Part shown: one piece after another, positions 1 through 49,399 of the stretch
Layout: each line of letters starts with the position of its first letter
How positions within the stretch are numbered: the first letter of the stretch is position 1
Assembly: GCA_028715215.1 (NCBI GenBank)
Contig: JAQUSF010000011.1
Location: 1 to 49,399, forward strand
Source: Candidatus Zixiibacteriota bacterium
GTDB taxonomy: Bacteria; Zixibacteria; MSB-5A5; GN15; FEB-12
DNA: 49,399 bases
Direction: 5' to 3'
Position numbers and translations under genes: made by a program
Notes under the pieces: model-generated
Databases searched by the model: none
What the model was told of the DNA's origin: nothing
What the model saw: the letters and a program-made list of their open reading frames with translations, nothing else

Positions 1-185
1 TCTCTGGCAGTAAAACCCAGTTTTTCAAACCGTTCAGATTCGGCCAGGGATTCAATATGTTTTTTCAATATTTTGGCATCTTTCTGACTGCCGGCTTTAA
101 TCCATTTATGCCGGCCTTTTAAAGAGACCACGACATAATAGATTTTTTGACCTGATCTGGACTTTTTAAAATGAATACTGGCCAT
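1..185 (-). CDS. Probable tyrosine-type site-specific integrase, N-terminal fragment (runs off left edge)
   Basis: An open frame starts with ATG at 185 and stays open to the left edge, giving 61 codons. The peptide is basic and begins MASIHFKKSRSGQKIYYVVV, followed by a Lys-rich helix. This looks like the arm-binding/SAM-like start of phage-type tyrosine integrases that mimic a short beta-hairpin plus helix. The catalytic domain (R...HxxR...Y) would lie outside the window, so the family call is inference. Position supports it: the gene lies about 110 bp beyond the 3' end of a tRNA-Ser gene and on the same strand, the classical place for an integrase of a tRNA-inserted element. No convincing Shine-Dalgarno sequence precedes the ATG. 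An alternative is an ordinary small basic DNA-binding protein. Confidence 0.6.
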   Translation of the reverse strand, partial: MASIHFKKSRSGQKIYYVVVSLKGRHKWIKAGSQKDAKILKKHIESLAESERFEKLGFTAR

Positions 186-293
186 ACAAATTCGAAATAA
201 ATTGTTAGAAATCTATTAAAAATACACATAAGCGGAGAACAATTTGTCAATAACTTATTGAATTACAAAGGGGTAAATAGTTAGAAAAAATTA

Positions 294-383
294 TGGCGGA
301 GAGGCAGGGATTCGAACCCTGGATAGGGGTCACCTATACACACTTTCCAGGCGTGCGCCTTCAGCCATCTCGGCCACCTCTCC
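294..383 (-). tRNA. tRNA-Ser (anticodon GGA), CCA encoded
   Basis: On the minus strand the 5' acceptor strand GGAGAGG (377-383) pairs with CCTCTCC (298-304), followed by discriminator G and an encoded CCA (294-296). The T arm contains GGTTCGAATCC. The anticodon stem CACGC/GTGTG encloses the loop CTGGAAA, giving anticodon GGA (reads UCC/UCU). A long variable arm (TAGGTGACCCCTA) confirms a class II serine tRNA. Length is 90 nt with CCA. The 3' half is a likely attachment site for the neighbouring integrase. Confidence 0.95.
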
Positions 384-599
384 GGTCCTTATCTTCACCT
401 GCAGAAATCAACCCCCGTCACGCATTAATTCACGGTCGAAGTGATTCCTGCCAGAACCTGTTCCTTACAGAATTTCCCTTAAGTTGTTTTCCTCAAGAAA
501 ACCTGTCGGCAAACAAGCCCTTATTTTAAAGACCAAATTTACATTATTCATAAAAAAAGGCAAGTAAATCTTAGCCTTATAAAATAATACATAAAGATA

Positions 600-620
600 A
601 GACTACCGGCTTTCCGGTTG
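600..620 (-). terminator. Weak hairpin downstream of the FetB-like gene
   Basis: ACCGG/CCGGT (605-609 with 614-618) forms a 5-bp stem with a 4-nt loop, followed on the minus strand by a moderately T-rich AGTCTTATCTTTAT. It lies just past the stop of the metal-export operon. Stem and T-tract are both weak, so this may not terminate efficiently. The rest of 384-631 holds no gene that I can see. Confidence 0.3.
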
Positions 621-631
621 CCGTTTAAGGA

Positions 632-1396
632 CTACAAGATATCTAGGCGCAGCTGATGAAATGGGGTAAAAAATCTCCTGACGGTCAGTTCCAGGGCGAC
701 TATTGTCGAAATCGTTACCACGCTCAGAAGCATATATGCGACAATAATCTGAAAAAGCACCGCTTTGACGGGTTCGGCGCCCGCCAGTATCATGCCGGTC
801 ATCGCCCCCGGTAAAGCTACAATCCCGACCGTCTTCATGAAATTAAGCGTCGAGATCATCCCGGCAATTGCCGCCTCACGCTGAAAAGTCCTTGTCGCCA
901 CCCGCCAGCTTTTGCCCAGCGCCAGAGCGGTTTCCACTGCCAGGCGATTGCCGATAATATCAGCGCTGATCCGGTTAATAGTAAGGGTGGTGGCGTTCAT
1001 GCTGTTGGAAATGATCATGCCGGCCAGAGGGATAACATAGCGCGCCTCGAAAGAAATAACTTTTAAAAGCAGAAGCACCGCTATTGTCACCGCGGAACCT
1101 ATAAATATCGCCAGAAAAGCTACCACGAAGGTTCCTTTGATTTTTTTCACGCGCTCCGAGGCGGTGTAAGCGCCGACCGTTATCATCACCATCATAGCCA
1201 GAAACACCAGCAGAATCGATTCCAGCGCGAAAATGTATTTGAGCACGTAGCCCACTGCCACCAGTTGCACGAACGCCCGCACCGAGCCCAGCGACATATC
1301 TTTCTGCACCGGGATTTTCCACCATACCGTCAGGCCGATAGCCAGGGCTACCAGCGCCAGCGATAAAAATACTTCTATAAAGCCCGGGGTGTTCAC
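632..1396 (-). CDS. fetB: FetB/YbbM-family (UPF0014) ABC transporter permease
   Basis: A 254-residue integral membrane protein with about seven hydrophobic segments. It contains the conserved core typical of the UPF0014/FetB family, including the stretches GMIISNSMNATTL (around 125-140) and LPGAMTGMILAGA (around 200), which are hallmarks of this family. E. coli FetAB is an ABC exporter that relieves iron and peroxide stress; here the substrate (iron or another metal) is inferred from the family. The start is GTG at 1396, which overlaps the TGA of the upstream ATPase gene in a GTGA arrangement, so translation is probably coupled. Last gene of a three-gene minus-strand operon. Confidence 0.85.
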   Translation of the reverse strand: MNTPGFIEVFLSLALVALAIGLTVWWKIPVQKDMSLGSVRAFVQLVAVGYVLKYIFALESILLVFLAMMVMITVGAYTASERVKKIKGTFVVAFLAIFIGSAVTIAVLLLLKVISFEARYVIPLAGMIISNSMNATTLTINRISADIIGNRLAVETALALGKSWRVATRTFQREAAIAGMISTLNFMKTVGIVALPGAMTGMILAGAEPVKAVLFQIIVAYMLLSVVTISTIVALELTVRRFFTPFHQLRLDIL

Positions 1397-2124
1397 TGCA
1401 GTTCCTTGCCTTTGTAGCGTCGTCCCGTTTCGGTTCTGGGGTTGTTGACGACCTCGTCCACCGTGCCGGTCTCGACCAGCTCTCCGGCGACCAGAAGCAG
1501 CGCCAGACCGCCCATTCGCAACGCCTGTTCGGGATTATGGGTGACCATTATGACCGTCACCCGGGTTTCTCCGACGATACTTTTAATCAGGTTCTCGATA
1601 GCCCTGGTGTAAGTCGGGTCAAGCGCCGAGGTCGGTTCGTCCAGAAGAATAACTTCGGGTTTCATTGCCAGAAGTCGTGCCAGGGCAATCCGCTGTTTCT
1701 CGCCGATTGATAGATTCTCGACGCTGTCATCAATAATTTCCGGCGGTATCCGGCATTGTTTGACCAGGTGCCGGATGTCCTCTTCGGTAAGTTTGTCTTC
1801 GGCGAACAACAAATTTTCGCGCACCGTGCCCGGAAAAAGATACGGGGTTTGAAAGAGGTAGCCGATTTGCCGCCGTAGTCCGCACGCCGGGCACTGGTCG
1901 TAACTGCTTCCCATAAAAACCACCTGTCCTCGGGTTGGTTCATCAAGTCGGTTGAGAAGACGCAAAAACGATGATTTCCCGGCTCCCGAAGGTCCCAGGA
2001 TATTGTATATATGCCCCTTTTCAAAGGTATAGCTGATGTTCCTGACAATGGTCTTCGGGCTGTTTTTGGTCGGGACCTCGCGCACCAGGTTTTTAATTTC
2101 GAGTATCGCTGCAGGCGTGTTCAA
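1393..2124 (-). CDS. fetA: FetA-like ABC transporter ATP-binding protein
   Basis: A 243-residue ABC ATPase. Visible motifs are Walker A GPSGAGKSS (44-52), Q-loop glutamine at about 92 (YLFQTPYLF), signature LSIGEKQR (138-145, a variant of LSGGQ), Walker B VILLDEPTSALD (158-169) and the switch histidine in VTHNPEQA. It should energise the FetB-like permease encoded immediately downstream. The frame opens with TTG at 2124, directly after the TGA of the YhaM-like gene, and has no in-frame ATG near the N-terminus, so a coupled TTG start is the best reading. Two cysteines (CPAC, around 78-81) between Walker A and the Q-loop are unusual and could sense metal or redox state; that is speculation. Confidence 0.85.
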   Translation of the reverse strand: MNTPAAILEIKNLVREVPTKNSPKTIVRNISYTFEKGHIYNILGPSGAGKSSFLRLLNRLDEPTRGQVVFMGSSYDQCPACGLRRQIGYLFQTPYLFPGTVRENLLFAEDKLTEEDIRHLVKQCRIPPEIIDDSVENLSIGEKQRIALARLLAMKPEVILLDEPTSALDPTYTRAIENLIKSIVGETRVTVIMVTHNPEQALRMGGLALLLVAGELVETGTVDEVVNNPRTETGRRYKGKELQ

Positions 2125-3075
2125 TCAGGTGTCCCTGTCGCCGAAATATAAAAACCGGTCAAGCATCTTAACATACTCCGACCATCCGACGCCGTCCTGT
2201 TTTTGACGGATGCGGTCAATAGCGCCCATCTTGCTGTCGATTTCATCGCAGTAGTAAAGCACAAACGCCTCCGGCATCATCGGTACCACCGGCGAGGCAT
2301 ACTGAAGTTCCCCGTGATGGGATAAAATCAGGTGGCGAAGTTTGGTTAGAAGTTTATCCGGGAAGGCTTCGATTTTCGAAGCCCGCTCGCACAGCCAGCG
2401 GTCCATAAGGGCGATATGCCCCAGCAGACGGCCCTCGTCCGTATAGTCAATCATATTCATGTCGGAGGAATACGAAGCCAGCTTGCCGGCGTCGTGAAAC
2501 AGCCCCCCGAAAATAAGCAAATCCTTGTTGAGAAAATCATAGCCGGTGGCAACCTTCAATGCCAGCTCGGCGACGTTGGCCGCATGCTCCGACAGTCCCC
2601 CGATATAGGCATGATGCCAGAGTTTCCCGGCGGCGGCTTTGAGAAAGGCATTCATAAAAGTTTCATCGGACCAGAATGACATCACCAGGTTTTTGATATA
2701 ACTGTTTTCGATTTTATCGGTGAGAGCGAGAAGGCGGGCTTTGCGTTCCTCCACCGACTGGGCCGAGTGCGGCATGATATCTTCGATGTGGAACTCGTTG
2801 TCAGTAGCCAGCCTGATTTTCTCGACTGTTAGTTGAATCTTGTTTTGATATTCACCGACAACACCCCGGGCTTTTACCACCATGCCTTCCTCGAGTTCCG
2901 CCAGGGCGAACTGGTCGGGGTCCCACATGACCGCCGCCACCCGCCCGGAGCAGTCACCCAGCTCGAGTGAAACGAATTGTCCCCGGGCATATTCGCGGAC
3001 ATCTTTCTTGCGAACGGCAAAAAAACCGTCGATGTGGTCTTTGATTACGAACTCCCTGATTTTTTTGGTTTCCAT
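2125..3075 (-). CDS. YhaM-like 3'-5' exoribonuclease (OB-fold plus HD domain)
   Basis: 316 residues. Residues about 10-95 form an OB-fold nucleic-acid-binding domain (GQFVSLELGDCSGRVAAVMW). Residues about 125-300 form an HD phosphohydrolase domain with HHAYIGGLSEH (154-164) and the HD pair in GLFHDAGK (194-195), then a later LSHHGE motif. This order is the same as Bacillus YhaM, a Mn-dependent 3'-5' exonuclease acting on short RNA or DNA. It is the first gene of the operon with the FetAB-like exporter; the junction to the ATPase gene has zero spacing. A link between an exonuclease and metal export is not obvious, and simple co-transcription is possible. No Shine-Dalgarno sequence precedes the ATG. 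Confidence 0.82.
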   Translation of the reverse strand: METKKIREFVIKDHIDGFFAVRKKDVREYARGQFVSLELGDCSGRVAAVMWDPDQFALAELEEGMVVKARGVVGEYQNKIQLTVEKIRLATDNEFHIEDIMPHSAQSVEERKARLLALTDKIENSYIKNLVMSFWSDETFMNAFLKAAAGKLWHHAYIGGLSEHAANVAELALKVATGYDFLNKDLLIFGGLFHDAGKLASYSSDMNMIDYTDEGRLLGHIALMDRWLCERASKIEAFPDKLLTKLRHLILSHHGELQYASPVVPMMPEAFVLYYCDEIDSKMGAIDRIRQKQDGVGWSEYVKMLDRFLYFGDRDT

Positions 3076-3081
3076 GGAAGA

Positions 3082-3110
3082 TATATAATGAAAAAGAGTG
3101 TGTTTATCAA
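3082..3110 (-). promoter_or_regulatory. Candidate sigma-70 promoter of the YhaM/FetAB operon
   Basis: On the minus strand TTGATA (3105-3110), a 17-bp spacer and TATATA (3082-3087) make a near-consensus promoter. The predicted start of transcription would fall at about 3075, on or next to the ATG, and no ribosome-binding sequence is visible. The mRNA may therefore be leaderless. Judged by eye only. Confidence 0.4.
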
Positions 3111-3409
3111 AGATTTTTTTTGCCAGTCTTATTGAAGTTCAGGTGGGGATGGAAACCGAAGAAGACCCGGCTCGTTTAGTAAGGACGATGCAGAGCGTCA
3201 TGAAATGCATTCCAGCATCGAGACTTTAAACCAGTAAGTAAAGGCAAAAGTGCAGGATAGAACGGGCAAGGACATTGAAGAATTTCGCTCTATGTAAACA
3301 CGGATCGCCCGTATGAGTTATATTATAGTGTCAGAAAAACAGGATTTATCAGGAAGAGATGGTTGTTTATTAAGCGGCAACGGCAGTTGAAACCCGGTAA
3401 TTATTTTCA
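3111..3409. other. Gene-free stretch between divergent transcription units
   Basis: No convincing gene is seen. A 26-codon frame at 3149-3229 begins with ATG directly abutting a purine-rich AGGTGGGG, so spacing is wrong for initiation, and its peptide resembles nothing I recognise. No strong hairpin or repeat is visible. Confidence 0.5.
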
Positions 3410-3438
3410 TTGACATGACGACCACCAGTCTTTTTATT
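3410..3438 (+). promoter_or_regulatory. Candidate promoter of the POT transporter gene
   Basis: TTGACA (3410-3415), a 17-bp spacer and TTTATT (3433-3438) lie 35 bp upstream of the transporter ATG. The -35 is perfect and the -10 weak. Confidence 0.35.
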
Positions 3439-3472
3439 TCCGGGAAAATTAACCTCTAACTTCAAGGCGTGT

Positions 3473-4948
3473 ATGGCTACTGCTAATCCCGGCGTGAATT
3501 CATTACCCGATGATGCCAAAGGCAGTCTTTTCCAGCAGCTTTTTTCCATGAGCCGGCCGTTCTGGATGGTCAATATCATGGAGATGCTGGAACGTCTGGC
3601 GTACTATGGTGTGCGGGTGGTGATTCCCATTTATATCGCCCAGGCTGACGAGATCGGCGGGCTGCATTTTTCCCAGACCGACAAGGGGATTATTTTTCTG
3701 TGGTGGGCGCTGTTTCAATCGCTCACGCCGTTTTTATCCGGCGGATTTGCCGACCGTTACGGTTACAAGAAAACCATCGCCGTGTCTGTGGCGATAAAGA
3801 TGCTCGGTTATATCCTGATGGCCACCCAGCGGGAGTTTTATCCGTTCCTTATCGGCTGCTGTACGCTGGCGCTGGGCACGGCTATTTTCAAACCCGGTGT
3901 TCAGGGGACCATGTGCCAGACGTTGACACATAAAAATTCCTCGGTCGGGTGGGGGACCTTTTATATGCTGGTTAATATCGGCGGTTTTCTCGGTCCACCT
4001 CTGGCTCACTTCCTGTACGGGATTTCCTGGCCGGCGGTATTCTACGGCTGTGCCGGCATTGTCTCACTCAATTTCCTGATGCTCTTTACTTACAAAGACC
4101 CGCCCGCCGGCGGCGAGCAGAAGGGCAATCCCTTCTATGTCCTGTGGATTACCATAAAAAATATTTTCAACCCCAAACTTCTGATTTTCATCGTTATCAT
4201 GTCCGGTTTCTGGCTGATGTTCATGCAGCTCTTCGATATGCTGCCCAATTTCATCGTGGATTGGGTGGACAGTTCCCGGCTGGTACATGATTTGCATCTC
4301 CCGGAATTCATGCTTCAGGCCAACTCCACCCGCGGCGACCAGCTGGCCCAGGAATGGTTGATAAACGCCAATGCCGGGCTGATTATTCTCGCCGTGGTCT
4401 TTGTATCCTGGCTGGTTTCCCGCTTGCGGCGGGTGCATTCCATCCTGATCGGGATTACGGTTTCGTCAATTGGCCTGATATTGGCCGGTTTCACGACTTC
4501 GGGTTATCTCTGCCTGATGGGGATACTGGTTTTTTCAGTCGGAGAGATGCTGTCCTCGCCCAAAATGAACGAATATCTCGGCGTCATCGCCCCGGAGGGC
4601 AAGAAGGGTCTTTACATGGGCTATGCCAATATACCCCAGGGTATCGGGTGGGCAATTGGTTCGGTGTTCGCCGGTCATGTCTATGACAATATGGGCGATA
4701 AAGCCAACCTGGCGCTGGATTACCTGGCAAAGAATTTTAACCTGGTCGATGTCCAGCGAACCGAAGCCATGAACAAGCTGGTCGAGGTTACGGGGATGAA
4801 CCACATTGACGCCACCAATATGCTCTGGTCGATGTATGACCCTTACAAACTCTGGTACCAGTTTGCGGCAATCGGTATCGCCGCCGCTATAGGCATGTAT
4901 TTTTATTCGCTGTGGGTCCGTAAATCGGAACCAAAAGAAAAGGGTTAA
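3473..4948 (+). CDS. POT/PTR-family proton-dependent oligopeptide transporter (MFS)
   Basis: A 491-residue polytopic membrane protein of the major facilitator superfamily. Residues 37-46 read EMLERLAYYG, matching the ExxER[F]xYYG signature on helix 1 of POT transporters, which couples protons to peptide uptake. The following helices, the MFS loop GGFADRYGYKKT (about 88-99) and a GxxxGPP-type helix agree. Length fits the family. A stretch between the two halves (about 255-300) is long and polar. The start is ATG at 3473 with AAGG five bases upstream. Substrate is inferred as di- or tripeptides; nitrate or other POT substrates cannot be excluded. The gene stands alone, followed by a strong terminator. 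Confidence 0.8.
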   Translation: MATANPGVNSLPDDAKGSLFQQLFSMSRPFWMVNIMEMLERLAYYGVRVVIPIYIAQADEIGGLHFSQTDKGIIFLWWALFQSLTPFLSGGFADRYGYKKTIAVSVAIKMLGYILMATQREFYPFLIGCCTLALGTAIFKPGVQGTMCQTLTHKNSSVGWGTFYMLVNIGGFLGPPLAHFLYGISWPAVFYGCAGIVSLNFLMLFTYKDPPAGGEQKGNPFYVLWITIKNIFNPKLLIFIVIMSGFWLMFMQLFDMLPNFIVDWVDSSRLVHDLHLPEFMLQANSTRGDQLAQEWLINANAGLIILAVVFVSWLVSRLRRVHSILIGITVSSIGLILAGFTTSGYLCLMGILVFSVGEMLSSPKMNEYLGVIAPEGKKGLYMGYANIPQGIGWAIGSVFAGHVYDNMGDKANLALDYLAKNFNLVDVQRTEAMNKLVEVTGMNHIDATNMLWSMYDPYKLWYQFAAIGIAAAIGMYFYSLWVRKSEPKEKG

Positions 4949-4976
4949 GTTGACATATATCTGCTGAGAACCACCG

Positions 4977-5009
4977 AGCCCCGGTATCTTGAACCGGGGC
5001 TTGTTTTTT
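4977..5009 (+). terminator. Intrinsic terminator after the POT transporter gene
   Basis: AGCCCCGGT/ACCGGGGCT forms a 9-bp GC-rich stem around a small loop and is followed by TGTTTTTT. It lies 29 bp past the transporter stop codon. Confidence 0.85.
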
Positions 5010-5168
5010 GGTCATTCAGAAGTTTGGGTAGAAAATTTTTCACTTTCATACGGGAAAAACAGGTATAAAATATTGTTGATAATTTTATCCGGCGACGATT
5101 CTTTTAATTGATAAAAAATGCGAACGCGTAAACGAAGGATATTGAATTAAATGAAGAAGGAGTCAAAA

Positions 5169-5771
5169 ATGAAAAAGTTTTTAGTGGTCGTGGTGGTGCT
5201 GGCGGTAATCCCCCTCGGTTGCGGTGGCGGCGGCAAAACGGTAACCCGTCTGGACACCGAGTCGGTGACCGATTTGAGCGGCAAGTGGAATGATACCGAT
5301 TCCCGCCTGGTGGCTGAAGAGATGATCAGCGACTGCCTGTCGCGTCCCTGGCTGACCGATTACGTGGCGGCCAGAGGTGCCAAGCCGGTGGTAACGGTGG
5401 GGACCATCCGTAATCTGACCAGTGAACATATAGCCATGGAGACTTTCATATCCGATTTTGAACGGGAGTTGATCAACAACGGCAGTGTTCGTTTTGTGGC
5501 GAGCAAGGAACAGCGCGCCGAAGTGCGCGAGGAGCGTTCCGAGCAGCAGGAATTTGCTTCCCGGGAAACGGCCAAGCGGCTGCGTGAAGAGACCGGGGCC
5601 GATTTCATGCTTCAGGGCGCCATAAAAACCATTACCGACCAGGAAGAAGGCAAGCGGGTAGTATTCTACCAGACCGACCTTGAACTGGTCAATATCGAAT
5701 CGATGGAAAAAGTCTGGGTCGGCACTCAGAAGATTAAGAAGGGCATCGCCCAGAGCAAGACCAAGTGGTAG
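5169..5771 (+). CDS. lpoB: LpoB-like penicillin-binding protein activator, outer-membrane lipoprotein
   Basis: A 200-residue lipoprotein. The signal peptide MKKFLVVVVVLAVIPLGC ends in a lipobox-like PLGC, with a Gly-rich linker behind it. The mature part has the LpoB/CsgG-like fold features: PVVTVGTIRNLTSEHI, then DFERELINNGSVRFV and the helix ERSEQQEFASRETAKRLREE, then TGADFMLQGAIKTI. In E. coli LpoB reaches through the periplasm to activate PBP1b; homologues outside Gammaproteobacteria have unproven partners. I start at ATG 5169 because AAGGAG lies six bases upstream; ATG 5151 would add six residues ahead of the signal peptide. Followed at once by a second lipoprotein gene. Confidence 0.82.
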   Translation: MKKFLVVVVVLAVIPLGCGGGGKTVTRLDTESVTDLSGKWNDTDSRLVAEEMISDCLSRPWLTDYVAARGAKPVVTVGTIRNLTSEHIAMETFISDFERELINNGSVRFVASKEQRAEVREERSEQQEFASRETAKRLREETGADFMLQGAIKTITDQEEGKRVVFYQTDLELVNIESMEKVWVGTQKIKKGIAQSKTKW

Positions 5772-5787
5772 GCCGGGCGGGCAGGCC

Positions 5788-7179
5788 TTGACGCTTGTAC
5801 GTAAAATTTTATGGCGGTTGATACCGCTTATTATAGTAGTCGGTTGCAGTTCGCTGGCCACCCGGAAAGGTTTTTATGACCCGATAACCGCGGAGCTTCG
5901 CAGCGGCAAACCCGATAGCGCTGCCCGGATGCTGGAAACCGCCCGGGAAAAGAACAAGTATGCTCAGAAAGACCGGCTGATGTATTTTATCGACGCCGGT
6001 CTTCTTTATCATTATGCCGGCCGGTATGAACTCAGCAACGCTAAACTGCACCTGGCGGAGGCGGCCGCGGAGGAATTGTTCACCAAAAGTATTTCCCGGG
6101 CGGCGTTGTCGATGGTGGTCAATGACAACGTTCTCGAGTATGCCGGCGAAGACTATGAGATTCTCTATACTAATCTGATCAGTGCTCTCAATTATATTGC
6201 CCTGGGCCGATTCGATGACGCTTTCGTGGAAATTCGCCGGGTCAATCTCAAGCTCGACGGGTTGCAGATGAAATATGCCGATGCCGTTGAAGTACTTCAG
6301 AGGGGTAATCCCGACGACACCGGTCGGGTGCAAATAGAATACAGAGTGGACAGTATCCGTTACCACAACAATGCTTTCGCCCGTTATTTGAGCATGCATA
6401 TGTACGCCGCCGACGGTAAATATGATGATGCCCGGATCGACCACGACTTTTTGCGCCAGGCTTTTGCCACCCAGGCGCATATTTATGATTTTGACCTGCC
6501 CGAGGTCAAATATACTTCCTCCCGGGGAGCCCTCTTGAGTGTAGTCGGCCTGGCCGGGCTGGCGCCGACTAAAGACGCCTTGAACCTGCGCCTTCGCACT
6601 GATAAAGACCTTAATCTGGTGCAAGTATTATATGATATGCCCGGTATGGAAAACACCGAATATGGACATTTCCCGGTTAAAATAGCCCATGACTTTTATT
6701 TCAAATTTGCCATACCGCAGCTGGTGGAACGGCCGTCGGCGGTTGCCGCCATCCGGGTCCTGGCTGACGGTCAGGAGGCAGGCCAACTGCAGCTTCTGGA
6801 AAAAGTCAGCCGGGTTGCCCGGGAAACGTTTGCGGCAAAAAAAACACTTATCTATTTACGTACTGCGGCACGGGCACTGACCAAGGGGCTGGCGAATTAT
6901 AAAGCCAAGCAGAAAGCCGATACCGGCGGCCTGGGCGGCTGGCTCAAGAAAGTAGCCATTGATATCGGTACGGATATCCTGGAAAACGCCGACCTTCGTT
7001 CCAGCCAGTACCTGCCCGGTAACATCTATGTCGGCGATTTTGAGATGACTCCCGGTATTTACGATATTACCGTGGAGTATCTTGACCGGAACGGTCAGAT
7101 TATTAAAGCCGTCAGCCGGCCTGGTTTTGAGGTAAAAAAAGGCGGTTTTAACCTGGTGCAGGCCCACTGCGTCAACTGA
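5788..7179 (+). CDS. COG3014-like tetratricopeptide-type lipoprotein partner of LpoB
   Basis: The frame is open from 5680, but the first part overlaps the LpoB gene in another frame and encodes an Arg-rich stretch with no signal sequence. Starting at TTG 5788 gives a 463-residue protein with a clean lipoprotein signal (LIIVVGCSS). Residues downstream are helical and Tyr/Ala-rich with TPR-like spacing (LLYHYAGRYELSNAKLHLAE, then ALNYIALGRFDDAFVEIRRV). Proteins of the COG3014 group are commonly encoded next to LpoB-like lipoproteins, and this matches my memory of that family. Function unknown; an envelope role with LpoB, perhaps in peptidoglycan synthesis or surface assembly, is inference from the gene pair. 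The exact start is uncertain. Confidence 0.6.
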   Translation: MTLVRKILWRLIPLIIVVGCSSLATRKGFYDPITAELRSGKPDSAARMLETAREKNKYAQKDRLMYFIDAGLLYHYAGRYELSNAKLHLAEAAAEELFTKSISRAALSMVVNDNVLEYAGEDYEILYTNLISALNYIALGRFDDAFVEIRRVNLKLDGLQMKYADAVEVLQRGNPDDTGRVQIEYRVDSIRYHNNAFARYLSMHMYAADGKYDDARIDHDFLRQAFATQAHIYDFDLPEVKYTSSRGALLSVVGLAGLAPTKDALNLRLRTDKDLNLVQVLYDMPGMENTEYGHFPVKIAHDFYFKFAIPQLVERPSAVAAIRVLADGQEAGQLQLLEKVSRVARETFAAKKTLIYLRTAARALTKGLANYKAKQKADTGGLGGWLKKVAIDIGTDILENADLRSSQYLPGNIYVGDFEMTPGIYDITVEYLDRNGQIIKAVSRPGFEVKKGGFNLVQAHCVN

Positions 7180-7185
7180 AGCAGG

Positions 7186-8772
7186 TTAAAGCGATTGGCT
7201 TAGTTCCTGTTTCCTTACTTTCCCCGAGGGATACTTGGGTAAGGCATCCGTAAAAAAGATATATTTGGGAATTTTATGACGGGCCAGACGAAGACCGATA
7301 TAGTCCTGGATTTCTCTGGCGGTTGCTTTTTGACCTTCTTTTAAGACCACCACGGCTTTGATGGCTTCGCCGAGAACATCGTCACTCACGCCTACCACCG
7401 CCGCCTCCAAAACTTTGTCGTTTTCGAGGATGCGTTCCTCGATTTCCTTGGCGCTGACCCGGTTGCCGCCGACTTTGATGATTTCTTTTTTGCGGGAGAC
7501 GACATAAAGAAAACCTTTTTCATCGCGCCGGGCCAGGTCACCGGTAAACAACTTGCCGTTTTTGAGCACCTGGTTTTCTTCCTCCGGCTGGTGCCAGTAT
7601 CCCAGCATGACATTATCACCCGCCACGGTAATCTCACCGACTTCCCCTGTCGGCACCTCGCGGCCGTTATCATCGGTTAAAAGTACTGTCACTCCCGGCA
7701 CCGGGATACCGATGGAACCGATGTGGTCTTTAAGCTCGTGGGGTGGCAGCCAGGTAACCCGCGGGGCGGCTTCGGTCTGTCCGTACATGATATAAATCTC
7801 CTTATCATGGAAAACATCGATAAGGTTTTGAATAACCTTGGGAGCCATGGCACCGCCGGCCTGGGTCAGATAACGCAGAGAAGGCAGGTTGGCCGAACAA
7901 AAATTGGCGTTGTTGAGAAGGATCATGAAATTCGAGGGCACGCCCGAAAAACCGGTTACTTTTTCCCGGACCATCGTTTCCAGGATCACCTGCGGAAAGG
8001 CGAAACGATTGTCAATGACCAGGCAGCCGCCGACCAGAAGATGGGTGAGCAAAAGGGAATTGCCGTAAATATAATAAAAAGGCAGGATGACCATTACCGA
8101 ATCATCACCGGTCAGTTTTAAATATTCGATGGTCGCCACGGTATTGGAAACCAGATTCAAATGTGACAGCATGACGCCCTTGGAGGTACCGGTACTTCCG
8201 GAAGTGTAAAATATTGCCGCCAGTTCATGGGGACATTGCAGCGGCGTTTTATGGTTCAGGCTGTCCAGGGGGACGATTCTCTCAAGACCTGAAGTCATTT
8301 CCTCAAAAGAAGGATGGCAGTCTTCGGGGTCGAGTATATCCGCCAGCCGGATGGACTTAATCCGGTCTTTGTTTAAGTTCAGCATACGGTCCGAGATGAT
8401 AAGTTGTAGTGGTGATTTTGTGCCGAGGATTTCCGGCAGATACCGGGTGAATTTGGCCTGAATAAATAAAACCCGGGCTTCGCAGTCGTTGATTATAAAA
8501 TTGAACTTGTCCGGTTTCAATGAAGTATCCAGCGGGACGACCACGTAACCGGCGCGGGTAATGGCAAAGAAAGAAATAATGTATTCCAGGGTATTTTCAA
8601 AAAGAATCGCCACCCGTGAGCCGGCGGGCAGACCGCAGTTTTCAAGGAAACATGCCAGACGGGTGGTTTTTAAAAGCAGTTCCCGGTAGGTGATTTTTTT
8701 ATCCCCGTGAACAGCGGCATATTTATCCGGAGCAAGAACCGCTCCCCTTGTCAATATATCTGCAAGTTTCAT
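7186..8772 (-). CDS. AMP-forming acyl-CoA synthetase / acyl ligase (ANL superfamily)
   Basis: 528 residues, the usual length of ANL enzymes. Motifs seen: the phosphate-binding loop YTSGSTGTSKGV (189-200), YGQTEA for adenylate binding, TGDLARRDEKGFLYVVSR with the hinge region, KVGGNRVSAKEIE, and the catalytic lysine near 518 in PSGKVRKQEL. It activates a carboxylic acid as acyl-adenylate and transfers it to CoA or a carrier-protein thiol. The asparagine-synthase-like gene ends 42 bp upstream on the same strand, so the two are likely co-transcribed. This pairing occurs in biosynthetic and exosortase-linked loci, but no exosortase, carrier protein or glycosyltransferase is seen here. The gene ends six bases from the convergent COG3014-like gene. 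Confidence 0.85.
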   Translation of the reverse strand: MKLADILTRGAVLAPDKYAAVHGDKKITYRELLLKTTRLACFLENCGLPAGSRVAILFENTLEYIISFFAITRAGYVVVPLDTSLKPDKFNFIINDCEARVLFIQAKFTRYLPEILGTKSPLQLIISDRMLNLNKDRIKSIRLADILDPEDCHPSFEEMTSGLERIVPLDSLNHKTPLQCPHELAAIFYTSGSTGTSKGVMLSHLNLVSNTVATIEYLKLTGDDSVMVILPFYYIYGNSLLLTHLLVGGCLVIDNRFAFPQVILETMVREKVTGFSGVPSNFMILLNNANFCSANLPSLRYLTQAGGAMAPKVIQNLIDVFHDKEIYIMYGQTEAAPRVTWLPPHELKDHIGSIGIPVPGVTVLLTDDNGREVPTGEVGEITVAGDNVMLGYWHQPEEENQVLKNGKLFTGDLARRDEKGFLYVVSRKKEIIKVGGNRVSAKEIEERILENDKVLEAAVVGVSDDVLGEAIKAVVVLKEGQKATAREIQDYIGLRLARHKIPKYIFFTDALPKYPSGKVRKQELSQSL

Positions 8773-8814
8773 TTTTTTCAGACCCTATAAAAAAATAAGT
8801 TCCGACTCCTGTTA

Positions 8815-10800
8815 TTAAATATCGGTATAGTCCTGCCATATTTTGAAATCTTCCCGGGGAATCTCGGCGGGTTGTTTAAAGTTGTCGATGTAGTAATTGT
8901 GCAGCAGCTGGGTCGAAAGAATCCCGATGAAGGACATATTATCTTTAAAGGATAAATGAGCATGAGATAATTGTCGGCATTTTTCACGAAGGTTGGCGAC
9001 CGGTCCCGGATTAAATATGCCGGTCCTTTTGAGTGCTTTTTCATTGAGCATAGCTTCAATATATTCCGGCGGTTCGGGTTGCATGAAACTGTTCGAATCC
9101 GGAGCCATATAAGGCTGTTTGACGCGATTGATAATTTCCGGCGGCAGTTCTTGAAGCATGGCTTTTTTAAGCAGAAATTTTTCCTTAAGACCGAATATTT
9201 TGTAAAGAGGCGGCATGGCGGCGGCAAATTCCACGATCCGGTGGTCCAAAAAGGGGAAACGGCCTTCGATGGAATTGGCGGCACTGACCCGGTCACCCTG
9301 CGAGGACAACAGATAACCTGACAATAACGACCGGGCTTCAAGATATTGCGCCCGCACCAGATGATGCCAGCGGTTAAAAGACTCCGGAAGGTCACGGCCG
9401 AAAGATTCCAGTGATTTGTAATCCTTGAGCCGGTCTTTTATTTCAGAGGTGAAAAAAACCTTTATTTTTGAGGTCGTGTTTATTCTGGGTATATGCGAAA
9501 AGTAATAGGTTTCACCCTGCGAAAGACCCGTCTTATAAAAGGTCTCCAGGTAGAAACGAGCCTTAGCCGGGGTCAACGGCAGGGTCGGGTAGAGGCGTTT
9601 CAGTAACAGCGGGCGCCACGAAGATTCGGGATTGCGCGCCCAGAAAGCCCTGATCAGGGTTTCCTTGAAGATATCATACCCGCCCAGTATTTCGTCGGAA
9701 CCTTCGCCGGTAAGCACCACTTTAAAATTATTTTCCCGTACCAGTTGCGACAGCATGAGAAGGGGTGTGGGCGCCGTGCGGACAATTGGCCTTTCGGTGT
9801 GCCAGATAACCCGCGGGAAATTCTCGGCGATATCCCGGTAGCTGCAAGACACTTTATGGTGATTGGTGCCGAGATAAGACGCCATCTGAAGCTGATACCG
9901 GGATTCATCATAGGCTTTGTCATGGAAAGCGATGGAAAATGTTTCCACGCGGTTGTTGGTGAAATGCTTGATTAGGGCGGTGGTTACCGATGAATCCAAT
10001 CCCCCCGATAAATAGGCGCCTACCGGGACGTCGGCTCGAAGTCGCAAGCGAACCGAGTCCACCATCAGGGTGTGAAGTTCCTCGGCCCAGGAAGCCAGAC
10101 TGCGCCGGCGGTCGAATGTTTCGGGGAAAACCATTTGCCAGTACCGGTTGGTATGGAGACGGCCGTTTTTTATTTCCAGGTACCTGCCGGCCTCAAGTTC
10201 ACAGATGTTTTCGAAAGCGGTTCGGGGCGGTGCGGTTGTCCACCAGGTGAAAATTTCATCCAACCCCCGATAATCTATTGTCCGCGGGATGGTTTCATCG
10301 CAGAAAAGGGCTTTGATTTCCGAGGCGAAATAAAAGCGCCCCTGATGCGTAGTGTAAAACAGCGGTCGGACACCCAGGCGGTCGCGGGCGGCCAGAAGAT
10401 ATTCTTTTTTCCGGTCGTAAATCACGAATGAAAACTGGCCATTAAATTGTTTCATGCAATCGGCGCCCCATTGTTCATACGCATGGACAATGACTTCGGT
10501 GTCCGAGTGAGTCCGGAACCTGTGACCCATCTTCTCAAGAACCGGTCTTAATTCAACGTAGTTGTATATTTCCCCGTTAAAAGTCACCCATACGGTATGG
10601 TCTTCATTGGCCAGCGGCTGGGAGCCGGTGGAGAGGTCGATAATCGATAGGCGGGCTTGTCCCAGGGCGCATTTGTGGTCGAAAAAAGCGCCAAATTCGT
10701 CCGGGCCGCGATGCCTGATGATTGATATCATCCGCCTTAGAAGGTCACGGTCGGGTTGAGCCTGTCCTTTTATTTGAAAATAACCGGCTATTCCGCACAT
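8815..10800 (-). CDS. asnB: Asparagine synthase-like glutamine amidotransferase (class II)
   Basis: 661 residues. The protein begins MCGIAGYF, so Cys2 is the N-terminal nucleophile of a class II glutaminase domain (about 1-210), with RLSIID and FNGEIYNY motifs. The C-terminal synthetase domain carries the ATP pyrophosphatase loop SGGLDSS at about 265-271 and GEGSDEILGGYD. It transfers glutamine ammonia to a carboxylate activated with ATP. True asparagine synthesis is possible. The co-directional acyl ligase suggests that amidation in a special pathway (exopolysaccharide, peptide or lipid product) is equally likely. It is somewhat longer than housekeeping AsnB (about 550) and closer to the 620-660-residue AsnB group of biosynthetic clusters. 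First gene of a two-gene operon. Confidence 0.85.
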   Translation of the reverse strand: MCGIAGYFQIKGQAQPDRDLLRRMISIIRHRGPDEFGAFFDHKCALGQARLSIIDLSTGSQPLANEDHTVWVTFNGEIYNYVELRPVLEKMGHRFRTHSDTEVIVHAYEQWGADCMKQFNGQFSFVIYDRKKEYLLAARDRLGVRPLFYTTHQGRFYFASEIKALFCDETIPRTIDYRGLDEIFTWWTTAPPRTAFENICELEAGRYLEIKNGRLHTNRYWQMVFPETFDRRRSLASWAEELHTLMVDSVRLRLRADVPVGAYLSGGLDSSVTTALIKHFTNNRVETFSIAFHDKAYDESRYQLQMASYLGTNHHKVSCSYRDIAENFPRVIWHTERPIVRTAPTPLLMLSQLVRENNFKVVLTGEGSDEILGGYDIFKETLIRAFWARNPESSWRPLLLKRLYPTLPLTPAKARFYLETFYKTGLSQGETYYFSHIPRINTTSKIKVFFTSEIKDRLKDYKSLESFGRDLPESFNRWHHLVRAQYLEARSLLSGYLLSSQGDRVSAANSIEGRFPFLDHRIVEFAAAMPPLYKIFGLKEKFLLKKAMLQELPPEIINRVKQPYMAPDSNSFMQPEPPEYIEAMLNEKALKRTGIFNPGPVANLREKCRQLSHAHLSFKDNMSFIGILSTQLLHNYYIDNFKQPAEIPREDFKIWQDYTDI

Positions 10801-11188
10801 ACTTGCTTAACTTTCAACAAACAATAGATACGGCGGCTTTTACAAAATAGTGGGGAGTTCTTTAAGTCAATAACGTCTTATAAAACTTAATGTTTTTCGC
10901 TGCCGCTTATTTATCGAACCCCTCTAACATATCATATTATATCGACTTGGGAAAGAGTAAATTTATCAGTTAACAAGGCTTCCTTTTATAACAAAAAACG
11001 GTGATTATATAGCTGAAAACCGGCCGGGAGGATGTTTACTTTTTTATATAAACTGGTTTTTCTGAATTTACTGTTCAGGTTTGATGGAAAAACCGAATAA
11101 AATAACCCCGAACCCGTTTGTGCCAGTCCTGGCCGGAGTGAAACGATAACCGCGGGTCCGGGAATAAAAACTCGAGTTGCACCGGCTC
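10801..11188. other. Gene-free region between the sigma-54 regulator and the asnB-like gene
   Basis: About 390 bp without a credible gene. A minus-strand TATAAT lies at 10936-10941, but no matching -35 is at proper distance, so the promoter of the asnB/acyl-ligase operon is not assigned with confidence. No clear hairpin with a T-tract was found after the regulator stop codon. Confidence 0.45.
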
Positions 11189-12511
11189 CTATGACTGGTC
11201 TTCGAGTTTTTTCAACTTTTTATAGACATGAGAACGTTCCAGTCCCATTTCCCGGGCGGCGGCGGTGATATTCCCGCCGTTGCGGGCAATAGCCGCCTTG
11301 ATATAATCCCTTTCGAATTCCGCCACGGCGTCTTTAAAAGTCGCGACAGCTCGACTGATACGATATGGTCGCTGGCGTTCGATATCGGATGGACTTATTT
11401 CGCTATTTTCACAATAGATATTAAGGCGCTCAACCAGATTTTTCAACTCCCGGATATTGCCCGGGAAATCAAGCTGTTGTAAATACGAAAGGGCTTCGGG
11501 GGTGAACTTTTTAAAACCGGTTTTGGTCTCCGCAGCAAAGCGGTTGAGGAAATATTCGGCCAGAAGCGGGATATCCTCACGTCGTTCACTAAGCGGCGGG
11601 AGCCGAAACGTTACCACGTTTAAACGATACAGAAGGTCCTGGCGGAATTGTCCTTCCACGACTCGGTTTTCCAGGTCGCGATTGGAAGCGGCAATGATAT
11701 TGCCGGTAACCTCGACCGGTTTGTCGGAACCAACCGGGGTAACGGTTCTGGTTTCGACCACACGCAAAATTTTTGCCTGGGCGGCCAGGGGCATTTCGCT
11801 GATTTCATCCAGAAAGATGGAACCCTGATGAGCTTCGATGAAACGACCTTTGCGGCTTTTACCCGCTCCGGTGAAAGCACCGACGGTATGACCGAACAAC
11901 TCCGCTTCGACCAGTTCGGACGGCAGGGCGGCACAATTAACGGTAACGAAGGGGCCGTCGTTATACTGTCCCTGGCGGTGTATCATATGCGCTATCAATT
12001 CCTTGCCGGTGCCGTTCTCACCCAGGATCAAAAAGCGGGTGGTTTTCGAGGCTGACCGGGCAACATCGTTTTTCAACCGGCGGATAATTTCCGATTCGCC
12101 GATAAAATCACCGTAAAGTTGCGAGGTCAATCTGTTTTTCTCGACTACCAGGCGGCTGGTTTTAAGGGCGTTGTCGATGGTAATCAAAACCCGGTCCAGG
12201 GAGAGAGGTTTTTCTATGAAATCATAAGCTCCCCGGCGGATGGCTTCAACCGCCGTTTCAATACTGCCATGACCGGAAATCATGACCACAATCTGGCGGT
12301 TATCGCGGGATAAAATCGTTTGCAACAGGTCGAGGCCGTTACCGTCGGGAAGAAAGATATCGACAAAGATTATATCGTAATCGGTAGCGGCAAATTCCAG
12401 TCCGGTCCGGAAGTTCTCGGCGGTAACGGTTTCGTGGCCGCGGCGTTCCAGGGCCGTTTTCAGGGAACTGCGTATTTTTTCCTCGTCATCGATTATTAAT
12501 ATTCTGGCCAT
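11189..12511 (-). CDS. NtrX/NtrC-family sigma-54-dependent response regulator
   Basis: 440 residues in three domains. Receiver (about 3-118): acidic pair D8-D9, phospho-acceptor D51 (FVDIFLPDGNG) and K101. AAA+ (about 135-365): Walker A GENGTGKE (164-171), an intact sigma-54-contact loop GAFTGA (211-216) and Walker B SIFLDE (231-236). C-terminal Fis-type helix-turn-helix (NGGNITAAAREMGLERSHVYKKL). It should activate sigma-54 promoters when phosphorylated by the kinase encoded two bases upstream. A sigma-54-type promoter with two palindromic upstream sites lies at the head of this locus (15501-15661), the most plausible target. NtrX is the closest familiar type, judged from the receiver and the NtrY-like partner. 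Confidence 0.9.
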   Translation of the reverse strand: MARILIIDDEEKIRSSLKTALERRGHETVTAENFRTGLEFAATDYDIIFVDIFLPDGNGLDLLQTILSRDNRQIVVMISGHGSIETAVEAIRRGAYDFIEKPLSLDRVLITIDNALKTSRLVVEKNRLTSQLYGDFIGESEIIRRLKNDVARSASKTTRFLILGENGTGKELIAHMIHRQGQYNDGPFVTVNCAALPSELVEAELFGHTVGAFTGAGKSRKGRFIEAHQGSIFLDEISEMPLAAQAKILRVVETRTVTPVGSDKPVEVTGNIIAASNRDLENRVVEGQFRQDLLYRLNVVTFRLPPLSERREDIPLLAEYFLNRFAAETKTGFKKFTPEALSYLQQLDFPGNIRELKNLVERLNIYCENSEISPSDIERQRPYRISRAVATFKDAVAEFERDYIKAAIARNGGNITAAAREMGLERSHVYKKLKKLEDQS

Positions 12512-12513
12512 AT

Positions 12514-14148
12514 TTATATCAGCGGCAGGGTAATGCGTACCCCCGCACCTCCTTCCCGGATATTATAAAGCTCCATTGACCCGCCGTGGTCGTGCACCAG
12601 GCGATGGCAGATAACCAGTCCCAGCCCAGAACCGTTTTCTTTGGTGGTGGCGAAGGGCTTAAAGCTGTCAGCCAGCCGGGCTTCGCTGAACCCGGGACCG
12701 TTATCTTCGACAGTAATTATCAAATGTTCATCTGCTTTATCAAAGACCACCTTCAAGCATGCCCCGGGGGAAGATTCCAATCCGTTCTTTATAAGATTTA
12801 TCAGTACTTGGGTTATGGCTTCCGGGTCGAATTTAAATTTATACAGGCGGCTGTAATCCGTGATAGTTAACCGTCCCGATTGGCTTTCGGACCGGTAAAG
12901 GTTTTTGATACCGTCAATAAACGCCGCCGGAGCGACCTCGATAATGTTGGGTGCTTTCAGGCGGGCAAAACTGACAAATTCATCCAGGATTGCGGTCAGC
13001 CGGGTAACTTCGCTTTTGATGGTGGTGGTTGTTTCCTTCAGGGTTTTTTCAAAATCGGGCAGTTTTTCGAAATAGGCATGGCGAAGGTCGTCGGTGCTGA
13101 CAGCAATCGGGGTCAGGGGGTTTTTTATTTCATGAGCTATTTTGCGTCCGATGGTTTCCCAGGCGGCGATTTTTTCGACTGTCGCCAGTTCCCTCTTAAG
13201 CGCTTTCAGGCGAATCGTCATCTCGGTAAAAGCATCCGCCAGCCGGGAGAATTCCCCTTCTTCATAAGCCATTACCGGGGTGTTAAAATCGCCCGAAGCT
13301 ACCCGGGAGGTTGCGGCTACCAGGTTATTGATTTCCCGCTTGGCGCGACTGGTGACATAAATACCAAGAGCAACGGCAACAATTACGGATAACAAAGCGA
13401 CCAGACCAGTACTGCTTAACAGGGAGTAGAAAAGTGAACGGTCGCCTCTATTATAAAAGACTGCCACGGCATAAAAACCTTTATCTTTTCCCCCGGCCAG
13501 GACCGCCTGAAAAGTATCCTTGTCTTTATAGAGAGTGTTTTTTTCCATATTGCCAAAAGGCGACCGGCTTAGAGAATCAACCACCAGAGTAATCTGAGCT
13601 TCGAGCATCGCCGTCAACTCCTTTTGCCAGCGAAAGTCGAGATAGCGCCCGGTATAAAGAAACAAATGGCGCTCGACCGGAATTAGAAAAGTGTAGGAAG
13701 GGTGTCCGCCCCAAAGGTCATACTCCATTGTTTCCATCGGGGAAAAATGTTCCGGGACCGGTTCGAAGGGGGAAGTGTTGAGGGGTTTGGCCAGGAGGCC
13801 GGTTCGATGATAGGTCGCCAGAACACAGCCGTTAGTGTCAAGGAGCTCCATAAAATCCATCCCGAACGGTCGGGGGTCAAGACGTGCCCGGTTGGCGTGA
13901 CCGGTTTTTATCTGATGCAACGCCTTTATAAAAAACGGTGAAATGACCAGACTGTCGAGAGCCGTCTGCATGGTCTGTTTATAAGAATCGTTGAACCTGA
14001 TATATCGTTGCAGGTCCTCGAGAGCCTGCCGTTGAAAGGAAATTTCGTTTTGCCGGGTGGTATATAAATATATTACCGCCATTAACACCAGTGAAGGCAG
14101 GACCGCTACGGCAATTAAATAAATTCTGATGCGGGTAGTCAGACTCAT
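12514..14148 (-). CDS. NtrY-like membrane sensor histidine kinase
   Basis: 544 residues. An N-terminal membrane segment (about 8-30) is followed by a periplasmic sensing domain of roughly 210 residues, a second membrane segment (LLSVIVAVALGIYV, about 255-275) and a HAMP linker. The dimerisation helix has the phospho-acceptor histidine at 339 within KIAHEIKNPLTP. The ATPase domain has N-box NLIKNGLESSPG, G1 VEDNGPGFS and G2 GSGLGL. The HEIKNPLTP form is typical of NtrY. The gene overlaps the preceding one by 4 bp (ATGA) and leads into the sigma-54 regulator after two bases. It probably reads a periplasmic signal, possibly through the secreted protein encoded directly upstream. Confidence 0.9.
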   Translation of the reverse strand: MSLTTRIRIYLIAVAVLPSLVLMAVIYLYTTRQNEISFQRQALEDLQRYIRFNDSYKQTMQTALDSLVISPFFIKALHQIKTGHANRARLDPRPFGMDFMELLDTNGCVLATYHRTGLLAKPLNTSPFEPVPEHFSPMETMEYDLWGGHPSYTFLIPVERHLFLYTGRYLDFRWQKELTAMLEAQITLVVDSLSRSPFGNMEKNTLYKDKDTFQAVLAGGKDKGFYAVAVFYNRGDRSLFYSLLSSTGLVALLSVIVAVALGIYVTSRAKREINNLVAATSRVASGDFNTPVMAYEEGEFSRLADAFTEMTIRLKALKRELATVEKIAAWETIGRKIAHEIKNPLTPIAVSTDDLRHAYFEKLPDFEKTLKETTTTIKSEVTRLTAILDEFVSFARLKAPNIIEVAPAAFIDGIKNLYRSESQSGRLTITDYSRLYKFKFDPEAITQVLINLIKNGLESSPGACLKVVFDKADEHLIITVEDNGPGFSEARLADSFKPFATTKENGSGLGLVICHRLVHDHGGSMELYNIREGGAGVRITLPLI

Positions 14149-15455
14149 GGCACGCGCTCTTTTTCAGTTGCCGGTAATTTTAACCTGGTCAGATTCCTGT
14201 AATCGAAGCGACCGTTTTCATCGAAATGGCAGTTGCCGATATATTTATTACAGGTCATAAACAGAGTGGGGCGGAAAAGTGGAAAAATACCCAGGTCATG
14301 TATCAAGCCCTGTTCGGCCAGAGTGTAATATTTTTCCTTTATGTCCGGTTTATCAGTCTTTTGGGAAGCCTCAAGATAATCGCTGATTATCTTCAGGTTC
14401 TCTATCTGCGAAGTCTCAGCCGGTTCGAACTTTTCTAAAATGCTTATGAGATACTCCAGGCCCGTGGGTGTAGAAAGGTCGCCGGCGGGAATATAAGTCA
14501 AAATTAAATCAGCCTCCCGGCTGTCGGTAGTGATATCGACCCTGATTTTTTCACGGGCCAGAATATCAGCGAAATATAAGGCGACTTTCTGAAGACTGGG
14601 ATGTTCGAAGCTCAGGTTTAACTGCTCCGGGCGTGGTGCCAGACGGGTTAACAGGACTTTTCCTTTTTGCGGGTCATAAGGATAAGGCCGTCGTCCGGAA
14701 TCATCACTGGTAAAAAAGGAATAAACCGGAACAGGCAGATCGCCTTCGAACAGATAAGGCAAAAGGAAAGCGCTGAAACGGTAGTACAGAGAAGTTGTTA
14801 AAATTCCCTGAACTGAACTCGCTTTGGAGAGATTGGGTAACAAAACGGCCAAAAAAGGCGCCCTTGATGATTTGGTGGTTGATGGTGGCGGTGTCGTATA
14901 TTGTGAGTCGTAAGTTATATGAATATCTATATCATAGATTAAGGATGAGTCGTAAATATCGTTTTCAGTCCCGTTTGATAATATTAAGATTCGATTGCCC
15001 GCCGAGGTGCTCAAAGTAGTCAGCGGATAGTCGGCTGATTTTAAGGGGTGGAAAAAAAGGATACTTTGTTCCACCGAGTCCATGGCTGATAATCCGACAG
15101 TAATGATAGTCTGGCTGTCGATACCGGCGGTCTCTATAACGGCGAAGCATGAGCCTAAGTAAACGGAATCAAAAAAACCACCCGTGGGAGTACTGTAACT
15201 TACACCCAGGTAAGATTTTTCTATCGTTCCCGAGTAAAGAGAATCCTGACTGCAAAATACTTTGAATTTACTGCAGGGAAAGATATTTGCTTCTTCACCG
15301 GCGGAGAAATAAAGCCGGTCCTGATTTAATTGAAGAATATTACTACGGTATTCGTTGGCACTGCTGTTGATAACCAACGAAAGAATACTTATTAAAAGTA
15401 TCGGTAAGTATTTTAAACTACTATAGAATATATTGACCTCCAAGGATTTATACAA
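14145..15455 (-). CDS. Secreted protein with a degenerate solute-binding (SBP_bac_5-like) C-terminal half; unrecognised N-terminal half
   Basis: About 436 residues. An N-terminal hydrophobic stretch (YLPILLISILSLVINSSA) looks like a signal peptide or anchor. The first half is Ser/Tyr-rich beta-type sequence that I do not recognise. From about 265 the sequence resembles the last lobe of dipeptide/oligopeptide-binding proteins: LNLSFEHPSLQKVALYFADI, then ADLILTYIPAGD, then a terminal GIFPLFRPTLFMT. The order GKVLLTRL-helix-strand-strand fits that lobe, but the ligand pocket is not intact enough to name a ligand. The start is doubtful: no ATG exists. TTG 15455 has no Shine-Dalgarno sequence, while GGAGGT (15436-15441) precedes an in-frame ATA at 15431. 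It overlaps the kinase gene by 4 bp, suggesting a ligand-presenting partner of the kinase (inference). Confidence 0.6.
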   Translation of the reverse strand: MYKSLEVNIFYSSLKYLPILLISILSLVINSSANEYRSNILQLNQDRLYFSAGEEANIFPCSKFKVFCSQDSLYSGTIEKSYLGVSYSTPTGGFFDSVYLGSCFAVIETAGIDSQTIITVGLSAMDSVEQSILFFHPLKSADYPLTTLSTSAGNRILILSNGTENDIYDSSLIYDIDIHITYDSQYTTPPPSTTKSSRAPFLAVLLPNLSKASSVQGILTTSLYYRFSAFLLPYLFEGDLPVPVYSFFTSDDSGRRPYPYDPQKGKVLLTRLAPRPEQLNLSFEHPSLQKVALYFADILAREKIRVDITTDSREADLILTYIPAGDLSTPTGLEYLISILEKFEPAETSQIENLKIISDYLEASQKTDKPDIKEKYYTLAEQGLIHDLGIFPLFRPTLFMTCNKYIGNCHFDENGRFDYRNLTRLKLPATEKERVP

Positions 15456-15500
15456 TTAAACCGAAGGCTTGGCGCCATTCAAGTTTTTTTAGACAAATCC

Positions 15501-15518
15501 CGTGTCATTTTTGACACG
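15501..15518. promoter_or_regulatory. Palindromic upstream activator site 1 (CGTGTCA-N4-TGACACG)
   Basis: CGTGTCATTTTTGACACG is an 18-bp perfect dyad. It is nearly identical to the dyad at 15564-15581; only one loop base differs. A TGTCA...TGACA dyad upstream of a -24/-12 promoter is the usual shape of an enhancer for NtrC-type activators. It is followed by T-rich DNA and could be mistaken for a terminator, but no plus-strand gene precedes it. Confidence 0.75.
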
Positions 15519-15563
15519 GCTTTTTCTTTAAAATATCGTCACTTATACAATAATATTTAAAAC

Positions 15564-15581
15564 CGTGTCACTTTTGACACG
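15564..15581. promoter_or_regulatory. Palindromic upstream activator site 2 (CGTGTCA-N4-TGACACG)
   Basis: CGTGTCACTTTTGACACG matches site 1 at 17 of 18 positions. The centres are 63 bp apart, six helical turns, so both face the same side of the helix. The centre lies about 75 bp upstream of the -24 element, a normal enhancer distance. Confidence 0.75.
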
Positions 15582-15644
15582 ACAGTTATTCCCCGCCATT
15601 TGCTTTGCACTATTTAACTTATTGTATGACAATAGATTACTTGG

Positions 15645-15661
15645 TTGGCATCAGTTTTGTT
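15645..15661 (+). promoter_or_regulatory. Sigma-54 (-24/-12) promoter of the propeller lipoprotein gene
   Basis: TTGGCATCAGTTTTGTT fits the sigma-54 pattern YTGGCAC-N5-TTGCW. The -24 GG is at 15647-15648, and TTG of the -12 element ends at 15659, followed by T in place of C. The spacing of ten bases between GG and the -12 dinucleotide is exact. The predicted transcription start is about 15672, leaving a leader of roughly 30 nt before the AAGGAGGT ribosome-binding site. Confidence 0.75.
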
Positions 15662-15701
15662 ATAAGGTCTATTGAAAGCTAACATTAAATTAAGGAGGTA
15701 A

Positions 15702-16754
15702 ATGATGAAAAGAAAAACACTTTCAAAGGGCTTGCTTGGAATTATGATTCTGGCTTTGGTTTTGGGCGGCTGCAGTTCGGACCAGACCAAGCCTGAATCA
15801 AATTTTGTCAAAGAGGTTACTGATAGTATCGGTAATGCCTTAGTCAAAAATGTTCTTGAAAGCACTCTGGTTAAGAAAGCTTCGGCTGTTGACACCAACC
15901 ATGTAGACAAGGCTGGTCAGTCTGGACAAGTGACCGCAATAGCTATAGTTAATAGCAGGCTTTATGCGGTACTTGATGGCGGTGTGGTCGTTTATGATTT
16001 TTCAAACAAGTCTCAGAAATTTATCCCGGTGGAAGACGATCTTAAAGCCCTGGCGGTGCACGAGGGTAAGCTTTTTGTCGGCGGTGCCAATCTCTATGCC
16101 ATCGAGGATAATAAACCGGTTAAAACTGATGATGCCTTCGAAGGGGCGATAACTTCCCTGTACGGTTATGGGCCACGTCTGATGGTCGGTACCACGACCG
16201 GTCTTTATGCCGTCGGGATTTTCGGCCGGGAGCATCTTTTTGATGATGTTTCGGTAACGGCGCTTACGGCTGATGAGAACGGACTGTGGGTCGGTACTTC
16301 CGGCCAGGGTCTCTATCGCTGGGACGGCGAGAATTTCCAGAAACGCTTTCTACTGCGTGATACCACCCTGTTTGATTCTGTCAATACCCTTGCTTTCCGT
16401 TATCAACATCTGTATGTCGGGACGAACAACGGCCTGCATATCTATGATGGCGGGCGCTGGGAGAACCTGACCACCGCTGATGGACTGCCGTCGAATAACG
16501 TTCGCTCTATCGATGTTTCGGAGTGGGTGATTTATGCCGCAACCGACCGCGGTATGATATCCTGTTTCAACGGCGACATGGAACCGGTCATGAAACTCGA
16601 GGATATGAATATCAGGCTGGTCAAAATATATCGGGGCCGGGTAATCGCCGTTACCGACCGCGGCAGTATTCTCTATAAATCCGGCAATGTCCTTAAAACG
16701 CTGATTGAACCGGAAATAAAAAATGAAGAAAGTTTTATCAGCGCCCTTGAATAA
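15702..16754 (+). CDS. Lipoprotein with a two-component-regulator-type beta-propeller
   Basis: 350 residues. The signal peptide ends in the lipobox LGGC (Cys about 24), so the protein should be lipid-anchored in the envelope. The rest is made of short propeller repeats of the Reg_prop type: GLWVGTSGQGLYRWDG, then LYVGTNNGLHIYDGGRW followed by LTTADGLPSNNVRSI, as in the sensor part of hybrid two-component proteins. No kinase domain follows, so this is the propeller alone. AAGGAGGT (15692-15699) serves ATG 15702 or 15705. Expression probably depends on sigma-54 and on the regulator encoded divergently, judging from the two palindromic sites and the -24/-12 element. A role as an induced envelope sensor or scaffold is inference. 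Confidence 0.8.
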   Translation: MMKRKTLSKGLLGIMILALVLGGCSSDQTKPESNFVKEVTDSIGNALVKNVLESTLVKKASAVDTNHVDKAGQSGQVTAIAIVNSRLYAVLDGGVVVYDFSNKSQKFIPVEDDLKALAVHEGKLFVGGANLYAIEDNKPVKTDDAFEGAITSLYGYGPRLMVGTTTGLYAVGIFGREHLFDDVSVTALTADENGLWVGTSGQGLYRWDGENFQKRFLLRDTTLFDSVNTLAFRYQHLYVGTNNGLHIYDGGRWENLTTADGLPSNNVRSIDVSEWVIYAATDRGMISCFNGDMEPVMKLEDMNIRLVKIYRGRVIAVTDRGSILYKSGNVLKTLIEPEIKNEESFISALE

Positions 16755-16774
16755 ACCCCGACCTGTTTATGCCC

Positions 16775-16806
16775 AAAAACCCCCGGAGCAACCTTCGGGG
16801 GTTTTA
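16775..16806. terminator. Bidirectional intrinsic terminator
   Basis: AAAACCCCCG, a loop and CGGGGGTTTT form a GC stem flanked by an A-tract and a T-tract, so it can serve the propeller lipoprotein gene (plus) and the TonB receptor gene (minus), whose stops lie 21 and 19 bp away. Confidence 0.85.
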
Positions 16807-16824
16807 TCTGACTTTAAGCGCCAG

Positions 16825-19209
16825 TTAAAATTCCCATTTCCAGGAAAAACCCAACGAAGGAAGAAATTGCAGGTAATAGACAGGTTTTTTTTTGAAGTAA
16901 TAACCGTCTTCTGTCCAGATTATATCATACTCATAAGTAAAAATGTTGTCGTGGTTGTAAAGGTTAATGATTTCCAGAAAAACATTAATGCGACCTTTGG
17001 AAGTATTGAAAAGGCGATTAATCCTGAAATCCATGCGGTGATAGACCGGCAGGCGTTGTTTATAAATATCGTCAAAAGTTGCATAGACGAAAAAAACCCA
17101 GAAATCATCTTTTAACTGTTCTGTAAAGGGCCAGCCTGAATGGTACTCCCAGGACAAAGCGAATTTCCAGGTGGGGGAGGGTTTATAGGAAAGGTCGATA
17201 AACAGGGCATGGCGCTGGTCATATTCACCCGGGATATCCTTGTTGTTGGATATATCAAGGTTGTCGAAGGTGTATTCAAGCAGCTTTTCCCTGACATATG
17301 AAAGTGCGTAGGCCGCTTGCCAGTTGAAATGTTTATTGTCATCGCTTTTTAAAAGCAATTCCAGGCCCTTCGAACGTGAATTGTCTAGAATAAGTTTAAC
17401 TCTGTCAAAATTTGCCTCCCGGTACAATTCTGTTCTACATAAGAAGTTTCTGTAGTCGGGCCGAAGGTTGGTTGTTTTCCTGTAATATCCTTCAAGAGAG
17501 AACCGGAAATTATTAATTTTTTTTTCAAAGCCGATGATATAATGTTCCGCTCTTTCGGCCGGATAAAAGGTTGTATCGTCGTCGGCGACGGCCAGTTCAT
17601 AAAGTGCTTGTGGTTGATAAAAGTAACCCCAGCCGCAATGAAGGGAGGTCTTTTTCCCGATGTCGAAAACAGTGTTTATCCGCGGGCTAATATAGTCGTC
17701 ACCGATATAAAATGGGTAGTCATATCTTAGGCCGATCACCGTTCTGATAAAAGGTGCGATGTGCATCTGGTTTGAGAGGTAGGCACTAAAAGTCCGACTG
17801 GTCATATCGTTTATATATTTCAAGGTATCATGACGATAATAGTAATAAGGGGGGTCGTTTTTATAACGGTTTTCCTGAATGCTGAAATAATCATATGCGG
17901 CTTCCATAAAATCAATATTTATACCGGCGTGTAAGGAATATAAAGGCGACAGCTCAAGTATATGGTCCTGTTTGAAGCCGTAAAATCCGAAACTCCTCGA
18001 ATCGGTTACATCGTAAAATAAATTCTTGTTATTTTCATAGAAAGCATATCCTTTTCGATTATTATTTATATTTCCAAGATAGACTATAGTACGAACGAAA
18101 AACTTCTCCTGCATTATGGAATTCAAGGTGAGCCAGCTGTAAGTATTGTTATAAGTAGTTTTTGAGATATTGCTGATTTCTCCCTCGTCATCGGCAAAAT
18201 CGAAATCGTCATGGGCATAAAGCAAATTAGCCGTCAGGAAGTGATTCGGTCCCGCTTCGATGCCGCCCTTGACGTAAAAATCGTAATAAGCGGGCGAAAC
18301 ATCTTTATAATTATCTGTTATGTCTGATACCAGTTCGAAATACCCCCGGCGGGCGGATACCAGCCAGGAGCCCTGGTTATTGTTAAAAGTTCCCGACGAA
18401 AGACACCGGGCGTTGAAAAAATCGATGCTTGTCGAAAGGCTCTTCTTATCCGCTTCGGGTTGTTTGGTTCTGATTTTGAAGACTCCGCTCAAATGGTTTC
18501 CGTAAGCCGCTGAAAAAGCGCCGGTGCTCAGGTCGATACTTTCCACGATATCCATATCGATAATACTCAATATACCGCCATCGACATCTTTTATATGAAA
18601 CGGTTCATAAAGCTCGAGTCCGTCCAGCAGTACTAAAACCTGGTCGTGTTCGCCGCCGCGTACCTTGAAAGTCGCCGAAAAATCATTCGATGCGACTCCG
18701 GGTACCCGCGTTACGGAGCGAAAGATATCTTCGCCTATTTTAGGTGATTCGGTAAGGTCGGTCTGCGTCAGGCTGTGGTGCGAAATGGAAAATTGCTCGA
18801 TAACGTTGGTTCGGTTCGACAGAACGGTAATATCATCGACCGCCACCGGAATATCATGCATGGTGATATTCAGCCTCAGAGTATCGCCGGCTTTGAGAAA
18901 CACCGTTAGCGGTTCCGTTTCCAGTCCGACATGGCTGAAATTCAAGATATAACTGCCGGGTATGAGGTCATCGATTTTGAAATAGCCGGCCTGGTCGCTT
19001 TTCAATCTGGTCGTATTGGATAAAGAAACAGTTACGTCCGATAAAGGATTACCGGTATTAAGGCGGGTTATAAGCCCGAGTATCACACCGTTCGAAGAAG
19101 AGTTATTTTCGATTTTTTGACCGTAGCTTTCAGGGATTAATATGAAGAAAAATAAAAAAAACAGGCCGGCGATGGAAATAACATGAAGATTTTGGAAATG
19201 ACTTTTCAT
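16825..19209 (-). CDS. TonB-dependent outer-membrane receptor with carboxypeptidase-regulatory-like N-terminal domain
   Basis: 794 residues. A signal peptide (to about SYGQ, 31) is followed by a CarboxypepD_reg-like beta-sandwich (about 40-120; GVILGLITRLNTGNPLSDVTV). Next comes a plug domain (about 150-260; TRVPGVASNDFSATFKVRGG, LVLLDGLELYEPFH) and a 22-strand-type barrel ending in the aromatic FSWKWEF, the outer-membrane assembly signal. The added N-terminal sandwich is typical of Bacteroidetes/FCB receptors. The substrate cannot be told: no SusD partner, siderophore gene or metal repressor site lies next to it. It stands alone between two terminators. Confidence 0.88.
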   Translation of the reverse strand: MKSHFQNLHVISIAGLFFLFFFILIPESYGQKIENNSSSNGVILGLITRLNTGNPLSDVTVSLSNTTRLKSDQAGYFKIDDLIPGSYILNFSHVGLETEPLTVFLKAGDTLRLNITMHDIPVAVDDITVLSNRTNVIEQFSISHHSLTQTDLTESPKIGEDIFRSVTRVPGVASNDFSATFKVRGGEHDQVLVLLDGLELYEPFHIKDVDGGILSIIDMDIVESIDLSTGAFSAAYGNHLSGVFKIRTKQPEADKKSLSTSIDFFNARCLSSGTFNNNQGSWLVSARRGYFELVSDITDNYKDVSPAYYDFYVKGGIEAGPNHFLTANLLYAHDDFDFADDEGEISNISKTTYNNTYSWLTLNSIMQEKFFVRTIVYLGNINNNRKGYAFYENNKNLFYDVTDSRSFGFYGFKQDHILELSPLYSLHAGINIDFMEAAYDYFSIQENRYKNDPPYYYYRHDTLKYINDMTSRTFSAYLSNQMHIAPFIRTVIGLRYDYPFYIGDDYISPRINTVFDIGKKTSLHCGWGYFYQPQALYELAVADDDTTFYPAERAEHYIIGFEKKINNFRFSLEGYYRKTTNLRPDYRNFLCRTELYREANFDRVKLILDNSRSKGLELLLKSDDNKHFNWQAAYALSYVREKLLEYTFDNLDISNNKDIPGEYDQRHALFIDLSYKPSPTWKFALSWEYHSGWPFTEQLKDDFWVFFVYATFDDIYKQRLPVYHRMDFRINRLFNTSKGRINVFLEIINLYNHDNIFTYEYDIIWTEDGYYFKKKPVYYLQFLPSLGFSWKWEF

Positions 19210-19305
19210 TCTTTATGCTCAGGCAACCGTATTAACGTTGTTTTCAGTAAATAATCGAAAAGAGAGGAATTGTCAAGGCGGGAATGGCATGTTTGCAAAT
19301 AAATA

Positions 19306-19333
19306 CCCCCGAAGGTGATTCGGGGGTTTTTTA
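19306..19333 (-). terminator. Intrinsic terminator after the tldE gene
   Basis: CCCCCGAA/TTCGGGGG forms an 8-bp stem with a 5-nt loop. The T-run (TTTTTT) is on the plus side; the minus side has the weaker GTATTTATTTG. The only gene that ends here is tldE on the minus strand (stop at 19345), so that is its likely use. It also insulates the TonB receptor gene. Confidence 0.65.
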
Positions 19334-19344
19334 TTGCCAATATT

Positions 19345-20697
19345 TTAGAAATCGGTTTTGCCGGAGAAGCGGAAAGAACCGAGATGCACCGCCGGGATGG
19401 TCATACAGCCCACCGCCGACCACCAGGAATCATGGCGCTCGACTTCTTTCGAAATGGCGATAACCGAGTCAAAAGCTCTCAGGAAGGAGTCGGTAAAGCG
19501 CAGGTTTTTCAGGCCGCACACGATTTCGCCGTTTTCCACCAGGAAAGTTCCGTCACGCGTCATCCCCGTCAGCACCGCATTGCGCGGGTCTATATAACCG
19601 TTAAGATAATGAAAACGCGTAACGAGAATGCCTTTTTTAATGCCGGCAATCATCCTTTCACGTTTCACCTTTCCGGGAGCCATGAAGATGTTAAAACCCA
19701 GGGCGCCCTCATTGGCACTTTCGGGCGTCAAAGTGTGTCCCGTCGGTTTAACCTTTTCCTTGTGAGCGGTAACGCTGTCGTAAACCACCCCGCGGGCAAT
19801 ACCTTTTTCAAGGAAAAACACTTTCTTTTTAGGCACGCCCTCGAAATCAAAAGGAAAAGCCAGGGAGTGATCATCAAGAGCGTTGTCATAAAGGGTAATC
19901 TGGCTGGAAGTCAGTTTCTTGCCGATTTTACCGGACAAAAACGAAGTCCCTTGCTGATAGGGCTTGCAGTTGAAACTGACGTAATTAAGCCATTCCAGCA
20001 TTTCGGCGATAGCCGGCGGTTCCAGAAGAACCTCGTAATCGCCGGGTTTGATTTCGCGGGGATTTTGAGAACGTTCACATTTATTGACGGCCTGCACCGC
20101 CAGGCGGTCAAAATCAATCTCGGCAATATTGCGGGAGGTGGCGGAAGCATAGCCGGACGAGGTAGCGGACATGGCAATCATATTTACCGAACAAACCGTG
20201 GTCGGCTGGTAGGCGCGCACACCCCGGGAATTGAGGATGACGATTTCATCGGTGGAAGTCGAAAGGGCACCGGCCATGATAAATTTCTTTTTGGCAGCCT
20301 GGGCAATAATCCGTCTGACGATTTTAGCCCGGTCACGGGGTGAGGTTGCGGCGGTGGCATCATTGAATGTGTTCAATTCTTTGTATTTCGCCGGTTTCGG
20401 CAGTCCGGGGAAATGCGGATTTTCCGGCTGGGTTCGGGCGATAGCCAGCGAGTTATCCAGGGTTGTTTTAAGGTCGTCCGTAAGCAGGGAGTTGGTTGAG
20501 GCGACTCCGACCCGATTTCCAGCGATACTTCGAAAATATATCCGGTAGTTGTTCTCGGCGACGTTCTGGTGAATATACGAATTGGCATAACGGGTAAGAG
20601 CCGATTCACTGCCGATGAATACGATTTCCGTCTGGTCGGCCTTCGATTGAGCCAGAATTTTTTCCAGCTTTGCGAACAGTTTTTCTTTGCCTATCAT
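19345..20697 (-). CDS. tldE: TldE/PmbA-like subunit of the TldD/TldE metalloprotease
   Basis: 450 residues of the PmbA/TldD family without the HExxxH zinc motif, which marks the non-catalytic TldE partner. Family features are the N-terminal strand-rich domain (NYRIYFRSIAGNRVGVASTN) and the C-terminal FHYLNGYIDPRNAVLTGMTRDGTFLVENGEIV, the conserved end of this family. TldD/TldE hydrolyse unfolded peptides and mature modified peptides such as microcin B17. The gene overlaps tldD by 4 bp (ATGA), so the two are translated together. No modified-peptide precursor gene was recognised nearby. Confidence 0.85.
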   Translation of the reverse strand: MIGKEKLFAKLEKILAQSKADQTEIVFIGSESALTRYANSYIHQNVAENNYRIYFRSIAGNRVGVASTNSLLTDDLKTTLDNSLAIARTQPENPHFPGLPKPAKYKELNTFNDATAATSPRDRAKIVRRIIAQAAKKKFIMAGALSTSTDEIVILNSRGVRAYQPTTVCSVNMIAMSATSSGYASATSRNIAEIDFDRLAVQAVNKCERSQNPREIKPGDYEVLLEPPAIAEMLEWLNYVSFNCKPYQQGTSFLSGKIGKKLTSSQITLYDNALDDHSLAFPFDFEGVPKKKVFFLEKGIARGVVYDSVTAHKEKVKPTGHTLTPESANEGALGFNIFMAPGKVKRERMIAGIKKGILVTRFHYLNGYIDPRNAVLTGMTRDGTFLVENGEIVCGLKNLRFTDSFLRAFDSVIAISKEVERHDSWWSAVGCMTIPAVHLGSFRFSGKTDF

Positions 20698-22136
20698 TTG
20701 CTCACCCCCACCTTGATGTTTCTAAAGCGGGCCGGGGAAGCGCCATGGGCAACGTGCATTATCTGCATTGGCTCACCCTTGCCGCAGTTTGGCACTCCCC
20801 AGACATGCCAGTGATTTTTATTACAAATAGCGTCACAGGAGTTCCAGAACGCCGGTGTAATACCGGTATAGGTGGCGTTTTTGAACATGCGTCCCAGGAC
20901 GCCGTTTTTTATTTCCCAGGCGACTTCGACGCCAAACTGGAAATTCAAACGCCGGTCATCGATCGACCAGCTTTTATTCAAGTCGAAATAGATCCCGTCC
21001 TTGGTATCGGCGATCAGGTCTTTGATTTCCCATTCGCCCGGTTCGAGATTGATATTGGTCATCCGGATGATGGGCAGGCGATTCCAGCCGTCAGCCCGCA
21101 TGGTGCCGTTGGAGCACTGGTTGATAACCGGGGCGGTTTCACGACTGGTCAAATAACCCACGAAAAGGCCGTTCCTTACCAGCGGGTTACGCTGGGCTTT
21201 AACGCCTTCATCGTCGTAACCGAATGTTCCCAGTCCTCCGGGGACAGTGGCATCCGCGGTTATATTGACAATATCCGAGCCGTATTTGAGTTGGTTGAGT
21301 TTGTCAAGAGTCAAAAAGGAACCGCCGGCCAGGGAAATTTCGGTTCCCAGGACGCGGTCAAGTTCGGTCGGGTGTCCGCAGGATTCATGCACCTGCAAAG
21401 CCATCTGCGGGGCGCTGATGATAATGGTCGTTTCCTTGCTGGGACAGGGGGAAGCTTTCAGCAGGGCGATGGCTTCTTCACGAACGCGCTCGGCATGGTC
21501 AAGAAAGCGAAGTTCCTCGATGAATTCGTAGCCCCGCGTCGTAAAATCACCACCGAAGGAATTAGGGTAGGAGCGCCTCTGGGCTTCATTGGCCTGAAAA
21601 GCCACGGCATAAAAACCGCCGCCGGATTCGATTATATCCTGTTCAATCTCGGCGCCTTCGGTAGAAATAAACAACTTGTTGGTACGGTAAAAATCCATCG
21701 AGGCTTCAGCCGTTTTTATCTTCTTTGATTTTCTCAAAAGCTCCGTTACCTGCATCAGAAGGTTAATTTTGTCTTCAGTAGGTACCTCGAAGGGATCCTT
21801 TTTACAGTCGGAACGGTAATGGTCAACGAAGGCTTCCTGCTCGGCCAGTTTTACCGGTTCATGTTTGGTCAGTGTGGAAGCCCGGGCTATCTGCAAAGCC
21901 TGGCCGGCGGTTTTCTTCAGCTGGGCGGGCGTTAAAAGAGCCGTGGCCGCAAAACCCCAGGCACCATCGAACAGTACCCGAATGCCGACACCGGCGTTTA
22001 AATCCCGGGAGAATGATTCCACATGGGTATCGGCCACCCGGAGCGCTTCTTTCTCACGTCGGACAAAGCGGCAATCAGCGTAATTGACGCCTTTACCGCG
22101 TAGCCAATCGATACATTCTATAAGTTTATCTTTCAT
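20694..22136 (-). CDS. tldD: TldD-like metalloprotease, catalytic subunit
   Basis: 480 residues, the family's usual length. The zinc motif HESCGH (HExxxH) is at 250-255, followed by ELDRVLG. GTFGYDDEGVKAQ and the C-terminal NCGKGEPMQIMHVAHGASPARF, where a cysteine and histidines complete the site, are also typical. GGAGGTCTG directly precedes the ATG at 22136, a strong ribosome-binding site. It forms a heterodimer with the TldE-like protein encoded downstream with a 4-bp overlap. Confidence 0.9.
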   Translation of the reverse strand: MKDKLIECIDWLRGKGVNYADCRFVRREKEALRVADTHVESFSRDLNAGVGIRVLFDGAWGFAATALLTPAQLKKTAGQALQIARASTLTKHEPVKLAEQEAFVDHYRSDCKKDPFEVPTEDKINLLMQVTELLRKSKKIKTAEASMDFYRTNKLFISTEGAEIEQDIIESGGGFYAVAFQANEAQRRSYPNSFGGDFTTRGYEFIEELRFLDHAERVREEAIALLKASPCPSKETTIIISAPQMALQVHESCGHPTELDRVLGTEISLAGGSFLTLDKLNQLKYGSDIVNITADATVPGGLGTFGYDDEGVKAQRNPLVRNGLFVGYLTSRETAPVINQCSNGTMRADGWNRLPIIRMTNINLEPGEWEIKDLIADTKDGIYFDLNKSWSIDDRRLNFQFGVEVAWEIKNGVLGRMFKNATYTGITPAFWNSCDAICNKNHWHVWGVPNCGKGEPMQIMHVAHGASPARFRNIKVGVSK

Positions 22137-22329
22137 CAGACCTCCAGCGCCATAATTTGATTAGCTGTGGATAGGAATGTTTTCAACAGGTCTTAAATTA
22201 AATACTCCCTGCCCAACGTACAAGAGCTTTGTTGCTTTTTCATCAAAGAATCAGGGAAAAAGGTCAGGTCTTGTTGTGGTTAATTAAAGTGAGAGAAAAT
22301 AAGAGTCTTTAAGGTTTGTTTTGCTTTTT

Positions 22330-23313
22330 TCAGGCACTCTGGTACTGAGCAACCTGGCTTTTCAGTTCCCGAACTTCCTTGAGCAGATTTTCGACTGCTA
22401 CATACTGGTCAAATAGCATCCGGTTAGCTTCCAGGAGAATATCATCAATTGAGCCGACGTCGATTTCAAGATACGCCGCCTCGGCCATGGTGCGGCTGAA
22501 AAGCTCTCTTTCCACCGTAAGTAGAGTTGAACTGGGAATATCCAGGTTGGTGCGGAGAATCTCTTTGTTGACCAGCAGGGTGGTACTGATATGCTGTTCG
22601 GAGGCAATCGAAAATTTGGAAACCAGGTGAGCCAGGTTGACAATCATGCTGGGCAGAAGTTCGGGTGTGTTGTCTTCGGGACCAAAAGTTAGGTGATGCC
22701 TTCCGACAGCTGTACAAATGGATTCGGGAAGTTGCCATTGTTCCAGCAGGAACTGGCCGACGTGAGCATGGTCGGTGCTCCATAAACTGTTTTCGAGGTC
22801 GGGTAAATGTCCTTCGCGTTCGGCCTGGTTCCAGACCTCGGCGAACTGCCCGGGGAAAGATTTTTCTAAAATCATAAGACCGATATCATGTAATAAGCCC
22901 CCGGCGAAAACTTCTTCGGTATTGCGATAGCCGGCTTTTTCGGCAATCATCTGGGAAGCAATAGCTACTTCGAGTGAATGCCGCCAGAACCTTACCCGGT
23001 CAAGACCTGATTGCCAGTTGTCGGTCATCTGGTAAACCGAGGTGGACAGAGCCAGGGCGGTGATTTGCCTCATTCCGATTGTCACGACCGCTTCAGTCAT
23101 GGAACTGATCTGGCGACTGCGACCGTAGAAAGGCGAGTTGACCATCCGGAGAACCCGGGCCGTCAGAGCCGGGTCTCTTTTCATCACTCTGGCCAGTTGT
23201 TCTGCGGACGAATTATCATCCCGGGCAATGCGGATTACTTCCGCCATCGTTTGCGGCAGGGAAGCCAGTTCCCGGTTGTCGTTCAGTACCTGTTGTAACA
23301 GACTGTTATTCAT
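22330..23313 (-). CDS. HDOD-domain signalling protein
   Basis: 327 residues. The HDOD domain occupies about 12-210 with the family's signatures: SLPQTMAEVIRIARDDNSSAEQLARVMKRDPALTARVLRMVNSP is split over the first helices, and GGLLHDIGLMIL lies near 150. The HD pair in LLHDIG is retained. A later segment (about 230-327) ends in a short coiled-coil-like helix (VAVENLLKEVRELKSQVAQYQ). HDOD proteins are regulatory relatives of HD-GYP phosphodiesterases and usually lack catalysis. The C-terminal helix may serve partner binding. Monocistronic, with about 190 bp of gene-free DNA on the downstream side. Confidence 0.82.
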   Translation of the reverse strand: MNNSLLQQVLNDNRELASLPQTMAEVIRIARDDNSSAEQLARVMKRDPALTARVLRMVNSPFYGRSRQISSMTEAVVTIGMRQITALALSTSVYQMTDNWQSGLDRVRFWRHSLEVAIASQMIAEKAGYRNTEEVFAGGLLHDIGLMILEKSFPGQFAEVWNQAEREGHLPDLENSLWSTDHAHVGQFLLEQWQLPESICTAVGRHHLTFGPEDNTPELLPSMIVNLAHLVSKFSIASEQHISTTLLVNKEILRTNLDIPSSTLLTVERELFSRTMAEAAYLEIDVGSIDDILLEANRMLFDQYVAVENLLKEVRELKSQVAQYQSA

Positions 23314-23460
23314 AAGATAAGCTTTTATTTGTTATTTCGGTATGTTCCGGTAAGACTTTAGATTGAAAAAGATACTTCCAACTGGTGGTGGAATATATTA
23401 AAATATAAGCTTATCTTTAAAGAAATTTTCTGGCAGGAACATTAAAAACAGGTGGTAGTC

Positions 23461-24213
23461 ATGAAATACATTTTATCTGAAAAAAAAGAGGGCATCGCTA
23501 CCCTGATACTTTCGCTGGGGAAGGTAAATGCTCTTAACCTTGAAATGCTTGAAGAAATGCATAAGGTTTTGGAAATTCTGAAAGACGATGATGAGATTAA
23601 AGCGGTTATCCTGACCGGACAGGGGAAGTTTTTTTCGTTCGGGTTTGATATCCCGGATTTCCTCAGCCTGCCAAGAGAGGTCTTCAGGCAATTCCTTGAC
23701 AAATTTACTTTTCTTTATGCTTATATTTACGATTATCCCAAGGCTACGGTAGCGGCCCTCAACGGTCATGCCGTAGCCGGGGGATGTATCCTGGCTATGG
23801 CCTGTGACTATCGACTGATGGTGACCGGGAAGGCGAAGATAGCCCTTAACGAAGTTACTTTCGGAGCTTCTTTGTTTGCAGGTTGTATTGCCATATTGAA
23901 AAATCTGGTGGGACAGAGAACCGCGGAAAAAATACTCTTTTCCGGGGCAATGTTTTCCGCCGAGGAAGCTCTTAATATGGGTTTGATTGACAGGGTGTCT
24001 TCGGAGGAAACCATTGTTCATGACGCGCATAAGGTGGCGCAGGAATTTGCCGCCCGGCACAGCCCGGCTTTCAGCAGTATTAAGAAACTGGTACATAATA
24101 TTGATATCCCGGAATTCGGCCCGCTGGAGAGAAAAGCCATCGACAAGTTTATTGATATCTGGTATTCAGAAAAGACCATGAAAAATCTAAAACAGATAAA
24201 GATTCACGCCTGA
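23461..24213 (+). CDS. Enoyl-CoA hydratase/isomerase-family protein (crotonase)
   Basis: 250 residues from ATG 23461, chosen because AGGTGG lies five bases upstream; GTG 23452 would overlap that site. The crotonase core is clear: an N-terminal spiral (ATLILSLGKVNALNLEML), the first oxyanion-hole strand GKFFSFGFDIPDF (about 60-72), the second with GHAVAGGCILAMACDYRL (about 100-117) and the helix GQRTAEKILFSGAMFSAEEA. One usual catalytic glutamate position appears in NEVTFGASLF, but the second glutamate is not obvious, so the activity could be isomerase, hydratase or hydrolase-like. Neighbours give no pathway. Convergent with the exonuclease III gene, six bases away. Confidence 0.82.
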   Translation: MKYILSEKKEGIATLILSLGKVNALNLEMLEEMHKVLEILKDDDEIKAVILTGQGKFFSFGFDIPDFLSLPREVFRQFLDKFTFLYAYIYDYPKATVAALNGHAVAGGCILAMACDYRLMVTGKAKIALNEVTFGASLFAGCIAILKNLVGQRTAEKILFSGAMFSAEEALNMGLIDRVSSEETIVHDAHKVAQEFAARHSPAFSSIKKLVHNIDIPEFGPLERKAIDKFIDIWYSEKTMKNLKQIKIHA

Positions 24214-24219
24214 AAAGGC

Positions 24220-24993
24220 TTAGAGGATTATTTCAATGCCGACCGGGCAATGGTCGGAACCCGCTACCTCGGGCATAATAAAAGCCCTAGTAACTTTTTT
24301 CTTAAGGTTATCACTGACGAAGAAATAATCAATCCGCCAGCCGACATTACGTTCCCGCGCCCGGCTTTTCATATCCCACCAGGTGTATTGCCCGGGCTGG
24401 TCGTTGTGAAGTCTGAAAGTGTCAATGAACCCGTGCCCAACAAGGCGGTCCAGCCAGGCCCGTTCCTCGCGGAGAAATCCGGATACTTTTTCATTTTCCT
24501 TCGGTCGAGCCAGGTCAATTTCCTTATGAGCGGTGTTGACGTCGCCGCAAATTATGATGTTTCTTTTTCTATTTTTGACGGTCAGAAGATAGTCCAGGAA
24601 AGACTCGTAATAATCCATCTTATATTGAAGGCGTTCCCGGGAAGCTTTCCCGTTCGGATAGTATATGTTGAAAAGGATAAATTGCTCATATTCGGCAATT
24701 AAAGCGCGGCCTTCAAGGTCGAACCGCTCAATATCTAAGCCGGTTTTAATACTTTCAGGTTTTATGCGGCTGTATAGGGCAACTCCGCTGTAACCTTTAC
24801 GCTCGGCGGACACAAAATAAGCCTGATAACCTTCGACTTCGAGTATTTCCGGCGGCAACTGGTCCGGATGGGCTTTGGTTTCCTGAAGACACAGAATATC
24901 GGGAGCTTCACGTTTGAACCAGGGGAGAAAACCCTTGTTATGAACCGCCCTCAAACCGTTTACATTCCACGACAGCATCTTTAATCTTTGCAT
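24220..24993 (-). CDS. xth: Exodeoxyribonuclease III / AP endonuclease
   Basis: 257 residues. Motifs of the exonuclease III family are in order: [10 protein letters not shown] (7-16), LQETK with the metal-binding Glu at 38, [28 protein letters not shown] with the catalytic Asp/Asn, and the C-terminal [11 protein letters not shown] with the catalytic histidine. It cleaves the backbone 5' to abasic sites and degrades 3' ends in base excision repair. Length matches the standard enzyme. The gene faces the divergent region containing the small RNA unit; that RNA's terminator lies 110 bp upstream of this ATG and is read in the same direction. Confidence 0.93.
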
Positions 24994-25102
24994 GTGAAGC
25001 CTGCTTTATATTTAACTGTCTTTTCTCAAAATCTGATTTATTAAAAAAAAGAATATAATGGTATGGTTCTATGGGACAAGGTAATAATAAAGTTTAGAAT
25101 GC

Positions 25103-25133
25103 AAAAAACCTGACCGCCTGAAAGGCGGTCAGG
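25103..25133 (-). terminator. Intrinsic terminator of the small RNA unit
   Basis: CCTGACCGCC/GGCGGTCAGG forms a perfect 10-bp stem with a 5-nt loop (25109-25133), followed on the minus strand by TTTTTT (25103-25108). No larger minus-strand gene ends here, which is why a short transcript must be served by it. Confidence 0.9.
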
Positions 25134-25152
25134 TCGGTAAAACTGTTGGGAT

Positions 25153-25209
25153 TTACTCAAGGTAGCCCAACAATAAGTCGGGGCCGACCTTAAGTATCAG
25201 CCACCTCAC
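25153..25209 (-). CDS. Possible 18-codon leader or micro-peptide frame inside the small RNA
   Basis: GTG at 25209 opens MRWLILKVGPDLLLGYLE and stops with TAA at 25153-25155. The peptide is strikingly regular and hydrophobic, but the strong purine tract AAAGGAGG lies about 25 nt upstream of the GTG, far outside normal spacing. At normal spacing the first candidate is an ATT at 25228 that would give a 12-residue peptide in another frame. The frame coincides with the main stem-loop, so the apparent coding may be by chance. Confidence 0.2.
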   Translation of the reverse strand: MRWLILKVGPDLLLGYLE

Positions 25210-25229
25210 AAAAATCTATATTAAAAATA

Positions 25230-25245
25230 GGACCACCTCCTTTCT
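25230..25245 (-). promoter_or_regulatory. Extended anti-16S (super Shine-Dalgarno) element
   Basis: AGAAAGGAGGTGGTCC is complementary to the whole usual 3' tail of 16S rRNA, with a single G-U pair. Normal ribosome-binding sites pair over four to eight bases. It begins only a few bases after the predicted transcription start. The 16S gene of this organism is not in the window, so the match is to the common bacterial tail. Confidence 0.7.
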
Positions 25246-25253
25246 TGTGTACT

Positions 25254-25267
25254 ATATTATACAGTAA
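25254..25267 (-). repeat. 14-bp motif TTACTGTATAATAT, copy over the small RNA -10
   Basis: Identical to the plus-strand copy at 25380-25393 but in the opposite orientation. It covers the -10 hexamer, an ideal place for repressor binding. A candidate operator for the Rrf2 regulator encoded at 25433 (inference). Confidence 0.5.
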
Positions 25268-25285
25268 TAAGATGCGTAAGTACAA
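25256..25285 (-). promoter_or_regulatory. Sigma-70 promoter of the small RNA unit
   Basis: On the minus strand TTGTAC (25280-25285), an 18-bp spacer and a perfect TATAAT (25256-25261) precede the predicted start by seven bases. The -10 is embedded in the 14-mer shared with the Rrf2 gene leader. Confidence 0.75.
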
Positions 25286-25338
25286 GAAAAAAAGTAGAAT
25301 GGAAGGAAAAAAAGTTAATTTATTGTGAAAGAATTCAC

Positions 25339-25367
25339 TTGACAATATCTATTAATAAACTTATCAT
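25339..25367 (+). promoter_or_regulatory. Sigma-70 promoter of the Rrf2 regulator gene
   Basis: TTGACA (25339-25344), a 17-bp spacer and TATCAT (25362-25367) predict a start near 25374. An alternative -10, TATAAT at 25386-25391, has only a weak -35 (TTATCA). Which of the two is used decides whether the 14-mer lies in the -10 or just after the transcript start. Confidence 0.6.
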
Positions 25368-25379
25368 TTTACTAAGGTT

Positions 25380-25393
25380 TTACTGTATAATAT
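25380..25393 (+). repeat. 14-bp motif TTACTGTATAATAT, copy in the Rrf2 leader
   Basis: Second, inverted copy of the motif over the small RNA promoter; 112 bp separate the two copies. It lies just past the predicted transcription start of the regulator gene, a common place for autorepression. Confidence 0.5.
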
Positions 25394-25432
25394 CATAAAA
25401 AAAGGGGTATTCATTAATAGAATGGTTTTCTT

Positions 25433-25951
25433 ATGAAATTTTCTACTCGGGCCAGATACGGCTTAAGGATGATGGTGGAACTGGCGCGTGAGTTACAGCA
25501 TTCCCGGCTGGTACAACTGGGCCGGATAGCCGAAATAACCCATCTTTCGGTCAATTATCTGGTACAACTTGCCATACCTTTAAAAAATAACGGGCTGATT
25601 GTGGGCATTTCGGGGAAGAAGGGTGGTTATCGTCTGGCTCGACCGCCGCGGGAGATTAAGATAAGAGAAATTCTGGAAGCGGTTCAGGGGCCTTTAAGTT
25701 TGTCGGATTGTGTCAACAATCCGGAAATCTGTCTGAACAGCAGTTTTTGTGAGGCCCGCATGATCTGGGTTCTGGCCAGTCAGAAGATCATCGATGTTTT
25801 TGAAGAGTACAGTCTGGCTGATTTGATTGACAGGGAATATAAAAATAAAATCCGTAACAAGTATCCGGGTATAACGCTTTTAGACCCGGACAAGTTTATG
25901 GCTGCCAATGATTCTGGCCGTGATTATCCAGCAGGAAAGATAAAATTGTAA
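25433..25951 (+). CDS. Rrf2-family transcriptional regulator with Fe-S cluster cysteines
   Basis: 172 residues. The N-terminal winged helix (MKFSTRARYGLRMMVELA, then HLSVNYLVQL and GKKGGYRLARPP) is diagnostic of the Rrf2 family. Cysteines at 93, 100 and 106 give C-x6-C-x5-C, close to the ligand pattern of IscR and NsrR, so a redox-, iron- or NO-responsive [Fe-S] cluster is likely. No isc/suf genes follow; the gene leads directly into a DsrMK/HdrED-like membrane redox pair starting 12 bases after its stop, so the regulator probably controls that pair. Autoregulation through the 14-mer in its leader is suggested. The ATG lacks a strong Shine-Dalgarno sequence. Confidence 0.88.
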   Translation: MKFSTRARYGLRMMVELARELQHSRLVQLGRIAEITHLSVNYLVQLAIPLKNNGLIVGISGKKGGYRLARPPREIKIREILEAVQGPLSLSDCVNNPEICLNSSFCEARMIWVLASQKIIDVFEEYSLADLIDREYKNKIRNKYPGITLLDPDKFMAANDSGRDYPAGKIKL

Positions 25952-25963
25952 GGAGTGTTTCTT

Positions 25964-26881
25964 ATGCTGTGGATTCAGTGGGTGAGCTATATTTCGGTGC
26001 TGATTGCGTTAATTGCCATGCTTGCCAAGGTACTTCGGTATGTCAGGGCACCCCAGAATTTTCGCTGGGAGCTTTACCCGGTTCCGCATGAGAAAGGTCG
26101 GGCGGAATACGGCGGTTCCTATCTTGAGGAACTGGACTGGTGGAGCAAACCCCGACATTCCGACCTGATAAACGAAGTCAAGGAAATGCTTCTGGAGATT
26201 CTCTTTTTGAAGGGGGTGTATCATCACAATAAGCGGGTATGGTTATTTTCTTTTCCTTTTCATTTCGGCCTGTACTTGTGTATCGGCTGGCTCTTTCTGC
26301 TGTTTCTGGGGGCGGTGTTTCAAGCGGCAGGGGTGACAGTGACCAAAGATGCCGGAACCATTGCTCGCTTGATTTATTATCTGACGGTGGTCAGCGGCTA
26401 CAGCGGTCTGGTTCTGACCGGTTATGGCGCTCTGGGACTTTTTATCTGGCGTGTCTCCGACAGCAATCAAAAAGCTTACAACTCCTTCGCTGAATATTTC
26501 AACCTGTTCTTCTTTGTCGTAGTGGTGGCGGTAAGTCTTATAGTTCATCTGGGCGGGGATAGGGATTTCGCCGCATTGCGTGCCTATGTACAGTCATTAC
26601 TTACTCTGGCACCCGCTCGCCCGCCGACCGCATTTTTAAGCCTGGAAATAATTTTAATGTCGTTATTGATAATGTATATCCCGTTGACGCGCATGTCGCA
26701 TTTTGTCGCCAAGTATTTCCTTTATCATGCCGTTCGCTGGAGCGATACGCCCAATGAACGCGGCAGTAAAATTGAAAAGCGCATTATGGAACTGTTACAG
26801 AAGAAGGTAAGCTGGAACGCCGCGCATATCCAGACCGGCAAATCCTGGGCTGAAGTTATCAAGGAGAACAAAAATGAGTAA
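25964..26881 (+). CDS. DsrM/NarI-like membrane cytochrome b subunit
   Basis: 305 residues from ATG 25964, which has AAGGAG eight bases upstream; GTG 25955 overlaps that site. Five to six hydrophobic segments: an N-terminal helix, a polar segment to about 85, then WLFSFPFHFGLYLCIGWLFLL, IARLIYYLTVVSGYSGLVLTGYGAL, FFFVVVVAVSLIVHL and a last helix ending in MSHFVAKYFLYH. The arrangement, with histidines on two helices, matches the nitrate reductase gamma/DsrM/HdrE group that binds heme b and exchanges electrons with menaquinone. It overlaps the Fe-S protein gene by 8 bp. The assignment to DsrM rather than another member is from context. Confidence 0.75.
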   Translation: MLWIQWVSYISVLIALIAMLAKVLRYVRAPQNFRWELYPVPHEKGRAEYGGSYLEELDWWSKPRHSDLINEVKEMLLEILFLKGVYHHNKRVWLFSFPFHFGLYLCIGWLFLLFLGAVFQAAGVTVTKDAGTIARLIYYLTVVSGYSGLVLTGYGALGLFIWRVSDSNQKAYNSFAEYFNLFFFVVVVAVSLIVHLGGDRDFAALRAYVQSLLTLAPARPPTAFLSLEIILMSLLIMYIPLTRMSHFVAKYFLYHAVRWSDTPNERGSKIEKRIMELLQKKVSWNAAHIQTGKSWAEVIKENKNE

Positions 26882-28481
26882 GGACATCAAGGTCAACGAC
26901 ATAAGCAGAAAAACCGAGCAGTTTTTTCACCTGGATACAAAGAATCTCCCGAAACTTCCTTACCCTTATGAAGATTGGGAAGACCCGCCCTTTCCGGGGG
27001 TAGCCGAGGTCAAGCGCAAGGGCAAAGATATCTCTCTTGACGGTATTCTCAATGTCCCTGTACCGGCCCCGCAAACCGAAGAAGAAAAGGAAAAACTGGT
27101 TGCCGCTTTTCTTGAAGGTCTCCGAAAACTTCTGACAGTGGAGAATAACTGGCCTTTCCTGAAGCCTCTTTTATTGTCGCTGGATAACTGTGTCCGGTGC
27201 AATACCTGTGCGGAAGCCTGTCCCATGTTTGAGATGAGCGGCCGGGCGGAGATATACCGGCCCCTGTTTCGCAGCGAAATTCTTCGGCGGATTATCAAAA
27301 AATACATCCATCCCGGCGGGAAACTGACCGCCAGGTTCACCGGTGCTGATATTGATTTGAACTGGGAAACGGTGGCCCGGCTGGCCCAGCTGGCGTATCG
27401 TTGTACTCTGTGTCGGCGTTGCGCTCAGACTTGCCCTATGGGGGTTGACAATGGTCTTATTGCCCGTGAAATCAGGAAGCTTTTCAGCCAGGAACTGGGT
27501 ATCCATCCGGCGGAGCTTCACGAGGAAGGCACGGTCAAACAGCTTGATACCGGTTCCTCGACGGGGATAAGCCCGGCGGCGCTGATGGACCTGATTGAAT
27601 TCATGGAAGACGATATCACCGAGCGCACCGGTTTGAAAATCAAGATGCCTTTCGATAAGCCCGGGGCGGATATACTTCTGCTTCACAATGCCGGGGAATT
27701 CCTGTCCTGGCCGGAGAATATCGAAGCCTTCGCTATAATCTTCGAGCAGGCCGGTCTTAACTGGACGATGTCACGGGAATTAGTTGGTTATGATTCGGTC
27801 AATTACGGTTTGTTTTATGAGGATGTACAGCTGGCCCGGGTGACGCTCAAGCATGCCGAAGTCGCCAAAAAGCTGGGAGTTAAAAAAGTGGTGGTAGCCG
27901 AGTGCGGTCACGCCCATAAAGCTATCATGGCTATTGGCGACCGGGTCTGGCTGGATGAGGTGAACATCCCCCGCGAGTCCTGCATGGTGACACTGGAAGA
28001 TATTGTCCTGAACGACCGCATTAGAATCGACCCGCAAAGGAATAATTTTCCGGTAACACTGCATGACCCGTGCAATATCACGCGTTCTATGGGTATTATT
28101 CAGCCGCAGCGACGGATTATCAAAAAAATCTGTCCTCAGTTCCGGGAAATGACGCCGCATGGGGTGAACAATTATTGCTGCGGGGGCGGTAGTGGTTTTG
28201 CCATTATGCAATCGGCCAATTTCCCCACCTGGCGTTTCACCGTTCCGGGTCGTAAAAAATTCGCCCAGATTTTAAACGCTTTCAGTCGGGAGGAACTTGA
28301 CCCGGGTATAAATAAATATGTATGTGCCCCCTGCTCCAACTGCAAAGGGCAGATTCGCGATTTACTGACCTATTACGATGCCTGGGAAAAAACCCGGATT
28401 CTCTACGGCGGGCTGGTGGAACTGATTGTCAACGGGATGGTCAATATTCCGGAAGGTTTTCTGGAATGGGAATTCCACTGA
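26874..28481 (+). CDS. DsrK/HdrD-like Fe-S oxidoreductase with CCG domains
   Basis: 535 residues. Two [4Fe-4S] motifs lie at Cys 106, 109, 112, 116 (CVRCNTCAEACP) and 177, 180, 183, 187 (CTLCRRCAQTCP). The C-terminal half has CCG-type motifs: HDPCNITRSMG, then NNYCCGGGSG and CAPCSNCKG, the ligands of the non-cubane cluster in HdrB/HdrD. Together with the membrane partner this looks like the DsrMK core or HdrED, coupling a quinone pool to a thiol/disulfide substrate. No dsrAB, other dsr or hdr genes are present, so a role in sulfate reduction is not supported here. Anaerobic or redox-balancing metabolism is likely. Confidence 0.83.
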   Translation: MSKDIKVNDISRKTEQFFHLDTKNLPKLPYPYEDWEDPPFPGVAEVKRKGKDISLDGILNVPVPAPQTEEEKEKLVAAFLEGLRKLLTVENNWPFLKPLLLSLDNCVRCNTCAEACPMFEMSGRAEIYRPLFRSEILRRIIKKYIHPGGKLTARFTGADIDLNWETVARLAQLAYRCTLCRRCAQTCPMGVDNGLIAREIRKLFSQELGIHPAELHEEGTVKQLDTGSSTGISPAALMDLIEFMEDDITERTGLKIKMPFDKPGADILLLHNAGEFLSWPENIEAFAIIFEQAGLNWTMSRELVGYDSVNYGLFYEDVQLARVTLKHAEVAKKLGVKKVVVAECGHAHKAIMAIGDRVWLDEVNIPRESCMVTLEDIVLNDRIRIDPQRNNFPVTLHDPCNITRSMGIIQPQRRIIKKICPQFREMTPHGVNNYCCGGGSGFAIMQSANFPTWRFTVPGRKKFAQILNAFSREELDPGINKYVCAPCSNCKGQIRDLLTYYDAWEKTRILYGGLVELIVNGMVNIPEGFLEWEFH

Positions 28482-28503
28482 GGCGTTAAGAGCGTATTCT
28501 TAC

Positions 28504-29382
28504 TTATTTATTCCGCCCGGGGGAGGGCAGACCGGATAAAATCAGGGCGGCAAAAATGAATAATCCGCCCAGTGCCCGATGCGGTATGAAAGCTTCTCCA
28601 CCCCAGGTCCAGGCAAAAAGAGCGGCGAAAACCGGTTCCAGGGCGAATATCAGAGATACTCGTAAAGGGGAGGTTATTTTCTGAGCCACCATCTGGATAA
28701 CGAAAGCCGACAGCGTCGGGAAAAGCGCCAGGAAAACAACTATCCCGCCGGTTTTAACGGTGGCAATACCCCAAGGCAAGTCCAGTATCAGGGCAGTCAG
28801 GAGACTTAAAAGCCCCACTATCAGGAATTGCTGGCAGCTGATTAAAAAGGGGTCGATGCCCGCTTTCATGTATTTATCAGAGTACAACAGATGTAAGGCG
28901 TAGGTCATGGCGGCCGAGAGTGTCAGGATATCGCCGATATTAATATCTCTGAGCCCGCCGGTTAGAATCCACAATCCCACGAGTGAGATAAACGAAGCCG
29001 TCAGCTCCATGACGGTCGGCCGGCGTTTGAAAATGGTTCTTAAAAAAAGCGGTACGAACATGACGAACAGACCGGTAATAAATCCCGAATTGGAGGCGGT
29101 GGTGTATTTCAAGCCCAGGGTCTGGGGGATATACAGAAACCAGAGCATGATCGCCAGGGCAAATGCCCTTCCCAGGCCTTCGAATAACCGCCGCCCGGTT
29201 ACCAAAACATAAACCAGTAAAACCGAGCCCGCCAGAAGGAATCGGTATCCGACCATGACGACCGCATCGATATCAGCCAGGGCGGTTTTGACCAGGATAA
29301 AGGTTGCCCCCCAGATAGCCGCGGCATAAAAAAGACCGGCGTCGGCAAGAATAACTTTAGATTTGGACGATATGTTCGCCAT
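28504..29382 (-). CDS. DMT/EamA-family transporter
   Basis: 292 residues from ATG 29382; the frame extends to a TTG at 29421 but the extra residues precede the first helix without adding a signal. About ten hydrophobic segments in two EamA halves are visible, with the conserved AAIWGATFILVKTAL near the start and LEPVFAALFAWTWGGE near the end, both hallmarks of the family. Substrates of this superfamily are metabolites or drugs and cannot be predicted. Convergent with the HdrD-like gene, 22 bp apart. Confidence 0.83.
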   Translation of the reverse strand: MANISSKSKVILADAGLFYAAAIWGATFILVKTALADIDAVVMVGYRFLLAGSVLLVYVLVTGRRLFEGLGRAFALAIMLWFLYIPQTLGLKYTTASNSGFITGLFVMFVPLFLRTIFKRRPTVMELTASFISLVGLWILTGGLRDINIGDILTLSAAMTYALHLLYSDKYMKAGIDPFLISCQQFLIVGLLSLLTALILDLPWGIATVKTGGIVVFLALFPTLSAFVIQMVAQKITSPLRVSLIFALEPVFAALFAWTWGGEAFIPHRALGGLFIFAALILSGLPSPGRNK

Positions 29383-29469
29383 ACGTTTCCCGATGGTAAT
29401 AGAGAACAATGGTGAAGTCAAAAGATATCTTCATAATTTATTTCTCAAAGAAAACATGGCGGTTATGGC

Positions 29470-29499
29470 TTGTCAAAGTCGTTAAAAAGGTTATATTAT
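29470..29499 (+). promoter_or_regulatory. Candidate promoter with a long leader before the 903-residue surface protein
   Basis: TTGTCA (29470-29475), an 18-bp spacer and TATTAT (29494-29499) would start transcription near 29506, leaving a 5' leader of about 220 nt before ATG 29725. The leader has no riboswitch I recognise. GGAGG at 29696-29700 lies about 25 nt from the ATG, too far to be its normal ribosome-binding site. Confidence 0.4.
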
Positions 29500-29724
29500 A
29501 ATCAGGGAATATTTTAAATACGGAAGAAGTCAGGAATATAATTTAATGCAACTGCGGGCGGCTGGTCAGTGAGTAAATACATCGGGTTATTTCCTTTTTC
29601 GAAGGTCTCGCCGATAAAGAACCGTGCTTTAACACCGATTTATATAACATGGTCGATTTATATATCACCGCGAGTGTGTTGTTAAGAGGTCCCTGGAGGG
29701 AAATTCGACCCGGGTTTTAAGAAA

Positions 29725-32436
29725 ATGTCATCTCAGATGAAGAACTCTCTTTTAATAACGATATTCGTTTTTTTACTGGCCGTTTCGGCAGGGGCTGAGA
29801 TGGCGGTCTATACCACGGTCATGGAAAACGGTTACCTGGGCAGTCAGGTAAAGGCGGTGATAAATTTACAGAATCCTCCTCCCGGCATGGAAATCGGTGG
29901 TTTCGAGCTTTATCTGGTTTATGATTCGGCTTTGAGTTTAAGTTCGGTCCAGATGGGACAGCTTCTTCAGGACTGCGGGTGGGAATATTTCACGCATTCG
30001 GTCAGTTATACCTATAACGTTCGGATAATCGCTATTGCCGATATCAACAACGGCGCCCACCATCCCTCCTGTTTTGCCGCCGGTTCGGGGGAACTGGCCC
30101 GGCTCAATTTCAATGTCATGGATATTACCCGATACGGCTGTGATTCCGTGCCTTTTGAATGGCTCTGGTATGACTGCGGCGACAATACCTTTTCGTCACG
30201 AAACGGAGATACGCTTTTTCTCTCCGACAGTGTTTTCCGGTATATAAACGATACGGTGATAAATATCACCCAGGATCTGCCTTTTCCGACAGAGAGCGGA
30301 GCGCCCGAAGCGTGTGTCGGCGGCACCGGCGGACCGAAACGTAGAATTAATTTTTACCAGGGATTCAGAGATACGGTCTTTGCCGTCTGCCACAATGATA
30401 CTACCGATGTCACCGACCCTTATAATTGTTTTGCCTATATCCTGTACCAGTCGTCCGTGGTGGACAACTGCCCCGGGGCGACGATTGCCTGTTTTCCGCC
30501 GTCAGGTTATCTTTTCAAAGTGGGTACGACTAAAGTGACCTGCCATGCCCAGGATACTCATGGCAATCTCGACACCTGCAGCTTTTTCGTCACGGTTTAT
30601 GACAACCAGCCCCCGCAGTTGACCTGCCCGCCGGATATCGTCGTACCCAATGACCCGGGGCTGTGCGGGGCGGAGGTATCTTTTACCCCGGTGGTCGAGG
30701 ATAATTGCCGGGGGGTTAAAATAACCTCCACGCCCGATTATTCCGGCGGTCTGTTTCCCATCGGCACCACCCTGGTACAGGTCATCGCCACCGATACCTC
30801 CGGTAACAAGGATACCTGTGTCTTCAATGTCACGGTTGAAGACCATGAGAACCCGGTGGCGGTTTGCCCGGAAGATATCATCGTTTACAGCGATTCCGGT
30901 TATTATGGGGCCTTTGTTCACCTGGAATATTCCGCCACCGACAACTGTCCCGGTGTCACGGTGGCTTCGACCCCGGCCTCGGGTAAACTCTTCGGTATCG
31001 GGGATACCCCCATCAGGGTGGTTGCGGTCGATGCATCGGGCAATGCCGATACCTGCAATTTTATAGTCAGGGTGATTCTGGATGATACCGATGACGACGG
31101 TTATGCCGACTGGGACGATAACTGCCCCCAGACCTATAACCCGGAGCAGACCAATACCGATAGTGACCACCTTGGCGACGCCTGCGACAACTGTCCGCAG
31201 GTGGATAATCCCGACCAGGCTGACGGCGATGGCGACGGGGTCGGCGATGTCTGCGATAATTGTCCGCTGGTTGTAAATCCCCTGCAGGAAGACAATGACA
31301 GCGATGGTCCGGGCGACAGCTGTGATAACTGTCCGGCGCTTGCCAATCCCGACCAGCTGGACAGCGATGGCGACGGTGTCGGCGATGTCTGTGATAATTG
31401 TCCGCTGGTAATAAATCCTCTGCAGGAAGATATGGACTTTGACAATGTCGGCGATAGTTGTGATAATTGCCTGGTTACCCCCAACCCGGACCAGGCGGAT
31501 GCCGATAATGATAACTTCGGCGACGCCTGTGATAACTGCCCCACACTGGCTAATGCTGACCAGGCTGACGGTGATAACGACACGGTGGGCGATGCCTGCG
31601 ATAATTGCCCGGATATCGTCAATCCTTTGCAGGCGGATACCGATGGCGACAGTGTGGGCGATGCCTGTGATAATTGCATTGAGGTGATAAACCCGTCGCA
31701 ACTCGACAGTGATAACGACCAGGTTGGTGATACCTGTGATAATTGTCCTTTGGCGGCGAATTCTGACCAGTCCGACGGCGACGGTGACCAGGTGGGTGAT
31801 GCCTGCGATAATTGTCCGGAAGATGCTAATTTTGACCAGGCTGACGATGATAACGACACGGTGGGCGATGTCTGTGATATCTGTCCCGGTTTCGACGACC
31901 GTCTCGATGCCGACGGCGATGGTTTGCCCGATGGCTGTGATAACTGTCCTCTGGATTACAATCCCGGCCAGAACGATAATGACGATGACAGCGTCGGCGA
32001 TGCCTGCGATAACTGCCCTGAAAGCCCCAATACCGACCAGGTAGACGGGGACGGCGACGGTTACGGCGATGTCTGTGATATCTGTCCCGGTTTCGACGAC
32101 CGTCTCGATACCGACGGTGATGGTTTGCCCGATGGCTGTGATAACTGTCCTCTGGATTACAATCCCGGTCAGGAGGACGCCGACAGTAACAGTATCGGCG
32201 ATGCCTGTTGCTGTATCGGCATGGCCGGCAATCTTGATTGCTCCGAAAGCGAGATACCCGATATTTCTGATATAACCCGCCTGATAGATTACCTGTATGT
32301 CAGTCATCGTCCGCTGTGCTGTCCCGAGGAAGCGGACGCCAACGGCAGCCGGGATAGCGAACCCGATGTTTCCGATATAACGGCGATTATTAACTATCTT
32401 TACATTGACCATGATGCTCTGGCGGACTGCCCGTGA
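29725..32436 (+). CDS. Large secreted protein: cohesin-like domain, HYR domains, 16 thrombospondin type 3 repeats and a dockerin-like C-terminus
   Basis: 903 residues (ATG 29725 or 29737; signal peptide to about AEMA). Residues 27-155 resemble a cohesin-like beta-sandwich ([29 protein letters not shown]). About 225-450 hold three HYR domains, each with a DNCPG/CRG-x-TPxSG-FxIGTT-V-x-A-x-DxSGNxDTC pattern. From about 453 to 827 run 16 acidic Ca-binding repeats of the type DNCPxxxNPDQxDxDxDxxGDxC. The last 75 residues form two half-repeats, each with DISDIT-x2-I-x-YLY preceded by Cys pairs, resembling a dockerin module. The same module ends the 1235-residue protein at 39317-43024. A surface scaffold or matrix protein is likely. 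There is no LPXTG or PEP-CTERM signal. Confidence 0.82.
31864..31971 (+). repeat. 108-bp near-identical direct repeat, copy 1
   Basis: Matches 32065-32172 at 105 of 108 positions by my reading, while other units of the array have diverged much more. It is a recent internal duplication of a unit offset by 201 bp (67 codons), so the reading frame is kept. Confidence 0.8.
32065..32172 (+). repeat. 108-bp near-identical direct repeat, copy 2
   Basis: Second copy of the 108-bp repeat at 31864-31971; three silent or conservative differences seen (for example GATGCC versus GATACC). Confidence 0.8.
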
Positions 32437-32548
32437 TAACCGCTTCAGTCCGGTAAACACAAGTCATTGCAGAGCAAGGAAATCCATTTTTTTATATTTC
32501 TGGAACTATTCCCGGACTGGAAGTGTTTAATTTTCTATGAGAGTCTGG

Positions 32549-32965
32549 ATGAAAAAACCGCCCCGGGTGCGATTAATTGCCGGAAATCTGATAACCAGTT
32601 TAATATTAATGACCCTGCTGGCGTTGCCCTTTTTACATTTTGCCCGGCTGACGGCTGTGAGCAGCCGGGTGGTATGTTCCGCCGGTTGCGGCTGCTGTCA
32701 TGAGGCGGAAAGAGCCGCCGCGGCATACCTTCCTGACCTTACCTCGCGATGCTGCTGTGACATATCCGAGCCGGAACCGGTTACCGATATCCCGCCGCTG
32801 GTTTCACCGCCGTATTCCAGGGATTCGGAAAACATGTCCCCGGTACCTGAAGAAAAATTCCAGGAATTAAGTATCTCCGTTTTGAAAGCATATTTAAAAG
32901 TAACTCTTTTTTGTGACGAACCTGGACCGCCTTTGTACCTGGTTCATACTTCATTATTAATTTGA
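32549..32965 (+). CDS. Small Cys-rich membrane-anchored protein heading the CusCBA-type operon
   Basis: 138 residues from ATG 32549 (ATG 32537 adds four). A basic N-terminus and a hydrophobic segment (NLITSLILMTLLALPFLHFA) form an uncleaved anchor or signal peptide. Behind it is a Cys cluster: VVCSAGCGCCHEAE and, 18 residues later, SRCCCD, giving seven cysteines and a histidine in about 35 residues. The tail PPLYLVHTSLLI is hydrophobic. I do not recognise a named family. Its place 85 bp ahead of the outer-membrane channel gene and the thiol content suggest binding of Cu, Ag or similar soft metal ions before export. It might also be a metal-triggered regulator of the pump. Confidence 0.6.
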   Translation: MKKPPRVRLIAGNLITSLILMTLLALPFLHFARLTAVSSRVVCSAGCGCCHEAERAAAAYLPDLTSRCCCDISEPEPVTDIPPLVSPPYSRDSENMSPVPEEKFQELSISVLKAYLKVTLFCDEPGPPLYLVHTSLLI

Positions 32966-33049
32966 TTTTCCTTTCATAGTCCTTTTCTCGGGGTGTATTA
33001 CACCCTTCAAGTAAAATCCTTAAAAACCCAGGTTTCTGAGAGTATATCT

Positions 33050-34312
33050 ATGAAAGGTTTTTTTATACTGGCGTTGGGGCTGCTTGTCGTTTTAACGGGC
33101 AGCGTCAGCCAGGCGCAGAATGCCACCCTGGATTCGTTGATACGGGTGGTGCTGGATAATAATCCGGATATTAAGGCGGCCGGGCATGAGTATCAGGCGG
33201 CCCGTTATCAGGTCAAGACGGCGGGAAAACTCCCCGACCCCATGCTTGGCCTGGGAGCCATGAACTTGCCCGCGTCTTCGTTAAGTTTCAATGAATCCCC
33301 CATGTCCGAATTAATGCTGGAATTCTCCCAGACCATCCCCTGGCCGGGCAAACTTAGAAAAGAAAACCAGCTTGCCCGTTTCTACGCCGACCAAAAAAAA
33401 ATACGCTTATCAGCCCGCGAGAGTAATATCGTGCGGATGGTCACTTCCGGTTACTATGAATACGTCTACTGGAAAAAAGTCCGGGAAATTATTGCCTATA
33501 ATTTAAGACTGGTGCAATCCCTGGTCGAAGTCGCCGGGGTGCGATATGCCAACGGACTGGGTACGGGGCAGGATTATCTTCAGGCCGTCACCGCCCTGGC
33601 CCGGCTGGAAAACCGGCAACTTCAGGTGGAGCGAATGATTTATTCCGCCCTGCTTTTTTTAAACCGGCTGGCCGGTGGTCGGGTTTCCGTGGACACGGCA
33701 TTACCGGCGATGCTCGATGAGCATATTATGGTCATGGATATTCCGGGGGTTGACAGTATCAGAATTATCAACCCGGTTTTGGCTGAGGCCGCGGTGACCG
33801 CCCGGATGACCGAAGAGAGTGCCGCCCTGGCCCGATTGCAATACTGGCCGGATTTCACCATAAGTTTGGGTTACGGTGTACGGTATGATGTCCCGGGAGA
33901 TCCGATGAGCGGTGAGGATATGATATCGTTCAAGGTTGGTATCAGTTTGCCGTTGTGGTTCGGCGTTAAAAGAAACGCCGTTCGCGCCGCCGGAGAACAG
34001 CTGCTTATGGCGGTCCAACAGGAACGGGCGCTTGAACTGCAGATTGAGCAGTTGATAAAGGATATTCGTGAACAGCTGATAACAATTAAAGCAAGTTACC
34101 AGCGATACAATGAAGTGATCGTACCCCGGACCAGAGCCGCTTTTGACGCCGCCGGCATCGCATACGAGGTCGGGCAGATTGATTTTAACGCCCTTCTTTC
34201 CACCCAGACGGAATTTCTCGAGGTGGTCCTGGAACGACTCCGCCTGATATATGATTTCCATAACCGTCTGGCGGAATACCGGGAATTAACCGGTGAAAAA
34301 AATAACAGGTGA
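33050..34312 (+). CDS. cusC: TolC/CusC-family outer-membrane efflux channel
   Basis: 420 residues from ATG 33050, which places a signal peptide (MKGFFILALGLLVVLTGSVSQAQ) at the N-terminus; the frame is open 57 bp further upstream without a signal. Two TolC-type helical-hairpin halves are seen: ATLDSLIRVVLDNNPDIKAAGHEYQAARYQVKTAGKLPDPMLGLG is split across the first repeat, and the second half has PRTRAAFDAAGIAYEVGQIDFNALLSTQTEFLE. It provides the outer-membrane exit duct of a tripartite pump. The next gene's ATG follows at 34317. The cusC name is by context with CusB and CusA. Confidence 0.85.
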   Translation: MKGFFILALGLLVVLTGSVSQAQNATLDSLIRVVLDNNPDIKAAGHEYQAARYQVKTAGKLPDPMLGLGAMNLPASSLSFNESPMSELMLEFSQTIPWPGKLRKENQLARFYADQKKIRLSARESNIVRMVTSGYYEYVYWKKVREIIAYNLRLVQSLVEVAGVRYANGLGTGQDYLQAVTALARLENRQLQVERMIYSALLFLNRLAGGRVSVDTALPAMLDEHIMVMDIPGVDSIRIINPVLAEAAVTARMTEESAALARLQYWPDFTISLGYGVRYDVPGDPMSGEDMISFKVGISLPLWFGVKRNAVRAAGEQLLMAVQQERALELQIEQLIKDIREQLITIKASYQRYNEVIVPRTRAAFDAAGIAYEVGQIDFNALLSTQTEFLEVVLERLRLIYDFHNRLAEYRELTGEKNNR

Positions 34313-34316
34313 TAAA

Positions 34317-35819
34317 ATGAAGAATATTTTTTTAATAGTGGTATTTTTGACGGCAGTATTGTCAGCATGTTGCCTGCTCTTGATTTCGGCCGGCAACGCC
34401 GTCACGGTTAATTCGGAACCTGCCTCCCGCCAGCTCTATACCTGCGGGATGCACCCGCAGATAATCTCCGAAGAACCGGGCTATTGTCCCATTTGCGGGA
34501 TGAAACTTACTCCCAAAAAAGACGGTGCGACTTATTCCGGAGCTGTAAAAATAGACCCGGTCACGGTTCAGAATATGGGTATCAAAACCACCCCTGTCGC
34601 TTTGCGGGATTTGACCAGAACGGTTCGTATGTCCGGTAAAATAACTTACAGCGAGCCGCATCGGTATGCCATCAATTTGAAATTCAGCGGCTGGGTGGAA
34701 CGTGTGCATGTCACCTTTGAAGGTGAAAAAGTCAATGCCGGTCAATTACTGCTGGAGATTTACTCTCCGGAGCTGGTTGCCGCTCAAAAGGAACTATTGA
34801 TAGCCTTAAAATCATTCCCCGTGGAATCGTCTGCTGACACGAGCGGGAAGAGTTTTCTGGAAGTTGCCCGTAAACGGTTGAAAAACTGGGACGTTTCTGA
34901 TGAAGCGATTGAACAACTGCTAAAAAATGAAGAAGTCATACGTACCATGCCGATCCGGTCTCCGGCTACAGGGATTGTAATTTCTTGTAATATTACCGCC
35001 GGGGATTATGTTGAAGCCGGGAAGGAATTGTACAGAATAGCCGACCTTTCGCAAGTCTGGGTAATCGCCCGGGTATATGAGCAGGACTTTCCCTGGATAA
35101 AACTCCAGCAAACGGCCAGCGTGACAGTACCCGGCCTTCCGGGGCAAAAATACACGGCGGAAGTAAGTTATGTGGCTCCTTTTCTCGAGGCCGGGCGTCA
35201 GGCGGAGCTACGTCTGGTTTTGAATAATAAGAAAGGTTTGTTCAAACCGGATATGTATGCCGAGGTTGACCTTCATGGTAAAAGTGAAAGTCCGCGGCCG
35301 GTTGTTCCCCGGTCGGCCGTGATAAATTCAGGCGTGCGGGAGCTGGTTTTCATTGATGAAGGTGAGGGTGTTTACAGAGCGCGCGAGATTGTCACCGGGG
35401 TGGCGGGTGACAGTGACCTGGTCGAAGTCCTTTCCGGATTGATGGCGGGTGAAAGAGTTGTCGTATCGGGACAGTTCCTGCTTGACAGCGAGTCACGGTT
35501 AAGTGAAGCTGTCAACCGGGGTGCGCCGGGGGATAATTATGGCAAGGTTCCATCCGCACCTGCAGGGGATAGACCGGTGTTTAATTTATCGGATATTTAT
35601 ACCTGCCCGATGCCTGAACACTATCATATCCTGCAGTACGGACAGGGTGACTGTCCCGAATGCGGGATGAAGCTGGTGCCGGTGGAGGAAACGGATAACT
35701 CCGGTTTTTATATATGCCCGATGCCTGAGGACCGCGTCGCCAGGAAGGAGCCCGGCCGGTGTCCGGTTTGCGGTATGGCACTGGTAAAATTCGAAAAGGA
35801 AACGGGCTATGATAAATAA
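34317..35819 (+). CDS. cusB: CusB-like RND periplasmic adaptor with three heavy-metal-binding domains
   Basis: 500 residues from ATG 34317 (AGGTGA four bases upstream; a GTG at 34293 overlaps the previous gene). A signal or lipobox-like LSAC lies at about 18. Heavy-metal-binding domain 1 is at about 41-67 (YTCGMHPQI...CPICGMKL). The adaptor core (barrel-sandwich hybrid, alpha-hairpin, beta-barrel) spans about 80-400 with GKITYSEPHRYAINLKFSGW and VNAGQLLLEIYSPEL. Two further metal-binding domains lie at about 428-455 and 464-490 (CPMPE...CPECGMKL and CPMPE...CPVCGMAL). Having three such domains is unusual; typical CusB has none or one. Metal is probably Cu(I)/Ag(I). Overlaps the CusA gene by 11 bp. 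Confidence 0.87.
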   Translation: MKNIFLIVVFLTAVLSACCLLLISAGNAVTVNSEPASRQLYTCGMHPQIISEEPGYCPICGMKLTPKKDGATYSGAVKIDPVTVQNMGIKTTPVALRDLTRTVRMSGKITYSEPHRYAINLKFSGWVERVHVTFEGEKVNAGQLLLEIYSPELVAAQKELLIALKSFPVESSADTSGKSFLEVARKRLKNWDVSDEAIEQLLKNEEVIRTMPIRSPATGIVISCNITAGDYVEAGKELYRIADLSQVWVIARVYEQDFPWIKLQQTASVTVPGLPGQKYTAEVSYVAPFLEAGRQAELRLVLNNKKGLFKPDMYAEVDLHGKSESPRPVVPRSAVINSGVRELVFIDEGEGVYRAREIVTGVAGDSDLVEVLSGLMAGERVVVSGQFLLDSESRLSEAVNRGAPGDNYGKVPSAPAGDRPVFNLSDIYTCPMPEHYHILQYGQGDCPECGMKLVPVEETDNSGFYICPMPEDRVARKEPGRCPVCGMALVKFEKETGYDK

Positions 35820-38800
35820 AGTGATAGAGTATTCCATAAAAAATCGCTGGCTGGTGCTGGCGGTTGCCGCTTTTACGGCATTGGCGGGTGTTTATGCTTT
35901 CAGGAATATAACGGTGGATGCTGTCCCGGATTTATCCGATGTTCAGGTAATTGTTCAGGCTGATTATATGGGGCAACCACCGCAGGTGGTGGAAGACCAG
36001 GTGACCTACCCGCTGACAACAACCCTGCTGGCTATACCCGGTGCGAAAAGCGTGCGCGGTTTTTCTTATTACGGGATGTCGTTTGTATACGTGATTTTCG
36101 AAGACGGCACCGACCTTTACTGGGCTCGCAGCCGGGTGCTGGAATACCTCTCACAGATGAGTGGGCGGCTTCCCTCGGGAGTAATACCCCAACTCGGTCC
36201 CGACGCCACGGGGGTCGGCTGGGTCTATCAATACGCCCTGGTGGATAAAACCAACCGTCATAACCTGGCGGAAATTCGCTCTCTGCAGGACTGGTTTTTA
36301 AAATATGAGCTGTCGTCGCTCGAGGGCGTATCGGAGGTAGCGTCTGTAGGCGGTTTCGTCCGGGAATATCAGGTCGAAGTCGATCCCCGTAAACTGGAAT
36401 TTTATGACCTCACTCTCGAACATGTCATGATGGCCGTAAAAAAATCCAGTGCCGCGGTCGGAGGACGAATAATCGAGCTCGGTGAAACCGAGTTCATGAT
36501 TCGCAACCTGGCTTATATTGGCGACCTTGAAGATTTACGTAATATTCCCGTGCATTTGGCCTCCGACGGTTCGCCGGTCCTGCTTTTTTCGGTGGCCAAT
36601 ATTCAGATCGGCAGTGCTCCGCGGCGGGGTCTGGCTGAACTCGACGGCGAGGGAGAAACGGTGGGAGGAATTGTGATCATGCGCTGGGGCGATAATGCCC
36701 GCAAGGTTATCGACCGGGTTAAAAAGAAACTGGCCGAACTTGAAACCGGGCTGCCCGACGGTGTGGAAATTGTTCCTGTCTATGACCGTTCCGGCCTTAT
36801 TGACCGGGCGGTCAACAACCTGCAGCGTACTCTGCTTGAGGAAATGATTGTCGTTTTCCTGGTCATTCTTATTTTTTTACTCCATCTCCGTTCCACCCTG
36901 ATTGCCGTTATTACCCTGCCTTTGGGTGTTCTCTTATCCGTTCTGACCATGTATCTTTCGAAGATTGACGCCAATATCATGTCGCTCGGCGGCATAGCTA
37001 TTGCTCTCGGCGTCATGGTCGATGCTTCGGTGGTGCTGGTGGAGAATGCCCATAAACACAGGGAACGTTCCGATGCCGCTATGGACGGAAAGCGCCTGGT
37101 TTACGAAGCGGCGCGCGAGGTCGGGCCAGCCTTGTTTTTCTCTCTTCTTATTATAACGGTGTCGTTTTTACCGGTTCTGGCTCTGGAGGGTCAATCCGGA
37201 CGGTTGTTTAAACCGCTGGCTTATACCAAAACTTTCGCCATGGCGGCTTCCGCCCTTTTATCAATTACTGTCATTCCGGCTCTGATGGTTTTGTTTATCA
37301 AGGGCCGGTTCCGCCAGGAAAAGAAAAATCCTCTTTCAAGAGTAAGCATCAGCCTCTACCGGCCGGTTATCAACCTGGCGTTAAAGTATAAAATAGCGGT
37401 AGTGATATTATCTGTATTGATTATGCTGGTCACTTTTTTTCCGCTGAGTCGCCTTGGTTCGGAATTCATGCCGCCATTGTACGAGGGCGACCTGCTTTAT
37501 ATGCCGACCACCCTGCCCGGGATCTCCATCGCCAAAGCCCGGGAAGTGCTGCAACAGACCGACCGTATCATTAAAACATTTCCGGAGGTGGAACGGGTTT
37601 TCGGCAAGGTGGGCCGGGCGGAGACTGCAACCGACCCGGCGCCGATGACCATGATTGAAGCCACCATCATGCTCAAACCGCCGGAACTGTGGCGGCCCGG
37701 TATGACTTTGGACAGGCTGGTCGATTCGCTTGACCGGGCAATCCGTTTTCCCGGGCTTACCAATGCCTGGACAATGCCTATCAAAACCCGTATTGATATG
37801 CTCGCCACGGGTATAAAAACCCCCGTCGGCATTAAAATCATGGGCCCTGACCTGGACAGCCTGAATGCCATCGCCCAACGGGTCGAAAACGCTGTTAAGT
37901 CGCTGAAGGGAACACGCTCGGTGTATGCCGAGCGGGTAACCGGCGGGGGTTATCTTGATATTGATATCGACCGGTTTCGAGCGGCGGCGTACGGTCTGAC
38001 CGTAGGCGACATCCAGCAGGTGATAGAAACGGCCGTCGGCGGCATGCCGGTGGCGGAAACGCTGGTCGGAAGAGAACGGTACGCCATCAGTGTGCGCTAT
38101 CCGAGGGAACTTCGCGATAACCCGGAAGCCCTGAAAGGCGTCCTGATAGATACCCCGGTTGGCGGTCGCATCCCTCTGGGACAAGTGGCGGATATCCATT
38201 TCGCCACCGGAGCAACCATGATTAAATCCGAGAACGCCCGGCTTACCGCCTGGGTCTTTGTGGATCTCAGGGACATCGATGTCGGAACATATGTCAATAA
38301 CGCCCGCCGGGCGGTAGCGCAACAGGTGATTCTGCCCGCCGGCTATGCCCTGGTCTGGTCCGGTCAATTTGAAAATATGCAGGAAGCCGCGGCCAGGCTT
38401 AAAGTGATTATTCCCCTGACTCTCTTTATCATCGGCCTGCTTTTATATCTTTATTTTAAGAATATCACCAACTGCCTGATAGTATTATTATCGCTGCCTT
38501 TTGCCCTGGTCGGAGGTATCTGGTTGTTTTACCTGTTCGATTTTAATGTCTCCGTGGCGGTTTATATTGGTTTTATTGCTCTGGCCGGCCTGGCCGCGGA
38601 AACCGGGGTGGTCATGCTGGTATATCTGGATGAAACCCGGGACAGGTACCTGAGAGAAAACCGTTTAAATTCCTCCGCGGCTTTGAAAGAGGCTGTTATC
38701 GAAGGCGCTGTTGAAAGGGTACGCCCGAAATTGATGACCGTGGGAACAACGATAATCGCCCTTTTGCCCATTATGCTGGGACAGGGTACCGGTTCCGAGG

Positions 38801-38916
38801 TGATGCAGCGGATTGCGGCACCCATGCTCGGCGGGCTCGTATCTTCAACCATCCTGACCCTGGTGATCGTACCGGTGTTGTATTTTCTGCTGAAAAGCCG
38901 GTCTTTGAACCGTTAA
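35809..38916 (+). CDS. cusA: CusA-like heavy-metal RND efflux pump (Cu(I)/Ag(I) type)
   Basis: 1035 residues, typical length. An inner-membrane RND pump with 12 membrane segments and two periplasmic loops: signature VDAVPDLSDVQV near the N-terminus, GGIAIALGVMVDASVVLVENAHKH in the membrane part, and IALAGLAAETGVVMLVYLDE near the end. Three methionines at 565, 615 and 664 sit at spacings of 50 and 49 residues in the contexts DLLYMP, MTMIEAT and IDMLATG. These equal the spacing and contexts of the E. coli CusA metal-relay methionines 573, 623 and 672, so Cu(I)/Ag(I) is more likely than Zn/Co/Cd. Last gene of the operon. Confidence 0.93.
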   Translation: MINKVIEYSIKNRWLVLAVAAFTALAGVYAFRNITVDAVPDLSDVQVIVQADYMGQPPQVVEDQVTYPLTTTLLAIPGAKSVRGFSYYGMSFVYVIFEDGTDLYWARSRVLEYLSQMSGRLPSGVIPQLGPDATGVGWVYQYALVDKTNRHNLAEIRSLQDWFLKYELSSLEGVSEVASVGGFVREYQVEVDPRKLEFYDLTLEHVMMAVKKSSAAVGGRIIELGETEFMIRNLAYIGDLEDLRNIPVHLASDGSPVLLFSVANIQIGSAPRRGLAELDGEGETVGGIVIMRWGDNARKVIDRVKKKLAELETGLPDGVEIVPVYDRSGLIDRAVNNLQRTLLEEMIVVFLVILIFLLHLRSTLIAVITLPLGVLLSVLTMYLSKIDANIMSLGGIAIALGVMVDASVVLVENAHKHRERSDAAMDGKRLVYEAAREVGPALFFSLLIITVSFLPVLALEGQSGRLFKPLAYTKTFAMAASALLSITVIPALMVLFIKGRFRQEKKNPLSRVSISLYRPVINLALKYKIAVVILSVLIMLVTFFPLSRLGSEFMPPLYEGDLLYMPTTLPGISIAKAREVLQQTDRIIKTFPEVERVFGKVGRAETATDPAPMTMIEATIMLKPPELWRPGMTLDRLVDSLDRAIRFPGLTNAWTMPIKTRIDMLATGIKTPVGIKIMGPDLDSLNAIAQRVENAVKSLKGTRSVYAERVTGGGYLDIDIDRFRAAAYGLTVGDIQQVIETAVGGMPVAETLVGRERYAISVRYPRELRDNPEALKGVLIDTPVGGRIPLGQVADIHFATGATMIKSENARLTAWVFVDLRDIDVGTYVNNARRAVAQQVILPAGYALVWSGQFENMQEAAARLKVIIPLTLFIIGLLLYLYFKNITNCLIVLLSLPFALVGGIWLFYLFDFNVSVAVYIGFIALAGLAAETGVVMLVYLDETRDRYLRENRLNSSAALKEAVIEGAVERVRPKLMTVGTTIIALLPIMLGQGTGSEVMQRIAAPMLGGLVSSTILTLVIVPVLYFLLKSRSLNR

Positions 38917-39316
38917 TATCAAGAATGAGGTCGAAGAAAATATATTTTATCAGGTGAACGAGGCGGTAATTATATAAATATAACTTTTATAAGCGTTACC
39001 ACTAAACCGATAGTATTTTGGGATAAGTGCCTTTGATATATATTTTTTCAATTTTAAAACGCTCGGCGGCAGTCATATTTTATGTTATTGAAATGTAAAC
39101 GGTTATAGCATGGCAGTAATAAAAGAATTTTATTAAACATTATACTTTTTACTGTTTTTGTTTAATAACTTTACATCATTTAGAATATTACTATATTGAG
39201 ATTGTGTTTTTACCGCTTTGCTTTTACTGGTGATTATTTAATCTGACGGATGAGGATATCTTGTGATATCTTGGGAGAATTAATCATTCTTAAAATATTC
39301 CGTGGGAGTTTACCTG
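38917..39316. other. AT-rich gene-free region between the CusCBA operon and the giant propeller protein
   Basis: About 400 bp, clearly richer in A and T than its surroundings, with no gene, hairpin terminator or repeat that I can support. It should contain the promoter of the next gene. GGGAG at 39304-39308 is that gene's ribosome-binding site. Confidence 0.5.
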
Positions 39317-42300
39317 ATGAGAAAATATATACTGATAGTACCGATTCTTATCCTGATTGCTCTGATACTGCTTTTATGGCCATCAAGGCAAAAGAAGGAA
39401 TCGCTCCAGAGTTACCGGGCGCGTACGACCGGTTACCTGATGAAGAAGAAGGGTAAGATACCTAAAGCCGTTCGCCTGCAGCGTCCCAGCGACTGGTTTT
39501 ACCGGCAGCGGGCTTACCCGTACGATACGATTCCGGTAGCGCAGCATCGCCTGGCGGTCTTGAAAGCCCGGGAGATACAGGCTGCTTCGGAAACGTTGAA
39601 TAAAGAAGGCCAGGTTTCGGTGTGGACCGGGGCCGGGCCGACCAATATCCCCGGCCGCATCACCGACCTGGCAGTCCATCCTTCTTACCCCGGCACAATT
39701 TTTGCCGCTTCAGCCGCCGGGGGAGTTTTTAAAACAACGGATTTTGGGGTGACCTGGTTGCCGGTTTTCGACAATCAGGGCGCTCCCGGTATGGGAGCGG
39801 TGGCGGTTGACCCGTCTAACCCCTTGGTAGTTTATGCCGGTACAGGCGAGGTCAATCCTGCCGGGGATACTTATGAAGGCGACGGCATCTACAAATCCAC
39901 CGACGGCGGTCTGACCTGGGATAATGTCGGTCTGCCTTACAGCTATCGCATCGGCAGAATAATTGTCGACCCCCTGTTCCCGGATACGATTTATGTAGCG
40001 GTGCTCGGTTCGCGCTGGAGCGGTAATAATCCTTACCGGGGAGTATATCGCTCCCAGAATGGCGGCGGCACCTGGGAGCAGATTTTATATGTGGCCGACA
40101 ACGTGGGTTGTGTTGACCTGGCTCTGCAACCTGAAGAGGGTGTTTTACTGGCGGCCTTCTGGGAGAGATGGGAAGGCGAGGGCAGTGGTATCTGGCGTTC
40201 CGCCAATCGCGGCGACACCTGGACGAATATCTCCGGTACCGGCGGACTGCCGGCGGTAGCGCTGCAGTTCGGCCGCATCGGGGTGACAATCGGAAAGGAC
40301 CACCATACGGCCTATGCGCTTTATAACGGCGGTCCCGTGCCCAATGACGGCGATTTCTATGGTTTATATAAAAGCACCAACCTGGGTCTTAACTGGACCC
40401 GGACTGACGATGCCGCCCTGGTGGAGCTGAATGCCTCCTGGTCAGGGGGCTGGTATTTCGGTAACGTTCGGATTTCACCGACCAATCCCGATATCGTTTA
40501 TGTCCTGGGACTGGATGTATGGCAGAGTACCGACGGCGGGTCAAGCTGGAATAATATCTCTTCATCGTCGGTGCATGTTGACCAGCATGCCATGTATATC
40601 CTTGAAACCGATGACAGCAAGCTTTATCTGGGCTGTGACGGCGGTGTTTACTATTCGGGGAATTGGGGAAGTTCCTGGTCCCTTATGACAGCGATGGCCA
40701 ACACCCAGTTTTATGCCATCACCATCGATTACTCGCACCCGGAACGGCTTTACGGCGGTACTCAGGATAACGGTACTTTGCGGACAAATACCGGGGCGCT
40801 TGACGAATGGGACCAGATTATGGGCGGGGACGGTTTTTTCACCCTGGTCGATTTCACCAATCCCGATATAATCTATGCCGAGTATCAGTACGGGTCTTTG
40901 TATAAGTCAATTGATAACGGGAATACTTTTGCCTATGCGCTTGAAGGCGTCAATCCTTCCGAACCGACCGGCTGGTGCACGCCGTTTGTGATGGACCCGA
41001 ACAATGCCCGAATTCTGTATTATGGGACCAACCGGGTTTACCGGACGATTGACGGCGCGGGGCAATGGACGGCGATAAGCGAAGCTTTGACAGGTGGAAG
41101 TGGGGTGATTACGACTATCGATGTTGCTCGAACCGAACCCGAGGTTGTCTATGCAGGCACTTCCGACGGAGCGGTGTATGTCACCACCAACGGCGGTTTG
41201 AACTGGAATTTAGTCAGTTCCCAGTTGCCGCAACGATGGATTACCCGGGTAACGGTTGACCCGTTTGATGCCGGGATTGCTTACGTCACCCTTTCGGGTT
41301 ACAAACAGTACGGCGACTACCTGCCGCATATTCATCGTACCGTCAACTATGGAGCTTCCTGGAGTGATATCAGTGGTAATTTACCCGATGCTCCGATTAA
41401 TGACTGTATAGTCGATATTCATAATGAAAATACCCTTTATATCGCCACCGATGTCGGGGTTTTCAAAACCGATAACCTGGGTAATACCTGGTCGACTTTC
41501 GGCACCGACCTGCCTTTATCCGTGGTTCATGACCTGGCTTATCATTATCCGACCCGTTCGCTGGTGGCGGGAACGCACGGCCGTTCGATGTTCCGGACAA
41601 CTATCGATTGCAATGACCCGTTTGACAGTGATAATGACGGCGTCGGGAACGACTGTGATAACTGCCCCCAGGTGTATAACCCGGAACAGGTCGATGTTGA
41701 TATGGATTTTATCGGCGATGCCTGTGATGATTGCGTCGACTGGGACAAGGACGGCTACGGCAATCCCGGCGTACCGGGCAATACCTGTGCTGACGACAAC
41801 TGTCCTTATGATTATAATCCCGACCAGCTGGACAGTGACGGTGACGGTATCGGCGATGTTTGTGACACGCGGTCGGCCGTATGGGATACAGTGACCACGC
41901 CGTGTCTGCAACTGACCGTTGGCAGTAACGGCAACTACGCTAACCGGGGCATGTTCGGGGCGACCATGGATTACGTATTGACCGGTGACTGCGACCCGAA
42001 TGCCGGAGTGTATCTTTACGACGGTTCCCCGGTAATCTGTTATGTCAGCGGTCTTGATACCCTGGCCAGCTATGCCCTGTACGGTCGGCAGTATTTTAAC
42101 CTGGTGGAAGGTAAAAAAGCCACCGTTCCGACGGTTTCCACCACCGCATATGATATTTTCGAATCGGGTACTTTTGTCAGCCGCGATTCCACGCTGGCGA
42201 TGGAGGTAACCTGGTGGTCGCCTAAAAAATCCGACAGCTGCCAGTTTGTCATCCAGGGAATGCGCCTGTATTCATACGACGGTTTCAATCATGAGGGCTT

Positions 42301-43024
42301 ATATATCGGCAATGCTGTTGACTGGGATATTCCATCCGACAATAATGTCGATAATACCGGCGGGTACGATGTCACCCGGAAACTTATTTATCAACAGGGC
42401 TGGGAATTCGACGGTCAGGGTTGTCAGGCCAACGACGCCCGTTTCGGCGGGATGGCTTTTATCGGTTATTATCTCAATGATTCCTGCCTGGTCGATACGG
42501 CAACCCAGCCTTACGGCGCCTATACGGCCAGTAATGTCGTTTATATCTATCCCAACGGGACCTTTGTTCCCACGGAACTGCTGGAAAACATGGCCCAGGC
42601 CGGCTACCGGACCGGCGGCGATTATGAAGACCAGCACTCGGTCATGACCTGTTTTGCCGATTATACCTTACTGGCCAATGATACCCTGATGCTCTACACG
42701 GTCCTGAGTTCCGTGCCTGAAGGTGATCTCACGACTTTGACCGGCAATATCAATAAGGCTAAGAAATGGTTTAACAGTCATGTAAGCCCCCGTTGCAGCT
42801 GTTGTGTCGGTTACACCGGTAACATCGATTGTTCCGAATCGGAGGCTCCGGATATTTCCGATATCTCCCGTCTTATCGATTTTCTCTATCTGAGTCATTT
42901 GCCTCTCTGCTGTAAAGAGGAAACCGATACCGACGGTTCGGGCGGCGACCCGGATATTTCGGACATTACGGCATTGATTGACCATCTTTATTTAAGTCAT
43001 AAAGACCTGGCGATATGCCCGTAG
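39317..43024 (+). CDS. Giant secreted Asp-box beta-propeller protein with TSP3 repeats and dockerin-like C-terminus
   Basis: 1235 residues from ATG 39317 (GGGAG eight bases upstream; a GTG at 39302 would add five). The N-terminus is a membrane or signal segment ([20 protein letters not shown]). Residues about 100-770 form sortilin/sialidase-like propellers with many Asp-boxes of the form [15 protein letters not shown] and TTNGGLNW, as in exo-glycosidase and photosystem-assembly-like propellers. About 771-860 carry three TSP3-type acidic repeats ([15 protein letters not shown]). A 300-residue beta domain of unknown type follows, then the dockerin-like module with Cys pairs shared with the 903-residue protein. 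A surface or extracellular binding protein; catalysis cannot be claimed. Confidence 0.8.
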
Positions 43025-43041
43025 TCGCGACCTTTAAATTG

Positions 43042-43076
43042 AAAAAGCCCGTCGCCATGAGACGACGGGCTTTTTT
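43042..43076. terminator. Bidirectional intrinsic terminator
   Basis: AAAAAGCCCGTCG and CGACGGGCTTTTTT form a 13-bp stem around an 8-nt loop, with A- and T-tracts on both sides. It serves the giant propeller gene (plus, stop 43024) and the lipoprotein gene (minus, stop 43102). Confidence 0.9.
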
Positions 43077-43101
43077 ATTATATGTTACCGCAGAGGTATG
43101 A

Positions 43102-43629
43102 TTAATAACCTGCCGAAAAAGTCACAATCACTTTTCCGGAGTCAATTATGAAAGTATTACCGTCATTGCCGCTACTGGTGCCGTAGAAATCGAACTGCCC
43201 GACTTTGGCCAGCGCTTTCAGCGTGCTGAGGTTAGTGATTAAACCCAGCGATTGGGCATAGGTTATTTTGGTTGAACCGGGAGCCACTGTCAGGTTATCG
43301 ATAATTTTAGTGGCGGAAGCGGGAACGGAGCTCGGATTAGAGCCGGCACCGCTGTAATTATCAACATAAGCATCAAAAGTGACATTACCGGCTTCATTAC
43401 TGGTGATATATAATTCCACCCCCACGGCATCAATAAAATCAATCTTATCACTGTGGTCTTTCCATACCTGCTCAGTGGTCAGGTTGACCTGATAAAAATA
43501 AAAACCGCTCTGGGCGGTAAACTGAAATGATTGCGTGATGATAAAAGTACCTGAAACCAGGCAACCGGCCAGTAGAAGGCCAATTACAATCAAACTGCTC
43601 TGGCTTATCTTATTATTAAGTTTGTTCAT
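43102..43629 (-). CDS. Small lipoprotein of unknown function
   Basis: 175 residues. AAGGAGG (43638-43644) lies eight bases from the ATG. The signal peptide SSLIVIGLLLAGC ends in a canonical lipobox LAGC at about 23. The mature part is beta-rich with many Ser, Thr, Asn and Gly and three regularly spaced beta-type stretches (AVGVELYITSNEAGNVTFDAY, then a TKIIDNLTVAPGSTKI turn and GKVIVTFSAG at the end). No family recognised. It follows the beta-barrel gene by 13 bp, so the two are likely co-transcribed and both act in the outer envelope. Confidence 0.7.
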   Translation of the reverse strand: MNKLNNKISQSSLIVIGLLLAGCLVSGTFIITQSFQFTAQSGFYFYQVNLTTEQVWKDHSDKIDFIDAVGVELYITSNEAGNVTFDAYVDNYSGAGSNPSSVPASATKIIDNLTVAPGSTKITYAQSLGLITNLSTLKALAKVGQFDFYGTSSGNDGNTFIIDSGKVIVTFSAGY

Positions 43630-43642
43630 TTTTACTGCCTCC

Positions 43643-44194
43643 TTACCGTCCCAAAGTAAAATAATAATTAAAGCCGGCGGTTATAAAAAGAGCTTTCTTG
43701 GAACCGTCTTCCTGGGGAGCGACAATCAAACGACCGCAGACATCGAAATCCAGAAGGGGTGTAAGGCCAATGCCGAAGCCCAAACCACCGGAAAAACCGG
43801 GTTTACTTTCCTCGTAACCGGTATCGTCATTTTTTATTTTATAGATTCCGACACCGATAATGCCGAAGGGTTTGAAGCCCTTGATGCTGTTCATGCTGCC
43901 CAGCAGAGCATCAACTCCAAAAGAGGTTATTTTCGAACCGTCAATCCCCAGCTCCACATCATCGACCGGGTCCGGTTTTCCCCATTTACCGAATGTCAGG
44001 TTTGGTTCCGCCGAAAGAAACGGCAATAACTGCAGGCGAGCTCGAAATCCAAAAACCGAGCCGGTTTTCTGGTCATCCTGCACCACCGGCATGTTCAATC
44101 CTCCAAAGGCGCCGACACCTAATTTCAAACCCTGACCATGAATGCAAGGGGTCAGGGAAATGAGTAGAATTAATAACACCAACAGCTTTTTCAT
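43643..44194 (-). CDS. Outer-membrane beta-barrel protein
   Basis: 183 residues from ATG 44194, chosen because GGAAGG lies six bases upstream and a signal peptide (MKKLLVLLILLISLTPCIHGQ) begins there; the frame is open to 44263. The rest shows alternating hydrophobic strands and Gly/aromatic turns of a small OmpW/OmpX-like barrel (GVGAFGGLNMP, RLQLLPFLSAEPNLTFG, FKPFGIIGVGIYK, GFSGGLGFGIGL). It ends with AGFNYYFTLGR, an aromatic-rich last strand. Function is unknown. Co-transcribed with the small lipoprotein. Confidence 0.75.
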   Translation of the reverse strand: MKKLLVLLILLISLTPCIHGQGLKLGVGAFGGLNMPVVQDDQKTGSVFGFRARLQLLPFLSAEPNLTFGKWGKPDPVDDVELGIDGSKITSFGVDALLGSMNSIKGFKPFGIIGVGIYKIKNDDTGYEESKPGFSGGLGFGIGLTPLLDFDVCGRLIVAPQEDGSKKALFITAGFNYYFTLGR

Positions 44195-44355
44195 ATTAAA
44201 CCTTCCGCCATAAAAAAGGGTTGTAAATTTTTGAACTGCCGGTTCAATATTCAAGTTTAGCACTTCGTTGTCAACTTAAAAGGGAAGGGTGAATGGTGTT
44301 ATGGCGCCGTAAATTTCAAGGCTGCTAGAAATTATTTCAGGATCGCTTTATTTTA

Positions 44356-44388
44356 AAAAGCCGCGGTGCTGTTATTGGAACAGCACCG
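44356..44388 (-). terminator. Intrinsic terminator overlapping the stop codon of the PKD/OmpA gene
   Basis: CGGTGCTGTT/AACAGCACCG (44364-44373 with 44379-44388) forms a 10-bp stem with a 5-nt loop followed by CTTTTT on the minus strand. The stop codon at 44372-44374 is inside the hairpin, so the last codons of the gene double as terminator. Confidence 0.8.
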
Positions 44389-47300
44389 GGTTTGATTTGT
44401 ATTCCCGGGGGGAATCCGGGTCGATTGTTCTTAGCTCCGCTGCCCCGCCGCCGTCAGGTACTTTATCCGAAACAGCCCGGAAGCGGTAACTTATCCTGAT
44501 TTTCTGTCCGGGCTCGACCGGGCCGAATTCAAGCTGGATTTTATTATCGTGGCTTATAATGGCGGGTGTGAACAGATTGTCCACCCTGGCACTCCCGTCG
44601 ATATATTCGGTATTGGCGGGCAAGATGTCATTCAGCATGACCTTATCCGCTTTCCGGCGGCCGATGTTTTCCACCGTCAGCCGGATTTCCCAGTTATCGT
44701 TGAAATTTTTCTCCAGCGGGGTATTGTCACTTACAATGAGAGTATCCCAGTTGACTGGTGTCAGTTCAAGAAGAGTTGATCCCTGCCATTCGTTGACGGG
44801 GATGTTTTTGATGTCGATAACCGGTCCTTTTTTGCCTTTAAGAAAAACTTCCACCCGGCGATTCTTCGCCCAGGCTTCGGGCGTATGCCCGGTGTCGACC
44901 GGTCGGGTGGCGGCGAAGCCTTCATACGACATAATGGTCGAGTCAATACCGTTCGCAATGAGCCAGTCAATAACCGCTTTGGCACGGGCTATTGACAGTT
45001 CCCAGTTGGAGGGATAAGCTATGTACACGCGCCGGTAATCGCAGTGGCCCTCGGCTTTGACCTCGACATTATCATATTTCCGTATCGAATCGGCCAGGGC
45101 GTTAAGGGTCGGTAAGGCTTCCGGAAGAAGTTGCGCCCGGGCGGTTTCAAAGTAGGCTCCAATGAGGTTGAACTGCATGACGGCTGGCGGTGAAAGCTTG
45201 AACGGCCCCACCGCTATCTCGGCGGGGTTGGAGACTAACGGAGATTTTTCGACGCTGACGGGCGACCGGCCGTCTTCCAGGTGAATTTTATTCGACATGA
45301 ACCGGCGTAACCCGGGAGCCAGGTCTTCCAGCGAATACTGCGCTGACTGGCGAATCTTATTCTGGCCAAAGGTAAGTTCGTAACAGAGGGTCTGATTCCT
45401 TTCGACAGGCGCCAGCAGCTGAGCGTCATCGATAATCAGCCGGGAACGGTCGGGCAGGGAATCAACCACCCGGACCAAAGTCGGGTCGGCGCCGCCATTG
45501 GAAGCGATGTCGATGGTATAATCGACTGTGACACCGGTCGTATCCAAAAGCATAGTGGTATCGATATGGGCGGTTTTGGTCACCCGGACTTTTGGTATAA
45601 CCGCCGCCCGCTTGTCAAGCGTAAGAACCGGCTGTTCGGGACAGATGCGAAATAGTACATAAGCTTCGCTCATCTCGTGAACATGAACAAAGACCGCCTC
45701 CGGGACGCCTTCGGGAAGGTAATACCCGCAGGTTTTTAAATCCCTCCGGTCGATTTTAACGGCATGCTCTCCGGCCCGGACGGCACTGAAATAGAACATC
45801 CCCTTATCGTTGGACCGTGACTGGTAGCCGTCGTCAAGGAAAATATCCACGCCGACCGGCACTGAGTCGATATCGGCAATACCGTCTCCATCGCAATCAA
45901 CCATGATACGTCCGCGAATGGTACCGTTGAATTTTTCCGACATTACCTGTATCCGGGCTGTGGCTCGTGAGGGACGGAAGGAATCAGCGTGCGCCCAGGC
46001 CACGTTATCATTGACACCCGAGGCTGTCCGGGTGCCAAGCTGGACCGTGTAACGGATGGTCGCGGTGGCGCCGGGGGACAGGGTACCCAGAGACCACTGG
46101 TAAGGGTTATCTCCAACCGGATCCGGGGAAGGCAGGTCGTTTATGACCGAGGTCGAGGGGATATATATAAAACCGGACGGCAGGGTATCGATAACCATGA
46201 CATGGTAAGCCGTAACCGGTGAAGTATTCTGTATGGTCAGAAGGTAGGGGACAATATCGCCGGGGGCAGCGCTGCTTTTGTCGGCGGTTTTACGGATAAG
46301 CAGCGGCGGGGTGATGAGGGAAACGTCGGCATAAACCGGTCCCCAGCTGCGGCTGGCCAGGTTCTGTACAAGGCGGGTGGAACCGCCGCCTTCAAAGAGC
46401 GTGGCGGCATTTCGATAGGTTGCGCCCGTATCGGCTGAAGCGGATATCGCTACCCGGTAGGTTATTACCGCCGAATCGCGGATGCCAATATCGCCTATTT
46501 CTACCCGGATCGGATCCATGCCGCTGACGACTGCCGCCGCATTGTTTACTTCACCGGTACCGGTGATATAAATAAATTCATCGGGCAGGTTGTCGATGAG
46601 ATAGGCGCCTGGAAGCGGGCTGTCACCATTGTTAACGGCCCTAACAGTATAAAGAACGGTGTCACCCGGTTTGGCAACGTTGGGGTTGGCCTGTTTGGTA
46701 AGAGCAATATCAGGCGCCAGTATCGTGGTTGAAGCTTCGGCCCAGCCGGAGTATGGCGGCGGCCCGATAATACTTGCCCGGTTGACAATAGTGTGGCCGT
46801 TGGGAGCGTTTTCATTAACGGTAACCTGGAGCTGCATCACTCTTGATTGTCCCACGGCAAGGGAATCGAGCGACCAGGTCAGGCTGTGGCTCAGGCTGTT
46901 ATAAACAATGGCGCCGTCTCCGGAAGCCGAGCCGGGGATATAAGTGGTATAATTCGGGATGGTGTCGCCTACCACCACACTATAAACGGTTTCGTCGCCC
47001 GTATTGGTCAGTGAAAGGAAATAGGTGAGGGTTTCGTCTACTTCGGCATAAGGCCGGTTCACGAGTTTGGAAAGGGTAAGCTCACCGGTGCGGCGGTCAA
47101 CGACGATAAAATCACTCAGACTGTCTCGACCGCAATCATTGATGGCGACCAGGGTGACCTGGTAAACACCGATGTTATCATAAAGGTGCACCGGGTTGAA
47201 AACTTCACTGGTCTTACCGTCGCCAAAACGCCATAAAACCGAATCAGCGTCGACTGACAGATTGGTGAAAGTTACCTGCAAGGGCGGTTCACCATAAAGG

Positions 47301-49399
47301 GGTTCGGCGATAAAAGCCACCGTCGGTACATCTTTTACAGTTATATAATAATCTTTAGTTTCCTTATCGATGCCACCCGGACCGCTCACGGTCAGGCTGA
47401 TGGTATAATTGCCTGCCCGGGTGTATACCAGGGAGGGGTTTTGTAATGGTGATACAGTGCCATTACCCAGATCCCACAGCCAGGAGGTTATATTGCCTGT
47501 GGACAGGTCTTTAAAATTAACAGTCAGAGGCGTACATCCCTTAAGGGGTTCGGCGGAAAAATCAGCCTTAGGTCCGGGTATGGTATCAGTAACTTTTATT
47601 ATACGAAAGGTACTATCGCGCCCGCATTCATTGATGGCTACCTGATATACGGTGTAAATCCCGGCAGTGTTGAAAGTGTGGGAAGGACTCGGTATGGTCG
47701 AGGTACTGCCATCACCAAACCGCCAGAATATGCTCTCGGCATCGGAGGACTGGTCGTTGAAGGCAACATTGAGAGGCACCTGGCCGGAGTCCGGTACAGC
47801 ATTAAAAGCGGCGGTGGGCAGACTTTTCACGGTAATAAAATTGACTTTAGTGGTGTCATCAAAACCACCCGGCCCGCTCACGGTCAGGGTAACGGTATAG
47901 GAACCGGGGGCGGAGTAGGTATACCGGGGATGTTGCATATTCGACGTGCCGCCATCGCCGAAGTCCCACGACCACAGAGTAATTATCCCGGTGGACAGGT
48001 CGGTGAAAGTGACCGGCTGCAACTGGCAGGCGGAAGTCGTATCGGCTGTAAAATCAGCCCGGGGCGGCTCGAGGGGTTCGGTAACTTTCACGGTCGCAAA
48101 AGCGGTATCGGTACCGCACTCGTTGGAAGCCGTCAACTGGACGGTATAGATGCCAACGGTCGTATAGGTATGAGTTGGGTTTTGAATATTATCGGTTTGA
48201 CCGTCGCCGAAATCCCAGGCCCACGATGTCGCAAAAGCCGACTGGTCGGTAAAAGTAACGATAAGGGGAACACCGCCCGAATCAGGTACGGCGGTGAAAT
48301 CAGCGACTGGATATTCTAAAAAGGCAATATTAATATCTTTTGAGGAGGTATCACTCCCACCCGGCCCGGTCACAATCAAGATGATGGTGTAATTACCGGG
48401 TGTATGATAGGTATGAACCGGATTTTGTGAGCTCGAAAAGGTGCCATCCCCGAAAGCCCAGTTACGGGTGGTAATAGGACCGGATGAGAAGTCGGTAAAA
48501 TTGACCACGGTGGAATCGCAGTACGGAATCGGTTCATATTGGAATTCAGCTTGCGGCGGTGGGATTGGCTCCGTAACGGTAATGGTTTTCGAAGTACTGT
48601 CGCGCCCGCAGTTATTGACAGCAACCTGGTAAACAGTATAAACTCCGGCGATGTCATAGGTGTGGGTAAGGTTGTTAATACCGGTGGAAACGGAACCGTC
48701 GCCAAAACGCCATAATATGGAGTCGGCATCGAGGGCGTAATCAGTGAAGTTGACTGTTAAAGGTGCCGCTCCGGAATCCGGGGTCGCTTCAAAATTAGAA
48801 ACAGGCATATCGTGAACGGTAATATAATTTATCTTGGTTTCTATGTCGGAACCAGCCGGTCCGGTTACTGTCAGGGTGACGGTATGAGGACCCCGGCCGC
48901 GAAAAATGTGAACGGGATTTTGTGCAGTCGAAGTAAAACCGTCCCCGAAATCCCAGAACCAGCTGGTAATAACGCCCCTTGAAAGGTCGGTGAAATAAAC
49001 TCTGAAGGGGTAACAACCCTCGGTCGGCTGGGCGTTGAAATCCGCAATGGGCGGCATTTCAGGGTCCCTGACAGCAATTATGCCGGTGGTGGTATCACTG
49101 CCGCATTCATTGACGGCTATCAGGGTAACAACAAAGGTACCTTCGAAATGATAAGTATAAGTCGGATTTTCGTCGGTTGAAAAACCGCCGTCACCGAAAT
49201 ACCACTGCCAGGCGGCGGCATCATATGACCGGTCGGTGAAAGAGACCGTCAGGGGAGCGCCGCCGGAAGTCGGCGAAGCGGTGAATGATGCAGTCGGGAT
49301 ACCGATTATGGTCAGGTAGTCAACCTTCGTTTCCGTATCGCTGCCGTCCGGGCCACTGACAGTCAGGCTGATGGTATAAACACCTCCGGTTCGATACAG
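44372..49399 (-). CDS. Giant PKD/DUF11/OmpA-like surface protein (N-terminus beyond the right edge)
   Basis: The frame is open from its stop to the right edge, so 1675 residues are present and the true start lies outside; an ATG at 49057 is only internal. In order: a partial PKD domain, then nine complete PKD domains that alternate in two types. DUF11-type conserved repeats follow (about 47090-46000), then a SdrD-B-like Ca-binding unit (DCDGDGIADIDSVPVGVDIFLDD is split over 45930-45780). A further DUF11-like stretch, an OmpA peptidoglycan-binding-like domain (about 45190-44840; EGHCDYRR, then RAKAVIDWLIANGI and KNRRVEVFLKG) and a last DUF11-like domain to the C-terminus complete it. Likely an adhesin or surface-layer protein tethered near peptidoglycan. 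Confidence 0.85.
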   Translation of the reverse strand: MYRTGGVYTISLTVSGPDGSDTETKVDYLTIIGIPTASFTASPTSGGAPLTVSFTDRSYDAAAWQWYFGDGGFSTDENPTYTYHFEGTFVVTLIAVNECGSDTTTGIIAVRDPEMPPIADFNAQPTEGCYPFRVYFTDLSRGVITSWFWDFGDGFTSTAQNPVHIFRGRGPHTVTLTVTGPAGSDIETKINYITVHDMPVSNFEATPDSGAAPLTVNFTDYALDADSILWRFGDGSVSTGINNLTHTYDIAGVYTVYQVAVNNCGRDSTSKTITVTEPIPPPQAEFQYEPIPYCDSTVVNFTDFSSGPITTRNWAFGDGTFSSSQNPVHTYHTPGNYTIILIVTGPGGSDTSSKDINIAFLEYPVADFTAVPDSGGVPLIVTFTDQSAFATSWAWDFGDGQTDNIQNPTHTYTTVGIYTVQLTASNECGTDTAFATVKVTEPLEPPRADFTADTTSACQLQPVTFTDLSTGIITLWSWDFGDGGTSNMQHPRYTYSAPGSYTVTLTVSGPGGFDDTTKVNFITVKSLPTAAFNAVPDSGQVPLNVAFNDQSSDAESIFWRFGDGSTSTIPSPSHTFNTAGIYTVYQVAINECGRDSTFRIIKVTDTIPGPKADFSAEPLKGCTPLTVNFKDLSTGNITSWLWDLGNGTVSPLQNPSLVYTRAGNYTISLTVSGPGGIDKETKDYYITVKDVPTVAFIAEPLYGEPPLQVTFTNLSVDADSVLWRFGDGKTSEVFNPVHLYDNIGVYQVTLVAINDCGRDSLSDFIVVDRRTGELTLSKLVNRPYAEVDETLTYFLSLTNTGDETVYSVVVGDTIPNYTTYIPGSASGDGAIVYNSLSHSLTWSLDSLAVGQSRVMQLQVTVNENAPNGHTIVNRASIIGPPPYSGWAEASTTILAPDIALTKQANPNVAKPGDTVLYTVRAVNNGDSPLPGAYLIDNLPDEFIYITGTGEVNNAAAVVSGMDPIRVEIGDIGIRDSAVITYRVAISASADTGATYRNAATLFEGGGSTRLVQNLASRSWGPVYADVSLITPPLLIRKTADKSSAAPGDIVPYLLTIQNTSPVTAYHVMVIDTLPSGFIYIPSTSVINDLPSPDPVGDNPYQWSLGTLSPGATATIRYTVQLGTRTASGVNDNVAWAHADSFRPSRATARIQVMSEKFNGTIRGRIMVDCDGDGIADIDSVPVGVDIFLDDGYQSRSNDKGMFYFSAVRAGEHAVKIDRRDLKTCGYYLPEGVPEAVFVHVHEMSEAYVLFRICPEQPVLTLDKRAAVIPKVRVTKTAHIDTTMLLDTTGVTVDYTIDIASNGGADPTLVRVVDSLPDRSRLIIDDAQLLAPVERNQTLCYELTFGQNKIRQSAQYSLEDLAPGLRRFMSNKIHLEDGRSPVSVEKSPLVSNPAEIAVGPFKLSPPAVMQFNLIGAYFETARAQLLPEALPTLNALADSIRKYDNVEVKAEGHCDYRRVYIAYPSNWELSIARAKAVIDWLIANGIDSTIMSYEGFAATRPVDTGHTPEAWAKNRRVEVFLKGKKGPVIDIKNIPVNEWQGSTLLELTPVNWDTLIVSDNTPLEKNFNDNWEIRLTVENIGRRKADKVMLNDILPANTEYIDGSARVDNLFTPAIISHDNKIQLEFGPVEPGQKIRISYRFRAVSDKVPDGGGAAELRTIDPDSPREYKSNPVLFQ

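Follow-up and report, generated by a model that had tools for sequence, protein, structure and literature searches.

The locus analysed here is hosted by Candidatus Zixiibacteriota, a group of uncultured bacteria, and lies in a stretch of DNA of 49,399 nucleotides, hereafter the window. Its ORF coordinates place a lipoprotein gene, PROP, divergently from an operon-like row of three genes, which encode a secreted pseudo-solute-binding protein (P3), a two-transmembrane histidine kinase (HK) and a sigma-54 activator (REG), respectively (Table 1). An initial sequence-only reading had positioned these ORFs correctly, with P3 and PROP inside the interval that it named (14145-16754) and HK and REG just beyond. 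It also described three overlapping minus-strand genes. P3 and HK do overlap, by 4 bp, but 2 bp separate HK from REG, and the overlap thus does not hold for all three.

Table 1. Genes and putative regulatory elements of the four-gene locus, in window coordinates
Feature	Position	Strand	Description
REG	11189..12511	-	Sigma-54 activator: receiver-AAA+(GAFTGA)-Fis HTH
HK	12514..14148	-	Two-TM histidine kinase: dCache-like periplasmic module, HAMP, HisKA (H339 invariant), HATPase
P3	14145..15455	-	Secreted pseudo-solute-binding protein: N-terminal beta domain and eroded family-5 SBP
TTGTATAA element upstream of P3	15447..15455	-	Conserved; putative -10-like promoter element of the P3-HK-REG operon
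Distal palindrome GTGTCATTTTTGACAC	15502..15517	.	Putative REG enhancer
Proximal palindrome GTGTCACTTTTGACAC	15565..15580	.	Putative REG enhancer
Third conserved element TTGTATGACAA	15622..15632	+	TTG-N5-CAA, then N4-TTA
-24/-12 box of PROP, TTGGCATCAGTTTTGTT	15645..15661	+	Sigma-54-type box
PROP	15702..16754	+	Lipoprotein, single propeller, Reg_prop related

Whether the four genes stay together in relatives had been posed as a check on the initial description. They do: among fetched regions on contigs of sufficient length, three families belonging to a single order retain the divergent arrangement of PROP and P3-HK-REG, and the P3-HK-REG linkage reaches wider, across the class. The relatives compared are mostly metagenome-assembled genomes. 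P3 relatives occur in 34 of 61 related genomes. HK orthologues (E<=1e-50) occur in 31 genomes, every one of which also carries PROP. Since P3, HK and PROP are all absent from several genomes that are at least 97% complete (e.g., G010, G013, G019 and G035), gain and loss seem to affect the set as a whole. In two deep families (L271, L272, L274, L275 and L281), the SBP-HK-REG row is followed by pth-/rpsF-like genes, and in L272 by an ssb-like gene as well, all judged by their N-termini. The TonB-dependent receptor gene at 16825-19209 adjoins the locus in the same genus only, and was rejected as part of the system. Farther along, the window encodes an AcrB-family RND transporter (35809-38916, plus strand), a propeller protein of the Sortilin-Vps10 type (39302-43024, plus strand), and a large surface protein of the PKD/OmpA family (44372-49057, minus strand).

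The region between P3 and PROP contains two palindromes, initially described as almost identical, both of which are exact instances of GTGTCA-N4-TGACAC. This sequence occurs twice in the whole 3.2 Mb assembly, both times upstream of PROP, and zero-mismatch matches to the shorter TGTCAN4TGACA are likewise confined, within the window, to these two sites. Across 61 genomes, 63 exact palindromes were found versus 2 for a reversed control pattern; given this excess and the uniqueness of the exact copies in the genome, chance occurrence was rejected. Thirty-seven of the 63 lie at the locus, while the remaining 26 are nearly all singletons devoid of a correctly placed box, mostly within coding sequence, from which a wider regulon was rejected with a single exception. 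In that genome (G040:C18, L116:864-1711), another promoter built in the same way, with 80-bp spacing, precedes the gene of a secreted LolA-like protein, a possible second regulon member. A CTTTTTC tract after the distal palindrome raised the alternative of a simple terminator, which was rejected: in relatives, a near-identical proximal copy accompanies the palindrome at a fixed distance, which makes a regulatory site the preferred reading.

The geometry of these elements is conserved although the intergenic DNA around them has diverged. In 30 of 31 aligned promoters, 79-83 bp separate the start of the proximal palindrome from the downstream -24/-12 17-mer (80 bp in the window), the outlier being L056, where the wrong box was picked and CCGGCATCACGTGTGCA is present at the usual distance. 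Where present, the distal palindrome lies 60-66 bp above the proximal one, mostly 63-65 bp (63 bp in the window), or about six helical turns; family f2 has the proximal palindrome only. In the PROP promoters of family f15 (L275:6940-7060 and L281:6590-6700), the palindrome is apparently replaced by a pair of TGACAC half-sites in direct orientation, with a spacing of about 22 bp. The box itself reads GGCA-N6-TTG, with GA or GT where GC is usual; measured against a -24 GG and a -12 GC with 10-bp spacing, its GGCA and TTG are correctly placed in all or nearly all of the 31 promoters. It had been called a textbook -24/-12 promoter. The -24 GG is indeed there, but the -12 element reads GT instead of GC in the window and GA in most orthologous promoters (23 of 31, with GC in 3), so that "textbook" is an overstatement. 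The joint pattern of palindrome, gap and box matched 27 of 132 genomes (control, 0), nearly always at this locus, and its relaxed form matches the window genome once, at PROP. REG therefore looks dedicated to PROP, as judged from pattern searches, and the palindromes and sigma-54-type box at fixed spacing upstream of the sole predicted target in the genome are consistent with the proposed sigma-54 control of PROP. A third conserved element, TTG-N5-CAA, usually located 23 bp upstream of the box in the window and relatives alike, resembles an IHF-type core and may be such a core or an additional protein site.

A different picture emerges on the opposite strand. No -24/-12 box was seen upstream of P3, where the TTGTATAA element is conserved instead, and a sigma-54 promoter for this operon was rejected on that basis. 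P3-HK-REG thus appears not to be sigma-54 driven, and autoregulation at the operon would not be necessary for the loop. P3 is annotated with a TTG start, which overlaps TTGTATAA and has a GGAGG after it (window 15420-15455). The true start is probably just downstream of this GGAGG, near 15430, a position occupied by ATG in several relatives but, in this genus, by nothing other than ATA/ATT-type codons; the start codon of P3 may be unusual.

The presumptive activator, REG, possesses every part expected of a bEBP: a receiver, an AAA+ Sigma54_activat domain bearing GAFTGA, and a Fis-type HTH, congruent with its first description as a GAFTGA-containing activator. Its recognition helix, RSHLYKK, is kept in nearly all orthologues, and rpoN is present. 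The Pfam domains of HK are limited to HAMP, HisKA and HATPase. The structural model of HK, judged by the succession of its strands and helices, shows a two-part dCache-like module, and a deep HK orthologue matches dCache_3 above cut-off; a Foldseek search with the HK model gave mostly kinase-core matches and did not identify the sensor domain. The initial assignment of the two proteins as an NtrY/NtrX pair was not supported. REG scores 391.5 bits against the NtrX equivalog (NF051870), below its cut-off of 600 bits, and neither Pfam nor the model, with its dCache-like module, revealed an NtrY-type N-terminal region plus PAS domain in HK. Scores against other equivalogs similarly fall short: 328.8 of 760 bits for REG against ZraR, 318.3 of 763 bits against GlrR, and 101.6 of 479 bits for HK against ZraS, which is also the top PDB hit for the HK profile.

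PROP matches Reg_prop (PF07494) at 24.8 bits (cut-off, 20.4), and about seven blades were counted by eye. Its profile matches the propellers of hybrid sensors, PDB 4a2l (E 1.5e-18) and 3ott, in agreement with the earlier view that this propeller is the sensory half of hybrid kinases. The blades of these Bacteroides proteins are homologous to those of PROP, which differs in being single, separately anchored, unfused to a kinase and itself transcriptionally controlled. The window protein has a lipobox, and Cys24 is invariant in 30 orthologues. Its description as lipidated thus stands for the window but is not universal, as the deepest PROPs are TM-anchored instead. In most orthologues, a conserved, apparently amphipathic stretch (residues ~30-60) links the lipid anchor to the propeller. 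NCBIfam returned a weak PorZ match, and neither Pfam nor NCBIfam a ZraP-type one. PROP may be the second envelope sensor first proposed, or else a feedback partner or an effector.

The ancestry of P3 shows in its orthologues and in its predicted fold. The window protein matches neither Pfam, including SBP_bac_5 (PF00496), nor NCBIfam, and orthologues that do match SBP_bac_5 come from families f2, f15 and f16. Deeper orthologues, of ~590-630 residues, are encoded immediately ahead of HK and REG in further families within the class, and for two of these the SBP_bac_5 match spans almost the entire domain (E 3e-52 and 4e-39). In family f2 the match covers only the first half of the domain (2e-11), and in families f1 and f4 the alignment reveals a first lobe that lacks ~150 residues. 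Congruent with this series, the AlphaFold model of P3 (pLDDT 85) resembles family-5 SBPs (Foldseek E 3e-13, TM about 0.5). Both fold and long orthologues being those of a family-5 SBP, the "degenerate peptide-binding lobe" first noted was the correct reading, and P3 is, by homology and predicted structure, an eroded family-5 solute-binding protein. Also close to P3 in the structure search is PDB 2grv, of the LpqW type of SBP-fold proteins, from a different phylum. LpqW has a non-transport role and, to our knowledge, no linkage to a kinase. No ABC permease gene was recognised, judging from N-termini, beside the deep P3 copies inspected, which fits a role in signalling rather than transport. The companion suggestion of an extracytoplasmic ligand protein in the ordinary sense is rendered doubtful by the first-lobe loss and by the loss of the whole gene in one genus; flytrap-style ligand binding by the P3 of families f1 and f4 is unlikely.

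That genus, g4, bears on a possible contact of P3 with the kinase. PROP, HK and REG are intact there, and P3 is absent from the locus and, by profile search, from the genome. It is here that the HK sensor has diverged the most relative to its own kinase core (z -2.0/-1.6, the lowest two of 20), in what amounts to a single evolutionary event shared by two sister genomes, while PROP is at its most conserved (z +2.2/+1.8, the highest two). A sensor that diverges where P3 is lost, next to a PROP that does not, fits docking of P3 on the HK sensor. Among the four-gene genomes, which are phylogenetically non-independent, distances of sensor and P3 show a partial correlation of 0.43 with REG and kinase core controlled, compared to 0.08 for core and P3; sensor and PROP distances correlate too (0.35).

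Genome comparison thus establishes, at the level of sequence, the gene set, its synteny, the operator and promoter footprint, a single predicted target and the SBP ancestry of P3. The reading that we favour, at a probability of roughly 0.6, is that of a dedicated envelope-sensing circuit akin to ZraPSR and QseEGF, in which P3, HK and REG would drive a single propeller lipoprotein. P3 would dock on HK, at its dCache-like periplasmic domain, and tune the kinase according to an extracytoplasmic cue. HK would then phosphorylate REG, and REG~P would bind the two in-phase palindromes, as their conservation and position suggest, activating sigma-54 RNA polymerase at one promoter, that of PROP. PROP would act in the envelope as the output, possibly feeding back. 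A bolder version remains tentative and, in our estimation, is rather improbable as a whole: that an SBP, reduced step by step from a full flytrap to a half lobe and finally lost, became a co-receptor of HK that binds no ligand, within a closed, one-target sigma-54 circuit, whose free-standing propeller lipoprotein reports on or repairs the envelope.

Two characterised systems offer precedents. In E. coli and Salmonella, ZraR drives the divergent sigma-54 promoters of zraSR and zraP, the latter encoding a periplasmic chaperone that doubles as a repressor (PMC4987338). Both loci, the present one as predicted from sequence, have an adjacent kinase/enhancer-binding-protein pair controlling a divergent gene for a periplasmic protein via sigma-54, enhancer sites in the shared intergenic region and a very small regulon. 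They differ in output, a propeller lipoprotein here and a zinc-binding chaperone there, in the extra pseudo-SBP gene heading the present operon, and in the sigma-54 control of zraSR itself, which was not seen for P3-HK-REG. In QseEGF (GlrK-QseG-GlrR), the kinase that feeds a sigma-54 activator is switched on by a lipoprotein of the outer membrane (PMC6075780, PMC12691602). Kinase, sigma-54 activator and envelope lipoprotein similarly share one locus there, with TGTC...GACA enhancer half-sites and a link to envelope homeostasis (PMC6075780, PMC12691602). However, GlrR sites are TGTC-N10-GACA as opposed to TGTC-N6-GACA here, and QseG is a non-propeller protein co-transcribed with its kinase, whereas here the lipoprotein is the predicted target of regulation. 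With equivalog scores far below cut-off, a different operator spacing and a different output, the locus belongs to neither system. Finally, an SBP gene next to a kinase gene is a general arrangement (PMC11113362). As in SBP-dependent histidine kinases, a family-5 SBP is here encoded, across the class, immediately ahead of a kinase whose sensor is dCache-like, but the SBP of families f1 and f4 differs in having lost much of its first lobe.

Alternatives to the P3-dependent circuit mostly concern which partner matters. Conceivably, though we think it somewhat unlikely, PROP feeds back by binding HK or P3, in the way that ZraP represses ZraSR or the lipoprotein QseG activates QseE, and P3 is secondary or vestigial. 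As in ZraPSR, a divergent sigma-54 output gene adjoins its own kinase (PMC4987338); the QseEGF kinase is directly activated by an outer-membrane lipoprotein; and the genus that lost P3 still has PROP alongside HK and REG. Yet upon that loss the sensor diverged strongly and PROP did not, from which PROP seemingly constrains the sensor little, and the TM anchor of the deepest PROPs departs from a lipoprotein regulator. Equally tentative is the proposal that PROP is an envelope effector, for instance a scaffold or a lipid/LPS-handling protein like PorZ in another phylum, within a plain envelope-homeostasis response. Its PorZ-type similarity and the promoter before the LolA-like gene would point that way, but the former is confined to the propeller blades and the latter to a single genome.

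A further reading, distinctly improbable in our view, holds P3 to be a vestigial SBP with no role, HK sensing directly via its dCache-like domain and REG driving PROP. The dispensability of P3 in one genus, where the gene is wholly lost, and the stepwise erosion of its SBP domain make it possibly vestigial, and SBP genes beside kinase genes do not always have a functional link to them (PMC11113362). Against this, the P3 ORF is intact and has conserved residues (e.g., PLFRP and GVSYS) in nearly all carriers in families f1 and f4, and its loss coincides with the sensor change. That the four genes are merely chance neighbours, functionally unlinked, is a reading for which no supporting point was found, and it is refuted by synteny and fixed operator geometry across families.

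Together, these comparisons identify the four-gene locus as real and conserved, its parts, as predicted from sequence, differing from those of the two E. coli envelope-sensing systems that it resembles. A literature search, with most subscription journals outside its scope, found no paper on such a locus in this phylum. The P3 series lays out, in living genomes, the putative passage of a nutrient-binding protein into a signalling accessory and then its disposal, and the same series displays the change in a kinase sensor upon loss of P3. The locus also presents a putative, nearly minimal sigma-54 regulon, of one activator and one promoter in fixed geometry, in a phylum for which metagenomes are the main source of knowledge.
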